A DNA stretch of 64,000 nucleotides from Pandoraea anhela. Lineage in GTDB: Bacteria; Pseudomonadota; Gammaproteobacteria; Burkholderiales; Burkholderiaceae. A program made the translations under genes and the position numbers. Positions 1 through 64,000 of this stretch are shown piece after piece; within the stretch, counting starts at the first letter, position 1; every line of letters begins with the position of its first letter. The notes under the pieces were generated by a model that saw nothing but the letters and a program-made list of their open reading frames with translations, made no database searches and was not told where the DNA came from. The stretch is taken from the NCBI RefSeq assembly GCF_902459655.1, contig NZ_CABPSB010000006.1:124001-188000 (forward strand). The letters run 5' to 3'.

Positions 1-3000
1 TTCGTCGTCGGGGGACTCTGAGGGACCATTGACGAGCTGACCTATGGCCGCAAGCCACGGCACCCGCGCAGCCGGCTTCTTGAAACCGTGTCCAGCCCAT
101 GGTTGGTGGGGGCCAAGTCCCGCCCGGGCTTCGGAACCGCCATTCCCATTCGCATAAGCCTCGCCAAGCTTTCGTAGATCATGCCTGTCAAAAACTTCCT
201 GCCAAGCTTGAACGCCTTCAGCGTCGTCGAGCAGCTCTTGGTCGGAAGCAGACGCGGAGCCTGCATCCGAGGTATGAACATAGACCTGCGAGTAGCCGCG
301 GAGCGAAATCTCCACGTCGCCTTCGCGCAGCTTCGCCCTCGCCCGCTCCATGAGACCCGTCATGCCAGGCGGGATCTCGGCGTCGATAAGCATATCCGCC
401 AAGCGAGCGAGCCACACGTCGCGATCGAGGCGACCCGGGTCGCCAAAGAGAGCCTCCCGGAACATGCCCAACGTTGACAGGAGTTGGTCCTTAGAATCAC
501 GGCGGGCCTTAGCCAGTCCATCTGCCCCAACATACTTCGACTCTACGATCGAAATAACGATACGGATACCCTCGTCTCGCTCTTCGACATTAAGTGCAAG
601 GATGTCGGCGATGCGGCTTTCAGGTTGTGACAGCCAGCTCGCGTAGTCGTCGAGCAGAAAGTATGCAGTCAGTACTTGACAACCAGCGGCGGAAGCCTTG
701 AACTCCTCTGACAGCAAGTAGCGGCTGAGGACCAAGCCGATCATCTCGCCTGCAGAGACACCGCGCTTAGCCGCGCGAAGCACAATGTCACCGGAAATAG
801 AAAGCGCGTCGCGCTTCGCCTTGGCGGCCGCAGCCTCAAGTTGTTCGGGATCGAGCTGAAGATTCAGCTCTTCCAAACGACGGCGCACAAGCACGCCGAG
901 TAGCCGTAGCTCAGAGGTCGAGCTGACGATCATGTTGCGGCCGTTGGTCGAGCCACGACGGTAGCGTACCACCGTGATGTCGTTGTGTTGGAGCTGACGT
1001 TTATCGAGCAGCTCATCGTAGGTCGCCACCCATTCTGCTAGATCGTGCGCGTCCTTGATCATGCCAGCCAAGGCGGCGCTTTGAAGCGAGATACGACGCG
1101 CGGGCAGGTATCTCTCGTCGGGCGAAGCATCGGTTTCGCGGTCGACAGCCGCAACGGCGGAGACATAAGCCCAGCCCGACGCGGTCTGCCAAGGGCATGT
1201 CAAAAATGTCGTCGATTTGAGTTCGTTCTCGCCCGAGACACTACGATAGGACCATCGCGATGGGGCATGGTCCAAGTTGGGACGGTCGTTGGTCCACGGA
1301 ACCGGGAGCCATTCCGACTGTGCCGCACGGGCGACCACGTCATGCAAGAAAGCCACGTCGAAGGCTTTAAATCCCTGCTCACTTTCGCCGGGTGTAGCCG
1401 AGATCGGAGTCACGGAAATGCGCAACTTCGAGATGAAATTGTCGCTCGTCTCGCTAACCACTGGCAGGTCAGGATCATCGCCAGCCTTGTTCACCAGCTC
1501 GCCATAAACGCTTCGAAGCTTGGCCGGATCCGAGTGGCGCACCGACACGCTGCATTGGAGCTTTCCATCGGCTTGAATCGACGAGAGCTCCCGTACAGTC
1601 GCAAGGGGCAACTCTGCGGCATCGGCGTTGTAGAGCACTACGCTCAGATTGGAGGCCTCATGCGGCTGCAATCCGACGTAGCGCTCCAAAAGTTCGCGTG
1701 CTTGCTTTGCGGCGGCGGCTGGTTCGACATCGGTCATCGCCTCTTCGGTGCCGCGTGTGGGCGACTCCAAAAGACTATAGCCGTTGACCGTGCTGCTTTC
1801 CGAGACGAGCGCTGAGGTACTCGTGCGCTTGAGGATAGCGATCTCAGGATAAAACGGGTGTGCAATCTCGTCGGAGAGCTCCCGCATAAAGATTTCTCGG
1901 TCGCCATAGAGAATGCTGTCGCTTGACAGCAAGTGAGTGGCGAAACTTGCCACGCGCCGGGACTTCACCGCTAGCGCCTTCATGCGCTCAGGATGCCACG
2001 GAGGGATGATCAACGCTGGATTGTCGCCAGCCACGCGCACTGTACCAACCGAGAGGACCTCGGAGACCAAGCGCGAACGGCAAACATCACCGCGTGCATG
2101 AGCCATCAAGGACGTCAGCAATGCGCCAAAGGACTCCGCCTGGCGCATAACAGCCTCGCCATGCACGCCCGTGGACACGAAGTCCTCCAACGCCTTGATG
2201 TACTGCTCTTCAAACTCGTCCCACGCGCCTCGAATCTCGTCGCGTTGCTGTGGTGTGATTCGGCCATCCTCCGAAAGCTCCTTGATTCGCCCTTTTATAT
2301 CCTGGCGAAGGCTGCGCAGCTTGTTAGCCGCGGGGACTAGCGAACCGGCATCTGTGGAATAAGTAGCCTCTAGGGTCCCGGTGTCGAGTAGCGAGACGTT
2401 TTGGACGCCGCCTTTCTTGCTCACGAGCCTGCGGGAAACCTCAGTGCAACCGACGCCGCCCTTCTCAAGGAGGCGGCGCATGTCGGCAACCATCGACAAG
2501 CCTATCGATGTTGACTTGTAGCTCCACAAGAGTTGGGTCTTGGCCAACATCGTTTCTTTGCCGTTCGCGATCTGCACCAACGCGACATCGAACTTGATCT
2601 GCAACGCTGCCCGTGAAAGCGAGGCGTTCGGTCGAATCTTGCTCTTCTTGTCGTTGCGCAGTTCCTTTTCCTTGGCGAAAAAGGCTTCGTAGTCAAAGAG
2701 CGGGTCGGGCAAATTCGCGTTGCCAAGCCGCTCGACCTTCCAATCCGCCCTTGAACCCATCAGCTCCTTCAAGCCGCGGTACATCGCTGAGAAGTAGGTC
2801 CCAGCGTCGTAGTTGAAGCGCTCGCGCCACTCCTTACGCCCTTTGGTGACCGTAAAGCGCAAGATGCGCTCACCCTCTGGATCACGAAGGCCCGCATGTA
2901 GGCTATTGACTACACGTGCAAAGCCGTCAAAGAAATCGTTGCACTCGATGGGTTTGCCATACAAGGCCTTTTCCCAACGGGCACAGAGCTTCGCGTCTTG

Positions 3001-4086
3001 CTCGAGCAATCGGCGATGCTTGACGAAGAACGCCTCGTCTTCCTCATTAAAGTCAGAACGGCGTTCGCGCGATTTCAGGTCATCCAGGAGGGTGCGACTC
3101 TCCGCATCGAGGGAGTTCTCCTGATCGCAGTCGTGGTCGAAGAACCGGATTGTAGAGTCTGCCAAACCAAACTGCTTTTCCTTGGGCTTGTCGAAGGCCA
3201 AGTAAACGCCGTCACTTTCCCATTCGAATTGCGCCAGTGTCGTGGCCGCCTCTTGATCGCCGGCGGGAGCGGCAGTGAATTCCTCCAAGGCCTGCCGCGC
3301 ACCATCGGTAATATCCGACTCGTTAGCTTTGATGCGCTCTAAAAGCTCTTCAGCGTCGAGCAACTGGCCGTTCTGCCTTAGCTTCTTGAGCAGTGGCCCG
3401 CGCTGTGTGAAAAGTTTGATGAAGGCCTTCTGCCACGGCTTGCGTGTCATCCCGAACGTCTTGGCGTTCGAGAAAAAAGAGCTATCCCTAGGAAGCCCCA
3501 CTCGAGGCAGGGCGAAACCGACGGCGTCGCGGATCGCCAAGCCGCGGGTAGACATGGCTTCGACAAGGTCGGAACAAAACTCGCCAAGCTGGACAAGCGA
3601 AAGTTCGGAGGAGGAAAGCAGTCCGCCAATCGCAGCATGAAATACTGCGCGGTCGTCCGGGACTGGCGAAAGGCCGCCCGCATACAACGCAGCCTCCACC
3701 CACGGCTCGGGGTCGGCGCGCATCTCTTTGGCGCCAATTGCCATTACATGGCCCAATGTGTCTGCGAGGTTGTGTTCGTTCCCGTTGGCGGTAAGAATCG
3801 CCGCCTTGGAAGTCACTGCGTTGTTGCGCACATACCCCGCGTTGTGAGAGATCAGGATCTCTGCAGGGAGGCCTTGGCTTTCGACCAACGCCTCTGGAAT
3901 CATAAGCTCCACACGCGCGAACAGTTCGGGATTGGCCAAGACTGCCCGCGCCACTGCGGCAATTTGGCCAGCAGAGAGCTTGTCAAGCCGAAAGAGCGCC
4001 GCAGAATCACCGGGCTGGTCAGGATTCGAAATGCGCTTGGCGAGAATATCTGCGCCGACGCGCCCAATGATGCGATCGGTCAGCAT
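1..4086 (-). CDS. Giant protein of candidate defence operon, PD-(D/E)XK-like motif (partial)
   Basis: Open frame of 1362 codons from ATG at 4086 to the window edge with no stop, so the C-terminus is missing. The start overlaps the stop of the upstream gene (ATGCTGA), which implies translational coupling. The first 1100 residues match nothing I can name. Near the edge is a nuclease-like motif: D1161, then a strand ending E1182-S-K1184, followed by helical Q/L-rich sequence, the layout of PD-(D/E)XK endonucleases. Size and third position after an ATPase gene and a mid-size gene resemble DptH of Dnd restriction systems, whose ATPase domain would lie beyond the edge here. The nuclease call is from motif reading only. 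Confidence is high for the gene, low for the function. Confidence 0.72.
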   Translation of the reverse strand, partial: MLTDRIIGRVGADILAKRISNPDQPGDSAALFRLDKLSAGQIAAVARAVLANPELFARVELMIPEALVESQGLPAEILISHNAGYVRNNAVTSKAAILTANGNEHNLADTLGHVMAIGAKEMRADPEPWVEAALYAGGLSPVPDDRAVFHAAIGGLLSSSELSLVQLGEFCSDLVEAMSTRGLAIRDAVGFALPRVGLPRDSSFFSNAKTFGMTRKPWQKAFIKLFTQRGPLLKKLRQNGQLLDAEELLERIKANESDITDGARQALEEFTAAPAGDQEAATTLAQFEWESDGVYLAFDKPKEKQFGLADSTIRFFDHDCDQENSLDAESRTLLDDLKSRERRSDFNEEDEAFFVKHRRLLEQDAKLCARWEKALYGKPIECNDFFDGFARVVNSLHAGLRDPEGERILRFTVTKGRKEWRERFNYDAGTYFSAMYRGLKELMGSRADWKVERLGNANLPDPLFDYEAFFAKEKELRNDKKSKIRPNASLSRAALQIKFDVALVQIANGKETMLAKTQLLWSYKSTSIGLSMVADMRRLLEKGGVGCTEVSRRLVSKKGGVQNVSLLDTGTLEATYSTDAGSLVPAANKLRSLRQDIKGRIKELSEDGRITPQQRDEIRGAWDEFEEQYIKALEDFVSTGVHGEAVMRQAESFGALLTSLMAHARGDVCRSRLVSEVLSVGTVRVAGDNPALIIPPWHPERMKALAVKSRRVASFATHLLSSDSILYGDREIFMRELSDEIAHPFYPEIAILKRTSTSALVSESSTVNGYSLLESPTRGTEEAMTDVEPAAAAKQARELLERYVGLQPHEASNLSVVLYNADAAELPLATVRELSSIQADGKLQCSVSVRHSDPAKLRSVYGELVNKAGDDPDLPVVSETSDNFISKLRISVTPISATPGESEQGFKAFDVAFLHDVVARAAQSEWLPVPWTNDRPNLDHAPSRWSYRSVSGENELKSTTFLTCPWQTASGWAYVSAVAAVDRETDASPDERYLPARRISLQSAALAGMIKDAHDLAEWVATYDELLDKRQLQHNDITVVRYRRGSTNGRNMIVSSTSELRLLGVLVRRRLEELNLQLDPEQLEAAAAKAKRDALSISGDIVLRAAKRGVSAGEMIGLVLSRYLLSEEFKASAAGCQVLTAYFLLDDYASWLSQPESRIADILALNVEERDEGIRIVISIVESKYVGADGLAKARRDSKDQLLSTLGMFREALFGDPGRLDRDVWLARLADMLIDAEIPPGMTGLMERARAKLREGDVEISLRGYSQVYVHTSDAGSASASDQELLDDAEGVQAWQEVFDRHDLRKLGEAYANGNGGSEARAGLGPHQPWAGHGFKKPAARVPWLAAIGQLVNGPSESPDDE

Positions 4087-5633
4087 TCCGCCTCTCCCTT
4101 GAACGCGAACGGATTTTCAACAAACGAGCAGGAATCAGAAAGCCTCCGGACCAAACCCAATCCAACAAGTCTGGCTTCGAGGTTGTCTCGGTTCTCGCTG
4201 AGCTCCTCCTGGTCAACCAGCTTGGCATCGACCAAGCGCACACCTTCTGCGTCACCCAACACTAGACCATAGCGCCGCTTGGCTTCAGCAAGAAACTCAT
4301 CGAATTGCATGCGATCTTCCACGATCGCGACCACAATCGACTTGAGCAACCTGTCATTGGGCGCGTACCGTGTTCGGCGAGATAGCCGTCGTGAACTGAG
4401 TCCGATCGCACGCGACCAAGACGCGTGAATCTTCCCGACGTGCTGTTCGTGGCGTGCGAGTGCGAGCTCAACGAGATCTCCAACGAGGACGTCTGGACTC
4501 TTTCCGGTGTAGTCCTCGTCGTCGCCGCCATCTAGTGACGGCCACTGGAAGCGTTCGCGCATAAGCTTTACTCGCTCAGCCTCCGGGAATTCACTCGAGG
4601 CAGCGTCGTTCCAGAGAGGATCCTGCCGAACTGACTCGACATATGCGCGCACTGCCTTAGCAGGCAACCCTTGGTTGAACTGGTAGCTATCGCCCGAGAG
4701 TGCTCTAACCTTCGTGCGCTCCTTGGAAACGATTTCGCAGACGATCTCAACGGGATCGTCGTCACCCGCGATCCGCTTGGCCCGCTCGAGAAAGTAAAGG
4801 AGCATATTCAGGCCAGATATGGCAATTAGGTGCTCCAAGGCATCGTAGATCGGCATGTCCCTGCCGAGAATGGATAGCCAGTCTTCACAAATCCGGTCAA
4901 ACCGAGCGTTGGCAACCTCGGGCAAATAGCCGGAAGACCGCGGGTCGTCGGCTAGCTGAGGTGCACCTTGCAGTGCACGCGCCAGTCGATTCATCGGAGC
5001 CTCGCGGTCGAATAGGCGCCTCGCCAAGGTGTCGCCGAGCTCCGCTCCCCGTTTCGCTCGCGCCAGCATTAGATATAGCAGCTCGCCAGTGCGCGCGAAA
5101 AAGCGGCGGTCGTTACTCATCTTGCCGCGCGAGTCAATTTCCAAGTCCTCGTAGAGGGCATCGGGACCGAAAGGGAAGACGAATTTCGAACTCCAACGCT
5201 TATTGCTACGGGACTCGAATGAGGAGGAGCGCAACAGCTCGATAGCCTTCGCAAAATCGTCGAAGTTTGAGAACGAGTGACGCAGGTAGACCATGTCGTC
5301 GTCGCCGTTACCCGTCTTGCCCTGGTCAAACTTCTCAAACCACTGCTTCCATTTCTCTGCGTCTGGCAGGGCGCTTTCGGCAATGGATTCGACGTAAGGG
5401 TTGTTGAAGAGTAGGCCGCGCAGCCGGATTTGACGTTGCGGTTGAAATTTGACCGCGCCACCCAAGCCTTCTTGAGGGCGTAGAGGCTTGCCCAGGTTCG
5501 AACCGAGCACGCCGAAAAACTCGAGCACAGTCAAATGCGGAAGCTGCTCGTCGTAGAGGCGGTGGCCCCAGATGTTCTCGTCGACGCAAAAGTCGACGTT
5601 CTTGATCTCTGGGCGCTTGATGATCTCGCTCAT
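4080..5633 (-). CDS. Conserved protein of unknown function, second gene of ATPase-led defence-like trio
   Basis: 517 residues, soluble, no signal peptide or membrane segment. Its ATG overlaps the upstream ATPase stop by 4 nt (ATGA), and its own stop overlaps the start of the giant downstream gene, so the three form one translational unit. Distinctive segments include KRWSSKFVFPFGPDALYEDL (about residue 145) and DRRFFARTGELLYLML (about 175-190), which look like the core of a conserved family. I see no catalytic motif I would trust. By position it corresponds to DptG in dptFGH operons, but I cannot confirm homology. A structural or adaptor role between the ATPase and the giant protein is inference. 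Confidence 0.75.
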   Translation of the reverse strand: MSEIIKRPEIKNVDFCVDENIWGHRLYDEQLPHLTVLEFFGVLGSNLGKPLRPQEGLGGAVKFQPQRQIRLRGLLFNNPYVESIAESALPDAEKWKQWFEKFDQGKTGNGDDDMVYLRHSFSNFDDFAKAIELLRSSSFESRSNKRWSSKFVFPFGPDALYEDLEIDSRGKMSNDRRFFARTGELLYLMLARAKRGAELGDTLARRLFDREAPMNRLARALQGAPQLADDPRSSGYLPEVANARFDRICEDWLSILGRDMPIYDALEHLIAISGLNMLLYFLERAKRIAGDDDPVEIVCEIVSKERTKVRALSGDSYQFNQGLPAKAVRAYVESVRQDPLWNDAASSEFPEAERVKLMRERFQWPSLDGGDDEDYTGKSPDVLVGDLVELALARHEQHVGKIHASWSRAIGLSSRRLSRRTRYAPNDRLLKSIVVAIVEDRMQFDEFLAEAKRRYGLVLGDAEGVRLVDAKLVDQEELSENRDNLEARLVGLGLVRRLSDSCSFVENPFAFKGEAEC

Positions 5634-7537
5634 ACTGGGGATCTCACAGTTACGGGACGAGCAAAGCCACGGCCTCCCGGTTCGATGTCAATGAAATTCA
5701 GCGTGAGCGCGGACGCTTCTCCACCGAGCTCGTCGTCGTCGCCAGCGAGCCTTGCGTTGCGAACAATCTCCGCCTTTCGAAGCAATTTCGCCTTAAAGGC
5801 CAACAGATCTTCGAGGCACTCATTGGAGAAGCTCGCTGGCAACGCGCCGGCTGCTACAAGCGACAGGAACTCGTGACGGATAGGAGTGAGATCAAATGCA
5901 ACGGAATTCCCGGGACCGGGCGAGAGCGAAACATCGAGCTGCGGGCGGCCAGTTCCTTCGTCGAGCTTGATTGCCATGCCAACCCCGCCCTGCCGACGGG
6001 ATGGCGTCTCATGGTCGCAGAGCACGCTAACGCGGCTTTGCGTGAAGCCTCCGGAGCTGGCAATGAAGATACGATCGACATTTTCCAACAGCAAGCCGGT
6101 CATGACGCGATTAAGCCCCTTGGCGATGCGCCCACGGACCGTTTCGCTGACTGGTTTCTTAGACTTCAACGATTCGATCATGTCCAAGTAGTCGCCAGCG
6201 AAGTGGAAAGCGGTCATGGACCAGCGGGGGTAGCCGGCCTCAGTGTCCGGCACGGTGAAATAGAGCCGGCGGCGCTGGGCCTCAAGCATTTCCAAGAACT
6301 CGGATGAGCCGCCTTCAAGACGAGCACCCTCGTACCCCTCCAAATATGCGTTTTGGGCAGCACGAAAGGTTGGAGTTGCTCCGTAAACTTGGTCGCCACC
6401 AACTAGCCGATTAAAGTCGGCCTGAAGCCGAGAATCGTCCTTTCCGTAGACTAAGAGGCCGTCAGCTGCGTTGGTGGTTTCCTCGCCTACGCCGAAGCTG
6501 GCCATTGCCTTGAAGACGGGACGATCAGAAGCTCTCCGCTTCGGCAGATTTGCACCGAATGCATTGGCATAGATACTCGCTTTGCCGATGTTGCCGCCAT
6601 CTACGATCTTGGCCACGTCCGCGCAAGTCATCAGGTTCTCCTTGGCATCTTTAGCATCGGAGTAGCCCAAGACCATGTTCGAGCACAGAGCAAGCAGGTC
6701 GCGAACGGGAAGATGAAGTCCGTTGAGCCGCGCGATCTCAATCAAGTCACCTAAACGGCGTGCAAGCTGCCCATCATCGGATTCACCGAGGAGCCTGCGA
6801 CGGTTTTCATCAATGGGGCAGACCTTACCTGCTGACTTGAGCGAGCAACGCTTGCAATTATCCCACTCGGGGTGACCCGCTACCGCTTTGGCGACTTCTT
6901 CCAGCGTCTTTCGACTAGTTGTGCGGCTAAGGTCGAATACAGCGAGCCGATGGGGTGACGGACCCGCTTGCAAAAATCGCTCTTGCAGGGGCTTGCGAAG
7001 CGGGTGTATCCGGTCTTGCCGCTTTCCCAAATCACGCAAGCGGTCGAGCAATTGGCCGTGGTTTGCAGCCAGGATAACCACCTCGGAGTCGTCGCTTCCC
7101 AATACAGACTTCTCAAGCCGCTGCAACGGCAGATCGCTCTCCTCGCCGTTAAACTCGGAGAGGTCCTTTATAAAAACAGCTAAACGACCGTCTGTAAGTC
7201 TGAGCTCCTTGATGTTGCCCTTGCTCGACCACTCTTTCGGATCGCCTCTCAATCTCGTCCACAACGCGCGACAGTGATAGGTTTTGCCGTCGCCTGCAGT
7301 ACCAGCGATCAAGATGGAACCCGGAATCTTGGAAGCGACATGCTCCTCCATCGCATCCAGCAACGGTGTCGATAAGCCAATGGGCTGTACTTTGGCCCTT
7401 GCGAGCGCACCTGCCACGTACTCGTCGAACATCGTTAAGTTGTTTGGTGTCGGGCCATAGCTTCGAAGAAATCGAACCCAAGCTGCTGAAGGCAGTGCGT
7501 ACGAGCTCGCATCCCCCTGCTGTTCAGAATCAATCAT
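5630..7537 (-). CDS. AAA-like P-loop ATPase, first gene of the defence-like trio
   Basis: 635 residues from ATG 7537, chosen because a strong ribosome site (GAGGGAGA) lies 5 nt upstream; an in-frame start 10 codons earlier has none. Walker A is GTAGDGKT at residues 79-86. A hydrophobic strand ending KDLSE (about 124-128) is the Walker B candidate, and VVILAANH (153-160) resembles sensor 1. Cys228, Cys231 and Cys240 could form a small metal site. The layout (N-terminal P-loop, followed by two tightly overlapping genes) matches DptF-type restriction ATPases; this is inference from order and motif. It is separated from the upstream methyltransferase gene by about 416 bp, so it probably has its own promoter. 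Confidence 0.78.
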   Translation of the reverse strand: MIDSEQQGDASSYALPSAAWVRFLRSYGPTPNNLTMFDEYVAGALARAKVQPIGLSTPLLDAMEEHVASKIPGSILIAGTAGDGKTYHCRALWTRLRGDPKEWSSKGNIKELRLTDGRLAVFIKDLSEFNGEESDLPLQRLEKSVLGSDDSEVVILAANHGQLLDRLRDLGKRQDRIHPLRKPLQERFLQAGPSPHRLAVFDLSRTTSRKTLEEVAKAVAGHPEWDNCKRCSLKSAGKVCPIDENRRRLLGESDDGQLARRLGDLIEIARLNGLHLPVRDLLALCSNMVLGYSDAKDAKENLMTCADVAKIVDGGNIGKASIYANAFGANLPKRRASDRPVFKAMASFGVGEETTNAADGLLVYGKDDSRLQADFNRLVGGDQVYGATPTFRAAQNAYLEGYEGARLEGGSSEFLEMLEAQRRRLYFTVPDTEAGYPRWSMTAFHFAGDYLDMIESLKSKKPVSETVRGRIAKGLNRVMTGLLLENVDRIFIASSGGFTQSRVSVLCDHETPSRRQGGVGMAIKLDEGTGRPQLDVSLSPGPGNSVAFDLTPIRHEFLSLVAAGALPASFSNECLEDLLAFKAKLLRKAEIVRNARLAGDDDELGGEASALTLNFIDIEPGGRGFARPVTVRSPV

Positions 7538-7953
7538 ATTGGTCTCCCTCGGGGTTACCCGACGCAACGCCTGATATAGACGCGCCTGTGCGGCCGCGGA
7601 GGCATGAGCGCGACGGGGTATAAGTTGTAAATATCGACCGGTGGATGCAAAAGGGCTGCCAATTGGACGTTCACTAACAGAATTTCAGGGGCCCGGAGCT
7701 TCTTGCCGCCGCCGAAAAGACGGCGGCGGCAACAAGATCTCCTTATGCATTTTGAATCCCCGCACCAGTAACTTATTATCGGCCGTAAACGGCAATTCTT
7801 TCATAGGTTGCCATCCTTGCACAGCGTCGAACGCGCAAATGCTACTCGCTCAGAGCTTTTTCCGGCGACGAGGCTTGATGTTCTAGGGGCACGCAACGGC
7901 ACAACACCGTCATCAATCGGATTCAGTCCTGCTCCGCCTCGACGGTGGCCCCG
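7538..7953 (-). other. Intergenic gap between methyltransferase and ATPase genes with a perfect 12-bp hairpin
   Basis: No credible reading frame in 416 bp. The main structure is a perfect inverted repeat, 7703-7714 with 7721-7732 (arms TTGCCGCCGCCG, 6-nt loop), with no U-tract on either strand. It probably serves as a transcript-processing or attenuating hairpin between the first gene and the coupled trio. The rest should hold the promoter of the ATPase gene; I could not place -35/-10 boxes with confidence. Confidence 0.5.
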
Positions 7954-10557
7954 TCAAATGCTGAAGCGGCGGCGCTTCGGGACCAACCTGCCCTCCGAAG
8001 TCTCGATCATATCGATCACCTGCCGAGCTGGCGTCGGACTATAGCTAATGTGGATGGGCCGCTCGCTACCGTAAAAATACAGACGGTCGAACTTCACGTT
8101 TCCGATGATCCATTCGACAACGTCAGCCATATCCTCGTCTTCGACAAGAAAATCACACGCCGCACCGAGACGGTCGCAAATATGTCCGCCACGACGATTT
8201 CTTTCGTGAGCGGCGTGTTGATCCAGCTTTGGCGCGATCCGCCCGTTTATCTTAGATGCCAAGGCCGGAGAACAAAAGCCGTACGTCAGTTTAACCATGC
8301 CGAAGTACTCGATGACTGGGTCAATTACATGGGAAGCCAGATCGAAGATCGCATTAAAGCTTTCCGGCTCAAGTGGCATATTTTCGATATCTAACGCCTC
8401 CTGCGTTTCACCGCACTCAATTAATTCTCGAAACGTTAAATAACGCCCACATTTTTGATCCAATGATGGAATCGATTTAGATCGAATCAGTCTGTAGCCA
8501 TCTAAAACCAATCGTATTTCATCGATTTTTTTGTTAAACGCCTCAGCACTTGGCCCGTATCCATCAAAGTCGAAGACCCCTAAATCATCCAACGCGGACT
8601 CAAACAACACTTGCTCGGCAAAAAAGGGCGACTCCTCGTTAAGGAAGCGAGATTTTCTATATAGATACGGTTCAGGATAGACATTCCCGTAATCGAAAAT
8701 GGTCAATTCTTGCTTACGCAAATTTATTTTTACTCGTTGAATCATTCGAGGCAACGGTGATCCAAAAAAATCGTCAAATTTCATCATTGTCAACTTTCCA
8801 GACGAAATATGGATCTTCAACAGATCTGCGCTCGTGACATCGCCATAGAGAACCGTACCGCAACCAATATAGGCACGCAGGATTGGAGGCAGTCGCTCAA
8901 CAAGGCTCGTATGGAGCTGAAGAGAAACACCGTCCTCCAGCCATCCTAGACCTTGCTCTGCCGCCTGAGCGCACGCACTAGATATCTGCGCCATATCCGC
9001 CAAGCTGAACAGTAGCTCTTTGCCGGCGAAAAGTGCACTCGGATAGCTGCCGAAGAATGCTTTCACGTCAGCCTGGAGTTGAGGCTCGAGCCTGCTGTAT
9101 GGAGAACGCTTGTCGAATTGCAGTAACGCGAAGTAGACGCGGAGATCATCCGTGCGCGAGGACGCCGCTCGCTCAAGGAGGAGCGTTGCATCATCCTTTG
9201 TCTCTTTGAGAAACCTGATGGCGGCAGCTATCGATCCGAACGTGCCAACCTCTTGCCGCAGCTCCTGCAATTCGTTTCTGACCGGATCACGGCCGAGCGT
9301 CAGGCAAAGTCGCCAGAGTTCATCGAGAGACTCACGATGGCTTTCATACAGCAGCTCAAGGCGATTTGTCTTGCGCTTAGCAACAGGATTTTCGGCAGGG
9401 CGTCGGGCCGCCGGACGGGCCAAAGACGTGGGCGGGACGATTCGCCGCTTACTTTTGACTCGAGCAAAGCGAAAGCGCTGCTCCTGATCCTTATCCTTGA
9501 AGACAAAAAATACACCCGGCCCAACCGCTATGGCATCGTTCTCCGTGACGCGATCGATGAAGGCTTTCAATTCCGCTTGCGAGTAGTACTTTTGGAAAGT
9601 ATTTCTCGAAGTTAGGACGCCGTCACCGTAGGGAACACCGCGGACAGAATCCTGATTGGAAAGCATGGCGGATACGACAAGGATCTCGTTTGACAGAGAG
9701 TACGATGTCTTAATAGCGAGTTCACGTTCAGCCGCGTTCTCGATCACATTTATGACAAATCCAAGATTAACGATGGAAGCAGATTTGATCGGCTGCTCAT
9801 TCGCGTAATGAGGATCCCAGCCTGCTGCGTCAATTCCAAGCCCCTTGAGTCCTCTTATGTCGTCCCCTCGGCCGCAACCGTAATCGAATAGCGTGCGCGT
9901 CCCGTCGAGAAATCCAAAGCGCGAAAGCATCTGTATCGGCGCCGAGAAGGTGTAGCGAGACAACGCCGTGCGATGACGTTCGATTAGACCGTTACTGCTT
10001 GCGCTCTGCGAGTCCTCTGGTTCGTGGTTCGCAATCGGCACGAGCTCGTGATCCGACAACAGATAGCCCCGCTGCTTGATGAGAGCTTCGAAGTTCTGGC
10101 GGAAGCCAATACGAGCTGGATCGTCGAATAGCCCTATCTGTTCAGCCACATCGGTCAACTGCCTGAAGACTTCCCAACGCGGATGATCACGGGCTATGAG
10201 CAATTCCTTACGATGCAAGATCGGTGGGTTGATCGACGATTCGTAGCTCCGAAACCGGCACCTCTTCTGATCAAGATCAACAGACCAACTGCGCTGTAGG
10301 ACGGGGAACGCCTCGTCAAAGAACCCCGGGTAGTCGAGCAAAGACATATTCGACATGGAGAGTCCTACCCGGATAACGTTGAAATCGTTCCCGGCAGTCA
10401 GGCTCGCCAGCAAAATACCCTCGTCTATGCTGCGCCGCAACGTGTCTGGAAGACGCTCCAGAAGAGACACATGAAAATATGCGTCGCTCGCAACGACCTT
10501 CCCGATCCCAGCATCTAAATGCGTCAAAAAATCTTCCCTGGCGGTTGTCAAACTCAT
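7954..10557 (-). CDS. DNA phosphorothioation-associated putative methyltransferase, with duplicated flanking module and M15-like C-terminus
   Basis: 867 residues. The central SAM-methyltransferase domain has motif I FDYGCGRGDD (224-233), GWDP at 247-249 and VNLGFVINVIE (263-273), then a TFQKYY segment, a signature I associate with the NCBIfam DNA phosphorothioation-associated putative methyltransferases. Residues about 28-168 and 548-691 align with each other (both open with SL-ERLP--LR and keep a Y-RK-------F-----D--G-FDD/FDF pattern), so the catalytic core is flanked by a duplicated module, possibly target recognition. Residues about 705-838 resemble peptidase M15_3 folds (YLTFREL, IDPVIEYFG, GAACD, RPIHISY). 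Canonical dnd genes are not seen. Methylation of DNA is inferred, not shown. Confidence 0.8.
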   Translation of the reverse strand: MSLTTAREDFLTHLDAGIGKVVASDAYFHVSLLERLPDTLRRSIDEGILLASLTAGNDFNVIRVGLSMSNMSLLDYPGFFDEAFPVLQRSWSVDLDQKRCRFRSYESSINPPILHRKELLIARDHPRWEVFRQLTDVAEQIGLFDDPARIGFRQNFEALIKQRGYLLSDHELVPIANHEPEDSQSASSNGLIERHRTALSRYTFSAPIQMLSRFGFLDGTRTLFDYGCGRGDDIRGLKGLGIDAAGWDPHYANEQPIKSASIVNLGFVINVIENAAERELAIKTSYSLSNEILVVSAMLSNQDSVRGVPYGDGVLTSRNTFQKYYSQAELKAFIDRVTENDAIAVGPGVFFVFKDKDQEQRFRFARVKSKRRIVPPTSLARPAARRPAENPVAKRKTNRLELLYESHRESLDELWRLCLTLGRDPVRNELQELRQEVGTFGSIAAAIRFLKETKDDATLLLERAASSRTDDLRVYFALLQFDKRSPYSRLEPQLQADVKAFFGSYPSALFAGKELLFSLADMAQISSACAQAAEQGLGWLEDGVSLQLHTSLVERLPPILRAYIGCGTVLYGDVTSADLLKIHISSGKLTMMKFDDFFGSPLPRMIQRVKINLRKQELTIFDYGNVYPEPYLYRKSRFLNEESPFFAEQVLFESALDDLGVFDFDGYGPSAEAFNKKIDEIRLVLDGYRLIRSKSIPSLDQKCGRYLTFRELIECGETQEALDIENMPLEPESFNAIFDLASHVIDPVIEYFGMVKLTYGFCSPALASKINGRIAPKLDQHAAHERNRRGGHICDRLGAACDFLVEDEDMADVVEWIIGNVKFDRLYFYGSERPIHISYSPTPARQVIDMIETSEGRLVPKRRRFSI

Positions 10558-10845
10558 CTCGTAACTCTCGATACTGGAATCGCCGTTCTCGCGCGCCTGC
10601 CGCCTCCGTAGGGGACCGGCTAGTTCGACCTCACAACAGGATAACGCGCCTCAAGACGACATAAGTGCTCTACCGACCCGAATTGCAACACTAGAACCGG
10701 TAGGCGGAATCAAGCACACGTTAGGCTCCCGGCGCGCACGCAATCCAAACAAATTTCAAACATATATCACCTACCTGAGCACGGCCAACCATGGCCTCTC
10801 CGCCTGCGCAATTTCGCGCCGGTGCAACTTCGTTCAGGATCGTTG
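10558..10845. promoter_or_regulatory. Divergent intergenic region between methyltransferase and zinc-ribbon gene
   Basis: 288 bp separating two divergent genes, so it should hold both promoters. It is richer in A/T near 10730-10790 than the flanks. I see no clear operator palindrome and no third gene. Confidence 0.35.
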
Positions 10846-11178
10846 ATGACTACCCCATGCCCACGCTGCCGGTCCCCCCGGATTGAGTCACTCAACCGCG
10901 CAACCAAGATCGGCGGTACAGTCGGAGCGATCGCAGGCACTGCCGGCGGCGTTGCCATGACAGTGACCGGCGCGGAAACCGGCGCCGCGGTTGGAATGAT
11001 CGCTGGTCCCATTGGGGCCGTACTCGGAGGTATCGCAGGCGCGATCCTCGGCGGATTGGTGTGCGGCACAACTGGATGCGCCGCCGGCGCTGCTCTTGGC
11101 GAAGCCGTTGATACAAACGTGCTAGACAACCTCCGCTGCCTAGATTGCGGGCATACGTTCGGCAATCCCCGCGCCTGA
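10846..11178 (+). CDS. Small zinc-ribbon protein with glycine-zipper membrane stretch
   Basis: 110 residues from ATG 10846, preceded by AGGA; a GTG 24 nt upstream is possible but less well placed. CPRC at residues 4-7 and CLDCGH near the C-terminus form a split zinc ribbon. Between them lie about 70 Gly/Ala-rich residues with GxxxG spacing, typical of glycine-zipper proteins that insert in or act on membranes. It precedes the DUF932 gene and points the same way, with a strong hairpin between them. Function unknown. Such zinc-ribbon/glycine-zipper proteins are common on plasmids and integrative elements. Confidence 0.65.
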   Translation: MTTPCPRCRSPRIESLNRATKIGGTVGAIAGTAGGVAMTVTGAETGAAVGMIAGPIGAVLGGIAGAILGGLVCGTTGCAAGAALGEAVDTNVLDNLRCLDCGHTFGNPRA

Positions 11179-11210
11179 ATCACCCGTCCGTTTCCTTTTC
11201 TTGTCTCGTG

Positions 11211-11238
11211 ATAGAGCCCGGCCTACGCCGGGCTCTAT
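11211..11238 (+). terminator. Perfect 12-bp hairpin upstream of DUF932 gene
   Basis: Arms 11211-11222 and 11227-11238 (ATAGAGCCCGGC / GCCGGGCTCTAT) with a 4-nt CTAC loop. It lies 33 bp after the previous gene and 26 bp before the next start. There is no proper U-tract, so it may be a weak terminator or a mRNA-stabilising/processing element. Confidence 0.6.
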
Positions 11239-11263
11239 CCGTTTACGTCCAAGGAGTTTCATC

Positions 11264-12232
11264 ATGCATCTCGTCCAATCCATGGCTTACGTCGGCGAAT
11301 CCCCGTGGCATGGTATCGGTAATCAACTTGCACCCAAGCAGCCACTCGAAATGTGGGCGCGGCAGGCCGGTATGAACTGGCGTATTGAGGAAGCCGAGGT
11401 GCGCTTCATCTCGGCAACCGCCGGGTCTGGCCTTGGCGCGATTCAAGCTTTCCCGGAGCAGAAAGTGCTCTATCGCTCGGATACGAAAGCGCCGCTGGCC
11501 GTCGTCTCCTCGAAATATCAAGTAGTGCAACCGGAAGCCATTCTCGAGTTTTATCGAGACCTTGTAGATGTCGGTGGCTTCGAGCTGGAAACGGCCGGCG
11601 TGCTCAAGGAAGGGCGCAAACTATGGGCGCTTGCGAAGACGGGCCAGAGTACCACGCTCAAGGGTCGTGATCGCGTGGATGGCTATCTTCTTCTTGCGAC
11701 CGCTTGCGACGGTTCGCTCGCAACAACCGCGCAGTTCACGTCGGTTCGTGTCGTGTGCAACAACACGCTCGCAATTGCACTCGGTGACAATACCGGTGCC
11801 GTCAAAGTGTCGCATCGCAGCCATTTCGACGGGCAGGCTGTCAAGCGCCAGCTTGGGATCGCGATCTCTTCGTGGGACGGCTTCATGGCACGTGTGAAAG
11901 CCCTATCGGAGTGCAAGGTCAACGATGCAGCAGCCGAGACATTCTTCGGTCGCGTGTTGACTTATCCCGCCAGTGGCGCCAGCTCCCCAGTCACGGCGAC
12001 CAACGACAGTGCGATCAAAGCAGTTCAGGAACTGTTCTCGGGTCGCGGCAAGGGCGCAGACCTGGCGTCGGCGGCAGGTACAGCGTGGGGACTGCTCAAC
12101 AGCGTAACTGAATTCGTCGACCACCAGCGCCGTGCGCGCAGCGACGATCACCGGCGCGATGCCGCGTGGTTCGGCACCGGCGCAGCCCTCAAGCAGAAAG
12201 CATTCGAGGAAGCGATGAAGCTCGTCGCTTGA
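11264..12232 (+). CDS. DUF932 domain protein (phage/plasmid type)
   Basis: 322 residues from ATG 11264, preceded by AAGGAG 8 nt upstream; earlier in-frame starts have no ribosome site. The opening (SMAYVGESPWHGIG), the central TSVRVVCNNTLAIAL and an FGRVL-type C-terminal part are characteristic of the DUF932 family carried by phages, plasmids and integrative elements. No enzymatic motif is known to me; a role in DNA metabolism of the element is inferred from its constant neighbourhood with YqaJ. Here it sits 68 bp upstream of a YqaJ gene, separated by a hairpin, as the second gene of a plus-strand module. Confidence 0.85.
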   Translation: MHLVQSMAYVGESPWHGIGNQLAPKQPLEMWARQAGMNWRIEEAEVRFISATAGSGLGAIQAFPEQKVLYRSDTKAPLAVVSSKYQVVQPEAILEFYRDLVDVGGFELETAGVLKEGRKLWALAKTGQSTTLKGRDRVDGYLLLATACDGSLATTAQFTSVRVVCNNTLAIALGDNTGAVKVSHRSHFDGQAVKRQLGIAISSWDGFMARVKALSECKVNDAAAETFFGRVLTYPASGASSPVTATNDSAIKAVQELFSGRGKGADLASAAGTAWGLLNSVTEFVDHQRRARSDDHRRDAAWFGTGAALKQKAFEEAMKLVA

Positions 12233-12251
12233 AACCATGCCTTTTACATCC

Positions 12252-12280
12252 ATGCCCGGCCGGAACTCCCCGCCGGGCAT
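12252..12280 (+). terminator. Hairpin between DUF932 and YqaJ genes
   Basis: Arms ATGCCCGGC (12252-12260) and GCCGGGCAT (12272-12280) around an 11-nt loop, followed by TTCATTT. It shares the CCCGGC/GCCGGG core with the hairpin before DUF932. Weak terminator or processing element. Confidence 0.6.
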
Positions 12281-12299
12281 TTCATTTGTGGAGGTTGAA

Positions 12300-13295
12300 A
12301 TGGCTTCGCTTGAGCCCGTGGGACATCATCGCAGCCGTTCACCATTGCGGCTTGTGGAGACGAAGAACATGTCGCGCGAAGATTGGCTGGAGGCGAGAAA
12401 ATCCGGGATCGGTGGATCGGATGCGGCGGCAGCCGTGGGTCTCTCCCCCTACCAAAGTGCTCTCGAATTGTGGCTTGTAAAGACTGGGCGCGACGCAAAC
12501 CTGCCGAAACCCGATCCGGACGACACGACCGAGCCGGTCTACTGGGGAACATTACTGGAGCCGATTGTCGCGGCGTCTTATACGAAGCAAACCGGCAACC
12601 GTGTGCGGCGCGTCAACGCCGTTCTACAGCATCCGTCATTACCCTGGATGCTCGCCAATGTAGATCGTGAAGTCGTCGGAAATCGCGACGTGCAACTGCT
12701 CGAATGCAAGACCGCTGGAGAATTCGGCGCACGCTTGTGGCGCGATGGCGTTCCCGAATACGTGCAAATTCAGACTCAGCACCAGCTCATGGTCACAGGC
12801 AAGCAGGCGGCCGATGTTGCGGTATTGCTGTGCGGCCAGAAGCTCGATGTGCACCGCATCGAGCGCGACGACGCATTGATCGCACGGCTGGTCGAACTCG
12901 AAGCCGCCTTCTGGCGGTATGTGGAAACCGATACGCCGCCGCCCGCCGATGGATCGGAATCGGCGGATCGTGCGCTGCGCTGTCTTTATCCAGGCGCAGG
13001 CGGCACGGTCGATTTCACGGATGACCGTCGCCTGTCGTCGACGTTCGCGGATCTGATCGCCGTGCGTGCCGAGATCGAGACCCGCCAGACGCTTGAAGCC
13101 AGGTTGAAACAGACCATCATGCAAAGCATGGGCGAAGCGGACCGCGCCCAGTTCGACACGGGTTCCGTGTCGTTCAAGCGCAGCAAGGATAGCTCCGGCG
13201 TCGATCTCAAACGGCTGCTTGCCGATCACCCTCAGTTCGCGACGCAATACGCAACCACGAAACCGGGTTCCCGCCGGTTTCTCGTATCGACCTGA
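12300..13295 (+). CDS. YqaJ-family viral recombinase (exonuclease)
   Basis: 331 residues from ATG 12300 with GGAGG 8 nt upstream. YqaJ/lambda-exonuclease signatures: WLEARKSGIGGSDAAAAVGLSPY near the N-terminus, then LECKTAGEF, the E-x-K metal/catalytic strand, then VQIQTQHQLMVTG, the QxxxxM helix. The family trims double-stranded DNA ends for single-strand annealing recombination, usually with a partner ssDNA-binding protein. I see no RecT/Bet gene beside it; the next gene could be the element's partner. Hairpin-preceded second gene of the DUF932 module. Confident call. Confidence 0.92.
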   Translation: MASLEPVGHHRSRSPLRLVETKNMSREDWLEARKSGIGGSDAAAAVGLSPYQSALELWLVKTGRDANLPKPDPDDTTEPVYWGTLLEPIVAASYTKQTGNRVRRVNAVLQHPSLPWMLANVDREVVGNRDVQLLECKTAGEFGARLWRDGVPEYVQIQTQHQLMVTGKQAADVAVLLCGQKLDVHRIERDDALIARLVELEAAFWRYVETDTPPPADGSESADRALRCLYPGAGGTVDFTDDRRLSSTFADLIAVRAEIETRQTLEARLKQTIMQSMGEADRAQFDTGSVSFKRSKDSSGVDLKRLLADHPQFATQYATTKPGSRRFLVST

Positions 13296-13338
13296 CCTAC
13301 CGTTCCATTACTTCTACTACATCTACAGGAGCATTGTC

Positions 13339-14262
13339 ATGCTGAAGGGCCTTGCTATCACCCCACCAGTTGTCGGAAGAATCTCCATCGGCCGTGTTGT
13401 CGAGAAGAACGGCAAGCGTCTGCCGGAGAAGGACGATCAGTTCACTTTGACGACCCAAGTCTGGAGCCGGGAGGGCTGGCTTCTGCACCCACTCAACGAA
13501 ACCCTGCGCAAGGCTAATACGGGCAAGCTGCGCGCCATCCCCGTGCGCTTCCTGTTCAACGATCCCGATCTGAACCTACGTGCTGAGTATTCGTGTTTCG
13601 ACCGCGACACGGGACGACCAGTGTGCGTCGGCAATGGGGAAACCTGCCGTCGTGCCGGTGATTCAGGTATCGAAGAATTGCCGTGCCCGTCGCCAGATGC
13701 CTGTGTGTTCGGTCAGGCCGGAGCTTGCAAGCCCTACGGGCGGCTCAATGTGCTGATTGGCGAGGAAGACGAACTCGGGTCTTTCGTGTTCAGGACCACG
13801 AGCTTCAACTCGATCCGCACATTAGCGGCACGGCTGCACTACTTTTCCGCAGTCTCGCGCAACCTGCTCGCCTGCCTGCCGCTCGAACTTAAGTTGAGGG
13901 GGAAAAGTACGACTCAAAGCTACCGCTCCGCGATCTACTACGTCGACCTCGGCGTGCGCACGGGTAGCAGGCTCGAAGCGGCAATTACCGAAGCGCGCGA
14001 ACTCGACGCCCGGCGCAAGGCCGCTGGCTTCGACCAACAGGCACTCGATACCGCCGCGCACGCCGGGCTCAGTAACGGCGCATTCGAGGAGAGTATCGAG
14101 GATGGCGGCGCAGCCGTGGACGAGTTCTACCCACAGGAAACGCCGGGCGACGCGCCGCACGAAGCCCCCGCATCCCCCGCAGCGGCAAGCGGGCCGCCGC
14201 CGTCAACGCTGCGCGACAAGATGGAACGCAGGGCCGCGCAGCTCGGCGGCAAGGCAGCATGA
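13339..14262 (+). CDS. Hydrolase or metal-binding type element protein (recombination-module partner)
   Basis: 307 residues, start ATG 13339 with CAGGAG 8 nt upstream. It opens MLKGLAITPPVVGRISIG and contains FDRDTGRPVCVGNGETCRR with further Cys residues (CPSPDACVFGQAGACKPYG), a four-plus-Cys cluster likely to bind zinc or an iron-sulfur centre. I recall this family being annotated as hydrolase or metal-binding protein next to DUF932 and YqaJ on integrative elements; its biochemical role is unknown. The C-terminal 60 residues are Pro/Ala-rich and acidic. Its last codons overlap the next start by 4 nt (ATGA). It may be the ssDNA-annealing partner of YqaJ; that is inference. Confidence 0.72.
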   Translation: MLKGLAITPPVVGRISIGRVVEKNGKRLPEKDDQFTLTTQVWSREGWLLHPLNETLRKANTGKLRAIPVRFLFNDPDLNLRAEYSCFDRDTGRPVCVGNGETCRRAGDSGIEELPCPSPDACVFGQAGACKPYGRLNVLIGEEDELGSFVFRTTSFNSIRTLAARLHYFSAVSRNLLACLPLELKLRGKSTTQSYRSAIYYVDLGVRTGSRLEAAITEARELDARRKAAGFDQQALDTAAHAGLSNGAFEESIEDGGAAVDEFYPQETPGDAPHEAPASPAAASGPPPSTLRDKMERRAAQLGGKAA

Positions 14263-15326
14263 CGCGTCGCACTGCGCTCGCCCTGGGGGTTGTAGCGACG
14301 GCAACCGCGCTCAGCCTGTCCGTTCTGGCCGGCTGGCAGCGTGGCGGATCACTGCCGGAGCGAGTCGCCTGGGTGGCGATCGGCCTGGTGCTCGTCACGA
14401 GCGCGCACCTGTTACCGGCACTACTTCGGGAATCGTCGTTCCTCATCCGCAGCATAGGTAGCGTGCTATGGGGAGCATCCCTGATCACCGCGTGCATCGG
14501 CCATGCGGTTTTCTTCGTGACTGCCCAGCAGCATGCGGGGGAACTGCGGGTGTCGGCTGTCCCCGCACCTCCCGTTCCGGTATCCAGTCGTAGTCTCACG
14601 ACAGTCATGTCGGAACGGGCGAATGCGACGGCACAACTCGCCACGGCTCATGCCCATTACTGCGTTGGGAACTGCGCGACGCTGGAAGCCCGTCGCACGA
14701 CGCTCGCGGCCAGGGTGGAGGCGTTGAACGCCGAAGCGGACGACATTCGACGCCAGCAAGCCGACGACGACCGGACCACAGCCCGTCGCGACGCGGTACG
14801 CGCCGATCCGGTCACGTCGCGACTCGCTGCGTTACTCGGCATACCCGTCGCAGGCATCGACCTGCTGTCCGGGTCGCTCTTCGCAGCAGTACTGGAGGGC
14901 GTCGCCTGCCTGCTGTGGGCGCTGGCACTGCGGCCATCGTCGTTGCCCGTCGTAACAGAAGTCGCGACGGTAACGGGTTCTGCCGACACAACTGTGCCGA
15001 CGGTCGCGGCAGTCGCAAACGGGACGCCCCCGCCCGATCCAGTCGTCGCGCCGGTCACGGTAAGTCACACCGATGCGGCCGTTAGTCGCAAAACTGCCTC
15101 ACCCCGTCGCAGCGGCATGAGGAACAGTCGCGTCCAGCGAAACGATCGGCGATTGTCATCATCGACCTCCGAATCCACGGACGTGCACCTGGCGCAACTC
15201 GATCGCGACGTTGCAGCCGGGATCGTCCGACCGACCGTCGCTGATATCCGCCGTCATCTGGGTTGCTCCCAGGCGAAGGCGGTCGCCCTGCGTCGCCAGC
15301 TCACCGAACCCGACGTAACGGCATAG
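14259..15326 (+). CDS. Multi-pass membrane protein with C-terminal DNA-binding-like tail
   Basis: 355 residues, translationally coupled to the upstream gene. Predicted membrane segments lie at about residues 5-25, 33-55, 65-88 and 190-220. Between segments 3 and 4 is a loop of about 100 residues with CxxxxC and heptad-like Ala/Arg sequence that may form a coiled coil. The C-terminal ~60 residues (DRDVAAGIVRPTVADIRRHL then SQAKAVALRRQL) look like a helix-turn-helix of the kind found in plasmid KfrA/DUF-type proteins. This layout recalls integrative-element membrane proteins that tether DNA. No family name I can defend. Confidence 0.6.
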   Translation: MTRRTALALGVVATATALSLSVLAGWQRGGSLPERVAWVAIGLVLVTSAHLLPALLRESSFLIRSIGSVLWGASLITACIGHAVFFVTAQQHAGELRVSAVPAPPVPVSSRSLTTVMSERANATAQLATAHAHYCVGNCATLEARRTTLAARVEALNAEADDIRRQQADDDRTTARRDAVRADPVTSRLAALLGIPVAGIDLLSGSLFAAVLEGVACLLWALALRPSSLPVVTEVATVTGSADTTVPTVAAVANGTPPPDPVVAPVTVSHTDAAVSRKTASPRRSGMRNSRVQRNDRRLSSSTSESTDVHLAQLDRDVAAGIVRPTVADIRRHLGCSQAKAVALRRQLTEPDVTA

Positions 15327-15475
15327 AAGACCGAAGCCGCGAACCGCTATTTCCATCTGCGCTAGTACAGGAACGGTAACGAGCATCTGACGTTCAGCCG
15401 CACCGATCTGGTTGACCAGATGAACCGCATCCTCGCGAAGCACTACCCGAACGCGCTCACCTCCGAGGCGCGGTA
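15327..15475 (+). pseudogene. DUF4942-like C-terminal remnant with in-frame stop
   Basis: Read from 15327 the frame gives KTEAANRYFHLR, a TAG stop, then YRNGNEHLTFSRTDLVDQMN and a short tail ending at TAG 15473-15475. The NGN-HL-F-R-DLVD---N-IL pattern is the C-terminal signature of DUF4942 proteins, which accompany DUF932 on mobile elements. No start or upstream domain survives. A decayed gene fragment. Confidence 0.6.
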
Positions 15476-15587
15476 GCTCCCGTCACCGAACGCGTCCTGC
15501 GCCCGGCTTACTTTTTTCTCACTTTCAGCGACACGCTATCCGGTCGATCCGGAGGCCTGTGCTCGTCCGTCTTCTGGAGAATTCGTC

Positions 15588-15971
15588 ATGAATCAGCCTA
15601 CCCGACTCAAACCGCTTTTCCGTCCGGGACGCCTGCTCGTCGCGCCGGACGTGCTCACGGCACTCCGTGCGAACGGCATCCCCGTCGTCAGTGTTTTACT
15701 CAGGCATGTTGCAGGCGACTGGGGCACGGTGTCCGACGAGGACCACGAGCAGAACGATCTGTCAATCTCGGCTGGCCTGCGCCTGATCTCGCTCTACCGT
15801 CTGCCTGACCAAAGTCGAATTCTGGTTATCACCGAGTGGGATCGCTCGAACACGACCATCGAACATCTTGATGACCTCGTGTCCGACGGCGCCGCACGTG
15901 AGGAGCGGCCCGCGACTCGTCGCTATCCGGTCTGGCCTTCCGCCAGCTACGGGAAGGAGCTTCGCGCATGA
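15588..15971 (+). CDS. Small conserved element protein, paralogue 1 (GDWG / ITEWDRS family)
   Basis: 127 residues with GGAG 10 nt before the ATG. Core: GIPVVSVLLRHVAGDWGTVSDEDHEQND, then LRLISLY and ILVITEWDRSNTTI. The same blocks recur in the next gene, so the two are tandem paralogues. This family of about 100 residues is widespread on plasmids and ICEs, and I recall automatic annotation as type I restriction subunit M, which its size does not support. The C-terminal 35 residues are extra compared with paralogue 2. Function unknown. Confidence 0.7.
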   Translation: MNQPTRLKPLFRPGRLLVAPDVLTALRANGIPVVSVLLRHVAGDWGTVSDEDHEQNDLSISAGLRLISLYRLPDQSRILVITEWDRSNTTIEHLDDLVSDGAAREERPATRRYPVWPSASYGKELRA

Positions 15972-16258
15972 GTCGCTACGCGAATGGGCCTCGCTTTCCG
16001 ATGGGCCGTCCCGCCATCACGCCAGCAGCCGAAGGAGTACTCGAAGCGGTAGGCATACCGGCAATCTTACTGCTCGCCCGCCATATTCATGGCGATTGGG
16101 GCAACCTTCCGGCCGAAGACCAGACTGCGAACGAACTGGCGCTGCTAACGGGCAAACGCCTGCTATCAAGCTACGACCTGCCGGATGGCCGGAAGGTCTG
16201 GATCATTACGGAGGCCGACCGCTCGGTAACGACGATTCTGCTGCCCGACGACTACTAA
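15968..16258 (+). CDS. Small conserved element protein, paralogue 2 (GDWG / ITEADRS family)
   Basis: 96 residues, ATG overlapping the stop of paralogue 1 by 4 nt. Aligns along its length with the upstream protein: GIPAILLLARHIHGDWGNLP, then RLLSSYDLPDGRKVWIITE and DRSVTTILLPDDY. This copy looks closer to the family consensus because it ends at the LLP-[DE]-[DE]Y motif. The pair ends convergently, 6 bp from the XRE regulator stop. Probably one functional unit made by duplication; a partner or inhibitor role is possible but not shown. Confidence 0.72.
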   Translation: MSRYANGPRFPMGRPAITPAAEGVLEAVGIPAILLLARHIHGDWGNLPAEDQTANELALLTGKRLLSSYDLPDGRKVWIITEADRSVTTILLPDDY

Positions 16259-16264
16259 TCGGCA

Positions 16265-16612
16265 TTAGCGCTTCGCGAGCCGCCCAGTCAGCCGCTCGAC
16301 AATCTCCACCACCATCGTCCGGTCACTGTTCCCAAGCTTCGAGAGCAACTGCCCGACGTGCTTGGCCTGGTCGCTGGTGCGGCTACTTGCTTCTGTCAGC
16401 AGGTCAGCGGCGTTGCACTCGAACAGTTCTGCCAGTTCCACTAGCCTCGCGACGGTTGGCATCACCAGTCCGCGCTCCATGCGTGAGACAGCCTCGTTTC
16501 CGATACCCAGCGCCTCGGCCACCTGCTCCTGCGTGAAGCCGCTTGCCACACGATGTTTCGCAATCGCCCGCCCTATCACTACGGCGAGCTGATCCAGATC
16601 GACTTGATTCAT
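16265..16612 (-). CDS. XRE-family helix-turn-helix regulator
   Basis: 115 residues from ATG 16612 with GGAGAGGG just upstream (a TTG five codons earlier overlaps the ribosome site and is unlikely). The XRE HTH occupies residues about 14-68: IGRAIAKHRVASGFTQEQV, then GIGNEAVSRMERGLVMPTV. The short C-terminal helix pair may dimerise. It is convergent with the paired small genes and divergent from the lipoprotein gene at 16755. The intergenic region holds palindromes that fit autorepression. Confidence 0.85.
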   Translation of the reverse strand: MNQVDLDQLAVVIGRAIAKHRVASGFTQEQVAEALGIGNEAVSRMERGLVMPTVARLVELAELFECNAADLLTEASSRTSDQAKHVGQLLSKLGNSDRTMVVEIVERLTGRLAKR

Positions 16613-16619
16613 ACCCTCT

Positions 16620-16695
16620 CCATTCAACCTGAATGGTTGGGCTACACCCTTAAAAACTTAAGGACCTTACGAGGTGATATTAAACTTTTAAAGTT
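16620..16695. promoter_or_regulatory. Palindromes between XRE regulator and lipoprotein gene
   Basis: CCATTCA-ACC-TGAATGG (16620-16636) lies directly upstream of the regulator ribosome site, and AACTTT-T-AAAGTT (16683-16695) lies about 60 bp before the lipoprotein start. The stretch between is A/T-rich (CTTAAAAACTTAAGG). Good operator candidates for the XRE protein; a guess from position and symmetry. Confidence 0.5.
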
Positions 16696-16754
16696 GAATG
16701 CCGTTATATTTCCTGCCACCTATCTTCATCAGCCATCCGGAAAGGAACCACAAA

Positions 16755-18080
16755 GTGAACAAAAACAAGATCAACGAGAGAATCGCTGGATTCGCGCTTG
16801 GCGCATCCCTGTGTGCGGCGCTCGCCGCCTGTGGCGGGGGCGGCAGCAATTCGGGTACGAATAGCGCGGGCGACACGACCCCGACTGTCACCACGAGCGG
16901 CACCGCTGCGATTGGCGCGCCGATCGTCGGCGGCTCCGTGTCGCTCAAATGCGTTTCGGGTGCAACGGCGTCGGCCACGACCGCATTCGATGGCACCTAT
17001 TCCGTTACGCTGAAGTCGGCGGACTACCCGTGTGTCGCGCAGGTCGCCGGCGGCCAGGCGAACGGTGTCGCCCTTGCGTCGGCGCTGCACTCGGTCGCGG
17101 CCGCCCCCGGCACGACCAACGTCACGCCACTCACGGATCTGATCGTCGGCGTGCTGGGTAATGGAAACGCGTCGGCACTCGATGGCGCTACGTCGAGCGC
17201 CCTGTCAAGCGCGATTACGGCCGACAACCTGGCGAGCGCGCTCACGAAGGTCCAGACTGCGATCGCAACCTTGCCCGGTAAGCTGGCAATTGCGAGCGGC
17301 TTCAATCCGCTGAATTCTCAATTCAGCGTGGGCGATGCCAATGACGCACTACTCGACCAGTATGCGGCGGCGCTCGATGCCGCGGGTCTGACGCAAGCCG
17401 ATGCAGTCACGCACACGCAGGCTGGCACGGCGATGACGAAGACGCCTTACTCGGCGATTGCCTATACGACTCCAGGCATCACGGCGACTCCGATGGGCAC
17501 CTCGCTCAATCTCGACAACACGTTCGGTATCGCTATCGCCGATCCGAATCGCGGCCTGTACGTTGCCAAAGCGAATCTCGATGCGAGCGGCAATGTCAGT
17601 GCGTTCGCGATTCCCGGCAAGTTCACGGCCATCGTAAGCGTTCTTGGCAACCGCGTCGGCGAACTGTGCACTGCCAACGGCGTCGGATCTGTGTCGGCCA
17701 GTCAGCCGGGACAGTACGTCTACATATCGAACGATATGGTGGAGGTGACCGATCTGAGCGAGCTGAACGGCAAGACCTTCGACGAATACGAGGACTGCAC
17801 GCAGTCCGGGACGACGACGTTCGCCGGCAACGGTATCGCCACGTTCACGGGCAATGACGGTCAGACGGACGCTCCGGTCAGCATCGTGCAGGCGCTCACT
17901 GCTGCGGGCGCTCCCGACCCGGCAAACCATTCGATCGAGCATGCGAAGGTCTACAAGTACACCGATCCGACGCGTGCCGCACGGTACGCCTACATCACGA
18001 TCAACAGCACGACGGGCACTGACGATCCGCTCACGTTCGATACCGACACGAAGTACGTGGCGATCGGATTGTCGCGGTAA
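16755..18080 (+). CDS. Secreted lipoprotein, Gly/Ser/Thr-rich, unknown function
   Basis: 441 residues from GTG 16755, chosen for AAGGAA 9 nt upstream; an ATG frame start 57 nt earlier would put charged residues before the signal. Signal peptide with lipobox LAAC then a GGGGS linker, so it is anchored in a membrane after lipidation. Residues about 45-85 look like a carboxypeptidase-regulatory or Ig-like beta domain (IGAPIVGGSVSLKC, DGTYSVTL), a pattern common in Burkholderiales surface lipoproteins. Cys pairs at mid-protein may form a disulfide. It has its own terminator downstream. Confidence 0.75.
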   Translation: MNKNKINERIAGFALGASLCAALAACGGGGSNSGTNSAGDTTPTVTTSGTAAIGAPIVGGSVSLKCVSGATASATTAFDGTYSVTLKSADYPCVAQVAGGQANGVALASALHSVAAAPGTTNVTPLTDLIVGVLGNGNASALDGATSSALSSAITADNLASALTKVQTAIATLPGKLAIASGFNPLNSQFSVGDANDALLDQYAAALDAAGLTQADAVTHTQAGTAMTKTPYSAIAYTTPGITATPMGTSLNLDNTFGIAIADPNRGLYVAKANLDASGNVSAFAIPGKFTAIVSVLGNRVGELCTANGVGSVSASQPGQYVYISNDMVEVTDLSELNGKTFDEYEDCTQSGTTTFAGNGIATFTGNDGQTDAPVSIVQALTAAGAPDPANHSIEHAKVYKYTDPTRAARYAYITINSTTGTDDPLTFDTDTKYVAIGLSR

Positions 18081-18133
18081 GCATCCGGCTACTCGTGCCC
18101 CAATGTTCCAACCGGGTGCGGCGGCATCTTTCC

Positions 18134-18174
18134 AAGCGCAGCGGCGGGATGTTCCGGCCGGCTGCGCTTTCTTT
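18134..18174 (+). terminator. Intrinsic terminator after lipoprotein gene
   Basis: Arms AAGCGCAGC (18134-18142) and GCTGCGCTT (18161-18169), with inner GC pairing in the loop, followed by TCTTTA. Located 54 bp after the lipoprotein stop. Confidence 0.7.
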
Positions 18175-18233
18175 ATCTGGCGAGCGCGATTTCATCGCGC
18201 TATGTGCGTCGCTCCCCACCTACTTTGTTACCG

Positions 18234-19073
18234 ATGAAAACGAATTTCACCACGCTTGCTTCGGCGGCGTTCCTGAGCGCGGCACTGGCCGGCTGCGGCC
18301 ATTCCGAAATCTACACGGTCAAGGCTGCAACCGTTCCGCAAGACTCGACCCATACCTACGAGACGGCTCTCTCGAATCGGGCCTCATGCGAGAAGGATAG
18401 CTGGCACACGTTCAAGGACGACACAAACCGCACGGTCGTGGAATACCGCTGTGATCTGAAGAACGGCGCGGCGCTGCTTGCTGCATTCCGTCAGCAGAAG
18501 ATCAGCGATACGCAGCACGATTTCCAGGGTTATTACAACGGTCTGGATCAGACCGCCGGGAGCATCCAGAATCCCGAGGCTCTAGAGAAACAGCTTGCCG
18601 ACACGCAGAGCCAACTCGCGCGGTTGCAGGCCAACGGCACGCCGCCGGCAGATACGCCGGAAGCGCTAAAACGGGGGCTCGTCAATCGCGCAAGCGAAAT
18701 GGACGCGGCTCAGTCCGCCGTCGAGCGGGCGCAGCGGGAACTAGACGATGCCAGGAGCAACCAGACCGGAGTGCAGCAGGAGCGCGCTCGTTTCGAGCAG
18801 CAGGAAAAGGATACGCTCGCGCAGATCGACAAAACATACGGCGGCGTAACCGGGGTGAGCGAAGTGTTCCAGTGGTACGTGCGTGACGATGACGTCGTGC
18901 CCGCGTGGTCGGGCGTCGAGCTGGCGAAGCAGGACGGCAGCACCTCGCGTCTTGACCGAAACTGGAACCAGACGATGGGCGATTTGCTCAGCCACCGTGG
19001 CAACGATCACGTTCACGCCGCGCTCAACATCCCGGACAACATTGTCCCCGGTCAGCAGCCGTCGGCACCTTGA
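18234..19073 (+). CDS. Lipoprotein with central coiled coil, unknown function
   Basis: 279 residues from ATG 18234 (ten codons inside the longest frame, placed at the signal peptide). Lipobox LAGC at residue about 20. Residues about 115-205 are rich in Gln, Ala, Glu and Arg with heptad spacing (LEKQLADTQSQLARLQ; EMDAAQSAVERAQREL), a coiled coil. One Cys pair (ASCEKDS... YRCDLKNG) may make a disulfide. No family recognised. It lies alone between two terminators and was probably acquired with its neighbour. Confidence 0.72.
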   Translation: MKTNFTTLASAAFLSAALAGCGHSEIYTVKAATVPQDSTHTYETALSNRASCEKDSWHTFKDDTNRTVVEYRCDLKNGAALLAAFRQQKISDTQHDFQGYYNGLDQTAGSIQNPEALEKQLADTQSQLARLQANGTPPADTPEALKRGLVNRASEMDAAQSAVERAQRELDDARSNQTGVQQERARFEQQEKDTLAQIDKTYGGVTGVSEVFQWYVRDDDVVPAWSGVELAKQDGSTSRLDRNWNQTMGDLLSHRGNDHVHAALNIPDNIVPGQQPSAP

Positions 19074-19098
19074 TCAGACCGGCTGAACCAGAACAACG

Positions 19099-19128
19099 TG
19101 CCGCGCCAGTATGGGCGGCATTTTTTTT
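19099..19128 (+). terminator. Strong intrinsic terminator
   Basis: Stem TGCCGC (19099-19104) with GCGGCA (19115-19120) followed directly by eight T. Ends the coiled-coil lipoprotein transcript, 26 bp after its stop. Confidence 0.85.
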
Positions 19129-19254
19129 GGTTCTTCGCGGATTCCCGTGGGGGCAATACCGGCTGGAGTCGGCCAAGAGCGCACTAATCAGCTAGGCTTC
19201 ATGTCGGCGGCAGTCCGCTCTTCCTGTATATCTTGAAGTGTGAGGCGACGGGGC

Positions 19255-20556
19255 CTACTCGGCTTGTTGCACTTCGAAGTACAAATTGCCAGTTGTTTGC
19301 CGTGGCAGTTCATCTGCTCCGACTCGATAGCCAACCTCGAACGAATGGATATCCGCCTGGGTGCTCATCACAATCGTGAACGATTTGAAAATCTTCCGAA
19401 ACCCATGTTGAATCTTTCCCACTCGGAAAGCGATGGCTTTATGGTCGTCGCCGATCCGTGGCCCTTCCCTCAAATACGAACTATCGAGCTGCGGGGAGTG
19501 TACTGTCGTCGAGCTTATGAATCCATGGGGCGCCAGAGGCGGAGGTTCCGGTAGTTCTGGGCCCTTGGGTAAATCATCGTCTTCGTAGACCAGAACACCG
19601 TCCGGGAATGTAACTCCTGCCCACACATCTGTTGCAGGCCGTGTTCCTCGGTTTACAACAGCAAGCTGGATATGCACGGTGCGCTGTAGAAGCAACCTGT
19701 GCTCCTTGAGCTTATCGAGGTACTTCTCATAGCTGTTGTAGTACCATTTCACGCGCATGTTGTATCCCTCGAGTTCCTCCTCTGTCCATTCTCTAAATCG
19801 CTTAACGCGCGGCCCCCCGAACGGAATAAACGGCCCCGAACGAAGCATTTCAAACGGCGACTCGGGCTCATCCTGTTGAGCCTTTGTTCTCAACGGTGTC
19901 TTCACCATGACGTCAGCTAGCGACGGCACATCGGTCAGTTGTACATCTTGCCGAACGACAAAGACGTTCGGGATATCGTCGGCTAGCTCAACCGACAGCG
20001 ACGGCATTGGATTGCGAATCAACTGGTCTTCTCTCGGCGCTGCCAAATTCGTCCTAAGCGCTGCAACAAGCTGTCCAACAAGACCATTTCGAATCTTTTC
20101 GATAGCAGGGTTCTTTTTACTGTCGAGGTGATAGGTGATAGCACCACGCCTGTGCCGCAAGTCGAACGGCAGTTCCTCTGGTTTGCCGCCAAACGCTAGG
20201 TTAGCAACGGTGATAACGCGCTGCGGGCCTACTTCACGGATGGCATAGCCCAGCTCAATCATGACATTGGGATTTGGAATCTTCTTCGTCGCCGTATCTT
20301 TCTTGACCTCGGCAACCGGAGTGACATCGGCAACAAATATTTGACAGTCGTCTATCTTCCGGAAAATCGTGGCCACGATTTCAACCAGTCCTGCTTCGCC
20401 CTTGGTGTCATGGTCTAACTCGAGACGGTCCGCCACCTCTAGCTGAAGCTCCTCGGCAACCTTTTCTATGGCCTGAGCGAGCGCATCCTTGATGAAGTCT
20501 TTGGTAGTTGCGGCGGGAAGGTCGCTCTGCCACGACCAAAAAACGGTTCTGCTCAT
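19255..20556 (-). CDS. TIR-like nucleotide-binding protein with C-terminal extension
   Basis: 433 residues from ATG 20556. The N-terminus VFWSWQSDLP and the segments IFVADVTPVAE, NPNVMIELGYAI and LPFDLRHRR mark a family of TIR-like/nucleotide-binding proteins (FWSWQSD type) common in defence islands; the E in NPNVMIELG sits where TIR NADases have their catalytic Glu. Residues about 205-433 form a second domain with a beta-rich part (VHIQLAVVNRGTRPATDVWA) typical of an accessory sensing or binding region. No partner effector gene is adjacent. NADase or nucleotide-sensing activity is inference from the fold. It borders decayed DNA on the right. Confidence 0.65.
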   Translation of the reverse strand: MSRTVFWSWQSDLPAATTKDFIKDALAQAIEKVAEELQLEVADRLELDHDTKGEAGLVEIVATIFRKIDDCQIFVADVTPVAEVKKDTATKKIPNPNVMIELGYAIREVGPQRVITVANLAFGGKPEELPFDLRHRRGAITYHLDSKKNPAIEKIRNGLVGQLVAALRTNLAAPREDQLIRNPMPSLSVELADDIPNVFVVRQDVQLTDVPSLADVMVKTPLRTKAQQDEPESPFEMLRSGPFIPFGGPRVKRFREWTEEELEGYNMRVKWYYNSYEKYLDKLKEHRLLLQRTVHIQLAVVNRGTRPATDVWAGVTFPDGVLVYEDDDLPKGPELPEPPPLAPHGFISSTTVHSPQLDSSYLREGPRIGDDHKAIAFRVGKIQHGFRKIFKSFTIVMSTQADIHSFEVGYRVGADELPRQTTGNLYFEVQQAE

Positions 20557-20625
20557 GATTTCACGTTGACGGTTGCGCCACAATTGGACCGAGAATTCTA
20601 CCAAACACCAACCGAACGAAAGCAT

Positions 20626-20766
20626 CCTCCGGGATCGTTCAAGGACGCATCTGGCCAACTGAACGGCTTCGACATCGATATTGCAAGCGCACTGTGCGCT
20701 GAAATGAAGATGACCTGCCAAATCACCGCGCAGGCGTAGGGCGGCATCATTCCTGGCCTACAGGCA
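20626..20766 (+). pseudogene. Amino-acid ABC transporter substrate-binding protein fragment
   Basis: The frame from 20626 reads PPGSFKDASGQLNGFDIDIA then ALCAEMKMTCQ, a TAG at 20737-20739 where the family has Trp, then GGIIPGLQA. This is the N-terminal lobe signature of HisJ/ArtJ-type periplasmic binding proteins. Nothing before or after it continues the protein. A remnant about 45 codons long. Confidence 0.7.
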
Positions 20767-20888
20767 ATACGCGAGTGCCCGCTCCTCCCAACTTCAGATT
20801 TCCGCTTAGGGTCGGATACCGTCCCTTGCCTCGGTTGCGTGGGACCTGATCTGACAGTCACCGTCAGATCGAGCCCCGACCTCTACAC

Positions 20889-21000
20889 ATCAAGCGATTC
20901 GCTGAAGGTGATGACCGCAAGCAGGTTGCACTACTGCCCGAATGCGTCGACAACTACATCGGGCAGGACAACCCATTCAGGGTCACAGACTCCCCTCAGT
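20889..21000 (+). pseudogene. IS1182-family transposase N-terminal fragment
   Basis: The frame from 20889 reads IKRFAEGDDRKQVALLPECV then DNYIGQDNPFRVTD, matching the start of IS1182-type transposases (MKRF-EGEDR-Q--L-PE-LDDY---DNPVRV-D). The start codon reads ATC rather than ATG and the frame collapses after about 35 codons. No terminal inverted repeat was found. Confidence 0.65.
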
Positions 21001-21625
21001 CAGCACCGAATCTCCGTCTGCCACTCAACTTGTCGTCCTCGTCTCGATCTACAGGAGCCTGCGTGACCTTGCTCATGTACAGACCGATGACCTTACGCAA
21101 CGATTCGCGCTTTTCCTCGTCGTCCCGGTGTAGATAGCCCACTGCTACGCCCCATTTGTGCTTGTAGGAATGCGCATAACGATTACCGTTGTCGTAGTCG
21201 CCCCAGCCACGAGTAAGCGCTATCCAATACTCCCCTAGCTCATCGCAAGCCGTGACGTGGTCACGACGACTAGCTGAGACGAAAACGACCAGATGTAGGT
21301 GATGATTCTCATCGCCGTTACCACCACTCTCCTGTCGCCATATCAGGCCGTGAATGTCATAGAGGATTCCACGAGTTGCATCCTTGATACGCTGAAACAA
21401 TTTACGACGAAGTATCTGCATCGTTTCGAAGTTTACATCGTCGCGAAGATATTTCTTGACAACCAGCGTGATGAATAGGATCTGATAGCTCTTACGGCGA
21501 TCAAGCATCTCCAACTCAAAATTCAAGTTCCTGATTCTGCATCTATCGAAGCGTTGCTTCTTGCGTCTCTGGGTATTGGAATCATCGTCTCTATCGAGCC
21601 AATATTTTTTCGTTCTATCAGACAT
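20996..21625 (-). CDS. Inovirus Gp2 / YfjJ-YagK-like protein with HUH and YxxK motifs
   Basis: 209 residues from ATG 21625 with GAGG 9 nt upstream. Resembles the YfjJ/YagK C-terminal domain (inovirus-type Gp2) found on P4-like satellites and cryptic prophages: a conserved HLHLVVF at residues 109-115 fits the HUH metal motif (HUHUUU), and YMSK at 183-186 fits the YxxK nicking motif. A rolling-circle type initiator or relaxase-like nicking role is therefore plausible, but is inference from two short motifs. Base composition is lower in GC than the chromosome. Next to an AT-rich gap that could be its origin. Confidence 0.65.
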   Translation of the reverse strand: MSDRTKKYWLDRDDDSNTQRRKKQRFDRCRIRNLNFELEMLDRRKSYQILFITLVVKKYLRDDVNFETMQILRRKLFQRIKDATRGILYDIHGLIWRQESGGNGDENHHLHLVVFVSASRRDHVTACDELGEYWIALTRGWGDYDNGNRYAHSYKHKWGVAVGYLHRDDEEKRESLRKVIGLYMSKVTQAPVDRDEDDKLSGRRRFGAD

Positions 21626-22362
21626 GGTTGACCTCGTTGGTAGTTACATCAACTGATCAAGCCATATGGTAGAAAATTATTGATTTAGTTTTTTCCGAAT
21701 TAATGATACTCGATGTCGCATGTAACATCATTAATTAACTTTTCTCTTGATGGATGGTCTTTTCTTGTAAAGATTTTTGCTGTTGATGAATGCTGCTTGC
21801 AGACGGTGTATCGAATATATTTTTTAGTCTGCGGAATTTCTTTTAAAAGCTATTTCCTTTTAAAACCCTATTACATAGGCACTGCAATTTCAGATGAACG
21901 GCGACATGGATGCACGAGCAATACTCTTTGCATGGACAACATTCGCATCACCGATAAACAAAGCGATTCAGTCTGATTTTCCACTCCGCCAAATATGCAA
22001 CAAGTCGAGTGCAAAAAAGAAGGGAGCTGTGTCGCACCGCGCAGCATCAATACCGCCATGCACACCAACTTCCAGGTCGGATAATTTTCGTCGCGAGCAG
22101 CAACAGTCAAGGCATTTCCTGAGCAACTTTCGAGGCAACTCTTGGCCTTCAAACAGTGTGATGCATGAGCAAGCGCCTGAAGAAAGCCGTCCGTTCCGCA
22201 CCCATGCAGGTGGCCCGACAGATAGTCGAGTGCAATGCCGTGACGGGGCGCTCCCGAAAAATTCGAGGCCGCATGGCATAGAAAATCGCCTTTCTTACCC
22301 CGGAAAGGCGAAAAAGGCGATGTTTTCGTGCGTTCTGATTTAAAAAAATGATCTTCAATCCG
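21626..22362. other. AT-rich gene-free region with inverted repeat; candidate origin or control region
   Basis: About 740 bp, visibly A/T-rich, between the HUH-like gene and the DUF3987 operon. Short frames here have no ribosome sites or recognisable products. A 10-bp perfect inverted repeat, AATTAATGAT (21698-21707) and ATCATTAATT (21727-21736), lies about 75 bp upstream of the HUH-like start, where an operator or nick-site hairpin would be expected. Confidence 0.45.
22290..22316 (-). terminator. Terminator of DUF3987 operon
   Basis: Arms CGCCTTTC and GAAAGGCG around an 8-nt loop; read on the minus strand it is followed by ATTTTC. It lies about 50 bp beyond the DUF3987 stop. Confidence 0.6.
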
Positions 22363-24099
22363 CTACCGGGAGCGGGAACGCAGCCAACGGTTATCTAGAT
22401 CGAAAAAGAACTCGTACTTGTCGCCGCCCACGCGGTACCTGATTTCGACCGACTCTGGCTTCCTCTTCGGCGGGGCAGACGCCCTGCTTGTCGCGCGGGA
22501 TTCGGCCTCCCGGACGAGCACATTTCCCCTAGCGTGAAGCCAGTCCAGCACCGGCCTGAAATTCTCGATCTTCTTCAGTCCATATCGCGAACAATTGGCG
22601 CGCAGATCTTGCACGGGCACGTCACAAACCATCCTGACATCGCCAGGCAGATCCTCCAGAGGGCCACCATTTACGCTCTCCAGCATGTCCCTGAACTTCG
22701 TTAGCACGTACCCGGCCATCTCGCGCATCCGGGTTTCCTGGTTGAACACCCGCCTGAATTCATTGAGATACCATTCCGCTACCTTGAAGGCTGCTTCGAC
22801 CGTTGACTTCGGAATTGCCAAGCCAGCGCCAGCCGGGTTGTCCATATCACCAGATTCGAAAAAGTGAAAGAGTGCTGACAATCTTGCGACGTGCTCAGCG
22901 AAACGATTGGCAAACTCTCGCTCATTTTCAAATTTCCCTTTCGTTGCCATAGCAACTTCAATACCGTTGTACGTCTCCTCCCAGAATTTTTGAGCATCGG
23001 GCTCGAAGTACAACGTCTCTCTGTTTTCCGCCCGCTCTTCGATGCTCGCGTGGGAGTGCGAAAGAAGCGCCTGAACCCGCTTATTAAAGCGGTCGATCCA
23101 CACAGTCGAACGGTCTTCTGGCCTTTTAAAAATGCGCGTTCCATAGGGCGTATCCGGCCTCGATAAAAGCACTCTGGACATCAACCCGATGCCTTTTGCG
23201 AGCTCCCCTTTTTGCTCCACGAAGCGGTCAAATACGATTGGCTGCACCATGAGCGATAGGGTTAGCCGCGGGTCATGGACCAAAAAGCTTTCCTGTTTCG
23301 TGCGGCCGACGACATCAATCGAGCCGCCATCCCACAGGCGATCTAGGCTCGCCATGTCGGATTCGCCTTTCGAATTGAGAATCCCGGCGGCTTCGTCCGA
23401 AAACAGTCCGGCAGCCGGCCAATTCTGCGCTAGGCTCTGTTCAAGCTGGCGTATCGGAATTTTCGAATACAAGACCCGCTGCAATCGCGGCGGACGGCGT
23501 TGGATTACTTCCCGGTTGAGTTCGGCAAGCTCCCGCGTCACCTCCTCTGCCTTGTCGCCCGCCTTCTTCGCGAGTCTCTTTGTCTCTGCGTCTTCACTTA
23601 TGGACAGCGTTTTGGATTTGCGAAGCAGTTGCCCTTCGGCCTTTTCCAGTTCACGGATTTTTCGTTGCGATGCGGCCCGGTCGAGTTCGTAGGCAGTCGT
23701 CTCCGCCTCGAACACCGAGCGCCTGATAAGGTCGTATGCCTCAATCGGTTTGACAACCAGTTGGTCCGCGCGGGACTTGCGCGCCCCCGTATCCGCCACG
23801 GTCAGGAGGAAAAGCGAACAAACGGATTTGTGGTCGTTCGCTATGCCGCGATTCATCCAAATCAGGTCTTGGCATGCCACCGAAATGGCAGACAACACTG
23901 CCTGTGCCGCGATGGGCACCGCCAGTCCGTCATTCTTGCAAATTTCGATAACGGCACCTCTCATGGTCTGCGGCAAGGCTTCCCAAGGATAGGTTTCGTC
24001 TTCGGGGTCAAAATCGGGGAACGGCGGTTTATCACAATGCCCGGCAACAGGTTCGGGTGCGAGCAAAAGCGGCACATTGAAGTCGATATTGTCGCTCAT
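22363..24099 (-). CDS. DUF3987 domain protein (satellite/prophage ATPase-like)
   Basis: 578 residues; ATG overlaps the upstream stop by 4 nt. N-terminal segment YPWEALPQTMRGAVIEICKN and LLTVADTGARKSRADQL (about residue 97-112) are typical of DUF3987/YfjI proteins, in which the P-loop is degenerate (GARKS instead of GKS). Residues about 130-200 are a long charged helical stretch, probably a coiled coil. The family is found on phage satellites and cryptic prophages, often with replication or AlpA-type genes, as here. Exact activity unknown; replication helper is the usual guess. Last gene of the operon before a terminator. Confidence 0.82.
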   Translation of the reverse strand: MSDNIDFNVPLLLAPEPVAGHCDKPPFPDFDPEDETYPWEALPQTMRGAVIEICKNDGLAVPIAAQAVLSAISVACQDLIWMNRGIANDHKSVCSLFLLTVADTGARKSRADQLVVKPIEAYDLIRRSVFEAETTAYELDRAASQRKIRELEKAEGQLLRKSKTLSISEDAETKRLAKKAGDKAEEVTRELAELNREVIQRRPPRLQRVLYSKIPIRQLEQSLAQNWPAAGLFSDEAAGILNSKGESDMASLDRLWDGGSIDVVGRTKQESFLVHDPRLTLSLMVQPIVFDRFVEQKGELAKGIGLMSRVLLSRPDTPYGTRIFKRPEDRSTVWIDRFNKRVQALLSHSHASIEERAENRETLYFEPDAQKFWEETYNGIEVAMATKGKFENEREFANRFAEHVARLSALFHFFESGDMDNPAGAGLAIPKSTVEAAFKVAEWYLNEFRRVFNQETRMREMAGYVLTKFRDMLESVNGGPLEDLPGDVRMVCDVPVQDLRANCSRYGLKKIENFRPVLDWLHARGNVLVREAESRATSRASAPPKRKPESVEIRYRVGGDKYEFFFDLDNRWLRSRSR

Positions 24100-24470
24100 G
24101 CGCCACCTCCCTGCGGCTTCTGCGGTGGCTGCGCGGAGAACGTTGCAAGAGCTGCTTGCACAAGGCTGTCCGGTTTGCGTTTTTTGGCCTTGCGTATTGC
24201 ACGCGACGACGGATCCACCCGGCCATCCTCCTGAAAAAATCTACTGACCTCGATGCCCGTGAGCTTCGGACCCCCGTGCTCGAATATCGCTTTAGCGATC
24301 TTGTCCCACGAGACCTCCTTCTCACGGGCCTTCTGGACGAAGTTGACGCACGGTGGGAATGCCGCACGCTTTTCGTCATCAGCACTTTTCACGTGCGCGA
24401 GCGCGGCCAATGCCGCCTGCTCATCGAACACGATTACTCTTTTCTTATCGCTGTGCATTTTGCCAATCAT
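24096..24470 (-). CDS. Small element protein of unknown function
   Basis: 124 residues (ATG 24470; an internal ATG at 24458 is possible). Overlaps both neighbours by 4 nt. Charged and soluble, with a motif KEVSWDKIAKAIFEHGGPKL then GIEVSRFF that resembles a small helix-turn-helix as in plasmid/ICE mobilisation accessory proteins. The C-terminal tail is basic then Pro/Gln-rich. No family I can name. Its place in the coupled operon suggests a role in element maintenance. Confidence 0.6.
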   Translation of the reverse strand: MIGKMHSDKKRVIVFDEQAALAALAHVKSADDEKRAAFPPCVNFVQKAREKEVSWDKIAKAIFEHGGPKLTGIEVSRFFQEDGRVDPSSRAIRKAKKRKPDSLVQAALATFSAQPPQKPQGGGA

Positions 24471-24841
24471 GACCGCGCCCCCTTTTCAGACCAGCAGCGC
24501 ACATCGAAATTGGGCTTGGTCTGCACCTCGCTAAGGCCGTTCATGAGCGACTGGCAGTAATCCAATAGATCTCGCGCGAACCAGAAGTGATGAACCTTGC
24601 CGCGATATTTGAAAGAACCACCACGCGGGGTAGGGAACTCGGGATCGTAATCCGCGCTTCGCTTGTCAGTGAAGGCTCGAACCTGAGCTTCGTCAACGCC
24701 CAAGGAATGTGCAACCACGCCGATTGTGAATACACAGCCCTTGTCCTCACGCACGCATCGTTTCGTCAGAGAAAGCGATTCCAGGTTGATAAGCGCGAGT
24801 CGATCATGAGGCGACAAGATTTTTCGAGTACGAACATTCAT
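24467..24841 (-). CDS. Small element protein of unknown function
   Basis: 124 residues from ATG 24841, which overlaps the upstream stop; a longer frame reaches further upstream but would bury the AlpA-like gene. Contains RGGSFKYRGKVHHFWFARDL, possibly a DNA-binding wing, preceded by VVAHSLGVDEAQVRAFTDKR, which looks like a helix-turn-helix. Not recognised beyond that. Coupled by 4-nt overlaps on both sides. Confidence 0.6.
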   Translation of the reverse strand: MNVRTRKILSPHDRLALINLESLSLTKRCVREDKGCVFTIGVVAHSLGVDEAQVRAFTDKRSADYDPEFPTPRGGSFKYRGKVHHFWFARDLLDYCQSLMNGLSEVQTKPNFDVRCWSEKGARS

Positions 24842-25095
24842 TCCTGGTCTCCCTTCAGACCAACAATCGCGCGGGTGCGAGGACGATTGGCAATCCACGG
24901 ATCTACCTCAGCCCCAATCCACAGGTTGCTCACGGAACTGCCCTTTGCGGAAACAGCGGCGGGCAAGGGAAAACTTCTGTCATACGTGGGCTCAGAGGGG
25001 TTCATGCAGGCGTACACCGAACTGCGCGACAACCCCGTACGCTGCTGGCCTGGCAGGCAAGGAATAACATTCGGATAGGTAAGCGCGCCGTTCAT
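24838..25095 (-). CDS. AlpA-like helix-turn-helix regulator
   Basis: 85 residues. RTGLSRSSVYACMNP is the AlpA-type recognition helix region (GLSRSTIY) and FPLPAAVSAKGSSVSNLW then EVDPWIANR matches the family pattern of a W near the wing and a DxWI ending. AlpA proteins regulate excision or integrase genes of P4-like prophages. Here no integrase is adjacent, so its target is unclear. Second gene of the coupled operon. Confidence 0.75.
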   Translation of the reverse strand: MNGALTYPNVIPCLPGQQRTGLSRSSVYACMNPSEPTYDRSFPLPAAVSAKGSSVSNLWIGAEVDPWIANRPRTRAIVGLKGDQE

Positions 25096-25340
25096 GCGGT
25101 ACCGCCTTTGCCGTCGAAGGAAGCGTCATTCGCGGCGATCGCACCATCACGCATGGTCACGATCACGTCAGGCCACAACAAGCGGCCATTGGCAAGCTTG
25201 GTGGGTACGACGCCTAGGTACGCGCCATGGATACAGTAGCTCTTGCGAACCGTTTGCGGCTTGACCAGGTTTTTGCTGGCAAAAATCGTGGTGTCAACAC
25301 CGCGTGCCAGCGACGACGTATTTTGATCTGCAAAGACCAT
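25092..25340 (-). CDS. Small element protein, first gene of the coupled operon
   Basis: 82 residues, soluble, with an AAGTTC-like weak ribosome site; overlaps the AlpA-like gene by 4 nt. The segment LVKPQTVRKSYCIHGAYLGVVPTKLANGRLLWP resembles a winged or MerR-like DNA-binding segment in which a residue pair selects site specificity. Not assigned to a family. The promoter of the five-gene operon should lie just upstream in the 25341-25478 gap. Confidence 0.6.
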   Translation of the reverse strand: MVFADQNTSSLARGVDTTIFASKNLVKPQTVRKSYCIHGAYLGVVPTKLANGRLLWPDVIVTMRDGAIAANDASFDGKGGTA

Positions 25341-25478
25341 GATGAACTCCGTTCTGAATCGACCAAAGCGTGATCGCTACGCGCCATCTGCATGGAGCCA
25401 CGTGGCTCTGCGTTGATGACGGAACGGAGTGTGCGGGCGAAAAGTCGGCCCTTCAGAGTTATGGGCTGCTGTGGTGCC
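25341..25478. promoter_or_regulatory. Promoter/operator region of the five-gene element operon
   Basis: A perfect 14-bp palindrome GAGCCACGTGGCTC at 25395-25408 sits about 55 bp upstream of the first gene. A 9-bp inverted pair ACTCCGTTC / GAACGGAGT (about 25346-25354 and 25421-25429) brackets it. This nested symmetry is a good operator candidate for a small regulator of the operon. Confidence 0.5.
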
Positions 25479-26435
25479 TTATGGGGTCTTGTGGGAGGAC
25501 TTAGCCGCCTTCACCGCGCGCCCGAGGCTTTTCGCGAGGGAGCTTTTTTCGTAAGTATTCGTCGTGCCTTTGCTGTTTCTAAACCGAATCTTTCCATCTG
25601 CATTCACGCCGAGAAGGGGATCCAGCTTTCGTTCGGCCAGTTTGATCAACTCCTCCCATACCGAGTGAAAATTTTCCGGTTCAGGGGCTGCATCTATAGC
25701 CCTGACAATGGCCGATGACACTTCCCCACGAAACGGGTATTCCATAATCTTATTCTTAGAAATCGTGGAAATATAACCATCGCCTTGGTCGGTGGGATGC
25801 AACCTCACTTGGGATTCATCGAAACCGCGCGCATTGTGCGCTTTGCCACAAAGATTGAGCTGTTCCGACAATCGCTCTACCTCTCCACCGGCCACCCGCA
25901 ACATTTCAAGCCTGACCACGCCATGCGAGCTTGCTGCTGAAGGTTGCGCGAGGACCCAAGCAACCTCCTTGGCGCGACGCTTCATCCGTTCGGCGAACAT
26001 CGCAGCTTGTTCTGCCTGTGGCTGTTCTTCTTGCCAGTCAACAACGCGCCGCATCACCAATTCGGGGCAGATGTAGCCAACCGGTGTCACCGACTGCTCT
26101 ATTTTTATCTTCTCTATGTCTGTAGAGGGCAGGGCCGCATACTCGCCGTATTGCAGTCTCGCGCAGAACACTGGCTCAACAGCGTCGATGCTACCCACTT
26201 GGCTCTCATGTGGTATGCCGCGATCGCTCACCGGCCATGCATACAGCCCTTCGCGCAAGACGGGGGCGTATAGATCAAGCTTTCTGGCTATCCCCTCGTC
26301 AAGCAAATATTCGGATTCGCAGCCGAGGCGCGCAGCGACGTCGGGTAAAGGCAAATATTCACGCTTGGGGTGGTCGTCTTTGAGCAGGGTTTCAAGCCAG
26401 AACCCCGTCGGCCCCATCAACTCTGTTTTCGTCAT
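25479..26435 (-). CDS. Element protein of unknown function next to tRNA-Ala
   Basis: 318 residues, no signal or membrane segment. N-terminal YLPLPDVAARLGCESEYLLD looks like a short DNA-binding helix-turn-helix, and the middle is helical and charged. It occupies the end of the element next to tRNA-Ala where an integrase is usual, but I see none of the R...HxxR...Y motifs of tyrosine integrases and no serine-recombinase motif. Transcribed away from the tRNA. Not recognised. Confidence 0.6.
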   Translation of the reverse strand: MTKTELMGPTGFWLETLLKDDHPKREYLPLPDVAARLGCESEYLLDEGIARKLDLYAPVLREGLYAWPVSDRGIPHESQVGSIDAVEPVFCARLQYGEYAALPSTDIEKIKIEQSVTPVGYICPELVMRRVVDWQEEQPQAEQAAMFAERMKRRAKEVAWVLAQPSAASSHGVVRLEMLRVAGGEVERLSEQLNLCGKAHNARGFDESQVRLHPTDQGDGYISTISKNKIMEYPFRGEVSSAIVRAIDAAPEPENFHSVWEELIKLAERKLDPLLGVNADGKIRFRNSKGTTNTYEKSSLAKSLGRAVKAAKSSHKTP

Positions 26436-26556
26436 CGCTACCTCGGCCCCATTTAGGGCGTATGTCGGGTTGTAGCTTACCGCGTGACGATGATGGGTGT
26501 GGATCTGAGCAGATCAAATCCGGTTACACAGCGGTTACACAGACCGAAGAAACACA

Positions 26557-26589
26557 AAAGGGTTACAGGCAAATCACCTGTAACCCTTT
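26557..26589 (-). terminator. Strong hairpin terminator of tRNA-Ala
   Basis: Perfect 13-bp stem AAAGGGTTACAGG (26557-26569) / CCTGTAACCCTTT (26577-26589), 7-nt loop, directly downstream of the tRNA on the minus strand. T residues at the stem base support termination. Confidence 0.75.
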
Positions 26590-26597
26590 GATTTTAT

Positions 26598-26673
<76 letters not shown>

Positions 26674-26765
26674 ACACGAAGCCTTGATTATATCGATTTT
26701 TCCCGACGCGGCGAGCAGCCGACAAAATTGCTCGGGAATGCCGCCCGGGACATCGCCCCACGACG

Positions 26766-28475
26766 TCAAACCGTCCCCAGATTTCCTTTCATCCCCCGGA
26801 TCGCCGGGACCTTCGGCGCTTTCGCGACAATCGTCTTCTGCGCCTTGAGATAACGCGCAACGACATCCCACACCGGTTCGCCCTGCGCACCTTCGGCCAC
26901 CGGCGCCCAACCCGCCACCTTGTACGTCTTGTCCGCCTCGATGCGCTTGCCGTTCAGACGCATCTCCGTAATGCGCTGCCCCATCGGTGCCATCGGATCG
27001 ATGGTGTAATCCATGCCGCCCACGCGCACCATGTCGCCGCCCTGCTGGTAGTAAGGGTCCGGATTGAACAGGTTGTCCGCCACGTCTTCGAGCACCGTCC
27101 TGATCGTCTCCCCCGTCATCGGCGTGAGCGTCGTATACGGGTAAGTGACAGCCGTCTGATCGAGCAATTGCTCCATCGTGATCGTTTGCCCCGGCAGTAA
27201 CGACGTCCCCCAACGAAAGCCCGGCGAAAAACCGATCTCGGCATCTTTCTCGGCCATCACGGCGTCGAGCAACAACTGGTCGAAGGTCCCGTTGAAATTC
27301 CCACGGCGGTACAACACGCCCTCCGTCACCGCCAGCGGCTCAGCCAGCTTCGCGGCAAACGGCGCACGCACGCGCTCGATGAGCGCCTGCATCTGTGCAT
27401 CCGCCGGCAACAGGTTCGCGAACACCGGCAGCAACTTGTAACGGAAGTCCACGGGCTTGCCGCCCTTCACGTCGAAGTCCAGCACCGCGAGGAACTTGCC
27501 GTTCGAGCCGGCATTGGTGACGAGCGTCCTGCCGCCCGCGTTCTCCACCACCACCGGCCGGGGCACGCCATCGTGCGTGTGACCACCGAGTATCGCGTCG
27601 ATGCCGCGCACGCGCGACGCCAGCTTCAGATCGACGTCCATGCCGTTGTGCGAAAGCACGACGACCACCTGCGCCCCCTTGCCGCGCACCTCGTCGACCA
27701 TCGACTGCAAACGCGCCTCCTGAATGCCGAACGTCCAATCCGGCACGAAGTAACGCGGATTCGCAATCGGCGTGTAAGGAAACGCCTGCCCGATGATCGC
27801 GACCGGCACGCCGTTCATCGTCTTCATCGTGTACGGCGCGAAGACCGGATCGCCGAAGTCGTTCGTCTGCACGTTCTGCGCAACGAAGTCGATCTTGCCC
27901 TTGAGTTGCTCCTCCACGACGGACTTCACACGATCGGCGCCGTAGGTGAATTCCCAATGCGCCGTCATGACGTCCACGCCCAGCGCCAGCGTGGCATCCA
28001 CCATGTCCTGCCCCTTCGTCCACATGGCCGTGCCGGAGCCCTGCCACGTATCGCCACCGTCGAGCAGCAGCGCGCCGGGACGCGACGCCTTCATGCGCTT
28101 GACCAGTGTCGCAAGGTGAGCGAAGCCCCCGACTTTGCCGTATGTGCGTGCGGCAGCCGCAAAATCGAGGTAGGTGAACGCGTAAGCATCCGGCGTGCCG
28201 GGGCGCAGACCATAGGCTTTGAGGAACGCCTCACCCACGAGATGCGGCGGTTTGTTGGCCTGCTCGCCAATTCCCAGATTGACGCTCGGTTCTCGGAAGT
28301 ACATCGGCAGCAACTGCGCGTGGCAGTCGGTGAAATGCAGCAAATGCACATTGCCGAACTTCGGCAGATCGTAGAACGCCCCGGCCGCCTTCGCCGCCAC
28401 CGTGTCGTGATGCGACAGCGCCATCCCTCCGGCGGCCGCCACGGCCAGCACCTGCATGAACTCGCGTCGATTCAT
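26766..28475 (-). CDS. soxB: SoxB, thiosulfohydrolase
   Basis: 569 residues from ATG 28475 with GGAGACGAA upstream; a start six codons earlier lacks a ribosome site. Tat-like N-terminus (NRREFMQ). Metallophosphatase motifs: HFTDCHAQLLP, DGGDTWQGSGTA, SHNGMDVDL and GGHTHDG are the SoxB dimanganese ligands. It hydrolyses the sulfate group from the SoxY-bound thiosulfonate in the periplasm. Last gene of the minus-strand sox operon, adjacent to the tRNA. High confidence. Confidence 0.96.
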   Translation of the reverse strand: MNRREFMQVLAVAAAGGMALSHHDTVAAKAAGAFYDLPKFGNVHLLHFTDCHAQLLPMYFREPSVNLGIGEQANKPPHLVGEAFLKAYGLRPGTPDAYAFTYLDFAAAARTYGKVGGFAHLATLVKRMKASRPGALLLDGGDTWQGSGTAMWTKGQDMVDATLALGVDVMTAHWEFTYGADRVKSVVEEQLKGKIDFVAQNVQTNDFGDPVFAPYTMKTMNGVPVAIIGQAFPYTPIANPRYFVPDWTFGIQEARLQSMVDEVRGKGAQVVVVLSHNGMDVDLKLASRVRGIDAILGGHTHDGVPRPVVVENAGGRTLVTNAGSNGKFLAVLDFDVKGGKPVDFRYKLLPVFANLLPADAQMQALIERVRAPFAAKLAEPLAVTEGVLYRRGNFNGTFDQLLLDAVMAEKDAEIGFSPGFRWGTSLLPGQTITMEQLLDQTAVTYPYTTLTPMTGETIRTVLEDVADNLFNPDPYYQQGGDMVRVGGMDYTIDPMAPMGQRITEMRLNGKRIEADKTYKVAGWAPVAEGAQGEPVWDVVARYLKAQKTIVAKAPKVPAIRGMKGNLGTV

Positions 28476-28570
28476 TTCGTCTCCATGGCGCATACGGCTG
28501 CGATGCGCCGACCTTGCCGTTATCCCTTACCGGTACCCTTTACCCGCGATCCGTTACGCGGCGATTGCAT

Positions 28571-28606
28571 CGCACTATTCGCACTATTCGCACTGTTCGC
28601 ACCGAT
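28571..28606. repeat. 9-bp tandem repeat between soxB and thioredoxin gene
   Basis: Three tandem copies of CGCACTATT (third reads CGCACTGTT), 28571-28597, followed by a degenerate fourth (CGCACCGAT). Non-coding, 95 bp upstream of soxB. See similar 9/10-bp repeats elsewhere. Confidence 0.75.
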
Positions 28607-28622
28607 CACCCGCCGCGTTCGC

Positions 28623-29150
28623 TCACTTGCCCGCGTAGTCCGCGAGCGCCGCCACGTCCTCCCCGAACATCTCCCCCACTTCCTTGCGCAACACCTTGCC
28701 ATTGCGTCCGATCACGTACAGCTCGGGCAAGCCGCGACGTTTGCCGAGCGCCGCCCGCCACGCATCCGTCTCCATCCCGGCCGGGAACGTGTAGTTGTGC
28801 GCCTTCAGATAATCGAGCGCGTCCTGCGGCGCCTTGTCGATGGACAGCGTGACGATCTGGATCGGCTTGCCGCGCGTTGCGACGTAAAGCTTCTGCAAGT
28901 GCGGATTTTGCTGTGCGCAGAACGGACACCACGACGCCCAGTACTCGACGATGACCGTGCGGTCGCGGAACGCGCTCGCGGGCAATGTCTTGCCATCGAG
29001 CAGCGTGAGCGACGGCAGCACGACCGTGTCGCCAACGTCCACCGCGAGCGCCGGAGCACTGGTCAGGACGGCAACCGCACTCAGCGTCATGGCGAATACC
29101 ACCCGCGCACGTGTCCCCACGTGACGCATCGAGCCGATCAGGGATGTCAT
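28623..29150 (-). CDS. TlpA-type thioredoxin of the sox operon (SoxW-like)
   Basis: 175 residues from ATG 29150 with GGAG 7 nt upstream. Signal peptide (ALAVDVGD cleavage region), then the thioredoxin fold with WCPFC active site. In sox operons such proteins (SoxW/SoxS) keep SoxYZ or the Cys persulfides reduced; which subtype applies cannot be told from sequence. Sits between soxX and soxB in a gene string on the minus strand. Confidence 0.8.
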   Translation of the reverse strand: MTSLIGSMRHVGTRARVVFAMTLSAVAVLTSAPALAVDVGDTVVLPSLTLLDGKTLPASAFRDRTVIVEYWASWCPFCAQQNPHLQKLYVATRGKPIQIVTLSIDKAPQDALDYLKAHNYTFPAGMETDAWRAALGKRRGLPELYVIGRNGKVLRKEVGEMFGEDVAALADYAGK

Positions 29151-29229
29151 GAAGAACTCCGGAAACCGGCGGCGGCTCGCGCGCCCATCGCAAGACGGGA
29201 GACGCCGCCGCACACCGAAACGACGTGCC

Positions 29230-29880
29230 TTACTGGTTGACCGGCGAGGCCGGATCGAGCAGCAGCGCCATGACGTCCTTCAACTGCTGTTCCGTGAGGA
29301 TGCCCGCCGCACCGAAGCGCGGCATGTTCGAGCAGGCCATGTAGCTGTGCGAGTCGTAGACCTTTGCCCACGTGTACTTGAGCACTTCGGGCGAATCGCC
29401 GCGCAGCTTGCCGTAGTTGTACAGCGACGGGCCGATGTTGCCGAACGAGATCTCGCTCTTGGTCAACTGGTGGCAGGCGTAGCAGTTGCCGCCGTTGACG
29501 GTGTCGGCCTTGTCGGTGAACTGCATGCCGCGTCCGTTCTGCGCCACCTTCTCGCCTTCCTTCCAGTCGCCGAGATACTTGCCGTCGGCGGGCGTCTTGA
29601 CGTTGGCCAGTTCCGCCTTTTGCAGACGCTCGGCGAGTTTCGCCGGCATCGGCTTCACGGCGTACTGCGTGCACAGCTTCTGCAATTCGCTCTGGTCGAT
29701 GCGATCGAGTTGCGCGATGCCCGCGCCACGGAACGAGTCGCGCAATTCCTGCACGACGGCCGCGTCGGTGGCGCCGGTGACGAGCTTCACGCCCTCTCCC
29801 TGAGCAAAGGCCGCGCCGACGACGAGAGCCCCGGCCGCTGCCAGCGCGACCCCGGTCGCGCGCAATGCGAATGTTTTCAT
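29230..29880 (-). CDS. soxX: SoxX, c-type cytochrome of sulfur oxidation
   Basis: 216 residues with a cleavable Sec signal (AAFAQG). One CYACH heme site; Met ligand candidate in YMACSNMPRFG. SoxAX joins thiosulfate to SoxYZ and passes two electrons to the SoxX heme. Longer than many SoxX because of an N-terminal helical extension (residues 30-90). Directly downstream of soxA with a 19-bp gap. Confidence 0.9.
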   Translation of the reverse strand: MKTFALRATGVALAAAGALVVGAAFAQGEGVKLVTGATDAAVVQELRDSFRGAGIAQLDRIDQSELQKLCTQYAVKPMPAKLAERLQKAELANVKTPADGKYLGDWKEGEKVAQNGRGMQFTDKADTVNGGNCYACHQLTKSEISFGNIGPSLYNYGKLRGDSPEVLKYTWAKVYDSHSYMACSNMPRFGAAGILTEQQLKDVMALLLDPASPVNQ

Positions 29881-29899
29881 GGGTGTGCCTCGTGGTCGG

Positions 29900-30793
29900 T
29901 CAGCGTTTCAGGCCGGGGGCGTCCATCTTGCCGCCGTTGGCCATCACACCGAGGAAGGTAATCAGATCGATCGACGCCTGCGAACCGTAGTTAAGCTCCG
30001 GCATGCGCTGCTGACGGAAGCAGTCGTACATGCGCCACTGGATGGTGCGAAGCGCGCCCTGCGAGACACGATAGCCCGGCCACGTCGCGAAGGCCTGACG
30101 TGCCGCCGCCGGCTTGGTCAGGTTCGGCAGGTCCTGAAGACGGATCCGCTTGTCGTCCGCCCCGTGGCACGACGCACACGAGAAATCGTACGGACCGGCA
30201 CGGTAGTAAAAGATCTTCTGGCCGCGCGCGTAAGCCTCCTTCTCTTCCTTGTGCGACTGCGGCACACGGATCTGCGCGCCGCGCGACTGACCCGCCACGT
30301 AAGCCGTGAGCGCTTCGAGATTGGTCGGGTCCTGGCCCTCCCTGGAGAACGGCTGCTTGATGACGTCCGCCCGCTTGAAGCCTTGCAGATTCACCATGCA
30401 CTCGACGATGCGCGATTCGCCGTCGAGCACGCGCTTCGAATCGGGGAAGTAGCGCGGAAGCTGGGCGTAGGCGTCTTTCAGCACGCCCGCGCCGAGCCCG
30501 AGGTCGCACTGGGCGAGCGACACGTTGTTCGGGCCGCGCGGCGTGTTCCAGAGGGCCTCGCCGCGCATTTCGATGAGTTCTGCCGGGTTGCCGTCCGCGA
30601 GCATTTCGCGATACTGCGCGATAGCGTCGGCCGTCGAGCTGTCGGCGGCGACTGCGGTGGCTAAGGGAACGCCGGCGCCCGCGACGGCGAGCACGCCGCC
30701 GAGCAAGGTACCGAGCACTTTGCGGTGCCGCCATGCGGAACCGCTAACGGTCGCAGGCACGCTCGCCGGTGCGCTATGTTGCGCATCTTTCAT
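29900..30793 (-). CDS. soxA: SoxA, monoheme L-cysteine S-thiosulfotransferase subunit
   Basis: 297 residues from ATG 30793, chosen for GAGGAGA 6 nt upstream; the longer frame overlaps soxZ. Signal peptide, CDLGLG and ESRIVECMVNLQGF segments typical of the family, and a single CASCH heme site, so it is the monoheme type lacking the N-terminal heme. The YDCFRQQRMPEL segment supplies the catalytic Cys. Partner of soxX just downstream. Confidence 0.92.
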   Translation of the reverse strand: MKDAQHSAPASVPATVSGSAWRHRKVLGTLLGGVLAVAGAGVPLATAVAADSSTADAIAQYREMLADGNPAELIEMRGEALWNTPRGPNNVSLAQCDLGLGAGVLKDAYAQLPRYFPDSKRVLDGESRIVECMVNLQGFKRADVIKQPFSREGQDPTNLEALTAYVAGQSRGAQIRVPQSHKEEKEAYARGQKIFYYRAGPYDFSCASCHGADDKRIRLQDLPNLTKPAAARQAFATWPGYRVSQGALRTIQWRMYDCFRQQRMPELNYGSQASIDLITFLGVMANGGKMDAPGLKR

Positions 30794-30848
30794 CTGGCTC
30801 TCCTCTTTGTGGGGTGGGTCGGCGCAGCAACGCCCCCGGCACGCCGAC

Positions 30849-31160
30849 TCAGGCGACCGTCGCCTCGTCGGTGCGCGAATCACCCTTGTTGTCGGTCCAC
30901 GTCACCGCGACCTTGTCGCCCTTCTTGCCGCCCTTGAACTTGAACGACATGAACGGATCCTTCGACACGGCGGGGCCCCACTCGGCCGTCAGCACCGTCT
31001 TGCCGTTGCAAGTGACCGTGACCGTCTGAATGAAGTGTGCGGGGACGATGTTACCGGAAGCGTCCTTGCGCTGACCGGTTTCCATGATGTGGCTCATCAG
31101 CGCCTTGACTTCGACGACACCGCCGGCCTCGGTTGCGCGAATGCGCATCGGATTACCCAT
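30849..31160 (-). CDS. soxZ: SoxZ, thiosulfate carrier subunit
   Basis: 103 residues, all-beta, opening MGNPMRIRATEAGGVVEVKAL with MSHIMETGQRKD, standard for SoxZ. It binds SoxY and carries the sulfur intermediates between Sox enzymes. No signal of its own; it is exported with SoxY. Between soxY and soxA on the minus strand. Confidence 0.94.
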   Translation of the reverse strand: MGNPMRIRATEAGGVVEVKALMSHIMETGQRKDASGNIVPAHFIQTVTVTCNGKTVLTAEWGPAVSKDPFMSFKFKGGKKGDKVAVTWTDNKGDSRTDEATVA

Positions 31161-31193
31161 GTTGTGCTCCTCTAGCCTGATACGATGCGTCGC

Positions 31194-31661
31194 TCAACCG
31201 CCGCAGCCACCCAGCGTGACCTTGATTTCCTTCTCGGCCACGAGGTACTTGTTGTCCGCCTTGACGAGCGCGTAGACCTTCGAGGTCTGTCCCATCTTCA
31301 CGCGCGTGGTCACCGACGGCTCCGTGCCGTCCGGAATGTCGAACGACGCGGCGAGCGTGTTCGGATTCTTCTCGATCAGGATGGCGATCGATTGCGTGTT
31401 GGGGGCCTTGCTCGTGACCGCCACCGGCACGACCGCGCCGTTCTCGGCGATGTCGGGCGCCGTCAGCACGACCAGGTCGCTGGGGCTCGCGCTCGTGCCG
31501 CCGAGCGCCTTGACCGTGTCGGCCACGCTCTTGGTGGCAAACGCCGCCTTGTTCCACTCCACCTGTGCCGCGCGGGCCTCCTCGGGCTTGATCAGCCCGG
31601 CGGCCACCGCCAGTCCCATGACCGCGGAAAACCGCAGCATGTCGCGTCGCTGTTGGTTCAT
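31194..31661 (-). CDS. soxY: SoxY, sulfur carrier with GGCGG tail
   Basis: 155 residues from ATG 31661 (start with AGAAGGAAA upstream). Tat-like signal (MNQQRRDMLRFSA) and the terminal swinging arm GGCGG, whose Cys is the covalent attachment point for sulfur. Upstream residues match the SoxY beta domain. Forms the SoxYZ complex with the following gene. Confidence 0.95.
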   Translation of the reverse strand: MNQQRRDMLRFSAVMGLAVAAGLIKPEEARAAQVEWNKAAFATKSVADTVKALGGTSASPSDLVVLTAPDIAENGAVVPVAVTSKAPNTQSIAILIEKNPNTLAASFDIPDGTEPSVTTRVKMGQTSKVYALVKADNKYLVAEKEIKVTLGGCGG

Positions 31662-31778
31662 CTTTGTGTGTTTCCTTCTCTGAAGGCCGCCGGTGCAACG
31701 ATCATGACGCATGACGTCACAACCTGCCCCGGCCGCCGTTCGCTCGCCCGATGCTGCGGCGAGCCCCCTGCCCCGGCC

Positions 31779-32108
31779 TTACTTCGCCGGGGCGCCGGCC
31801 AGCACCCAATCCACCAGGATCTTGGCGTCGGCTTCCGACATGTTCGGGTGTGCCGGCATCGGGATCGGACCCCAGACGCCCGAGCCGCCACCCTTCACCT
31901 TCTTCACCAGCTTGTTCACGGCATCCTTGTCGCCCTTGTACTTGGCGGCGACTTCCTGATACGACGGGCCGACGAGCTTCTTGTCCACGGCGTGGCAACC
32001 CATACAGGCGTTGGCCTGGGCGAGTTTGGTGGCGGCGGCGACGTCGACGCCGGCGTGAGCCAGCGAGGTGCCGGCCAGCATGGCCGCAGCGATCAGCATC
32101 TTCTTCAT
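31779..32108 (-). CDS. Small c-type cytochrome (class I, c551/c552-like) of the sox operon
   Basis: 109 residues from ATG 32108. Signal peptide with AHAG cleavage, heme site CMGCH, and GPIPMPAHPNM with the Met ligand. It resembles the C-terminal heme domain of SoxD upstream (both contain VAAKYKG / AAKYHGQ and WG-PMP), so it may be a duplicate of that domain or the electron acceptor for SoxX/SoxCD. Between soxD and soxY. Confidence 0.85.
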   Translation of the reverse strand: MKKMLIAAAMLAGTSLAHAGVDVAAATKLAQANACMGCHAVDKKLVGPSYQEVAAKYKGDKDAVNKLVKKVKGGGSGVWGPIPMPAHPNMSEADAKILVDWVLAGAPAK

Positions 32109-32192
32109 TCTTGCTCCTTCGGTTTGTGTAGGGGACGGGCGCCCTGCGGCGGCCTGGCCTGTGGCCGGCCATCCGTCGGACACCCTGCCCGC

Positions 32193-33416
32193 TCAATGTG
32201 CACCACGAAGCATCCAGTCGACCATCGTACGGATATCGGTTTCTGCAACCTGTGATTGCGGCGGCATCGGCATGCTGCCCCAATTACCGGCACCTCCGGC
32301 ACGTATCTTCGCCACCAGTATTTCAGTCGCATTCGACTGCCCATGGTACTTGGCGGCGACCTCCGAGAAGGCGGGCCCGATCTTCTTGTCGGTAACGCCA
32401 TGACAGGCCAGACAACCGTTCTTATCCGCAAGCGTTGCTGCCGGTGACGTCGCAGCGGCGGTTTGGGCCGGCGCGTCCGGACTCGCCATACCCAACGTGG
32501 CGAGGGCCGCGGTCTTGCGCACCGTCGCATTTTGCGCGGCGGTGCCCGACAGCGGCGGCAGCTTCGTATCGACACCACGCACCGGGCCGATGACCCGGTT
32601 CTGCGCGGCCAGATCTCCATGTGCGTCGCGGGCGTACGCAGGGAGTGCGGACGTCACGATACCAGCCCCGGGACAATCCTGCATACACGCCTTGTTATGG
32701 GTATCCGGTTTGTCGCCCACGCGCCACATGCCGTGCGCACGCGTCATGCCGTTGCGATTGGGCATGCGTTTTTGCACGTCGCCGATGTTCTTGTCGGACA
32801 GCACGAAGTCCGCCGGCACGATCTCGCCGAGGTTCAGGAGGTACGCGGTAACGGCGTACACCTCATCCGGCGTGAGCGAGCGCGGCGCGTTCCACGGCAT
32901 GGCGCGACGGATGTAATCCCAGATCGTGGAGATCGTGTCGACTTTCATGAGCGTGGTGCGCACCGGCTGATTGTTCGCACGCAGCGACGCCACGTGCCCC
33001 GTCTCGATATCGTGCGCCGTGGTGCCGCCCACCAGGGGATTGAAGACCTCGTTGCTCTCACCGAAGGTGCCATGGCAGGACGCGCAGCGCGCATCGAACA
33101 GTTTCTGCCCGTCGGCGACCGAGCCCTGCCCGCGCGGCAAGCCCTTGAAATCGGGACGCACGTCGATGTCCCACGCGCTCAGCTCCGCCGGTGTCGCCTC
33201 GCGCCCGATGCCGGCCATGCCTGCCGGCGCGCTGAGTGGCGCGGCGCGCACCTCAGACGAGAACCAGGCGGCAATCGTCATGCCGGCGAGCGTGAGCGCG
33301 ACGGCCCACAGACCGGCCAGGACGACGGACAGCGCCCGGCGGTGCCGCCGTGCAGATGCCGCAGATATCGCAGGCGCTCCCATGGCGCGTCGTGGGCGTT
33401 CAGTCGACGTGGACAT
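32193..33416 (-). CDS. soxD: SoxD, diheme cytochrome of the sulfur dehydrogenase
   Basis: 407 residues. Membrane or signal segment at residues about 30-52, then two heme motifs, CASCH (N-terminal) and CLACH (C-terminal), the diheme SoxD layout. Contains the GGTTAHDIETGHVASLR and YIRRAMPWNAPRSL segments. Its start overlaps the end of soxC by 17 nt. It carries electrons from SoxC to the cytochrome pool during full oxidation of thiosulfate. Confidence 0.93.
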   Translation of the reverse strand: MSTSTERPRRAMGAPAISAASARRHRRALSVVLAGLWAVALTLAGMTIAAWFSSEVRAAPLSAPAGMAGIGREATPAELSAWDIDVRPDFKGLPRGQGSVADGQKLFDARCASCHGTFGESNEVFNPLVGGTTAHDIETGHVASLRANNQPVRTTLMKVDTISTIWDYIRRAMPWNAPRSLTPDEVYAVTAYLLNLGEIVPADFVLSDKNIGDVQKRMPNRNGMTRAHGMWRVGDKPDTHNKACMQDCPGAGIVTSALPAYARDAHGDLAAQNRVIGPVRGVDTKLPPLSGTAAQNATVRKTAALATLGMASPDAPAQTAAATSPAATLADKNGCLACHGVTDKKIGPAFSEVAAKYHGQSNATEILVAKIRAGGAGNWGSMPMPPQSQVAETDIRTMVDWMLRGAH

Positions 33417-34767
33417 TGCTCACCTCCCCGTTCTTCGCCACTTGCCAGGTCTGGATCGCGTTGTTGTGATAAATCGATCGGGTACCGCGCACGTCGCGCA
33501 GTTGCCGGTAACGCGGTTGCACGAAGCCGGTGTCGTCCACCGCCCGGCTTTGCAGCAGCGCAGGCGAGCCGTCCCACTGCCAGTCGACGTTGAAACGTGT
33601 GAGGCACTTGGGCAGCACCGGCGATTCGAGCCGTGCGGCGCGCCACGACTTGCCGCCGTCGGTCGACACGTCCACGCGTTTGATCCGCCCGCGCCCCGAC
33701 CACGCCAGCCCCGTCACGTTGAAGTAACCGCGATCGAGCAGCGCTTGCCCGCCGGAGGGCGACGTGATGACGGACTTGCACTCCTGAATCGAGGTGTATT
33801 GCCGGTGCTGACCGTCCGGCATCAGGTCGACGTAGTGGCTCGTTTCATCCTTGGTATTCCAGGGCGCATCGCCCACCTTGAGGCGGCGCAGCCACTTCAC
33901 CCACGACACGCCCTGCACGCCCGGCACGACGAGCCGCAAGGGATACCCGTTCTCCGGGCGCAGCATTTCGCCGTTCATGCCCCAGGCGACGAGCACGTCC
34001 GAGAGCGCCGCCTCCATCGAGATCGTGCGCGTCATGCCCGAGCCGTCGCCACCCTCGGCGAGCACGAACCGGCCGCGTCGCGTATCGGCGCCCACATCGT
34101 CGAGCAGGACGGACAGCGGCACACCGGTGAATTCGCAGCACGAGAGCATGCCGTGCGTGTACTGCACGGTCGGCACGGCGGCGTTGCCCCATTCCATGCC
34201 GGTGTTCGCACCGCATTCGATGAAGTGCATGCGGGAGACGGACGGCAGACGCATGAGGTCGTCCATCGTATACACCTTCGCCTCGCGCACCAGACCGTGC
34301 ACCATCAGGCGATGCTGCGTCGGATCGATCTCCTGCCAGCCCTGGTGATGGCGCTCGAAGTGCAGACCGCTGGGCGTGATGATGCCGAACAGGCCTTGCA
34401 GCGGCGTGAAGGCGACGGAGGCCTGCGCCGTCTGCGTGAGGCCCGGCGACTGGCGCCGTTGCAGGTTCGCTTCGAACTTCGACGGCATGCCGTACGCACG
34501 CGCGGCGACCGGCTGGCCCAGCGACGTCGCCCACGCACGCGGCTCGAGAATCATCGGATCGCCCGCCGCTTGCGGGGCATCGGCGGCAAACGCCGCTCCG
34601 CCCGCGAGCGCCGCGCCGGCGGCAAGAAAGCTGCGTTGCAGGAATCCGCGCCGTGCGGGGTTCATGCCGTTGCGGACGATGTCGTCGGCAAGTGAACCGT
34701 CGACGAAATTCTCCGGCGCCCGGCGCAAACGGCCGGCTTGCGATACGCCCTCGCTGATCTTGCTCAC
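33400..34767 (-). CDS. soxC: SoxC, molybdopterin sulfane dehydrogenase
   Basis: 455 residues. Tat signal (ARRGFLQRSF), molybdopterin-binding segments FIECGANTGMEWGN (with the Mo-ligand Cys), CCEFTGVPLSVLLDD, then GMNGEMLRPENGYPLRLVVPG and the C-terminal dimerisation domain. It removes sulfane sulfur electrons from SoxY-bound intermediates, with SoxD as partner. A related SorA gene lies at 60 kb. First structural gene after soxR. Confidence 0.94.
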   Translation of the reverse strand: MSKISEGVSQAGRLRRAPENFVDGSLADDIVRNGMNPARRGFLQRSFLAAGAALAGGAAFAADAPQAAGDPMILEPRAWATSLGQPVAARAYGMPSKFEANLQRRQSPGLTQTAQASVAFTPLQGLFGIITPSGLHFERHHQGWQEIDPTQHRLMVHGLVREAKVYTMDDLMRLPSVSRMHFIECGANTGMEWGNAAVPTVQYTHGMLSCCEFTGVPLSVLLDDVGADTRRGRFVLAEGGDGSGMTRTISMEAALSDVLVAWGMNGEMLRPENGYPLRLVVPGVQGVSWVKWLRRLKVGDAPWNTKDETSHYVDLMPDGQHRQYTSIQECKSVITSPSGGQALLDRGYFNVTGLAWSGRGRIKRVDVSTDGGKSWRAARLESPVLPKCLTRFNVDWQWDGSPALLQSRAVDDTGFVQPRYRQLRDVRGTRSIYHNNAIQTWQVAKNGEVSNVHVD

Positions 34768-34947
34768 CCTGTCTCCTCGCGTTTTGTGGCCTGCGCCAGC
34801 GTCGCGAGGACACCGGCGGCTACGAACGCTGGACGGGCACGAATGCCTCGTCTGCGTTTTCTTGTCGCGCTTTACTACGGGTATTGCGGGTATTGCGGGT
34901 ATTGCGGTGCTGCGGTAATGCGGTCTTGCCTTTCGCCAGGCGGTATT
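34768..34947. promoter_or_regulatory. Gap between soxR and soxC with 9-bp tandem repeat
   Basis: 180 bp. Holds GGGTATTGC in three tandem copies (34879-34905) and degenerate continuations. It should contain the leader of soxC. No terminator was seen, so soxR and soxC may be co-transcribed. Confidence 0.45.
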
Positions 34948-35295
34948 TCAGCTCCCGCGCGGCATGAAGCCGTCGACGGCACGCTCCGGCAGCGCCTCCT
35001 CCTCGATTCGGCCGGCGACCTGCACGCACACCGCGCGGCAGATCTCGACCACGCCGGTATCCGCGATCGTGTAATACACCTGATTCCCGTCGCGACGCCG
35101 AGAGAGCACCCCCGCCTGATACATCGCGCCCAGATGCCGGGACACGTTTGTCTGCGACGAGCCCACTTCCGTCACCACCTCGCTCACCGAACGCTCGCCT
35201 CCGCACAGCGCGTGCAGAATTCGCAGCCGCGTCGGCTCCGAGAGCAGACTGAAGTAGTGCGACACCTTTTCGAATACGCGATCGAGTTCTTCCAT
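34948..35295 (-). CDS. ArsR-family regulator (SoxR-like)
   Basis: 115 residues, a winged helix: LLSEPTRLRILHALCGGERSVSEVV and SSQTNVSRHLGAM are the HTH, followed by the GNQVYYTI wing. Cys residues near the wing and at C-terminal VCVQ may sense sulfur compounds as persulfides; this is known for related SoxR/BigR proteins and inferred here. It lies directly upstream of soxC and in the same direction, with a palindrome upstream. Confidence 0.85.
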   Translation of the reverse strand: MEELDRVFEKVSHYFSLLSEPTRLRILHALCGGERSVSEVVTEVGSSQTNVSRHLGAMYQAGVLSRRRDGNQVYYTIADTGVVEICRAVCVQVAGRIEEEALPERAVDGFMPRGS

Positions 35296-35750
35296 GACGG
35301 TCAGTGTTCAAAGTCGTGCGAAGGCAAAGAGAAATTCGTATATTCCTACATACGCATATACGGATAATCAAAATAATGGGCGGCGCAGGCAAGCTGCACT
35401 GCAACACGTCGCAGGCCGATCCTTCGTCGGCGCGGCACGACGCGACGGCTTCGGAAAATGAATTTCCGTGTATCCCCCCGGATATAGCGCACGATGCCTT
35501 GTGCGGTTGCACGACGCACGTTCGTCTCTGCGTCGAAACGCGCCTCGGAGAAGCGGAAGGCACGGGGTGCACGGACATTAGGGAAAAACCTGAGAAGAAA
35601 AATGAACGGAGGTGGGCGACGGGGACGTTAAGCGTCACGCGCGGCAAAGCCAACGACGGCAACGAAGGCGACGGAGGTCGCGATGGAGGTGGCGTGGAGA
35701 TGATGCGGGGGCGGCATCGGAAGGTGCCATCTCCTGATGCCATCGTCGGG
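35296..35750. other. Intergenic region between soxR and the TpsB gene
   Basis: 455 bp. Apart from the operator-like repeat at 35334-35365 it holds no gene I can support. The 3' end of the TpsB gene faces it, and the soxR promoter must lie in it. Confidence 0.5.
35334..35365. promoter_or_regulatory. Imperfect inverted repeat upstream of soxR, operator candidate
   Basis: ATTCGTATAT (35334-35343) and ATATACGGAT (35356-35365) pair at 9 of 10 positions around a 12-bp spacer that contains a further AT-rich TACATACGCATATAC element. About 40 bp upstream of the soxR start. Placement fits autorepression and sox control by the ArsR-type protein. Confidence 0.5.
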
Positions 35751-37520
35751 TTACTCGAACTGATACGACCAGTTCGCGTTGAACCGCAGCGGACGATTCG
35801 GCGAGTTGGTCGGCGCGTCGGCCATCGGCTTGGCGATCGAGAGGTCGAGCGAGTAATACTTGCTGTCGGAGATCCGCACGCCCAGCCCCACCGATGCCAG
35901 TTGATTGTGGAATATCGGGCCGTAATTCAGGTAGACGCGCGCGGTGTCGAGCATCAGGTACGGCTGAATCGTCTTCAGGTAGCGGAAATCGGTGCGGAAC
36001 ATCCGATTCAGTTCGATCGACGCGCCCCAGCCCTTGTCTCCGGCGATTTCTCCGGCCGGATAGCCGAGACCGAAGCGCTGTCCACCGAACGTGGCCTGCT
36101 CGGACGTCGGCAAGGTGTTGCCACTGTATTGCGCCCCGGCGGAAACGATCACCGCGAACTCCCACGGCAGGACTACGCCCTGCTTGGCGTCGAGGTTGAA
36201 TCGCCAGAAAGCGAGATCGTATGGTCCAAGAATTTGCTGGATGCCGGCGGGCTGCGTCGTATACGACTGGCTCGCGCCCATCCCGTTGAAGCCCTTGAAC
36301 ACGCCCAGCGTAGCGCTACGCGTTTGCTTTTCCGTGACCTCGTTGTACGCCAGTTGCACCTGGCCGGCGCGCACGTTCGTGCGTGAGTTGATGTTGTTGG
36401 GCGAGTTCGGCACCTCGTAGCGATCGCGCGAGTTCACGCCGTACATGCCGCCGCTGACCGTCAGGCTGCGCTGATTGTTGAGCAGGATCGGGTACGAGAG
36501 GCTCACCGCAACGCGTTTGGTATCCAGGTGACGCGTGGCGAGCGCCTGATCGTCCGGCTGCCCGCGATAGTGCGACGCATCGAGGCGCGCCTGTAGGCCG
36601 TTCGAGCCCAGCGGTTGCACGTACGACGCGGCGTAGAACTCTTCGCTGTTGTGGCCCTTCGGGGCGATGGCCGTGAGCTGGATCTGTTCGCCGAGCGGCG
36701 TCAGCGCGTTGCTCGTCACCGTGAAGACGCCACGAATGCCCGGATTGTTATACGAGAGCGACGTGCCCAATGCGATGGGCTGGCGCGACACGTCGAGCGA
36801 CAGTTCGGTCGCGCCGTCGGTCTGCGTGGGCGGCTGCACGTCGGCCTTGATCTTCATGCCGGGCACGAGCGTGAGCAGGTTCAGATAGCGCTCGAACGTC
36901 GCGCGCTTGAGCGGACGCTCCGCTTCGATGTGCGCCGCGATGTCGCGCAGGCGCTGCTCCGACGGCCCGGGCGTACCGCTGATTTTGGTGCTGGAGATAT
37001 ATCCTTCGACAACGGTCACGCGAACGAAGCCGTCGCCGAAATCCTGCGCGGGGACGAAGGCGAAGGACAGCAGATAACCCGCGTCCTGATACATCTTCGT
37101 GACCTGATTGGCCGTCTCGACCAGATCGCCGATGGACACTTCCTTGCCCGCCATCGGCGCGAACAGCCCGGCGACCTGCTCGAAAGGCAGCGACTTCACG
37201 CCTTCGATCCCGAAACGTTGGGGCGTAAGCTTGCGGGCGAGCAACGCCTTGAGGGCGTCTTCCTGCGTCGGCGGCTGAATGCGAATCGTGGGCGCCGGTG
37301 CCTTGGGCGCCTCGATCTTCGGAATGCTTTGCATCGGATCGCCGCGCACCGGACTGGCATCGGCCCATGCCGATTGCGGGCCGAGCAGACTCAGGGAGCC
37401 AAGCGATACGGAGACGGAGACTGCGACAACGTTGACGACACTACGATTGCGAACAGACTTGACCGAGCCCCCACGCGCGACGCGTGACGCAAGACGGGAC
37501 TCTCCCTGGCGATGCGCCAT
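35751..37520 (-). CDS. TpsB/FhaC/ShlB-type two-partner secretion transporter, orphan
   Basis: 589 residues from ATG 37520 with GGGGGG upstream (a TTG five codons before is weak). Signal-like N-terminus (VAVSVSVSLGSLSLLGPQSAWA), POTRA-like domain (TVVEGYISSTKI), then a 16-strand barrel with QNNRLT-type FGGQRFGLGY and a terminal aromatic end (NWSYQFE). Omp85-superfamily TpsB proteins export a partner TpsA. No TpsA gene is adjacent, so its substrate is encoded elsewhere or lost. Sits oddly between sox and FCSD genes. Confidence 0.85.
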   Translation of the reverse strand: MAHRQGESRLASRVARGGSVKSVRNRSVVNVVAVSVSVSLGSLSLLGPQSAWADASPVRGDPMQSIPKIEAPKAPAPTIRIQPPTQEDALKALLARKLTPQRFGIEGVKSLPFEQVAGLFAPMAGKEVSIGDLVETANQVTKMYQDAGYLLSFAFVPAQDFGDGFVRVTVVEGYISSTKISGTPGPSEQRLRDIAAHIEAERPLKRATFERYLNLLTLVPGMKIKADVQPPTQTDGATELSLDVSRQPIALGTSLSYNNPGIRGVFTVTSNALTPLGEQIQLTAIAPKGHNSEEFYAASYVQPLGSNGLQARLDASHYRGQPDDQALATRHLDTKRVAVSLSYPILLNNQRSLTVSGGMYGVNSRDRYEVPNSPNNINSRTNVRAGQVQLAYNEVTEKQTRSATLGVFKGFNGMGASQSYTTQPAGIQQILGPYDLAFWRFNLDAKQGVVLPWEFAVIVSAGAQYSGNTLPTSEQATFGGQRFGLGYPAGEIAGDKGWGASIELNRMFRTDFRYLKTIQPYLMLDTARVYLNYGPIFHNQLASVGLGVRISDSKYYSLDLSIAKPMADAPTNSPNRPLRFNANWSYQFE

Positions 37521-37741
37521 CCCTATGCCCCCCAACGCTTATTTTTTCGTGGGGCCAGTGTAACCGCGAGGGGTGAGGCCCCGTCAACAAGGGAATCCGG
37601 CGGTTTGCGGCGCGCAGACAACACGGCGCACGGGCACATCGGAGGGGCGTACGTTCTACGTACACCTTAGCGCTTAGAGACTACCCTCCAAACGCGCTTC
37701 GACAGCGATCTGGCGAGTGATCGATGCCGTCGAAATCCGCA

Positions 37742-39046
37742 TCACGCCAGCATGTCGGCCCAGATTCCCTGTGCCCATGCGAGTCCCGAAGCAAATTCGT
37801 CCCGTGTGGCGCGTGGCGACGCGCCGCCCGTGCCCGGCACGGGCAGCATGGTGCGCTGCGAAGCGTCGTATCGATGCACACTCGCCACGTGCATCGCTTC
37901 GGTGGACGAAACGAACGTATAGCAGGTGTTGCTGTAGAGCGGTTCCGGGTTGACCGGCCGACCGGACAGCGTCGCGACGATGGCCGCAGCACAGACCTTG
38001 CCGTGCTGATTGGCCATGTGGCCGGATTTGGGCATTTGCGGCGCGATCTGGATAGCGTCGCCAAGCACATGGATATCCGCCTGCGCCGTGGAGGCGAAGG
38101 TCAGAAAGTCGACATCGCACCAGCGGCCGTTGGCCGTCGCCAGGCCGCTCTGGACGGCGATATCGCCCGCGCGCATCGGCGCAATGACGTTCAGCACGTC
38201 GGCGCGCACCTCCTCACCCAGTTCGAAGCGCGCCAGATGCTGCCTGCGGTCGACCGCCACCTCGGTGCAGTTGAACTGCGGGTGGTATTCGACGATCCCG
38301 GCGAACTGCGTGCGCCAGACGTCCTCGAACTGCTCCGCTTCGGCCAGCACCTGATCGTTGGCGTCGAAGATCAGCACCTTGGCACGGGGATTGTGCTGCT
38401 TCAGCCATGCGGCGGCCTGACACGCGCGCTCGTAGGGGGCCGGTGGGCAACGAAACGGGGCTTCGGGAATCGTGATGGCGAAAACACCGCCGTCGGGCAT
38501 CGCCTTCAGACGCGCGTGCAGCAAAGCGCTCTCGCGGGCGTCCGTCCAGCCCACGGGCAACGCGTCACGGATCGCCGGGTCGGCCAGTCCGGCAATCGCC
38601 TCGCGTTGCAGCGAAACGCCGGGGCAGACGATGAGTCTGTCGTAAGACAGGGTCGCGCCGTCGGCCAGCCGTACGTGCTTGCGGGCGGCGTCGATGGCGC
38701 TGGCGCGTGTGCGTCGCCACGTGACGCCGTGCCGCGCGACAAGCCCGTCGTACGGCACCGTGAGATCGCTCACTCGCAAGTTGCCGCCCACGACCAGATT
38801 CGATAACGGCAAAGAGACGAAGGCCGGATTCGGTTCGACGAGCGTCACGTCGATCGTATGGCCGGAGAGCATGCGCAGCGCCTTCGCGGCGCTCGCGCCG
38901 CCAAACCCGCCGCCGATGACGACGACACGGGCGCGCCCCTTGACGGGGGTCGTCCAGCGCGGCGCGGCGACGCCGCTCGAAACCTGCGACATTCCGGCCA
39001 GCGCAGCCGTCGAACTCAGCCCCAGAAGGAATTGGCGGCGATCCAT
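37742..39046 (-). CDS. Flavocytochrome c sulfide dehydrogenase flavoprotein subunit (FccB/SoxF type)
   Basis: 434 residues from ATG 39046. Tat-like start (MDRRQFLLG), FAD-binding GGGFGG at residues about 45-52 and GDAIQIAPQMPKSGHMAN near the end. Oxidises sulfide in the periplasm; the catalytic Cys pair is expected in PGV and NTCYTF contexts. The adjacent upstream gene is a small cytochrome that would take the electrons, so together they form FccAB. End lies 200 bp from the TpsB start. Confidence 0.9.
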   Translation of the reverse strand: MDRRQFLLGLSSTAALAGMSQVSSGVAAPRWTTPVKGRARVVVIGGGFGGASAAKALRMLSGHTIDVTLVEPNPAFVSLPLSNLVVGGNLRVSDLTVPYDGLVARHGVTWRRTRASAIDAARKHVRLADGATLSYDRLIVCPGVSLQREAIAGLADPAIRDALPVGWTDARESALLHARLKAMPDGGVFAITIPEAPFRCPPAPYERACQAAAWLKQHNPRAKVLIFDANDQVLAEAEQFEDVWRTQFAGIVEYHPQFNCTEVAVDRRQHLARFELGEEVRADVLNVIAPMRAGDIAVQSGLATANGRWCDVDFLTFASTAQADIHVLGDAIQIAPQMPKSGHMANQHGKVCAAAIVATLSGRPVNPEPLYSNTCYTFVSSTEAMHVASVHRYDASQRTMLPVPGTGGASPRATRDEFASGLAWAQGIWADMLA

Positions 39047-39056
39047 GATGTACCGC

Positions 39057-39521
39057 CTAATCCGGCTTCGCCGCCGGTTGCGCGGCAAAGTACGCGGCGA
39101 TGCGTTGCAGCTCGTCGTCGCGGTAGCCCTTGAGGAGTTGCGGCATCAGCGTGGCGGGCTGCCGCCCGTCGCGCATCGCTTGAAGCGAGGTCATGATTGC
39201 GGTCGCCGAGCGCCCTTCCAGCGCAGGCAACGATGTCTTCCCGACATGCACCGGGGCGGCGGCGTTATGGCAACTCATGCAGGCCATCGCCCAATCGCGG
39301 GCTTGCCAGTCGGGCTGAGCGACCGTGCTGGCCGCCGTGGGCAAATACGCCGGCGAGGCGGCCCGCACCTCTGCGGCCGACGCCGCCGTCTCGGCCAGCG
39401 CCGCGCCGGGCGCGATGAAACCGGCCCCCACAGTTGCCGAAACGCACACCGCCGCGAGCATCGGCTTCACCCTGAGGTGACGCAAACGCTCGCGGCGGTT
39501 CGGTGCCGGGCGACGGCCCAT
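39057..39521 (-). CDS. c-type cytochrome, partner of flavocytochrome c
   Basis: 154 residues (ATG 39521; a GTG at 39533 is possible). Sec signal (GAALAETAA) after a basic N-terminus, one CMSCH heme motif, and LMPQLLKGY with the Met ligand. Single-heme type resembling the c4/FccA half domain. Starts 10 bp upstream of the flavoprotein gene, which supports FccA-type function; start choice is uncertain. Confidence 0.85.
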   Translation of the reverse strand: MGRRPAPNRRERLRHLRVKPMLAAVCVSATVGAGFIAPGAALAETAASAAEVRAASPAYLPTAASTVAQPDWQARDWAMACMSCHNAAAPVHVGKTSLPALEGRSATAIMTSLQAMRDGRQPATLMPQLLKGYRDDELQRIAAYFAAQPAAKPD

Positions 39522-39556
39522 ACGGAGGCGCACGGGAGTGTCCGCGGCGCAGAAGA

Positions 39557-40339
39557 TCAGTTACCGGTCTTGCTCGACGGTCCCGGCTTGACCGGGCCTT
39601 CACTGATCGGTGCCGGCATCGACAGCGGTCGCGACGTCACCGCGTCGTTGCCGATCGGCACGGCCGTGACCGTCGCGACATTGCTATCGTCCGCCTGCGC
39701 CGGGGCCGGGTTCTTCTCCGCTTCGGTCGACAAACGCTGCGCCTCTTCCGGCTTCACGTATTCATAAAGCTTCACGACCTTTTGCACGCCGTCGATGCGG
39801 CTCGCCACATTGGCGCCGATCGTGCCTTCCTCCGGAGAGACCAGCCCCATCAAATAAACGTCGCCGCGCTCGGTCACCACCTTGAAAACGTTGGCCGACA
39901 CTTCCTTGGTGTTGATCAGGTTGGCCTTGACCTTGCTGGTGATCCACGCGTCGTTCGAGCGAGAACCGAACGAGCTCTTCGGCCCGATGGCGATTTCGTC
40001 GACGATACCGCGCACGTTGCTGATCTGCCTGACGATGTTCACTGCGGCTTGTTTGCTGGCGTCGCTTGGGACTTCGCCCGTGAGCAGCACCCGGCGGTTG
40101 AACACGGTCACGTTCACGTGCACGGCGTCGTCGGTCAGCGTATTGGCGATGTTGGCTTCGGCCTTGACCTGAATTTCACGGTCTTCCGTCTGCGCACCGA
40201 CCGAACGCCGGTCGGTGGCGACGAGCGCGCCGGTGGCGGCGCCGCCGAGGATGATGGGGGCGCAACCCGCCAGGGTCGCGGCAATCAACACGGCCGCTGC
40301 AAGCGGCTTAACAACGCCTTGGACGCGTCGGAAACTCAT
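39557..40339 (-). CDS. BON-domain lipoprotein (DolP/YraP-like)
   Basis: 260 residues. Lipobox LAGC, then two BON domains (VKAEANIANTLTDDAVHVNV; VKANLINTKEVSANVFKVVT). The family maintains outer-membrane integrity at sites of division in Enterobacteria. The acidic/Ala-Pro C-terminal 60 residues are a variable tail. Third gene of the yraN, SIS, BON series, which in many Proteobacteria lies beside rsmI. Confidence 0.85.
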   Translation of the reverse strand: MSFRRVQGVVKPLAAAVLIAATLAGCAPIILGGAATGALVATDRRSVGAQTEDREIQVKAEANIANTLTDDAVHVNVTVFNRRVLLTGEVPSDASKQAAVNIVRQISNVRGIVDEIAIGPKSSFGSRSNDAWITSKVKANLINTKEVSANVFKVVTERGDVYLMGLVSPEEGTIGANVASRIDGVQKVVKLYEYVKPEEAQRLSTEAEKNPAPAQADDSNVATVTAVPIGNDAVTSRPLSMPAPISEGPVKPGPSSKTGN

Positions 40340-40459
40340 CGGGCTTTCTCCTTCCTGGATTTTCGAACGGGACGGCCCCCGCCGCGCCGAATCGGCACCG
40401 CCCGCCCCCGCGACCCGGTGCCCGTCACTTGATCTTGACGCCTCAAGATGACAATAGGT

Positions 40460-41543
<1,084 letters not shown>

Positions 41544-41647
41544 GGTTGTTCCGATGTTTTCCGTCACCGGCGAAGCCGGCATTGCTCAATTCCCGATGGA
41601 CGCCGCCCACCGCATAGCCACGCCCTCGAACGCAGGAGCCCGATGCG

Positions 41648-42532
41648 ATGGATGAGCGCCTGATGTCGCTGGCCGAGGGCCAGCATTACCCGCCGGGCAC
41701 GCTGTACGTGGTCGCCACACCGTTGGGCAATACCGCCGACATCACCGTGCGGGCGTTACATATTCTCGGCATGGTCGACGCCATCGCCTGTGAAGATACG
41801 CGCAACAGCGCGACGTTGCTGCAGCGGTATGGCATCGATCGCCCGTTGATCGCGGCCCACCAGCACAACGAGAACGAAGCGGCGACGCGTCTGGTGGAAC
41901 GTCTTCGCGGCGGTGAGCGCATCGCCTATGTTTCAGACGCCGGCACGCCCGGCATTTCGGATCCCGGTGCACGGCTGGTAGACGCGGTGCGCGCGGCGGG
42001 CCTGGGCGTGGTGCCGGTGCCGGGCGCGAGCGCGGTCATCACATTGCTGTCGGCGGCCGGGGCATGGGTGCAGACGTTCACGTTCGTGGGCTTTCTGCCC
42101 TCGAAGGCGCAGCAGCGTGCGCAGGAGATCGCTGCCCTGTCCGGATCGACGGCGGCACAGGTGTTCTACGAAGCGCCGCACCGGATCGTGGAGACCGTTG
42201 CAGCGCTGGCCGAGGGCCTGGGCGGCGAGCGCCGCCTGCTGATCGGACGCGAATTGACCAAACGCTTCGAGGACATACACGAGTGCGCGCTGGCGGACGG
42301 CGTAGCGTGGTTGAAGGCGGATGCGAACCGGCAGCGCGGCGAATTCGTGCTTGCCGTCTCCGGCGCGGCGGCAAGCGAGAACGACGACGGCGTGGATGCC
42401 GAAGCGCAACGCGTGCTGGCGTTGCTGGTGGCGGAACTGCCGACGAAAAGCGCCGCGAAGCTTGCCGCAGCGATCACCGGCGCACCGAAAAACGCGCTTT
42501 ACGAGCGTGCACTGGCGTTGAAAAACGGCTGA
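41648..42532 (+). CDS. rsmI: RsmI, 16S rRNA 2'-O-ribose methyltransferase (C1402)
   Basis: 294 residues. Tetrapyrrole methylase-like fold with TPLGNTADITVRAL, IACEDTRNSATLL, SDAGTPGISDPG and VPGASAVITLLSAAG. Acts with RsmH on the P-site tRNA region of 16S rRNA. Conserved position opposite yraN. A terminator separates it from the ABC genes. Confidence 0.96.
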   Translation: MDERLMSLAEGQHYPPGTLYVVATPLGNTADITVRALHILGMVDAIACEDTRNSATLLQRYGIDRPLIAAHQHNENEAATRLVERLRGGERIAYVSDAGTPGISDPGARLVDAVRAAGLGVVPVPGASAVITLLSAAGAWVQTFTFVGFLPSKAQQRAQEIAALSGSTAAQVFYEAPHRIVETVAALAEGLGGERRLLIGRELTKRFEDIHECALADGVAWLKADANRQRGEFVLAVSGAAASENDDGVDAEAQRVLALLVAELPTKSAAKLAAAITGAPKNALYERALALKNG

Positions 42533-42775
42533 TTGCCCGGCACCCCGCAGCGGGCTGGCATCGAACTTTTGCGGCACCGGAAATCGGAAGTTTCCGGTGA
42601 ATTTCTCGGCAATTCCCCAAGCTCGCGCGCCGGTAATTCTCCAGCCCGACGATCTTCGATCAGCAATGTCGTGCCCGCTGCACACCAGAACCGGCACACG
42701 CTCGATAGCGCCGTACACGGCACGCAGACGAATCCGGTGATGATAGGTGCCGCCGTCGTTCGATCGGGCGCTCAA

Positions 42776-42845
42776 GCGATACCAGGCGATACCAGGCGAT
42801 ACCAGGCGATACCAGGCGATACCAGGCGATACCAGGCTGTACTGG
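42776..42845. repeat. 10-bp tandem repeat array, six perfect copies
   Basis: GCGATACCAG in six perfect tandem copies, 42776-42835, then a degenerate seventh (GCTGTACTGG). Ends 15 bp before the terminator. Too short and unspaced for CRISPR. Probably expands and contracts by slippage. Confidence 0.95.
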
Positions 42846-42860
42846 ACCGTAAGTAAACGA

Positions 42861-42888
42861 CGATGCCCCCGGCAAGCCGGGGGCATCG
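42861..42888. terminator. Bidirectional terminator between rsmI and ABC transporter operon
   Basis: Perfect 13-bp GC-rich stem with a 2-nt AA loop (core GATGCCCCCGGC/GCCGGGGGCATC). Between two convergent genes. Confidence 0.75.
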
Positions 42889-43002
42889 CGTGAAGCGTCA
42901 CCTGCACATCGACAGCGACCTTGATGGAGCGACCGGCGCGAACGTCTCAAAGACCTTGACCACCTCGCCTGCGTGGCGCGCGTTCAGTGCGTCGGGTGCC
43001 GA

Positions 43003-43797
43003 TCAGCTCAACAGCAACGCATCGTCGTCGAGTTGTTCGCCGCGCGTGCGCTCGAACATTTGCAGCAGGTCCGGCACATCCAGTCCGTTGCGCGCCTCGC
43101 CGGAGACGTCGAGCACGACCTTGCCCTGATGCAGCATGACCGTACGCGAGCCGTAGTCGAGCGCCTGCCGCATGCTGTGCGTGACCATCATCGCCGTGAG
43201 CTTGCTCTCCTCAACGATGCGCGCCGTCAATTCCAGCACGAAGGCGGCCGTCTTCGGATCGAGTGCGGCCGTGTGTTCGTCCAACAGCAGAATACGCGAC
43301 GGTTGCAACGACGCCATGAGCAGACTGACCGCCTGACGCTGACCGCCCGAGAGCAATCCGATGCGGTCCGACAGACGATTCTCCAGCCCGAGGTTTAGCA
43401 GACTCAGCTTCTCGCGAAAACGTTCGCGCAACGCCTTGTTCAACGCGAAACCGAAGCTGCGACGCTCACCGCGTTTGACGGCCAGCGCCATGTTCTCTTC
43501 GATGGTCAACGCCTCACACGTGCCTGCCATCGGGTCCTGGAACACCCGCGCCACCTGATTCGCACGCTGCCACGCGGTCTTCTTCGTGACGTCGTTGCCG
43601 TCGATGGAGATCGTGCCCGAGTCCACCGAGAGATCGCCGCTGATGGCGTTCAGGAACGTGGACTTGCCCGCGCCGTTCGAGCCGATCACGGTGACGAACT
43701 GGCCGGTCGGAATCTCCAGCGACATGCCGCGCAACGCACGGTTTTCGATGGGCGTGCCCGGGTTGAAAGTGATCTTGAGGTCTTTTGCGCTCAACAT
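43003..43797 (-). CDS. ABC transporter ATPase, DUF534-type importer
   Basis: 264 residues with Walker A GSNGAGKST, signature LSGGQRQ, Walker B ILLLDEHTA and the H-loop THSM. Pairs with the permease whose stop is 2 bp upstream on the same strand. Substrate inferred from the binding protein (see 44971). C-terminal extension after the H-loop is short. Confident as an ABC ATPase. Confidence 0.94.
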   Translation of the reverse strand: MLSAKDLKITFNPGTPIENRALRGMSLEIPTGQFVTVIGSNGAGKSTFLNAISGDLSVDSGTISIDGNDVTKKTAWQRANQVARVFQDPMAGTCEALTIEENMALAVKRGERRSFGFALNKALRERFREKLSLLNLGLENRLSDRIGLLSGGQRQAVSLLMASLQPSRILLLDEHTAALDPKTAAFVLELTARIVEESKLTAMMVTHSMRQALDYGSRTVMLHQGKVVLDVSGEARNGLDVPDLLQMFERTRGEQLDDDALLLS

Positions 43798-43799
43798 GG

Positions 43800-44708
43800 T
43801 CAGGCACCTCCGTTCTTGCGGGCGAACAGCTTACGACGCGTGGCGGGCAACACCAGCGCCACGGCCACGAGCAATGCCGTCACCAAATTGAGGTCCTGCG
43901 CCTTCAGACCGATGAAATCGCTGTTCAGCGCGAGTGCGATGAAGAAGCGGTACAGCACTGCCCCCACCACCACGGCCAGCGTGGTGAGAATGAGGCGTCG
44001 CGCCGGGAGAATCGTCTCCCCGATGATCACCGCGGCCAGACCGATCACGATAGTACCGATCCCCATCGAGATGTCGGCGCCGCCCTGAGACTGCGCGAAC
44101 AGCGCGCCGGCGAGCGCCACCAGGGCGTTCGACAGCGCCATGCCTGCGAGGATTTCGCGGCCGGTGTTTACGCCCTGCGCACGCGCCATGCGCGGATTCG
44201 CACCGGTCGAGCGCATCGCGAGACCCTGCTGCGACGAGAAGAAGTAATCGAGACCGAGCTTCGCCACCACCACCACGACCAGCAGCAGAAGCGGGCGCAA
44301 TACGTAATCCGGCAGCCAGGCCGGCGCGTTCTCGGGCAGGAGCATCGTGAAGACCGTGGGCGACGTGATCAGCGGCACGTTCGGTGCGCCCATCACCCGC
44401 AGGTTCACCGAGTAGAGCGCGATCATCATCAGGATACTGGCGAGCAGATCCATGATTTTCAGACGCACGTTCAGCCAGCCGGTGATGAAACCCGCCACGG
44501 CACCGGCCACCATCGCCACGGCAGTCGCCGCGAACGGATCGGTGCCGTTGGCGATCAGGATAGCCGCCGTCGCGCCACCAAGCGCAAAGCTACCGTCAAC
44601 CGTCAGGTCGGGAAAGTTGAGGATGCGGAAGGAAATCAGCACCCCGAGCGCCACGAGACTGAAGATCAGACCGATCTCCAGTGCGCCCATGAGAGAGAAA
44701 AAGGACAT
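43800..44708 (-). CDS. ABC transporter permease, DUF534-type importer
   Basis: 302 residues from ATG 44708. At least eight hydrophobic segments. Resembles the branched-chain/TrpY-like permease fold with LGVLISFRILNFPDLTVDGSF near the N-terminus. Coupled to the ATPase by a 2-bp gap. Substrate not certain: family members import tryptophan, tyrosine or similar. Confidence 0.9.
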   Translation of the reverse strand: MSFFSLMGALEIGLIFSLVALGVLISFRILNFPDLTVDGSFALGGATAAILIANGTDPFAATAVAMVAGAVAGFITGWLNVRLKIMDLLASILMMIALYSVNLRVMGAPNVPLITSPTVFTMLLPENAPAWLPDYVLRPLLLLVVVVVAKLGLDYFFSSQQGLAMRSTGANPRMARAQGVNTGREILAGMALSNALVALAGALFAQSQGGADISMGIGTIVIGLAAVIIGETILPARRLILTTLAVVVGAVLYRFFIALALNSDFIGLKAQDLNLVTALLVAVALVLPATRRKLFARKNGGA

Positions 44709-44970
44709 TGTCGTAATTCCACTGCGCAAGACAGCCCTTGCCGGGTCTCGGCATCGGCGCCCGCACGGCCGAGTCGGCCAGGTCAGGTCATAGCCGGTCG
44801 TTGTGCGACCGCGTTTCGGGGGGAGCCATCTCGCCCATTCGATAGGAAAAGAGCGGCGGGGACAGATCGTGTCCGGGCGCCGCCCTGTCGCGTGCCGGCA
44901 CGGCGGGTATCAGCCCTTGGCGCCGGCATCCCGCGCGTGACTCGCGCGCGGGTTTCCTGCTTCGTTCCGC

Positions 44971-45957
44971 TTACTCTTTGATGACCGTCTTGGCTTCCTT
45001 CACCAGATCGTCCGACAGCTTCACGCCTTGCTTGGCGGCCGCCGCCGTGTTGACGAACAGTTCCAGATTCGAGCTGGTCTGCGAGGCGATCACGCCCGGC
45101 TTCTCGCCCTTGAGGATGCGCCCGACCACCTTGCCCGTCTGACGGCCGAGGTCGTAGTAGTTGATGCCCAGCGCCGCAATCGCACCGCGCTTCACGCTAT
45201 CCGTGTCCGAAGCGACGAGCGGGATCTTGCGTTCGTTCGCCACCTTCACGAGCGACTCGTATGCCGACACGACGTTGTTGTCCGTGTTGGTATAGATCAC
45301 GTCGACCTTGCCCACGAGGCTGTTGGCCGCCGAGCTGATGTCGACGGTACGCGGCGCGGCGGCGGTCTTGAGCGTCAGGCCGGCGTTCGGCAGCAGCTTC
45401 TCGAGCTCCTTCACCACCACGACCGAGTTGGCTTCGCCCGGGTTGTACACCATGCCCACGGTCTTCGCGTTCGGCACGACACGCTTGATGAGCGCCACCT
45501 GCTTGTCCAGCGGGAGCTTGTCCGACACGCCCGTCACGTTCGTGCCCGAGGCATCCCAGCTCTTGACCAGTTGTGCGGCGACCGGATCGGTCACGCCCGA
45601 ATACACGAGCGGCACCGACTTGGTGGATGCCGCCACGGCTTGCGCCGTCGGCGTGGCGATACCGATGATCGCGTCCGGCTTGTCGCCCACGAACTTGCGG
45701 GCGATCTGCGCAGCGGTACCGGTGTTGCCCTGGGCGCTCTGGTATTCCCACTTGAGGTTCTTGCCGACCTCGTAACCTTCCGCCTTGAGTTCGTCTTTCG
45801 CGCCGTCGCGAATGGCGTCGAGTGCCGGGTGCTCCACGATCGCCACGACGGCAACCGATTTCGTCTCCGCCGCGAATGCCGCGCCGGTCGTCCCCAACAG
45901 CGTTGCGGCCACTGCGCACAGCACGGTGCGCGTGGCGAATTTGCCCATCGTCGACAT
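44971..45957 (-). CDS. ABC transporter substrate-binding protein (DUF534/TrpX-like)
   Basis: 328 residues from ATG 45957 with GGAGGAG upstream. Signal (AAFAAETKS). DUF534 hallmarks: VAIVEHPALDAIRDG, DAIIGIATPTAQAVAA, PLVYSGVTDPVAAQLV, LGINYYDLGRQTGKV. The related TrpXYZ systems take up aromatic amino acids, which is a reasonable guess for this one. The gap to the permease gene is 262 bp. Confidence 0.9.
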   Translation of the reverse strand: MSTMGKFATRTVLCAVAATLLGTTGAAFAAETKSVAVVAIVEHPALDAIRDGAKDELKAEGYEVGKNLKWEYQSAQGNTGTAAQIARKFVGDKPDAIIGIATPTAQAVAASTKSVPLVYSGVTDPVAAQLVKSWDASGTNVTGVSDKLPLDKQVALIKRVVPNAKTVGMVYNPGEANSVVVVKELEKLLPNAGLTLKTAAAPRTVDISSAANSLVGKVDVIYTNTDNNVVSAYESLVKVANERKIPLVASDTDSVKRGAIAALGINYYDLGRQTGKVVGRILKGEKPGVIASQTSSNLELFVNTAAAAKQGVKLSDDLVKEAKTVIKE

Positions 45958-46427
45958 CACAACTCCTCCAGGAATGCTCTTGATAGTGATAGGTATCGGT
46001 GCGCCGGACCCGGGTCTCCGCGGGCCTCTTTCGGATGCACACAAAGCGTGCACCTGCGCGTGGGGCACAGTCTACCCACATCCCCGGCAGCGAACAACGG
46101 TTGCCGATGCAACTTCCCGGGAAGCCCGTGGAACATCGGATTGCGCCCAAACGCTGGCAGATTGATGCGGCAATCGGAAAAAAAATAGTCGATTTGGTCT
46201 CAGGTGATGAAATCTGCGCATATTCATGCGACGCGTTCAACCCATGAGATGCGCTGAAAACCGCAACAATGCGCAAGAATTCACCCGAAATCAGCGCTTT
46301 TTGCACAATAAAAAGGCAGATGACGTCCCACTTTTTGAGACGATTCGTCGCGAATCCGGAATGGCGTTCGGGAATGAAGGTACGGAAACGACGTGGCAGC
46401 CGCGCGATGCGCCCACGCGTGCGTACG
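45958..46427. other. Gap holding the ABC operon promoter
   Basis: 470 bp upstream of the substrate-binding gene and beyond the 3' end of the RlpA gene. A/T-richer than surroundings in 46150-46340. I see no riboswitch or gene; promoter of the ABC operon is expected here. Confidence 0.45.
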
Positions 46428-47045
46428 TCAGGGGGCGTTGTTGCTCTCGTCGAGGCCCAGGGCGGCGACTTCGCTGCGCGACAGGCGGCGGATTTCGACC
46501 TTCGCGTGACCGGCCCGGACGAAGTCGAGCTGCTTGGCCGCGCCGTACGACAGGTCGATGATGCGATTGCGGGTGTAAGGCCCCCGGTCGTTGATCTTCA
46601 CGACGACCGTCTTGTTATTGGCGACGTTGCGCACCAGCGCGAAGCTGCCCAGCGGCAATGTCGGATGCGCGGCGGTCGGCTCGTTCATGTTGAACGCTTC
46701 GCCGGTGGCCGTGCGTCGGCCGTGGAAGTTCTTGCCGTACCACGAGGCCATGCCCGTCTGAAAGAAGGTGCCGGCATCGGCACGCAGTCGCGCTTCGCCG
46801 TCGCGATCCGGCGCATCGGGGTCGCCGGGATTGAGACCTTCATTGCGATAGGCGCGGCCCGGCCAGTGCAGATCGAAGCTGGAACCCACCGGTGCATTGG
46901 CCTCGCGCGCACGGGCGCGCGCGCCCGTCGCCGAAGTGGCGGCGGCCGTCTGACTGGGGGGTTCGAGCGGCGTTGTGCAGGCTGTCAACGTCAGGGCGAG
47001 GGCGCAGCAGACCGCGAACCGTGTGAGCATGTCGCGTGTTCGCAT
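46428..47045 (-). CDS. rlpA: RlpA-like septal lipoprotein (lytic transglycosylase)
   Basis: 205 residues from ATG 47045. Lipobox LTAC. Double-psi beta-barrel core: GMASWYGKNFHGRRTATGE, then VVVKINDRGPYTRNRIIDLSYGAAKQL. It lacks a C-terminal SPOR domain, unlike E. coli RlpA, so it would not target denuded septal glycan the same way. Divergent from the MBL gene. Confidence 0.9.
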   Translation of the reverse strand: MRTRDMLTRFAVCCALALTLTACTTPLEPPSQTAAATSATGARARAREANAPVGSSFDLHWPGRAYRNEGLNPGDPDAPDRDGEARLRADAGTFFQTGMASWYGKNFHGRRTATGEAFNMNEPTAAHPTLPLGSFALVRNVANNKTVVVKINDRGPYTRNRIIDLSYGAAKQLDFVRAGHAKVEIRRLSRSEVAALGLDESNNAP

Positions 47046-47302
47046 AGCCCGCAAGTCTAACACGACGCAAAAATCAACCCATCAGCGAGCGTTCACTTAC
47101 CGGCTAATACTTGATTACAAAGCGTTACCTCGAAGCGGGCTCCCCCCGCCCATAAGCGCTTTGCGGAAGACCGCATTCCCGCACCGGGTAAGGCCGAGGG
47201 GCGGCGCGACGCACACTGCGATCCGTGCCGCGACGAATACTGCGGCGGACGATGGTGCGCCGGGCCGAATACAATAGACAAAAATCGCGTCCCCGATCAC
47301 TC

Positions 47303-47959
47303 ATGAACGTCACCCTGATTCCCGTTACGCCTTTTCAGCAAAACTGCACCCTGCTCGTTTGCGATGCGACCAAGCGCGCCGCCGTGGTCGACCCCGGCGG
47401 CGACATCGACCGCATCGTGGGCGAGATCGAACGTCAGGGTGTGACCCTCGAAAAAATCCTCCTCACGCACGGCCACCTCGATCATTGCGGCGGCTCGGGC
47501 GCGCTGGCGGCAAAGTACGATGTCCCGATCGAGGGTCCGCATCCGGACGACGCTTTCTGGATCGACCAGCTTCAGGCGCAAAGCGCGCGCTTCGGCTTCC
47601 CGGAACCCGAGTCCTTCACGCCCGATCGCTGGCTGGGCGACGGCGACACCGTCACCTTCGGCGACGTGACGCTCGATGTTTTCCATTGCCCGGGCCATAC
47701 GCCGGGGCACGTCGTGTTCTTCTCGAAGGACGAGCGGCTGGCGAGCGTGGGTGACGTACTGTTCGCCGGCTCCATCGGCCGCACCGACTTTCCGCGCGGC
47801 AACCACGCCGATCTGATCGCATCGATCCGCAACAAGCTCTGGCCGCTGGGCGACGATGTGACGTTCATCCCCGGGCATGGCCCCGTCTCGACCTTCGGGC
47901 AGGAGCGCAGGACGAACCCGTACGTCGCCGACGCGGTACTCGCCCGGAGCGCCTCATGA
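47303..47959 (+). CDS. MBL-fold metallohydrolase (glyoxalase II-like)
   Basis: 218 residues from ATG 47303. Zinc site [10 protein letters not shown], then [10 protein letters not shown] and PGHGP. Resembles YcbL-type short glyoxalase II proteins, with [13 protein letters not shown] hydroxyacylglutathione hydrolase activity is likely but unproven. Overlaps the exonuclease start by 4 nt. Confidence 0.9.
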
Positions 47960-48750
47960 GCGAGGCGATGTCCCGGATCCCGTCGCGCATCATTCCTGTC
48001 GACGAGGAGATTTTCGTCAGCACCGACGTGGAGGCCGACGGCCCGATCCCCGGCCCGCACTCGATGCTAAGCTTCGCCTCGGCGGCGTACACCGCCGATA
48101 AGGAACTGATCGGCACCTTCAGCGCGAACCTCGAATGCCTGCCCGACGCCAAAGGCCATCCGCTGACGATGAAGTGGTGGAAAACGGAACCCGAGGCGTG
48201 GGCGGCATGCCGTGTCGATCCGGAAGATCCGGCCAAAGCGCTCAAGGCGTATGTGAAGTGGGTCGAAAAGCTGCCCGGCAAGCCGGTATTCGTGGCGTAC
48301 CCGGCGGGATTCGATTTCACGTTCATGTTCTGGTACATGATGCGCTTCGTCGGCCGTTGCCCGTTCTCGTGGTCGGCGCTCGATATCAAGACGCTCGCCT
48401 TCGCGATGACCGGCATGCCGTACCGCAAATGCATCAAGCCGCGTCTGCCGCAAGTCTGGCTCGACCCGCTGCCGCACACGCACGTGGCGCTCGACGACGC
48501 CCTCGAACAAGGCGCCCTCTTCTGCAACATGCTCGCCGAACTGCGCGAACAGCAAAAGACGCTCGCCGAATTGCCCGGCTGGCGCGGCGCCGGCCTCACC
48601 GCCAACGCCGATACGCCGGTGTTCGGCTCGGCCGCCGCGAACGTGGCCGGGGCGGATGGGGTGAAGGGGGTAGCCGAGGCGACTGGAATCCTCGACGACA
48701 CTGAATCGCCCGACACCGGCCCCGGCAAGGACAGTACCGCGCACCGCTGA
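47956..48750 (+). CDS. DEDD-family 3'-5' exonuclease-like protein
   Basis: 264 residues. Exonuclease motif [13 protein letters not shown], motif [16 protein letters not shown], motif [18 protein letters not shown]. RNase H-like fold with the acidic residues in order. Substrate unknown, DNA or RNA. Coupled to the upstream MBL gene. Tail of about 60 low-complexity residues. Confidence 0.85.
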
Positions 48751-48793
48751 TTCGGCACCGCCTAAATAAATAAGCGAAGAACGCAAGAAGAAA

Positions 48794-48818
48794 GGCGCAA
48801 CGTGTCGCACGTTGCGCC
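48794..48818. terminator. Bidirectional terminator between exonuclease and arsC-like genes
   Basis: Perfect 11-bp stem GGCGCAACGTG/CACGTTGCGCC with a TCG loop, flanked by A- and T-containing runs on either side. Convergent genes on both sides. Confidence 0.8.
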
Positions 48819-48847
48819 CTTCTCGTTGTCCGATGCCGGCAAGCCGC

Positions 48848-49198
48848 TTACAGCACGTCGTTCACCCGTTCCGGCGGCCGCGCGATCACGGCCTTCTTGC
48901 CGTTCACGACGACGGGGCGCTGCAACAACTTCGGATGCGCCGCCACGGCCGCGAGCAGGTCGTCGTCGCTGAGCCCCGTGTCGGCCAGCCCCAGTTCCGC
49001 GAATTCCGTCTCGTTGCTGCGGATCATGTCGCGCACCGGTACGCCCAGCAGCTTGTGCAGACGTTTCAGATCCGCCAGCGTCGGCGGCGTCTTCAGATAC
49101 TCGACGACTTGCAAGTCGCCGCCCGCCGGAGACCCCTCGACGAGCGCCAGCGCCTCGCGCGACTTCGAGCAGCGCGGGTTGTGATACACGGTAATCAT
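48848..49198 (-). CDS. arsC: ArsC-family arsenate reductase-like protein
   Basis: 116 residues from ATG 49198. NPRCSKSREAL is the ArsC CX(N)R catalytic start; EYLKTPPTLADLKRL and LLQRPVVV follow the family. Glutaredoxin-coupled type. No other ars genes nearby, so it may serve another substrate. Confidence 0.9.
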   Translation of the reverse strand: MITVYHNPRCSKSREALALVEGSPAGGDLQVVEYLKTPPTLADLKRLHKLLGVPVRDMIRSNETEFAELGLADTGLSDDDLLAAVAAHPKLLQRPVVVNGKKAVIARPPERVNDVL

Positions 49199-49383
49199 GG
49201 TCACTCCAATGCGTCCAAATAGCGTCCGGCGCAAGACGACGACGAGTGCCCGATGCGGCGCCTACGCCATCGATTCACGCCTGGAACGTGCGCTCCGAGT
49301 ATGCATGGTATCGTCGAAAGCCGCTAGCCAAGGCCACCACGACCACCACGGACATCGGATCCGGCAACTCAGGAGAAAGTCAC

Positions 49384-50630
49384 ATGGCAGGACGCTTCAT
49401 CAGCATCAAGTCGCGCGACGGCAAGACCTTTCAAGCCTATCTGGCAACGCCGGACGGCAAAAGCGCCGGCGAAGGCAAAGGTCCCGGACTGGTGCTCTGT
49501 CAGGAAATCTTCGGTGTGAACGCCTACATTCGCGAACTGGCCGACCGCTACGCCGAAGAGGGTTACGTCGTGCTCGCACCCGACTTGTTCTGGCGCATCG
49601 AGCCGGGCATCGAACTCGGTTATTCGCCCGGCGACTGGCGCGCGCGTTCGCCCTGTTCCAGAGTTTCGACATCGATCTCGGCATGGAAGACGTAGGCGCC
49701 ACTGTCGACGCATTGCGTGCGCTGCCCGAGTGTGTCGGCGGTGTGGGCGTGGTCGGCTACTGTCTCGGCGGCAAACTGGCCGCCCTGTCCGTCACGCGCA
49801 CGAGCGCGGACGTGGCCGTCGGGTACTACGGCGTGGGGCTCGAGCAACATGTCGACGAGCTGGCAGGCGAGCATCCGCCGCTCGTGCTGCATATCGCCGA
49901 ACTCGACAAATACGCACCCGCCGAAGTTCGGGACACGCTGACCGAGAGACTCGGCAAGCACCCCAACGTCACACTGTATACATACCCGGACGCCGACCAT
50001 GCCTTCGCACGGCCCGGCGACCACTTCAACCGTGCGGCGACACAACTCGCACATCAGCGCACCCTCGGCGCCGTGCGCCGCGTCATCGGGCCGCATTTCG
50101 ACTTCGCATCGCTGTGGGAGACGCATTGCGCGTATGAATTCGCCATCCGCGAGATCGATCCGCTGATGAAGACGATGGTCGCCGAGCCCTACGTCAATCA
50201 CATTCCGACGATGACGGGGGGTGTCGGTCATCAGCAACTGGCGCACTTCTACCGGCATCACTTCGTCGACAGCAACCCGCCCGACACCCGGCTGATTCCG
50301 ATTTCGCGCACCATCGGCGCGACGCAGCTGGTCGACGAACTGCTGTTCTGTTTCACCCACACTACGCCGGTGGACTGGATGTTGCCGGGTGTGGCGCCGA
50401 CGGGACGCCGCGTGGAGATTCCGCTGGTGGCCATCGTGCGATTCCGGGGAGACAAACTGGAGCACGAACGCATATATTGGGATCAGGCGAGCGTACTCGT
50501 GCAGATCGGTCTGCTCGACCCTACCGGGTTGCCGGTCGCCGGCGTCGAGACGGCGCGCAAGTTGCAGGACGAGAATCTGGCGTCCAATGCGCTGATGCCG
50601 AACTGGTCGTTCGGCACGAAGGCCCGGTAG
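49384..50630 (+). pseudogene. Dienelactone hydrolase-SnoaL fusion, frameshifted
   Basis: The first frame (ATG 49384, with AGGAG upstream) codes the N-terminal dienelactone hydrolase half with CQEIFGVN and ends out of phase after GDW. The second frame continues with AFALFQSFDIDLG, the nucleophile GYCLGG and the acid/His YPDADHAF, then a SnoaL/NTF2-like domain (HHFVDSNPPDTRL... LERIYWD). The break is at (CG)4, 49639-49646. One base short or two extra would restore it. Either a true lesion or a sequencing error. Enzyme acts on 4-carboxymethylenebutenolide-type lactones. Confidence 0.8.
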
Positions 50631-50761
50631 CCCAAACGGAAGGTCGGCCGACTTGGCCGAGCTTGCCGTATAGCGGCCCTCATCAGCACGCCGGGTGAAG
50701 GCCGTGCAGCACCAGCTGTCATAACAAGAACAAGTGTCGCGAACGTTGCGGGAGACACGTC

Positions 50762-51274
50762 ATGAAATCGCAACTTTCTCAGTGCCGGCGCGCGCACCGC
50801 ACCGCTTTCGCCGGCGGGTTTGCCTTCGTCTCATGCCTACTGATGATGTCGGGATGTGCGAATCCGGATTTCGAGCCCAAGAAGCCGCTCGTCCTCAATT
50901 TTCCACTCGGTGAGCCGCCCCTCTCGGGGCTCGACCAATACAAAATCGCCGCAGCGCAGCGCGTCACCGAGGTCAATGCCCGCGAGATCACGCCGGGCAA
51001 TCCGCAACCGATGCTGCGCTCGGTCGTCTCGCTGGAATACTGGGTGGATCGCAGCGGCAATGTCTTGCGCGTGACGCTTTATCGCAGCAATGGCGATCAT
51101 GAAGCCGAGCGCATCGCCATCGCAAGCTTGCGGCGGGCGAGTCCCCTGCCCGCACCGAGCAGAGCGCTCGTGGACAGCAGCGGCCGCGTGCGCGCCGTCG
51201 AGACCTGGCTCTTCAACAACGACGGACGCTATCAGTTGCGCAGCGTAGCGGCGCCTCAGATCGACGGGCAGTAG
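50762..51274 (+). CDS. Lipoprotein with TonB-like C-terminal domain
   Basis: 170 residues. Lipobox-like MMSGC at residue about 33 and a C-terminal domain reading VVSLEYWVDRSGNVLRVTLYRSNGDHEAERIAI, which follows the TonB C-terminal pattern (V-L-V-V---G-V--V-V--SSG---LD-AAL). TonB itself would have a transmembrane N-terminus, not a lipid anchor. Start has GGGAGA upstream. No partner genes nearby. Confidence 0.72.
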   Translation: MKSQLSQCRRAHRTAFAGGFAFVSCLLMMSGCANPDFEPKKPLVLNFPLGEPPLSGLDQYKIAAAQRVTEVNAREITPGNPQPMLRSVVSLEYWVDRSGNVLRVTLYRSNGDHEAERIAIASLRRASPLPAPSRALVDSSGRVRAVETWLFNNDGRYQLRSVAAPQIDGQ

Positions 51275-51347
51275 TGATATCTTGACGAGCATCGGCCCAC
51301 CTTGCCCGACCCGTTTGGGGTGACGGATGGGGGCGTTGGAGATTCTC

Positions 51348-52142
51348 ATGCCGCGATTTGCCGCCAACCTGACCCTGCTCTATCAGGAAGTCCCGTTTCT
51401 CGACCGTTTCCAGGCGGCGGCGAGCGATGGCTTTCGGGGTGTCGAATGCCTGTTTCCGTACGAGCATCCCGCGCAGGAGATCCGCAAGCGACTGGACGAT
51501 GCGGGACTCACGCAAGTCCTCTTCAACGGCCCGGCAGGCGACTGGGCGCGCGGCGAGCGCGGCATTGCCGCGTTACCGGGTCGCGAAGCGCAGTTTCGCG
51601 ACGGCATCGAACTCGCACTCGACTACGCCGACGCGCTGGGTTGCCGTCAATTGCATGTGATGGCGGGATGCCCCGATGCGTCCGCATCGCCCGAACGTTG
51701 CCGCGCGACCTATCTTGAGAATCTCGCCTATGCGGCGGGTCAGGCGGCGGCACATGGCGTGACCGTGCTGATCGAGCCGATCAATCCGCGCGACTTTCCG
51801 CGCTATTTCCTCACCCGCCAGGATCAGGCGCATGCCATTCGCCAGGAAGTCGGCGCGAGCCATCTCAAAGTCCAGTTCGATGCCTATCACTGTCAGATCG
51901 TCGAGGGCGATCTGGCGGTGAAGCTGCGTCAGTACATCGCCGACATCGGGCACGTGCAGGTCGCGGGCGTGCCAGCGCGGCACGAACCCGATACCGGCGA
52001 GGTCAACTACCCGTTCCTGTTCCGTTTGCTCGACGAACTGGGTTATGCGGGCTGGGTCGGGTGCGAGTATCGGCCGCAGGGCGCAACGCGCGCCGGGCTG
52101 GGCTGGCTCAAGCCGTGGCTCCGGGCGACGGCATCCCGATAG
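51348..52142 (+). CDS. hyi: Hydroxypyruvate isomerase family protein
   Basis: 264 residues from ATG 51348 with GGAG 7 nt upstream. TIM-barrel isomerase pattern: [62 protein letters not shown] and GCEYRPQG. The catalytic Glu pair is in EPIN and EYRP. In glyoxylate metabolism this interconverts hydroxypyruvate and tartronate semialdehyde; no glcF/gcl genes are nearby. Confidence 0.9.
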
Positions 52143-52180
52143 CGCGCGACGGTCACACGTTAAGGCGACGTTGCAGCGGC

Positions 52181-52285
52181 GTCATTTCGCGTCATGTCAC
52201 GTCATTTCCGCCTTAAGCCCTCCTGACGTCCGCCTGACGTCCTCCTGAAGTCTGCCTGAAGTCCGTGTGAAGTCCGCCCAACGTT
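52181..52285. repeat. Two adjacent helically phased repeat arrays
   Basis: Three 10-bp copies (GTCATTTCGC, GTCATGTCAC, GTCATTTCCG) at 52181-52210, then five 11-bp copies of a C-CCTGA[AC]GTC unit at 52220-52274, with a degraded sixth to 52285. Non-coding, 40 bp after the hyi stop. Confidence 0.8.
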
Positions 52286-52531
52286 TTGCCGCGGGGCCGT
52301 GCTAAGTCGCCTAAGGCTACGTTACGTCCGGGGTACGTGACGTCAGCGATAGTGATGAAGCGGATGCTAGGCGCTGGAAATTGTCTGCGCGGCGGCGCGT
52401 GCGTACGCGACTTGCTTCCTGTATGCCCGCGTGAATCGATTTCCAAAATCCATCGGAGGTCGAAACAATGCTGCGTCGCGCGTGCGCACGTCGGCGGAAG
52501 GCTTAGGAAAGATGTAGGACGAATCAGGCAA

Positions 52532-52558
52532 AAAAAATGGCGGGACACACGGGCCCGC
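52532..52558 (-). terminator. Intrinsic terminator on minus strand, no gene upstream
   Basis: Read on the minus strand: stem GGCGGG / CCCGCC with a loop of about 9 nt, then ATTTTTTTT. The stem ends are 52538-52558. No annotated minus gene precedes it within 500 bp, so an unannotated minus-strand transcript is implied. Confidence 0.65.
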
Positions 52559-53055
52559 CAAAACCACACGCTACGGGGTTAGCGCGAGGAGACCAGATTC
52601 GGAGCACTGTATCGAACCACCTGCAAATCGCGCCGGGGGACGCATTTTGCCGATACAGTCGCGCTGCGGTGTTACCGGGGGATAAGCACTTCAGCGTTGG
52701 AATGCATTGTGGTGGAAACGTATGGAAGGAGGGGTAACAAAGTGTTTCAGGTTGTAACACCTCGGGGGTTTCATCGTTGCCATGAATCGCTTCCCCGCCT
52801 TATTTCTCAAGGCTCCCGAGAAAGACACCGCCGCTCGAATTTGGTTCGTCATCCTGAATAACTTGTCATCCAAAGCATCCCTGAGGATTGACGAAACAAT
52901 CCCTGACGGACGCCGATACCTTCTGCCTATCGCCCATCAATCCCGGTCGTGGATCGCTTATCTCGCAAGGCGCAACGCAGCGGCCTTCCCCGTCTCAAAC
53001 GTACGATCCAGCAATGTGCTAACTTCAAACTTTGTGCGTGGCAACAAAGTGAGCC

Positions 53056-53529
53056 ATGGAAACCATTGAACGTTTGGGGCAGATACTGGCCCGCGACCGG
53101 GTGATTGCCGTCGTGGGCCTGTCGCCGCGGCCTGACCGGCCGAGCTTCACCACATCGCGATACATGCAGCAGCACGGATATCGGATCGTGCCGATCAACC
53201 CGCAGGCGGCGGATTCGGGCGAGACGATTCTGGGCGAGCCCGTGTACGCGAGCCTGACGGAGGCGGCCGAAGCGCTGCGCGGTGAGGGCGTGCGCATCCA
53301 GATGGTCGACTGCTTTCGTCGCAGCGGCGATATTCCGCCGATCGCCAGCGAGGCCGTGGCGATCGGTGCGACGAGTTTGTGGATGCAGTTGGGTATCGAG
53401 AACGACGATGCAGCGGCCGAAGCATTGGCGGCGGGGCTCGACGTCGTGATGGACCGCTGCGTCAAGATCGAGCATCAGCGGTGGCTGATGCACGGCGGTG
53501 GTCTGCCGAAACAGGCCAACGAGCGATGA
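53056..53529 (+). CDS. CoA-binding domain protein (YccU-like)
   Basis: 157 residues. Rossmann-type AVVGLSPRPDRPSFTTSRYMQQHGYRI, then EPVYASLTEAAEALRG and DRCVKIEHQRW. The family binds CoA or nucleotides; the exact role is unknown. Independent gene, GGAAACC upstream of the ATG. Confidence 0.88.
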   Translation: METIERLGQILARDRVIAVVGLSPRPDRPSFTTSRYMQQHGYRIVPINPQAADSGETILGEPVYASLTEAAEALRGEGVRIQMVDCFRRSGDIPPIASEAVAIGATSLWMQLGIENDDAAAEALAAGLDVVMDRCVKIEHQRWLMHGGGLPKQANER

Positions 53530-53649
53530 TGCACCGCACGCCTCGACATGCCGCTGTTCCGAATGTGTCCTGACCGTCGTCCCGAAAACAGAAAAAGCCG
53601 ACGATTCAACGTCGTCCTCGACTCCTTCTAACGTCACCTTCTCGCTGCC

Positions 53650-54588
53650 ATGACCATCGACGCCGATCTGCTCGCCTATTACGACTTGATGGCGCGCAAA
53701 TATCCGACTCCCGAGAATGCGCCCGCGCCAACGCCGCAGGAGGTTCGCGCCCAGTTCGCCACCGTCGCTGTCGAGGCGTTGCGACCTTTGCCGGCGGGAT
53801 TGCGAAGCGAGACATTCGACATTGCGCTGCCGGGTCGCAATCTGCGCGCGAGACTTTACCGGCCGGTCGGGCGCGTCGTTCCGCTGGTCGTGTATTTCCA
53901 TGGCGGTGGCTGGGTGGTGGGCGACGTCGACACGCATGGCACCGTCGCGGCATTGCTCGCGCAGGATGCGGACGTCGCCGTCTTGAGCGTCGATTACCGG
54001 CTGGCGCCGGAGCATCCGTTCCCGGTCCCTGTCGACGACGCTCGCGAGGCATTGGCGTGGGCAGCCGAGCAGCGCGCCCGATTGGGTGTGAGTCCGGACA
54101 AGCTGGCGGTGGCGGGCGACAGTGCGGGCGGTCACCTCGCGGCGCAGGCGGCCGCCTGGTTCAACGACAGGCATCCGGGCATCGTGGGCGCGCAGTTGCT
54201 CATCTACCCGGTCGTGCAATATCGGTTCGATACGCCGAGTTACGAGTGTCTGGCCGATGGCATAGGTCTCACACGAGACGAAATGCGTTGGTACTGGAAG
54301 GAATTTCTGGGCGGGGTGGAACCGGCGCAGAGCGACGTGCGCGTGAATTTGACGGCGGAGGCGCCACGTCATCCGCTGCCGAACAGTCTGGTGATTGCTG
54401 CGGAATACGATCCGTTGCATGACGAAGCGGTGGCCTACGCGCAATTCGTAGCCCGTACGGGCTCGCGGGCGGAGGTGATCGAGGCGACGGGTTTGACGCA
54501 CAGTTTCGCGCGATTGCAGCCGTTCGTGCCGCAGGCGAGGATGGTGATGCACGATGCGGCGCAGCGCCTGCGCGAGTGGTTGGGATAA
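53650..54588 (+). CDS. Alpha/beta hydrolase, hormone-sensitive lipase family
   Basis: 312 residues. Oxyanion motif FHGGGWVVGD, nucleophile GDSAGGHLA (Ser), acid in EYDPLHDE, and His in GLTHSF. Esterase of short-chain substrates. Lone gene, convergent with the PheC-like gene. Confidence 0.9.
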   Translation: MTIDADLLAYYDLMARKYPTPENAPAPTPQEVRAQFATVAVEALRPLPAGLRSETFDIALPGRNLRARLYRPVGRVVPLVVYFHGGGWVVGDVDTHGTVAALLAQDADVAVLSVDYRLAPEHPFPVPVDDAREALAWAAEQRARLGVSPDKLAVAGDSAGGHLAAQAAAWFNDRHPGIVGAQLLIYPVVQYRFDTPSYECLADGIGLTRDEMRWYWKEFLGGVEPAQSDVRVNLTAEAPRHPLPNSLVIAAEYDPLHDEAVAYAQFVARTGSRAEVIEATGLTHSFARLQPFVPQARMVMHDAAQRLREWLG

Positions 54589-54717
54589 GCACTCGGGGGC
54601 GCTTGCCGCAGCGCTTTTACCGTTGGCGCGCGCGGACGCGTCCCCATGGTTTCGGTTTCAGTGTCGCTGCGTTGTGAGAGCGCGAGGGTTGGCACAACGC
54701 AGCGGCGCATCAGCGAA

Positions 54718-55578
54718 TCACTTCAGCCACTTATCGACAACGCCCTGATACTCGCCGGTTTTCTGCGCGAGATTGAGCCATTGATCGACGTAACGTTTGA
54801 AGATTTCGTCGCCACGGGGCAGCAGATAGGCCTTCTCTCCGAACTGAAGCGGTTTATCGGGATTGACGGCACAGAGCGCGGGATTGAGCTTGTGCTGGAG
54901 CAGCGTCTCGGACGAATCCGTCACCATCACATCGGCTTTACCGTCGGCGATTTGCTGGAAGATCGTGACGTTATCGGGATAGATCGTGAGGGTCGCGTTC
55001 GGCAGATGTTGACGGGCGAAGCGCTCGTTGGTGCCGCCGGGATTGGCGATCGCGCGCGTGCCGGGCTTGTTCAGATCGTCGAGCGTCTGGTACTTCGCCA
55101 GGTCGGCGCAGCGAACGATCGGTGACTTTCCGTCGATCATGACAACCCGGCTGTAATAGGCGCGAGCGGCGCGATCGAGCGTCACCGACACACCGCCGAC
55201 GGCGATATCGCACCGGCCGGCCGTGAAATCGTCCATCAGCCCTTTCCACGTCGTAGGCACGATTACCGGCCTCACGCCGAGCGACTTTGCCAGCGAGGCG
55301 ACCAAATCGACGTCGATGCCTTCGAATTGTCCATCCGGGCGACGGTAGGAATAGGGTTTGTAGTCGCCGGTCGCGCAGGCACGCAGCGTGCCCGACGTCA
55401 CGATGTCGTCGAGCCGGGAGTGAACGGCGGCGAGACCGGGGGGACTGGCGGTTTGGGCGTGCGCGGCAGTTGCGGTGATACCGGCCGTGACACCGGTAGT
55501 CAGGATCGCGGCGACGGCAACGGCGAGCGCCGTCCCCGTCATGCGGGCCGAGCGGGCGGCCGTCTTCATGACTGTCAT
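54718..55578 (-). CDS. Periplasmic cyclohexadienyl dehydratase-like protein (PheC type)
   Basis: 286 residues from ATG 55578, with GGAG 8 nt upstream (ATG at 55590 also possible). Sec signal (AHAQTASP). Reads like the PheC subgroup of bacterial solute-binding proteins: CATGDYKPYSYRRPDG, WKGLMDDFTAGRCDIAVGGVSVT, NPGGTNERF, DVMVTDSSETLLQ. PheC converts prephenate or arogenate to phenylpyruvate or phenylalanine. Could instead be an amino-acid binding protein; the RCDIA and GGTNE motifs favour PheC. Confidence 0.82.
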   Translation of the reverse strand: MTVMKTAARSARMTGTALAVAVAAILTTGVTAGITATAAHAQTASPPGLAAVHSRLDDIVTSGTLRACATGDYKPYSYRRPDGQFEGIDVDLVASLAKSLGVRPVIVPTTWKGLMDDFTAGRCDIAVGGVSVTLDRAARAYYSRVVMIDGKSPIVRCADLAKYQTLDDLNKPGTRAIANPGGTNERFARQHLPNATLTIYPDNVTIFQQIADGKADVMVTDSSETLLQHKLNPALCAVNPDKPLQFGEKAYLLPRGDEIFKRYVDQWLNLAQKTGEYQGVVDKWLK

Positions 55579-55812
55579 GCTTGTCTCCATATTGTGATGT
55601 CGGCGTTATGACGCCTTGACGTTCCGAGCCGTCTGACGCAGCCCGTGAGGCTTCATACTACTGTTTGCCCCCTGCCATGCCAACGGCATAGCAATGCAGA
55701 CGCGGCGCCATCGCCTCGCCCCGAATGCCGTATCGGTCTCAACGCCGGGTTCGAACGCTTATCTGCGGCATAACGGCCCGCAACGCGACCCCACCCCGGA
55801 TACCCGAGTAAA

Positions 55813-56922
55813 ATGGCCGCTTGCCCAACCTCTTCCGATCCCCGCTGCGACGTGTCCCAAGCTCTGCAAAACGATACTTTCCTGCGCGCCCTGCTGCGCC
55901 AGCCGACCGAGTACACGCCGATCTGGCTGATGCGCCAGGCGGGCCGGTACCTGCCCGAATACAACGCCACCCGCGCCAAAGCCGGTAGTTTCCTGGCGCT
56001 GGCCAAGAACCCCGCGTACGCCACCGAAGTCACGCTCCAGCCGCTGGAACGTTTCCCGCTCGACGCGGCGATCCTGTTTTCGGACATCCTCACCATTCCC
56101 GACGCGATGGGCCTCGGCCTGTCGTTCGAAGCCGGCGAAGGCCCGCGCTTCGCCCACCCGCTGCGCACCGAAGACGACGTGCGCCGCCTGCGCGCCCCCG
56201 ATCTCGACAGCCTGCGCTATGTGTTCGACGCCGTGAGCGAAATCCGCCGCGCGCTGCATGGCCGCGTGCCGCTCATCGGCTTCTCGGGCAGCCCCTGGAC
56301 CCTCGCGTGCTACATGGTCGAAGGCGCCGGATCGGCTGACTTCCGCACCGTCAAGACGATGATGTACGAGCGTCCCGATCTGATGACGCACATCCTCGAG
56401 ACGAACGCCCGCGCCGTCGCCGCCTATCTCAATGCGCAGATCGAAGCAGGCGCGCAAGCCGTCATGGTGTTCGACACGTGGGGCGGTGCGCTGGCCGACG
56501 GGCTGTATCAGCGCTTCTCGCTCGCGTACATGAAGCAAGCGCTCGCCGGTGTGCACCGCGAGTGGAACGGCGTGCGCATTCCGCACATCGTCTTTACCAA
56601 AAGCGGCGGTCAGTGGCTCGAAGCCATCGCCGACACCGGCCCGGACGCCATCGGTCTCGACTGGACCGTCGATCTCGCGGCCGCCCGTCGTCGCGTAGGC
56701 GATCGTTGTGCACTGCAAGGCAATTTCGACCCCACCGCGCTGTTTGCGGCGCCGCAGGCCATCCGCACCGAAGTGCGCCGCCTGCTCGACGCCTACGGCA
56801 ATGCACCGGGTCACGTGTTCAACCTCGGGCATGGCATCTCGCAATTTACGAACCCGGAACACGTCGCAGCACTCGTGGACGAGGTACACAGCTACAGCCG
56901 GAAACTGCGCCAACCGGCGTAA
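55813..56922 (+). CDS. hemE: HemE, uroporphyrinogen decarboxylase
   Basis: 369 residues. Signatures: [60 protein letters not shown]. The catalytic Asp is in SDILT. Decarboxylates uroporphyrinogen III to coproporphyrinogen III. Monocistronic. Confidence 0.97.
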
Positions 56923-57327
56923 ACAGCGGTGGGAAGCTCCCCGCATCAGCGATGATGCGGGTTTGCGGGGCATTTCGCCCTGCAAACCAAACCGCTGTTT
57001 CAAGCAGAGAATGTCAAGGGAAAAGCGGTCGAATAACCCCTCCAAATTTCGGAGTTGTCCCGAAGACTTATGCACAAATTCTCGCTGCGCCGCCGCAACG
57101 ATGAGACGAAGGAAAGGCATCGTCGACGTCATTCATAAGCTATTGATCAAAAAGCATTTTTGAATCTGGCAAAGTCGGGGCGATACGCGATGCAAGGGCC
57201 GTGCGGCGAGGCTGACGAGCGATAATCCCCACAGTTCTCAACATAGTTATCCACAAGCGTTTCGAACTCGCCGGAAAGCCGACGCAAATCCGGGGCTTAC
57301 CAAGACTTCTCAGGATTCACTTTAAGT
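56923..57327. other. Gap between hemE and priA: terminator and DnaA box
   Basis: A perfect 9-bp stem CCCGCATCA/TGATGCGGG at 56940-56961 follows hemE by 18 bp and is followed by TTTGC; weak terminator. A perfect DnaA box TTATCCACA lies at 57247-57255, 73 bp before the priA start, with an imperfect one (GATAATCCCCACA) at 57221-57233. No gene in the gap. Confidence 0.65.
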
Positions 57328-59844
57328 TTGACCCGCGCCGACGATCTCTCCTCCCTGTCCACGGCATCGCCCGACGATGCGCACGACACGCTGTTTCCGG
57401 CGACCACCGCGCGCGCCGGGGCGTCGGCGATCGCCCGTGTTGCGCTCGACACACCGCTGCTCACGCTGTTCGATTACCGCCTCGATCAGGCCGCGAGCCC
57501 CGGCCAACTCGTGCAGGTGCCCTTCGGACGACGGCAGGTCGTAGGCATCGTCTGGGAATTGACGCAGCGCAGCGAAGTCGACCCGAAAAAGCTGCGGGAA
57601 GTGACGTCCGTCTGGCACGAACTGCCTGCGCTCGGCGACGACTGGCGCGACCTGATGCAATTCGCGTCGCGCTACTACCAACGCGGCATCGGCGAAGTCG
57701 CGCTGCCTGCGGTGCCCGGCCATCTGCGCACCCCCATGCGCTGGCCGCGACTGCTCGCGCAACGCGGCGTGCAACGTTACCGGATCGCCGACGGCGCGCT
57801 GAGCACGCTCCTTGAGCATGTCCCCGCCCGTCTGCGCGCGCAGCGCAAACTCGCCGAGGGGCTCGCACAGGCGGGCACGCTCGATGCCGACGAGGCGCGC
57901 GCCCTGTGTTCGAAAGCCGCAGACGTGCTCAAGCAATGGGCAGCCGCCGGCTGGGTCGTCGTGGAAACGGTGCCGTTTCATGAGGCGACCCGGGAAGCGA
58001 ACGACATGGGCGCCACGTCTGACGACGCCGGTATGGACGACGCAGCGTTCGGCGCGCAGGCCGACGCGCCGGGCCACGCGTTGGGCGACGAGTTGAGCGA
58101 CGAGTCGGGCAACCGATCGGACGACGAGGGCAATACCGCCGCCGGCGCCACGAAAACGCTCACGGCCGGACAGGCCGACGCCGTTGCCGCCATTCACGAC
58201 GCGTTGCTCGCCGCAGGCGCACAGCGTCTCGATGCGGCAGATGCCACGGCGCCCGCGTGCGCGCCCTTCCTGCTTTATGGCGTGACCGGCAGCGGCAAGA
58301 CGGAAGTCTATTTGCGCGCCGTGGCCGAAGCCTTGCGCACCCGGGCGTCGCGCGACGCTCAGGTGCTCGTTCTCGTTCCGGAAATCAATCTGACGCCGCA
58401 ACTCGAAGGCGTCTTCCGCGCCCGCTTTCCTGACGAGACGCTCGTCACGCTGCACAGTGGGCTCGCGGAAGGCGAACGCGCTCGGCACTGGCTTGCGGCG
58501 CATCGCGGCGAGGCGCGCATCGTACTCGGCACACGTCTGGCCGTCATGGCGTCCATGCCGCACCTGCGCCTCATCGTCGTCGACGAAGAACACGACCCGT
58601 CTTACAAGCAGCAGGAAGGGTTGCGCTATTCGGCGCGCGATCTGGCGATCTGGCGCGCGACCCGGTGCCGTATCCCGGTCGTGCTCGGCTCCGCGACCCC
58701 CTCGCTCGACAGCTGGAACCGCGCAGAACAGGGCCGTTACATACGCCTTGCCATGTCGGAGCGCGCCACGCCCGACGCCGTATTGCCACGCGTCTCGCTG
58801 ATCGACATGGAGATCGAGCGCAAACGGCAGCGCGTGGTCCACGAAGGGTTGTCGCAACCGCTGCTCGCGGCCATCCGCGCGCGGCTGGAAGCCGGTGAGC
58901 AAAGCCTGCTGTTCCTCAATCGTCGCGGCTACGCGCCGGTGCTCAACTGCGACGCCTGCGGCTGGATCAGCGACTGCCGGCGATGCAGCGCGCACATGGT
59001 GCTGCACAAGCCCGAGCGACGTCTGCGCTGCCACCACTGCGGCGCGGAAGCGCGCATTCCGCACGCGTGTCCCGACTGCGGCAATCTCGATCTCGCGCCG
59101 CTCGGACGCGGCACGCAGCGCATCGAAGAAGCGCTCGCCGAGCACTTCCCCGACGCGCGTCTCGCCCGCATCGACGCCGACAGCACACGTCGCAAAGGCA
59201 GCGCACAGGCGCTGTTCGCACAGGTGCACGCGGGCGAAGTCGACATCCTGATCGGCACGCAGATGGTGGCCAAGGGACACGACTTCCGTAACGTCACGCT
59301 CGTGGGCGTGGTCAACGCCGACAGCGCCCTCTTCTCCCACGACTTCCGCGCGGCCGAACGCCTCTTCGCCCAACTGATGCAGGTCGCCGGCCGCGCCGGA
59401 CGCGCGGCGCGCGCCGACGGGCCCGGCGACGTGCTGATTCAGACCCGCTACGCATCGCACCCGCTCTTCGCGTCGCTCATGCGGCACGATTACGCGGGCT
59501 TCGCGGCGCAGCAACTCGAAGAACGGCGTGTCGCCCTATTGCCGCCTTATACCCATCAGGCGTTGCTGCGTGCAGAAGCGCGCAAGCTCGACGACGCCAT
59601 GACGTTCCTCAAACGGGCTCGCGAGATCGCCGCCGACCCGGCGTTGCACGACCCGCGCATCTCCCTGTGGGATCCGGTCCCCATGACGATGGTCAGAATC
59701 GCCGGCACCGACCGTGCGCAACTGGTGGTCGAAAGTCCGCATCGCGGCGCGCTTCAGCGCTTCCTCACGCAATGGATGAGCGAGCTGCGCGCGCTCAAGG
59801 CCCCGGTGCGCTGGCACCTCGAAGTCGATCCCCTCGAAATATAA
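57328..59844 (+). CDS. priA: PriA, replication-restart helicase
   Basis: 838 residues from TTG 57328, about 100 more than E. coli PriA. Walker A GVTGSGKT, DEEHD (helicase motif II), zinc-cysteine cluster CDACGW, CRRC, CHHCG, CPDCG, and motifs TQMVAKGHDF and QVAGRAGR. A low-complexity acidic insert lies about residues 225-275 (DDAGMDD..., GDELSDES). Acts at stalled forks. A TTG start and a DnaA box upstream are notable. No alternative ATG with a good ribosome site was found. Confidence 0.93.
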   Translation: MTRADDLSSLSTASPDDAHDTLFPATTARAGASAIARVALDTPLLTLFDYRLDQAASPGQLVQVPFGRRQVVGIVWELTQRSEVDPKKLREVTSVWHELPALGDDWRDLMQFASRYYQRGIGEVALPAVPGHLRTPMRWPRLLAQRGVQRYRIADGALSTLLEHVPARLRAQRKLAEGLAQAGTLDADEARALCSKAADVLKQWAAAGWVVVETVPFHEATREANDMGATSDDAGMDDAAFGAQADAPGHALGDELSDESGNRSDDEGNTAAGATKTLTAGQADAVAAIHDALLAAGAQRLDAADATAPACAPFLLYGVTGSGKTEVYLRAVAEALRTRASRDAQVLVLVPEINLTPQLEGVFRARFPDETLVTLHSGLAEGERARHWLAAHRGEARIVLGTRLAVMASMPHLRLIVVDEEHDPSYKQQEGLRYSARDLAIWRATRCRIPVVLGSATPSLDSWNRAEQGRYIRLAMSERATPDAVLPRVSLIDMEIERKRQRVVHEGLSQPLLAAIRARLEAGEQSLLFLNRRGYAPVLNCDACGWISDCRRCSAHMVLHKPERRLRCHHCGAEARIPHACPDCGNLDLAPLGRGTQRIEEALAEHFPDARLARIDADSTRRKGSAQALFAQVHAGEVDILIGTQMVAKGHDFRNVTLVGVVNADSALFSHDFRAAERLFAQLMQVAGRAGRAARADGPGDVLIQTRYASHPLFASLMRHDYAGFAAQQLEERRVALLPPYTHQALLRAEARKLDDAMTFLKRAREIAADPALHDPRISLWDPVPMTMVRIAGTDRAQLVVESPHRGALQRFLTQWMSELRALKAPVRWHLEVDPLEI

Positions 59845-59984
59845 AACGGTATACGACGTTCCGAAAATTTGACAGCATCGGAAGAATCTCCGAGGATGCA
59901 GCCATCGCCACGCGATAAAAACAATGCTGCACGTCGAACGATTCACGTCATCTGCAAGATAAGTCGTCCTACAGGAGACATCCG

Positions 59985-61332
59985 ATGAAATCGCACGACC
60001 GGCGCGCCGCCCCCACGGCGCCGCAAGCTGCCGCATCCCCGCACGTTCCCCCCGAATACGCATTGCCCGAGTCGCCTGTCGAGTCTGCCCTGGCAGAAGC
60101 CTCGCGCCGCCGATTTTTGCGACGCGCCGGCGTGCTCGGCATCGGGGCCAGTCTCGCGGGACGCGCCCTCGACGTGCTCGCAGCAACGGCCGCGCCGCCA
60201 ACGCCGCCAACGGTCATGCTGCCCTTCGCGAACGGCGAGCGCGAACTCGTGGCGTATCCGCAGAAGCGTCCGCTGATTCGGCTCACCGCGCGCCCGCCCC
60301 AACTGGAAACGCCGTTCGACGTCTTCAACGACGGCCTGCTCACGCCGAACGACGCCTTCTTCGTGCGTTATCACCTCGCAGGCATTCCGACCGACATCGA
60401 CCCCGCGAAACATCGCATCCGCGTAGGCGGCAGCGTCGCGAAACCGCTCGACATCTCGCTCGCGTCCCTCAAGAAAATTCGGCGCGCCGGTGGACATCGT
60501 GGCCGTGCATCAGTGCTCGGGTAACAGCCGGGGGTTCTTCGAGCCGCGCGTGGGCGACGGGCAGATCGCCAACGGGGCGATGGGCAACGCGCGCTGGCGC
60601 GGCATTCCGCTCAAGCGCATTCTCGAACGCGCGGGCGTATCCGCCGGTGCCCGACAGGTGACATTTGAAGGGCTCGACCGGCCCATCGTCCCCGCGACGC
60701 CCGAATTCGTGAAGGCCCTCGACCTCGATCACGCAATGGACGGCGAAGTGATGGTCGCGTTCGCCATGAACGACCAGGATCTGCCGATGCTCAACGGCTT
60801 CCCCGTGCGGCTGGTCGTGCCCGGCTACTACGGCACCTACTGGGTGAAACACCTCGCCGACATCAACGTCATCGACACCGTCTTCGACGGCTTCTGGATG
60901 GCCACGGCATATCGCATTCCGGATAACGACTGCAATTGCGTGGTGCCGGGCAAGGCACCGGAAAAGACGAAGCCGATCGGACGTTTCACCGTGCGCGCCT
61001 TCGTCACCAGCCACACTGACGGCCAGCAAGTTGCGGCGGGCCGCGCCATGCGTGTACGCGGCATTGCATTCGACGGCGGCGAAGGGATCCGCGACGTGCA
61101 GTTCTCTGTTGACGGTGGCCAGACGTGGCAAGCCACGAAGCTCGGCAGCGAATTGTCGAAGTATTCGTTTCGTGAGTGGACGGCGTCGTTCACGCCACCG
61201 CAGGCCGGCGAGTACGTTCTGAAAGTCAGGGCGACGAATCGCGCCGGCGTGACCCAACCGCTGCAATCGTTGTGGAATCCGGCAGGCTATCTGCGCAACG
61301 GCGTGGAATCCGTGCGCGTCGTTGCGGCTTAA
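59985..61332 (+). pseudogene. SorA-like sulfite:cytochrome c oxidoreductase, frameshifted
   Basis: First frame (ATG 59985; AGGAG upstream) carries a Tat signal (RRRFLRRAG) and the N-terminal molybdopterin domain to SLKK. A run of four A at about 60474-60477 shifts the frame; the other frame continues PVDIVAVHQCSGNSRGFFEPR (Mo-ligand Cys), MGNARWRGIPLK and the dimerisation domain to 61332. Removing one A restores one protein. Fits SorA, the sulfite dehydrogenase that pairs with a cytochrome. Real inactivation or sequencing error. Confidence 0.85.
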
Positions 61333-61346
61333 GGCGGAGGGCGATC

Positions 61347-61721
61347 ATGAATCATCCGAAATGGAGGCATGTCGCGGCAATCGCGCTCGGGCTGTCCGGC
61401 GCCTTCGCCGGGGTATCGATGAGCACGCCCGCCTTCGCGCTCGATATCAAACTGCCGCAAGAAACGGCGCAACTCAAAGCCTCGACACTCGCGGGCTATC
61501 AGGCCGCCAGTGCGTGGTGCGCGATGTGCCACTCCGTCGACTACATCCATTCGCAGCCCTCGATGCCGTCGGCCTTCTGGAGCGCGGAAGTCACGAAGAT
61601 GGTGAAGGTCTACGGCGCACCGATTCCCGAAGATCAGGCCAGGCTGATTGCCGAGTATCTCGGCAAGACCTACGGCAACGATCAGAAGCGAACCGGCGAG
61701 GGACGGGAAACGCGGAAGTGA
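61347..61721 (+). CDS. SorB-like c-type cytochrome
   Basis: 124 residues from ATG 61347 with GGAGGG upstream. Signal (AFALDIKL), heme motif CAMCH, and MPSAFW with a Met ligand candidate. Fourteen bases after SorA, typical of sorAB. Accepts electrons from sulfite oxidation. Confidence 0.85.
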   Translation: MNHPKWRHVAAIALGLSGAFAGVSMSTPAFALDIKLPQETAQLKASTLAGYQAASAWCAMCHSVDYIHSQPSMPSAFWSAEVTKMVKVYGAPIPEDQARLIAEYLGKTYGNDQKRTGEGRETRK

Positions 61722-61728
61722 AACCAAT

Positions 61729-61760
61729 GGTGCAACCGCATTTTTGACTCTGGTTGCACC
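61729..61760. promoter_or_regulatory. Inverted repeat between sorB and putA
   Basis: GGTGCAACC (61729-61737) and GGTTGCACC (61752-61760), 9-bp perfect, 14-nt spacer. Either the sorB terminator or an operator for putA; it lies 90 bp before the putA start. Confidence 0.5.
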
Positions 61761-61849
61761 TCTTTCGAAACCCGGTTACGATGCCGCACGATTCACCCGC
61801 TATGGGTGTCACGCCTTTTTGCGATTTCGTGTCATCAGGTAACCCTTTC

Positions 61850-64000
61850 ATGGCAAACACCACTCTCGGCGTCAAAGTCGACGACGTCCTGCGCACGCGC
61901 CTCAAGACGGCCGCACAACACATTGAGCGCACCCCGCACTGGCTCATCAAACAGGCCATCTTCGCCTATCTTGAGCGCATCGAGAGCGGCACGTTGCCGC
62001 CTGAACTCAGCGGTGCAACCCAGTCGGGCACCGAGGTGATCGACGGCCATGCCGGCGACGACACCGTCCCGCATCCGTTCCTCGAATTCGCGCAAAACGT
62101 GCAACCGCAATCGGTGCTGCGCGCGGCGATCACGGCGGCGTATCGCCGCCCCGAACCGGAGTGCGTACCCGTGCTCGTCGGTCAGGCCAAGCTCGCCCCG
62201 TCCACGGCCACGCAAGCGTCGGACCTCGCCCGCAAGCTCGTCGTCGCCCTGCGCGGCAAGAGCACCGGCGGCGGTGTCGAAGGGCTGATCCACGAGTTCT
62301 CACTGTCGAGCCAGGAAGGCGTGGCGCTGATGTGTCTGGCCGAAGCGCTGCTGCGTATTCCCGACAAGGCCACGCGCGACGCCCTGATTCGCGACAAGAT
62401 CAGCAAAGGCGACTGGCACGCGCACATGGGCAACTCGCCGTCGATGTTCGTCAACGCCGCAACCTGGGGCCTGATGATCACCGGCAAGCTCGTCACGACG
62501 ACCAGCGAAGCGGGTCTCACGAAGGCGCTCACGCGTCTGATCGGCCGCGGCGGCGAACCGCTCATCCGCAAGGGCGTGGACATCGCCATGCGCCTGATGG
62601 GCGAGCAGTTCGTAACGGGCGAAACCATCTCCGAAGCCCTGGCCAACAGCCGCAAGTACGAAGCGCAGGGCTTCCGTTACTCGTACGACATGCTCGGCGA
62701 AGCCGCGACGACCGAAGAAGACGCGCAACGCTACTACGCGAGCTACGAGCAGGCCATCCACGCCATCGGCAAGGCCTCGGCCGGTCGCGGCATCTATGAA
62801 GGCCCCGGCATCTCGATCAAACTCTCGGCGCTGCACCCACGCTACTCGCGCAGCCAGCACGAACGCACCGTCTCCGAACTGCTGCCGCGCGTGCAGGCGC
62901 TCGCCAAGCTGGCCCGCTCTTACGACATCGGTCTGAACATCGACGCCGAAGAAGCCGACCGTCTCGAAATCTCCCTCGACCTGCTCGAAGCGCTGTGCTT
63001 CGATCCGGAACTGGCCGGCTGGAACGGTATCGGCTTCGTGGTGCAGGCGTATCAGAAGCGTTGCCCGTTCGTGATCGATTTCATCATCGATCTGGCGCGT
63101 CGCAGCCGTCACCGCATCATGGTGCGCCTGGTCAAGGGGGCTTACTGGGATACCGAAATCAAGCGAGCGCAGGTCGACGGCCTGGAGGGCTATCCGGTCT
63201 ACACCCGCAAGATCTATACGGATGTCTCGTACCTCGCCTGTGCGAAGAAGCTGCTCGCCGTGCCGGACGCGATCTATCCGCAGTTCGCCACGCACAACGC
63301 CTATACGCTCTCCGCGATCTATCACCTCGCGGGCAACAACTACTACCCCGGACAGTACGAGTTCCAATGCCTGCACGGCATGGGCGAGCCGCTGTATGAG
63401 GAAGTCGTCGGCCCGATCGCTGCGGGCAAGCTAGCGCGCCCGTGCCGGGTGTACGCCCCGGTGGGCACGCACGAAACGCTGCTCGCCTACCTCGTGCGCC
63501 GTCTGCTGGAAAACGGCGCGAACACGTCGTTCGTGAACCGTATCGCCGACGAGACCATCAGCGTCGACGAACTCATCGCCGATCCGATCTCGGAGGCGGA
63601 AAAGGTGCAACCGCTCGGCGCGCCGCACGCCAAGATTCCGCTGCCGCGCGAACTGTACGGCGCATCGCGCGCCAACTCGTCGGGCTTCGATCTCTCGAAC
63701 GAACACCGCCTCGCCTCGCTGTCGTCGGCACTGCTCGCCAGCGCCGGCACGCCGTGGCGCGCCGCGCCGATGCTGGCCGACGGCGAACGCACCGGGGGCA
63801 CGCCCCGGGCCGTGCGCAACCCGGCCGATCTGCGCGATGTCGTGGGTCAGGTCATCGAGGCGACGTCCGCCGACGTGGAGGCCGCGCTCGCCCACGCCGT
63901 GGCCGCCGCACCGATCTGGCAAGCCACGCCGGTCGAAGCGCGCGCCGACTGCCTGATGCGCGCCGCCGATCTGCTCGAAGCCCAAATGCCCACACTGATG
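61850..64000 (+). CDS. putA: PutA, trifunctional proline utilisation flavoenzyme (partial)
   Basis: 717 codons to the window edge, so the C-terminal aldehyde dehydrogenase is cut. N-terminal ribbon-helix-helix (NTTLGVKVDDVLRTRLKTAA) marks a self-regulating trifunctional PutA. Proline dehydrogenase motifs: GPGISIKLSALHPRYSR, GLNIDAEEADRLEISLD, RLVKGAYWDTEIKRAQ, ATHNAYT. Catabolises proline to glutamate. Start ATG 61850 has only a weak purine tract before it, which is common in this family. Confidence 0.95.
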   Translation, partial: MANTTLGVKVDDVLRTRLKTAAQHIERTPHWLIKQAIFAYLERIESGTLPPELSGATQSGTEVIDGHAGDDTVPHPFLEFAQNVQPQSVLRAAITAAYRRPEPECVPVLVGQAKLAPSTATQASDLARKLVVALRGKSTGGGVEGLIHEFSLSSQEGVALMCLAEALLRIPDKATRDALIRDKISKGDWHAHMGNSPSMFVNAATWGLMITGKLVTTTSEAGLTKALTRLIGRGGEPLIRKGVDIAMRLMGEQFVTGETISEALANSRKYEAQGFRYSYDMLGEAATTEEDAQRYYASYEQAIHAIGKASAGRGIYEGPGISIKLSALHPRYSRSQHERTVSELLPRVQALAKLARSYDIGLNIDAEEADRLEISLDLLEALCFDPELAGWNGIGFVVQAYQKRCPFVIDFIIDLARRSRHRIMVRLVKGAYWDTEIKRAQVDGLEGYPVYTRKIYTDVSYLACAKKLLAVPDAIYPQFATHNAYTLSAIYHLAGNNYYPGQYEFQCLHGMGEPLYEEVVGPIAAGKLARPCRVYAPVGTHETLLAYLVRRLLENGANTSFVNRIADETISVDELIADPISEAEKVQPLGAPHAKIPLPRELYGASRANSSGFDLSNEHRLASLSSALLASAGTPWRAAPMLADGERTGGTPRAVRNPADLRDVVGQVIEATSADVEAALAHAVAAAPIWQATPVEARADCLMRAADLLEAQMPTLM

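Follow-up and report, generated by a model that had tools for sequence, protein, structure and literature searches.

The window, a stretch of 64,000 nucleotides from Pandoraea anhela (C6:124001-188000), opens inside what we read as a mobile phosphorothioation (PT) defence island that combines SspFGH, a second effector cassette and an accessory methyltransferase, with a probability of about 0.85. This reading is drawn from gene identity, arrangement, linkage and motif loss, from which all of the activities described below are inferred. The trio at the left end, described in an earlier note as an ATPase, an unknown protein and a giant nuclease, turns out to be part of a known system, and the more novel part is a cassette beyond sspH, past the window edge. 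The genes at this end of the window are the following.

7954..10557, minus strand: TIGR04096 (NCBIfam) methyltransferase, 867 aa
7703..7732, no strand: inverted repeat, a putative element between the methyltransferase gene and sspF, with 12-bp perfect arms and a 6-nt loop, read from the sequence
5630..7537, minus strand: sspF, an ATPase with a Walker A motif; PADLOC SspF, 849 bits, covering the full profile; GAGGGAG before an ATG at 7537
4080..5633, minus strand: sspG, 517 aa; PADLOC SspG, 754 bits, covering almost all of the profile
1..4086, minus strand: sspH, N-terminal 1362 residues, cut by the window edge; PADLOC SspH, 1825 bits

The four genes lie on the minus strand with the last three coupled, as the earlier note had it: in the ORF list sspF and sspG overlap by 4 nt (5630-5633) and sspG and sspH by 7 nt (4080-4086). 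The listed sspF frame runs from a TTG (7567-5630, 645 aa), and from the sequence the ATG at 7537, preceded by GAGGGAG, is the better start. The methyltransferase stop codon is 416 nt from this ATG, with the inverted repeat in between, so that only sspF, sspG and sspH are visibly coupled; of the operon that the methyltransferase was thought to lead, the adjoining position of that family is real and this interval with its repeat separates it from the trio. As the trio matches PADLOC profiles over nearly its whole length and the methyltransferase matches TIGR04096 in two stretches, these are not chance open reading frames. Pfam gave nothing above its cut-offs for any of the four window proteins, which fits their unknown look by eye. 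The full open frame of sspH encodes 1821 aa and ends at C6:122651, 1350 bases beyond the window's left edge, within the left-hand stretch L002 (C6:104501-124500). The part of SspH outside the window matches PADLOC SspH (939 bits) and has an FtsK/SpoIIIE domain (125 bits) at its C-terminus; no nuclease family match to either the window part or the C-terminal part was found in NCBIfam, Pfam or PADLOC, and the giant nuclease is accordingly not borne out. Outside the window, to its left, the following genes are found.

C6:112312-113493, plus strand: sspB open reading frame; PADLOC, 391 bits; Pfam DUF4007
C6:113486-116821, plus strand: sspC; PADLOC, 1481 bits
C6:116814-117656, plus strand: sspD; PADLOC, 449 bits; Pfam PAPS_reduct
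C6:118170-119252, minus strand: PD-(D/E)XK-like nuclease, 2 nt gap to its GTG start
C6:119255-121018, minus strand: MORC-like GHKL ATPase, separated from the helicase gene by 8 nt with AGGAGG
C6:121027-122664, minus strand: helicase-like gene, overlapping sspH by 14 nt

The modification genes sspB, sspC and sspD, identified with PADLOC and Pfam, occur together 6 to 12 kb beyond the left edge of the window. Judged by these profiles and by the coupling of sspF, sspG and sspH, the window trio and sspBCD are the published SspABCD-SspFGH PT defence system and not a new family; the system as presented in the main text of PMC8092258 likewise has sspBCD, a coupled sspFGH and an FtsK-like end of SspH. 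In contrast to that system, the L002 stretch is without a cysteine desulfurase: none (SspA/IscS) was found among the L002 ORFs with our own profile. Homology to a well-described defence system, looked for with profiles and by leftward extension, was thus found. The suspicion of a PT-linked defence locus is upheld by the PADLOC matches to SspFGH and sspBCD, while the remark that no dnd or ssp genes are visible is true of the modification genes, which lie outside the window, and not of the trio, which itself consists of ssp genes. The likeness drawn to dptFGH extends to an analogous arrangement of three genes, and a Dnd-type DptFGH restriction module, which shares this three-gene logic, is almost certainly not what is present: NCBIfam gave no DptF, DptG or DptH match (E ≤ 1 for the four window genes and E ≤ 0.1 for the SspH C-terminus), the SspF, SspG and SspH profiles fit nearly the whole length, and among seven L002 proteins scanned only SspD matches DndC, weakly (at most 22 bits). 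We rejected DptFGH on the strength of the SspB, SspC, SspD and SspFGH profiles. The mid-size protein is not a DptG, as had been surmised, and is SspG by PADLOC.

In the SspABCD-SspFGH system as read here, SspB, SspC and SspD, with a cysteine desulfurase (SspA or IscS) supplied from elsewhere, would put sulfur into one of the two strands at a short motif, which for homologues is published as 5'-CPSCA-3'. SspF, SspG and SspH would damage unmarked DNA and hinder phage replication, as published for Vibrio homologues: in V. anguillarum FF-93 all three genes are needed, and SspFGH damages DNA without PT and suppresses T4 DNA replication (main text of PMC8092258).

The methyltransferase bears the PT-associated signature attributed to it, matching TIGR04096 (DNA phosphorothioation-associated putative methyltransferase) at 569 bits against a curated cut-off of 150. 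It contains a duplicated flanking domain (residues ~15-173 and ~548-692), a SAM core (~199-357) and a C-terminal extension (~702-862) that is picked up as a separate match. Relative to TIGR04096 it is an extended version: the family's C-terminal domain recurs at the N-terminus, and one more domain follows at the C-terminal end. The predicted model has a pLDDT of 86, and its fold matches are limited to residues ~197-357, where the best alignments of the SAM core are to a Methanosarcina enzyme, Trm9, METTL6 and small-molecule enzymes. As this core resembles tRNA and small-molecule enzymes, base methylation is unsupported. DNA amino-methyltransferases carry (N/D)PP(Y/F) at strand 4; in a reading of the alignment and model, the window protein has NLGF at this position and a conserved WDPxY at strand 2 instead. 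These features bear on a MADS-like possibility, in which self DNA would be marked by the methyltransferase and DNA lacking the methyl mark would be attacked by SspFGH-like proteins; the position of the methyltransferase beside the trio and matches of the SspG C-terminus to MAD7 (weak, 30 bits) and of the SspH C-terminus to mad8 (78 bits) might be adduced for it. Such an arrangement is very improbable, given the strand motifs, the affinities of the SAM core, the occurrence of the TIGR04096 family beside dnd genes as well, and a complete sspBCD on the same element, and the methylation-based relative proposed in the earlier note loses its support with it. MADS was rejected; the MAD7 score lies below the curated cut-off of 410 bits. 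We favour a PT-linked accessory role for the methyltransferase, whose substrate would more likely be RNA, protein or a small molecule than a DNA base.

Among the 33 methyltransferase loci with at least 9 kb on both sides, PT genes are near in 25 (in 20 by two or more profiles, in five by a single profile) and eight have no PT gene by our own profiles. The methyltransferase occurs in 26 plasmid records, 15 of which are absent from the SspD records listed (60 of 75), and in two of seven methyltransferase genomes the match is at a contig edge and the neighbourhood was not judged. A cysteine desulfurase match is present in 16 of 39 methyltransferase loci without ssp or dnd matches (L050, L053, L055, L058-L060, L063, L064, L074, L084, L087, L095-L097, L100 and L109), 13 of the 16 being methanotroph records by title. 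The N-terminal domain copy carries a conserved NPPILHRKE motif. In the C-terminal part, H781, D802 and H836 are invariant in 51 aligned proteins (the window's and those of 50 of 80 loci) and are reminiscent of M15 peptidases; a peptidase M15-like domain is treated as a lead only, as Pfam M15_3 was matched in one of the 51 members at E = 0.22. The C-terminal half has no match among PDB sequences up to E = 5, and stretches that match the C-terminal part alone occur on cyanobacterial plasmids (e.g. H28, H30 and H31). Our literature search on the TIGR04096 family found one genome paper (PMC8416521). At E ≤ 0.01, PHROGs had no match to the methyltransferase, the GHKL ATPase or the nuclease.

The mobile-element neighbours pointed out earlier are evident in the backbone genes, the integrases and the following repeats.

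C6:109106-109155 (L002:4606-4655): partner repeat, beside two integrase genes
13219..14262, plus strand: recombination directionality factor-like protein; Pfam Gp3-like, 149 bits
26598..26647, minus strand: attachment-site-like repeat at the 3' end of tRNA-Ala(CGC) 26598-26673

The two repeats are identical at 47 of 50 bases, and an exact 18-base match is expected 0.005 times under uniform base use. Together with the two integrase genes, the repeat pair at tRNA-Ala suggests an island of ~41.5 kb (C6:109106-150647), apparently integrated at this tRNA gene. The backbone (11201-14262 on the plus strand and 22363-24099 on the minus strand) comprises genes for DUF932, YqaJ recombinase, the Gp3-like directionality factor and DUF3987. 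Inside the island, 19255-20721 (minus strand) encodes a 488-aa protein with a CAP12/Pycsar-type TIR match of 24.5 bits (Pfam cut-off 24.7), a possible defence gene. Just outside it, 26766-34767 (minus strand), of which the first gene alone was profiled, contains a 5'-nucleotidase-family protein and c-type-cytochrome-like ORFs that look sox-like (thiosulfate oxidation) by eye.

The cassette behind sspH consists of the helicase-like, GHKL ATPase and nuclease-like genes listed above. The ATPase matches Pfam HATPase_c_3 (66 bits), a three-row profile of it matches the MORC2 chain in the PDB (1.1e-8), and its sole PADLOC match at E ≤ 0.1 is MzaB (55 bits). The GHKL ATP-site motifs are recognizable, with A replacing the first G of DxGxG in the P. 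anhela protein and four others of 13 and with the G2 pattern unmatched in L111. The nuclease-like protein matches the first 95 positions of the PADLOC effector endonuclease PDLC00735 (52 bits), and its D...QxK pattern is conserved in two relatives. The helicase-like protein matches PbeA weakly (20 bits, residues 402-509); in L123, a PLD-type relative, the helicase matches PbeA with 77 bits and the PLD protein matches DrmC with 42 bits.

We scanned 19 loci with our own profiles, two of which (L043 and L111) derive from the methyltransferase search; L044, where the GHKL match is partial (61 bits) and SspC and SspD are also present, was excluded. All 19 carry sspD, and the gene order helicase, GHKL, nuclease is kept in 18 (L129 has one gene between). 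The helicases of the window's locus, Agrobacterium L120 and L121 have GKL for GKT and ADAE, GDAE or SDAE for DEAH (ADAE in the P. anhela protein), and both motifs are intact in the other 16 loci. The D...QxK nuclease occurs exactly in these three loci, which form one group in the ATPase tree (100/99), and a PLD protein with an HxK site occurs in 15 of the 19; no nuclease was found in L111 by the locus scan. The N-terminal helicase part in the Paraburkholderia loci L040 and L041 has GKL too. Since the Walker A and DEAH motifs are gone, the helicase of the window's clade is probably a non-catalytic subunit that binds DNA or acts as a scaffold, and by its sequence motifs a PD-(D/E)XK-like nuclease here replaces the usual PLD nuclease.

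The cassette is closely linked to ssp genes. A search of 72,556 plasmid records gave a GHKL match in 49, of which 12 were used, being full length with at least 39% identity, 18 weaker ones were listed and 19 were not. Among the matches listed, all 12 full-length ATPase plasmids (10 inspected at locus level) also carry SspD, 0.95 to 11.7 kb away, and SspD matched 75 plasmid records overall. In a class sample of 369 genomes, the ATPase exceeds 400 bits in two (the window's included), both near SspD, with the next match at 86 bits; SspD was found at E ≤ 0.001 in 217 and was counted only at 300 bits or more, in ten genomes, with the next best at 67 bits. In a phylum sample of 398 genomes the ATPase is present at E ≤ 1e-40 in six, again including the window's, and the other five all have SspD, 1.8 to 7 kb away. 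The two samples amount to seven distinct genomes, the window's among them, and in all seven the ATPase lies within 7 kb of SspD. Within the fetched stretches of the 19 loci, SspFGH is present in two (the window's and L120) and SspE in three (L111, L127 and L137). Among the 60 SspD plasmids listed of the 75, the ATPase is present in 12, SspG in 32 and both in one (Fisher one-sided p = 5e-4, a significance that related plasmids inflate).

From these sequence comparisons, the cassette is probably an undescribed third effector module of Ssp, mostly found without SspFGH. It would likely stand beside SspE and SspFGH as a set of helicase, MORC-family GHKL ATPase and PLD or PD-(D/E)XK nuclease, occurring in Pseudomonadota, cyanobacteria and Bacteroidota. 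The same reading, held with equal confidence, has the helicase of one clade turned into a dead subunit as the nuclease was swapped, and two islands stacking the module on SspFGH. Adjacency in islands can arise by hitchhiking, and it is conceivable, if unlikely, that the cassette forms a defence system in its own right and simply happens to occur in PT islands. The order does vary, the cassette following sspFGH here and preceding it in L120; it is often on the strand opposite to sspBCD; and MORC-helicase-nuclease operons of prokaryotes have been known from methylase systems since 2008 (main text of PMC2292703). Against independence, every sampled full-length relative is at most 12 kb from sspD (12 of 12 plasmids among the matches listed and seven of seven genomes), and in G120 and G199, the two class-sample genomes where a genuine SspD is accompanied by no more than a weak GHKL relative, SspD and that relative are on separate contigs. 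The exception to this separation of weak relatives is plasmid CP049030 (24%), the one among the 18 weaker listed records that also carries SspD. As a third module, the cassette would be the second effector of the same island, in which the GHKL ATPase may clamp or loop DNA in response to its PT state and so license the nuclease. Two of the related loci have peculiarities of their own: in Aminobacter pUSP2 (L121:25847-28813) the SspF profile (239 bits) matches within the cysteine desulfurase open frame as well, which may be what is left of a lost sspFGH, and in a Geminocystis plasmid (L124:1668-5538) SspC is in two pieces beside otherwise complete ssp and cassette genes.

Of 2,678 sspBCD loci, 2,211 have neither SspFGH nor SspE nearby, and restriction partners beyond those were suggested in 2021 (main text of PMC8092258). 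Part of this gap could be filled by the helicase-MORC-nuclease cassette, a concrete candidate that is open to testing. If the reading is correct, the cassette ties MORC proteins of bacteria to a mark on the DNA backbone, which a bacterial MORC would read or act on, as a prokaryotic counterpart to eukaryotic MORC silencing.

No description of the cassette turned up in our searches of openly available main texts. MORC and GHKL are not mentioned in the main text of PMC10853773 or the accessible text of PMC12839542; nor are helicase, MORC and phospholipase in the accessible parts of PMC12421847, or these and GHKL in those of PMC11931770 and PMC11662687. The portion of PMC8011034 that was available treats paraMORC-like kinases without PT terms, and the main text of PMC2292703 does not mention PAPS or phosphoadenosine. 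Two elements are already known, namely the general idea of a MORC ATPase-helicase-nuclease operon (PMC2292703, 2008) and helicase-HKD nuclease proteins encoded next to Dnd genes (PMC10853773), as far as the main texts of these sources go.

Compared with the SspABCD-SspFGH system in the main text of PMC8092258, the island has an extra TIGR04096 methyltransferase and the helicase-GHKL-nuclease cassette behind sspH. SspE (PADLOC) and PbeABCD (main text of PMC6459918) are likewise PT-dependent effector modules. SspE is a DUF262 protein, unlike the cassette, and a three-sequence SspE-like profile had no match in the L002 or window ORFs. PbeABCD joins helicase and PLD in PbeA, has an SMC-like partner, PbeC, and includes no GHKL ATPase, whereas the helicase-like protein of the cassette is separate and without PLD, and the cassette's ATPase is of the GHKL type. 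The HKD nuclease-SF2 helicase proteins beside Dnd genes, proposed as an alternative restriction component (main text of PMC10853773), similarly pair a helicase with a PLD-type nuclease alongside a PT modification system; they are, unlike the cassette, fusions and are described for DndDE/CxC loci. The prokaryotic MORC/paraMORC restriction operons (main text of PMC2292703) also have a GHKL ATPase, an SFII helicase and a nuclease of restriction-fold or HKD/PLD type. The cassette behind sspH agrees with them in a GHKL ATPase of MORC similarity with helicase and nuclease neighbours, and departs from them in that its helicase-like protein does not have active SFII helicase motifs; those operons accompany DNA methylases, whereas the cassette subfamily described here accompanies the PT genes sspBCD.
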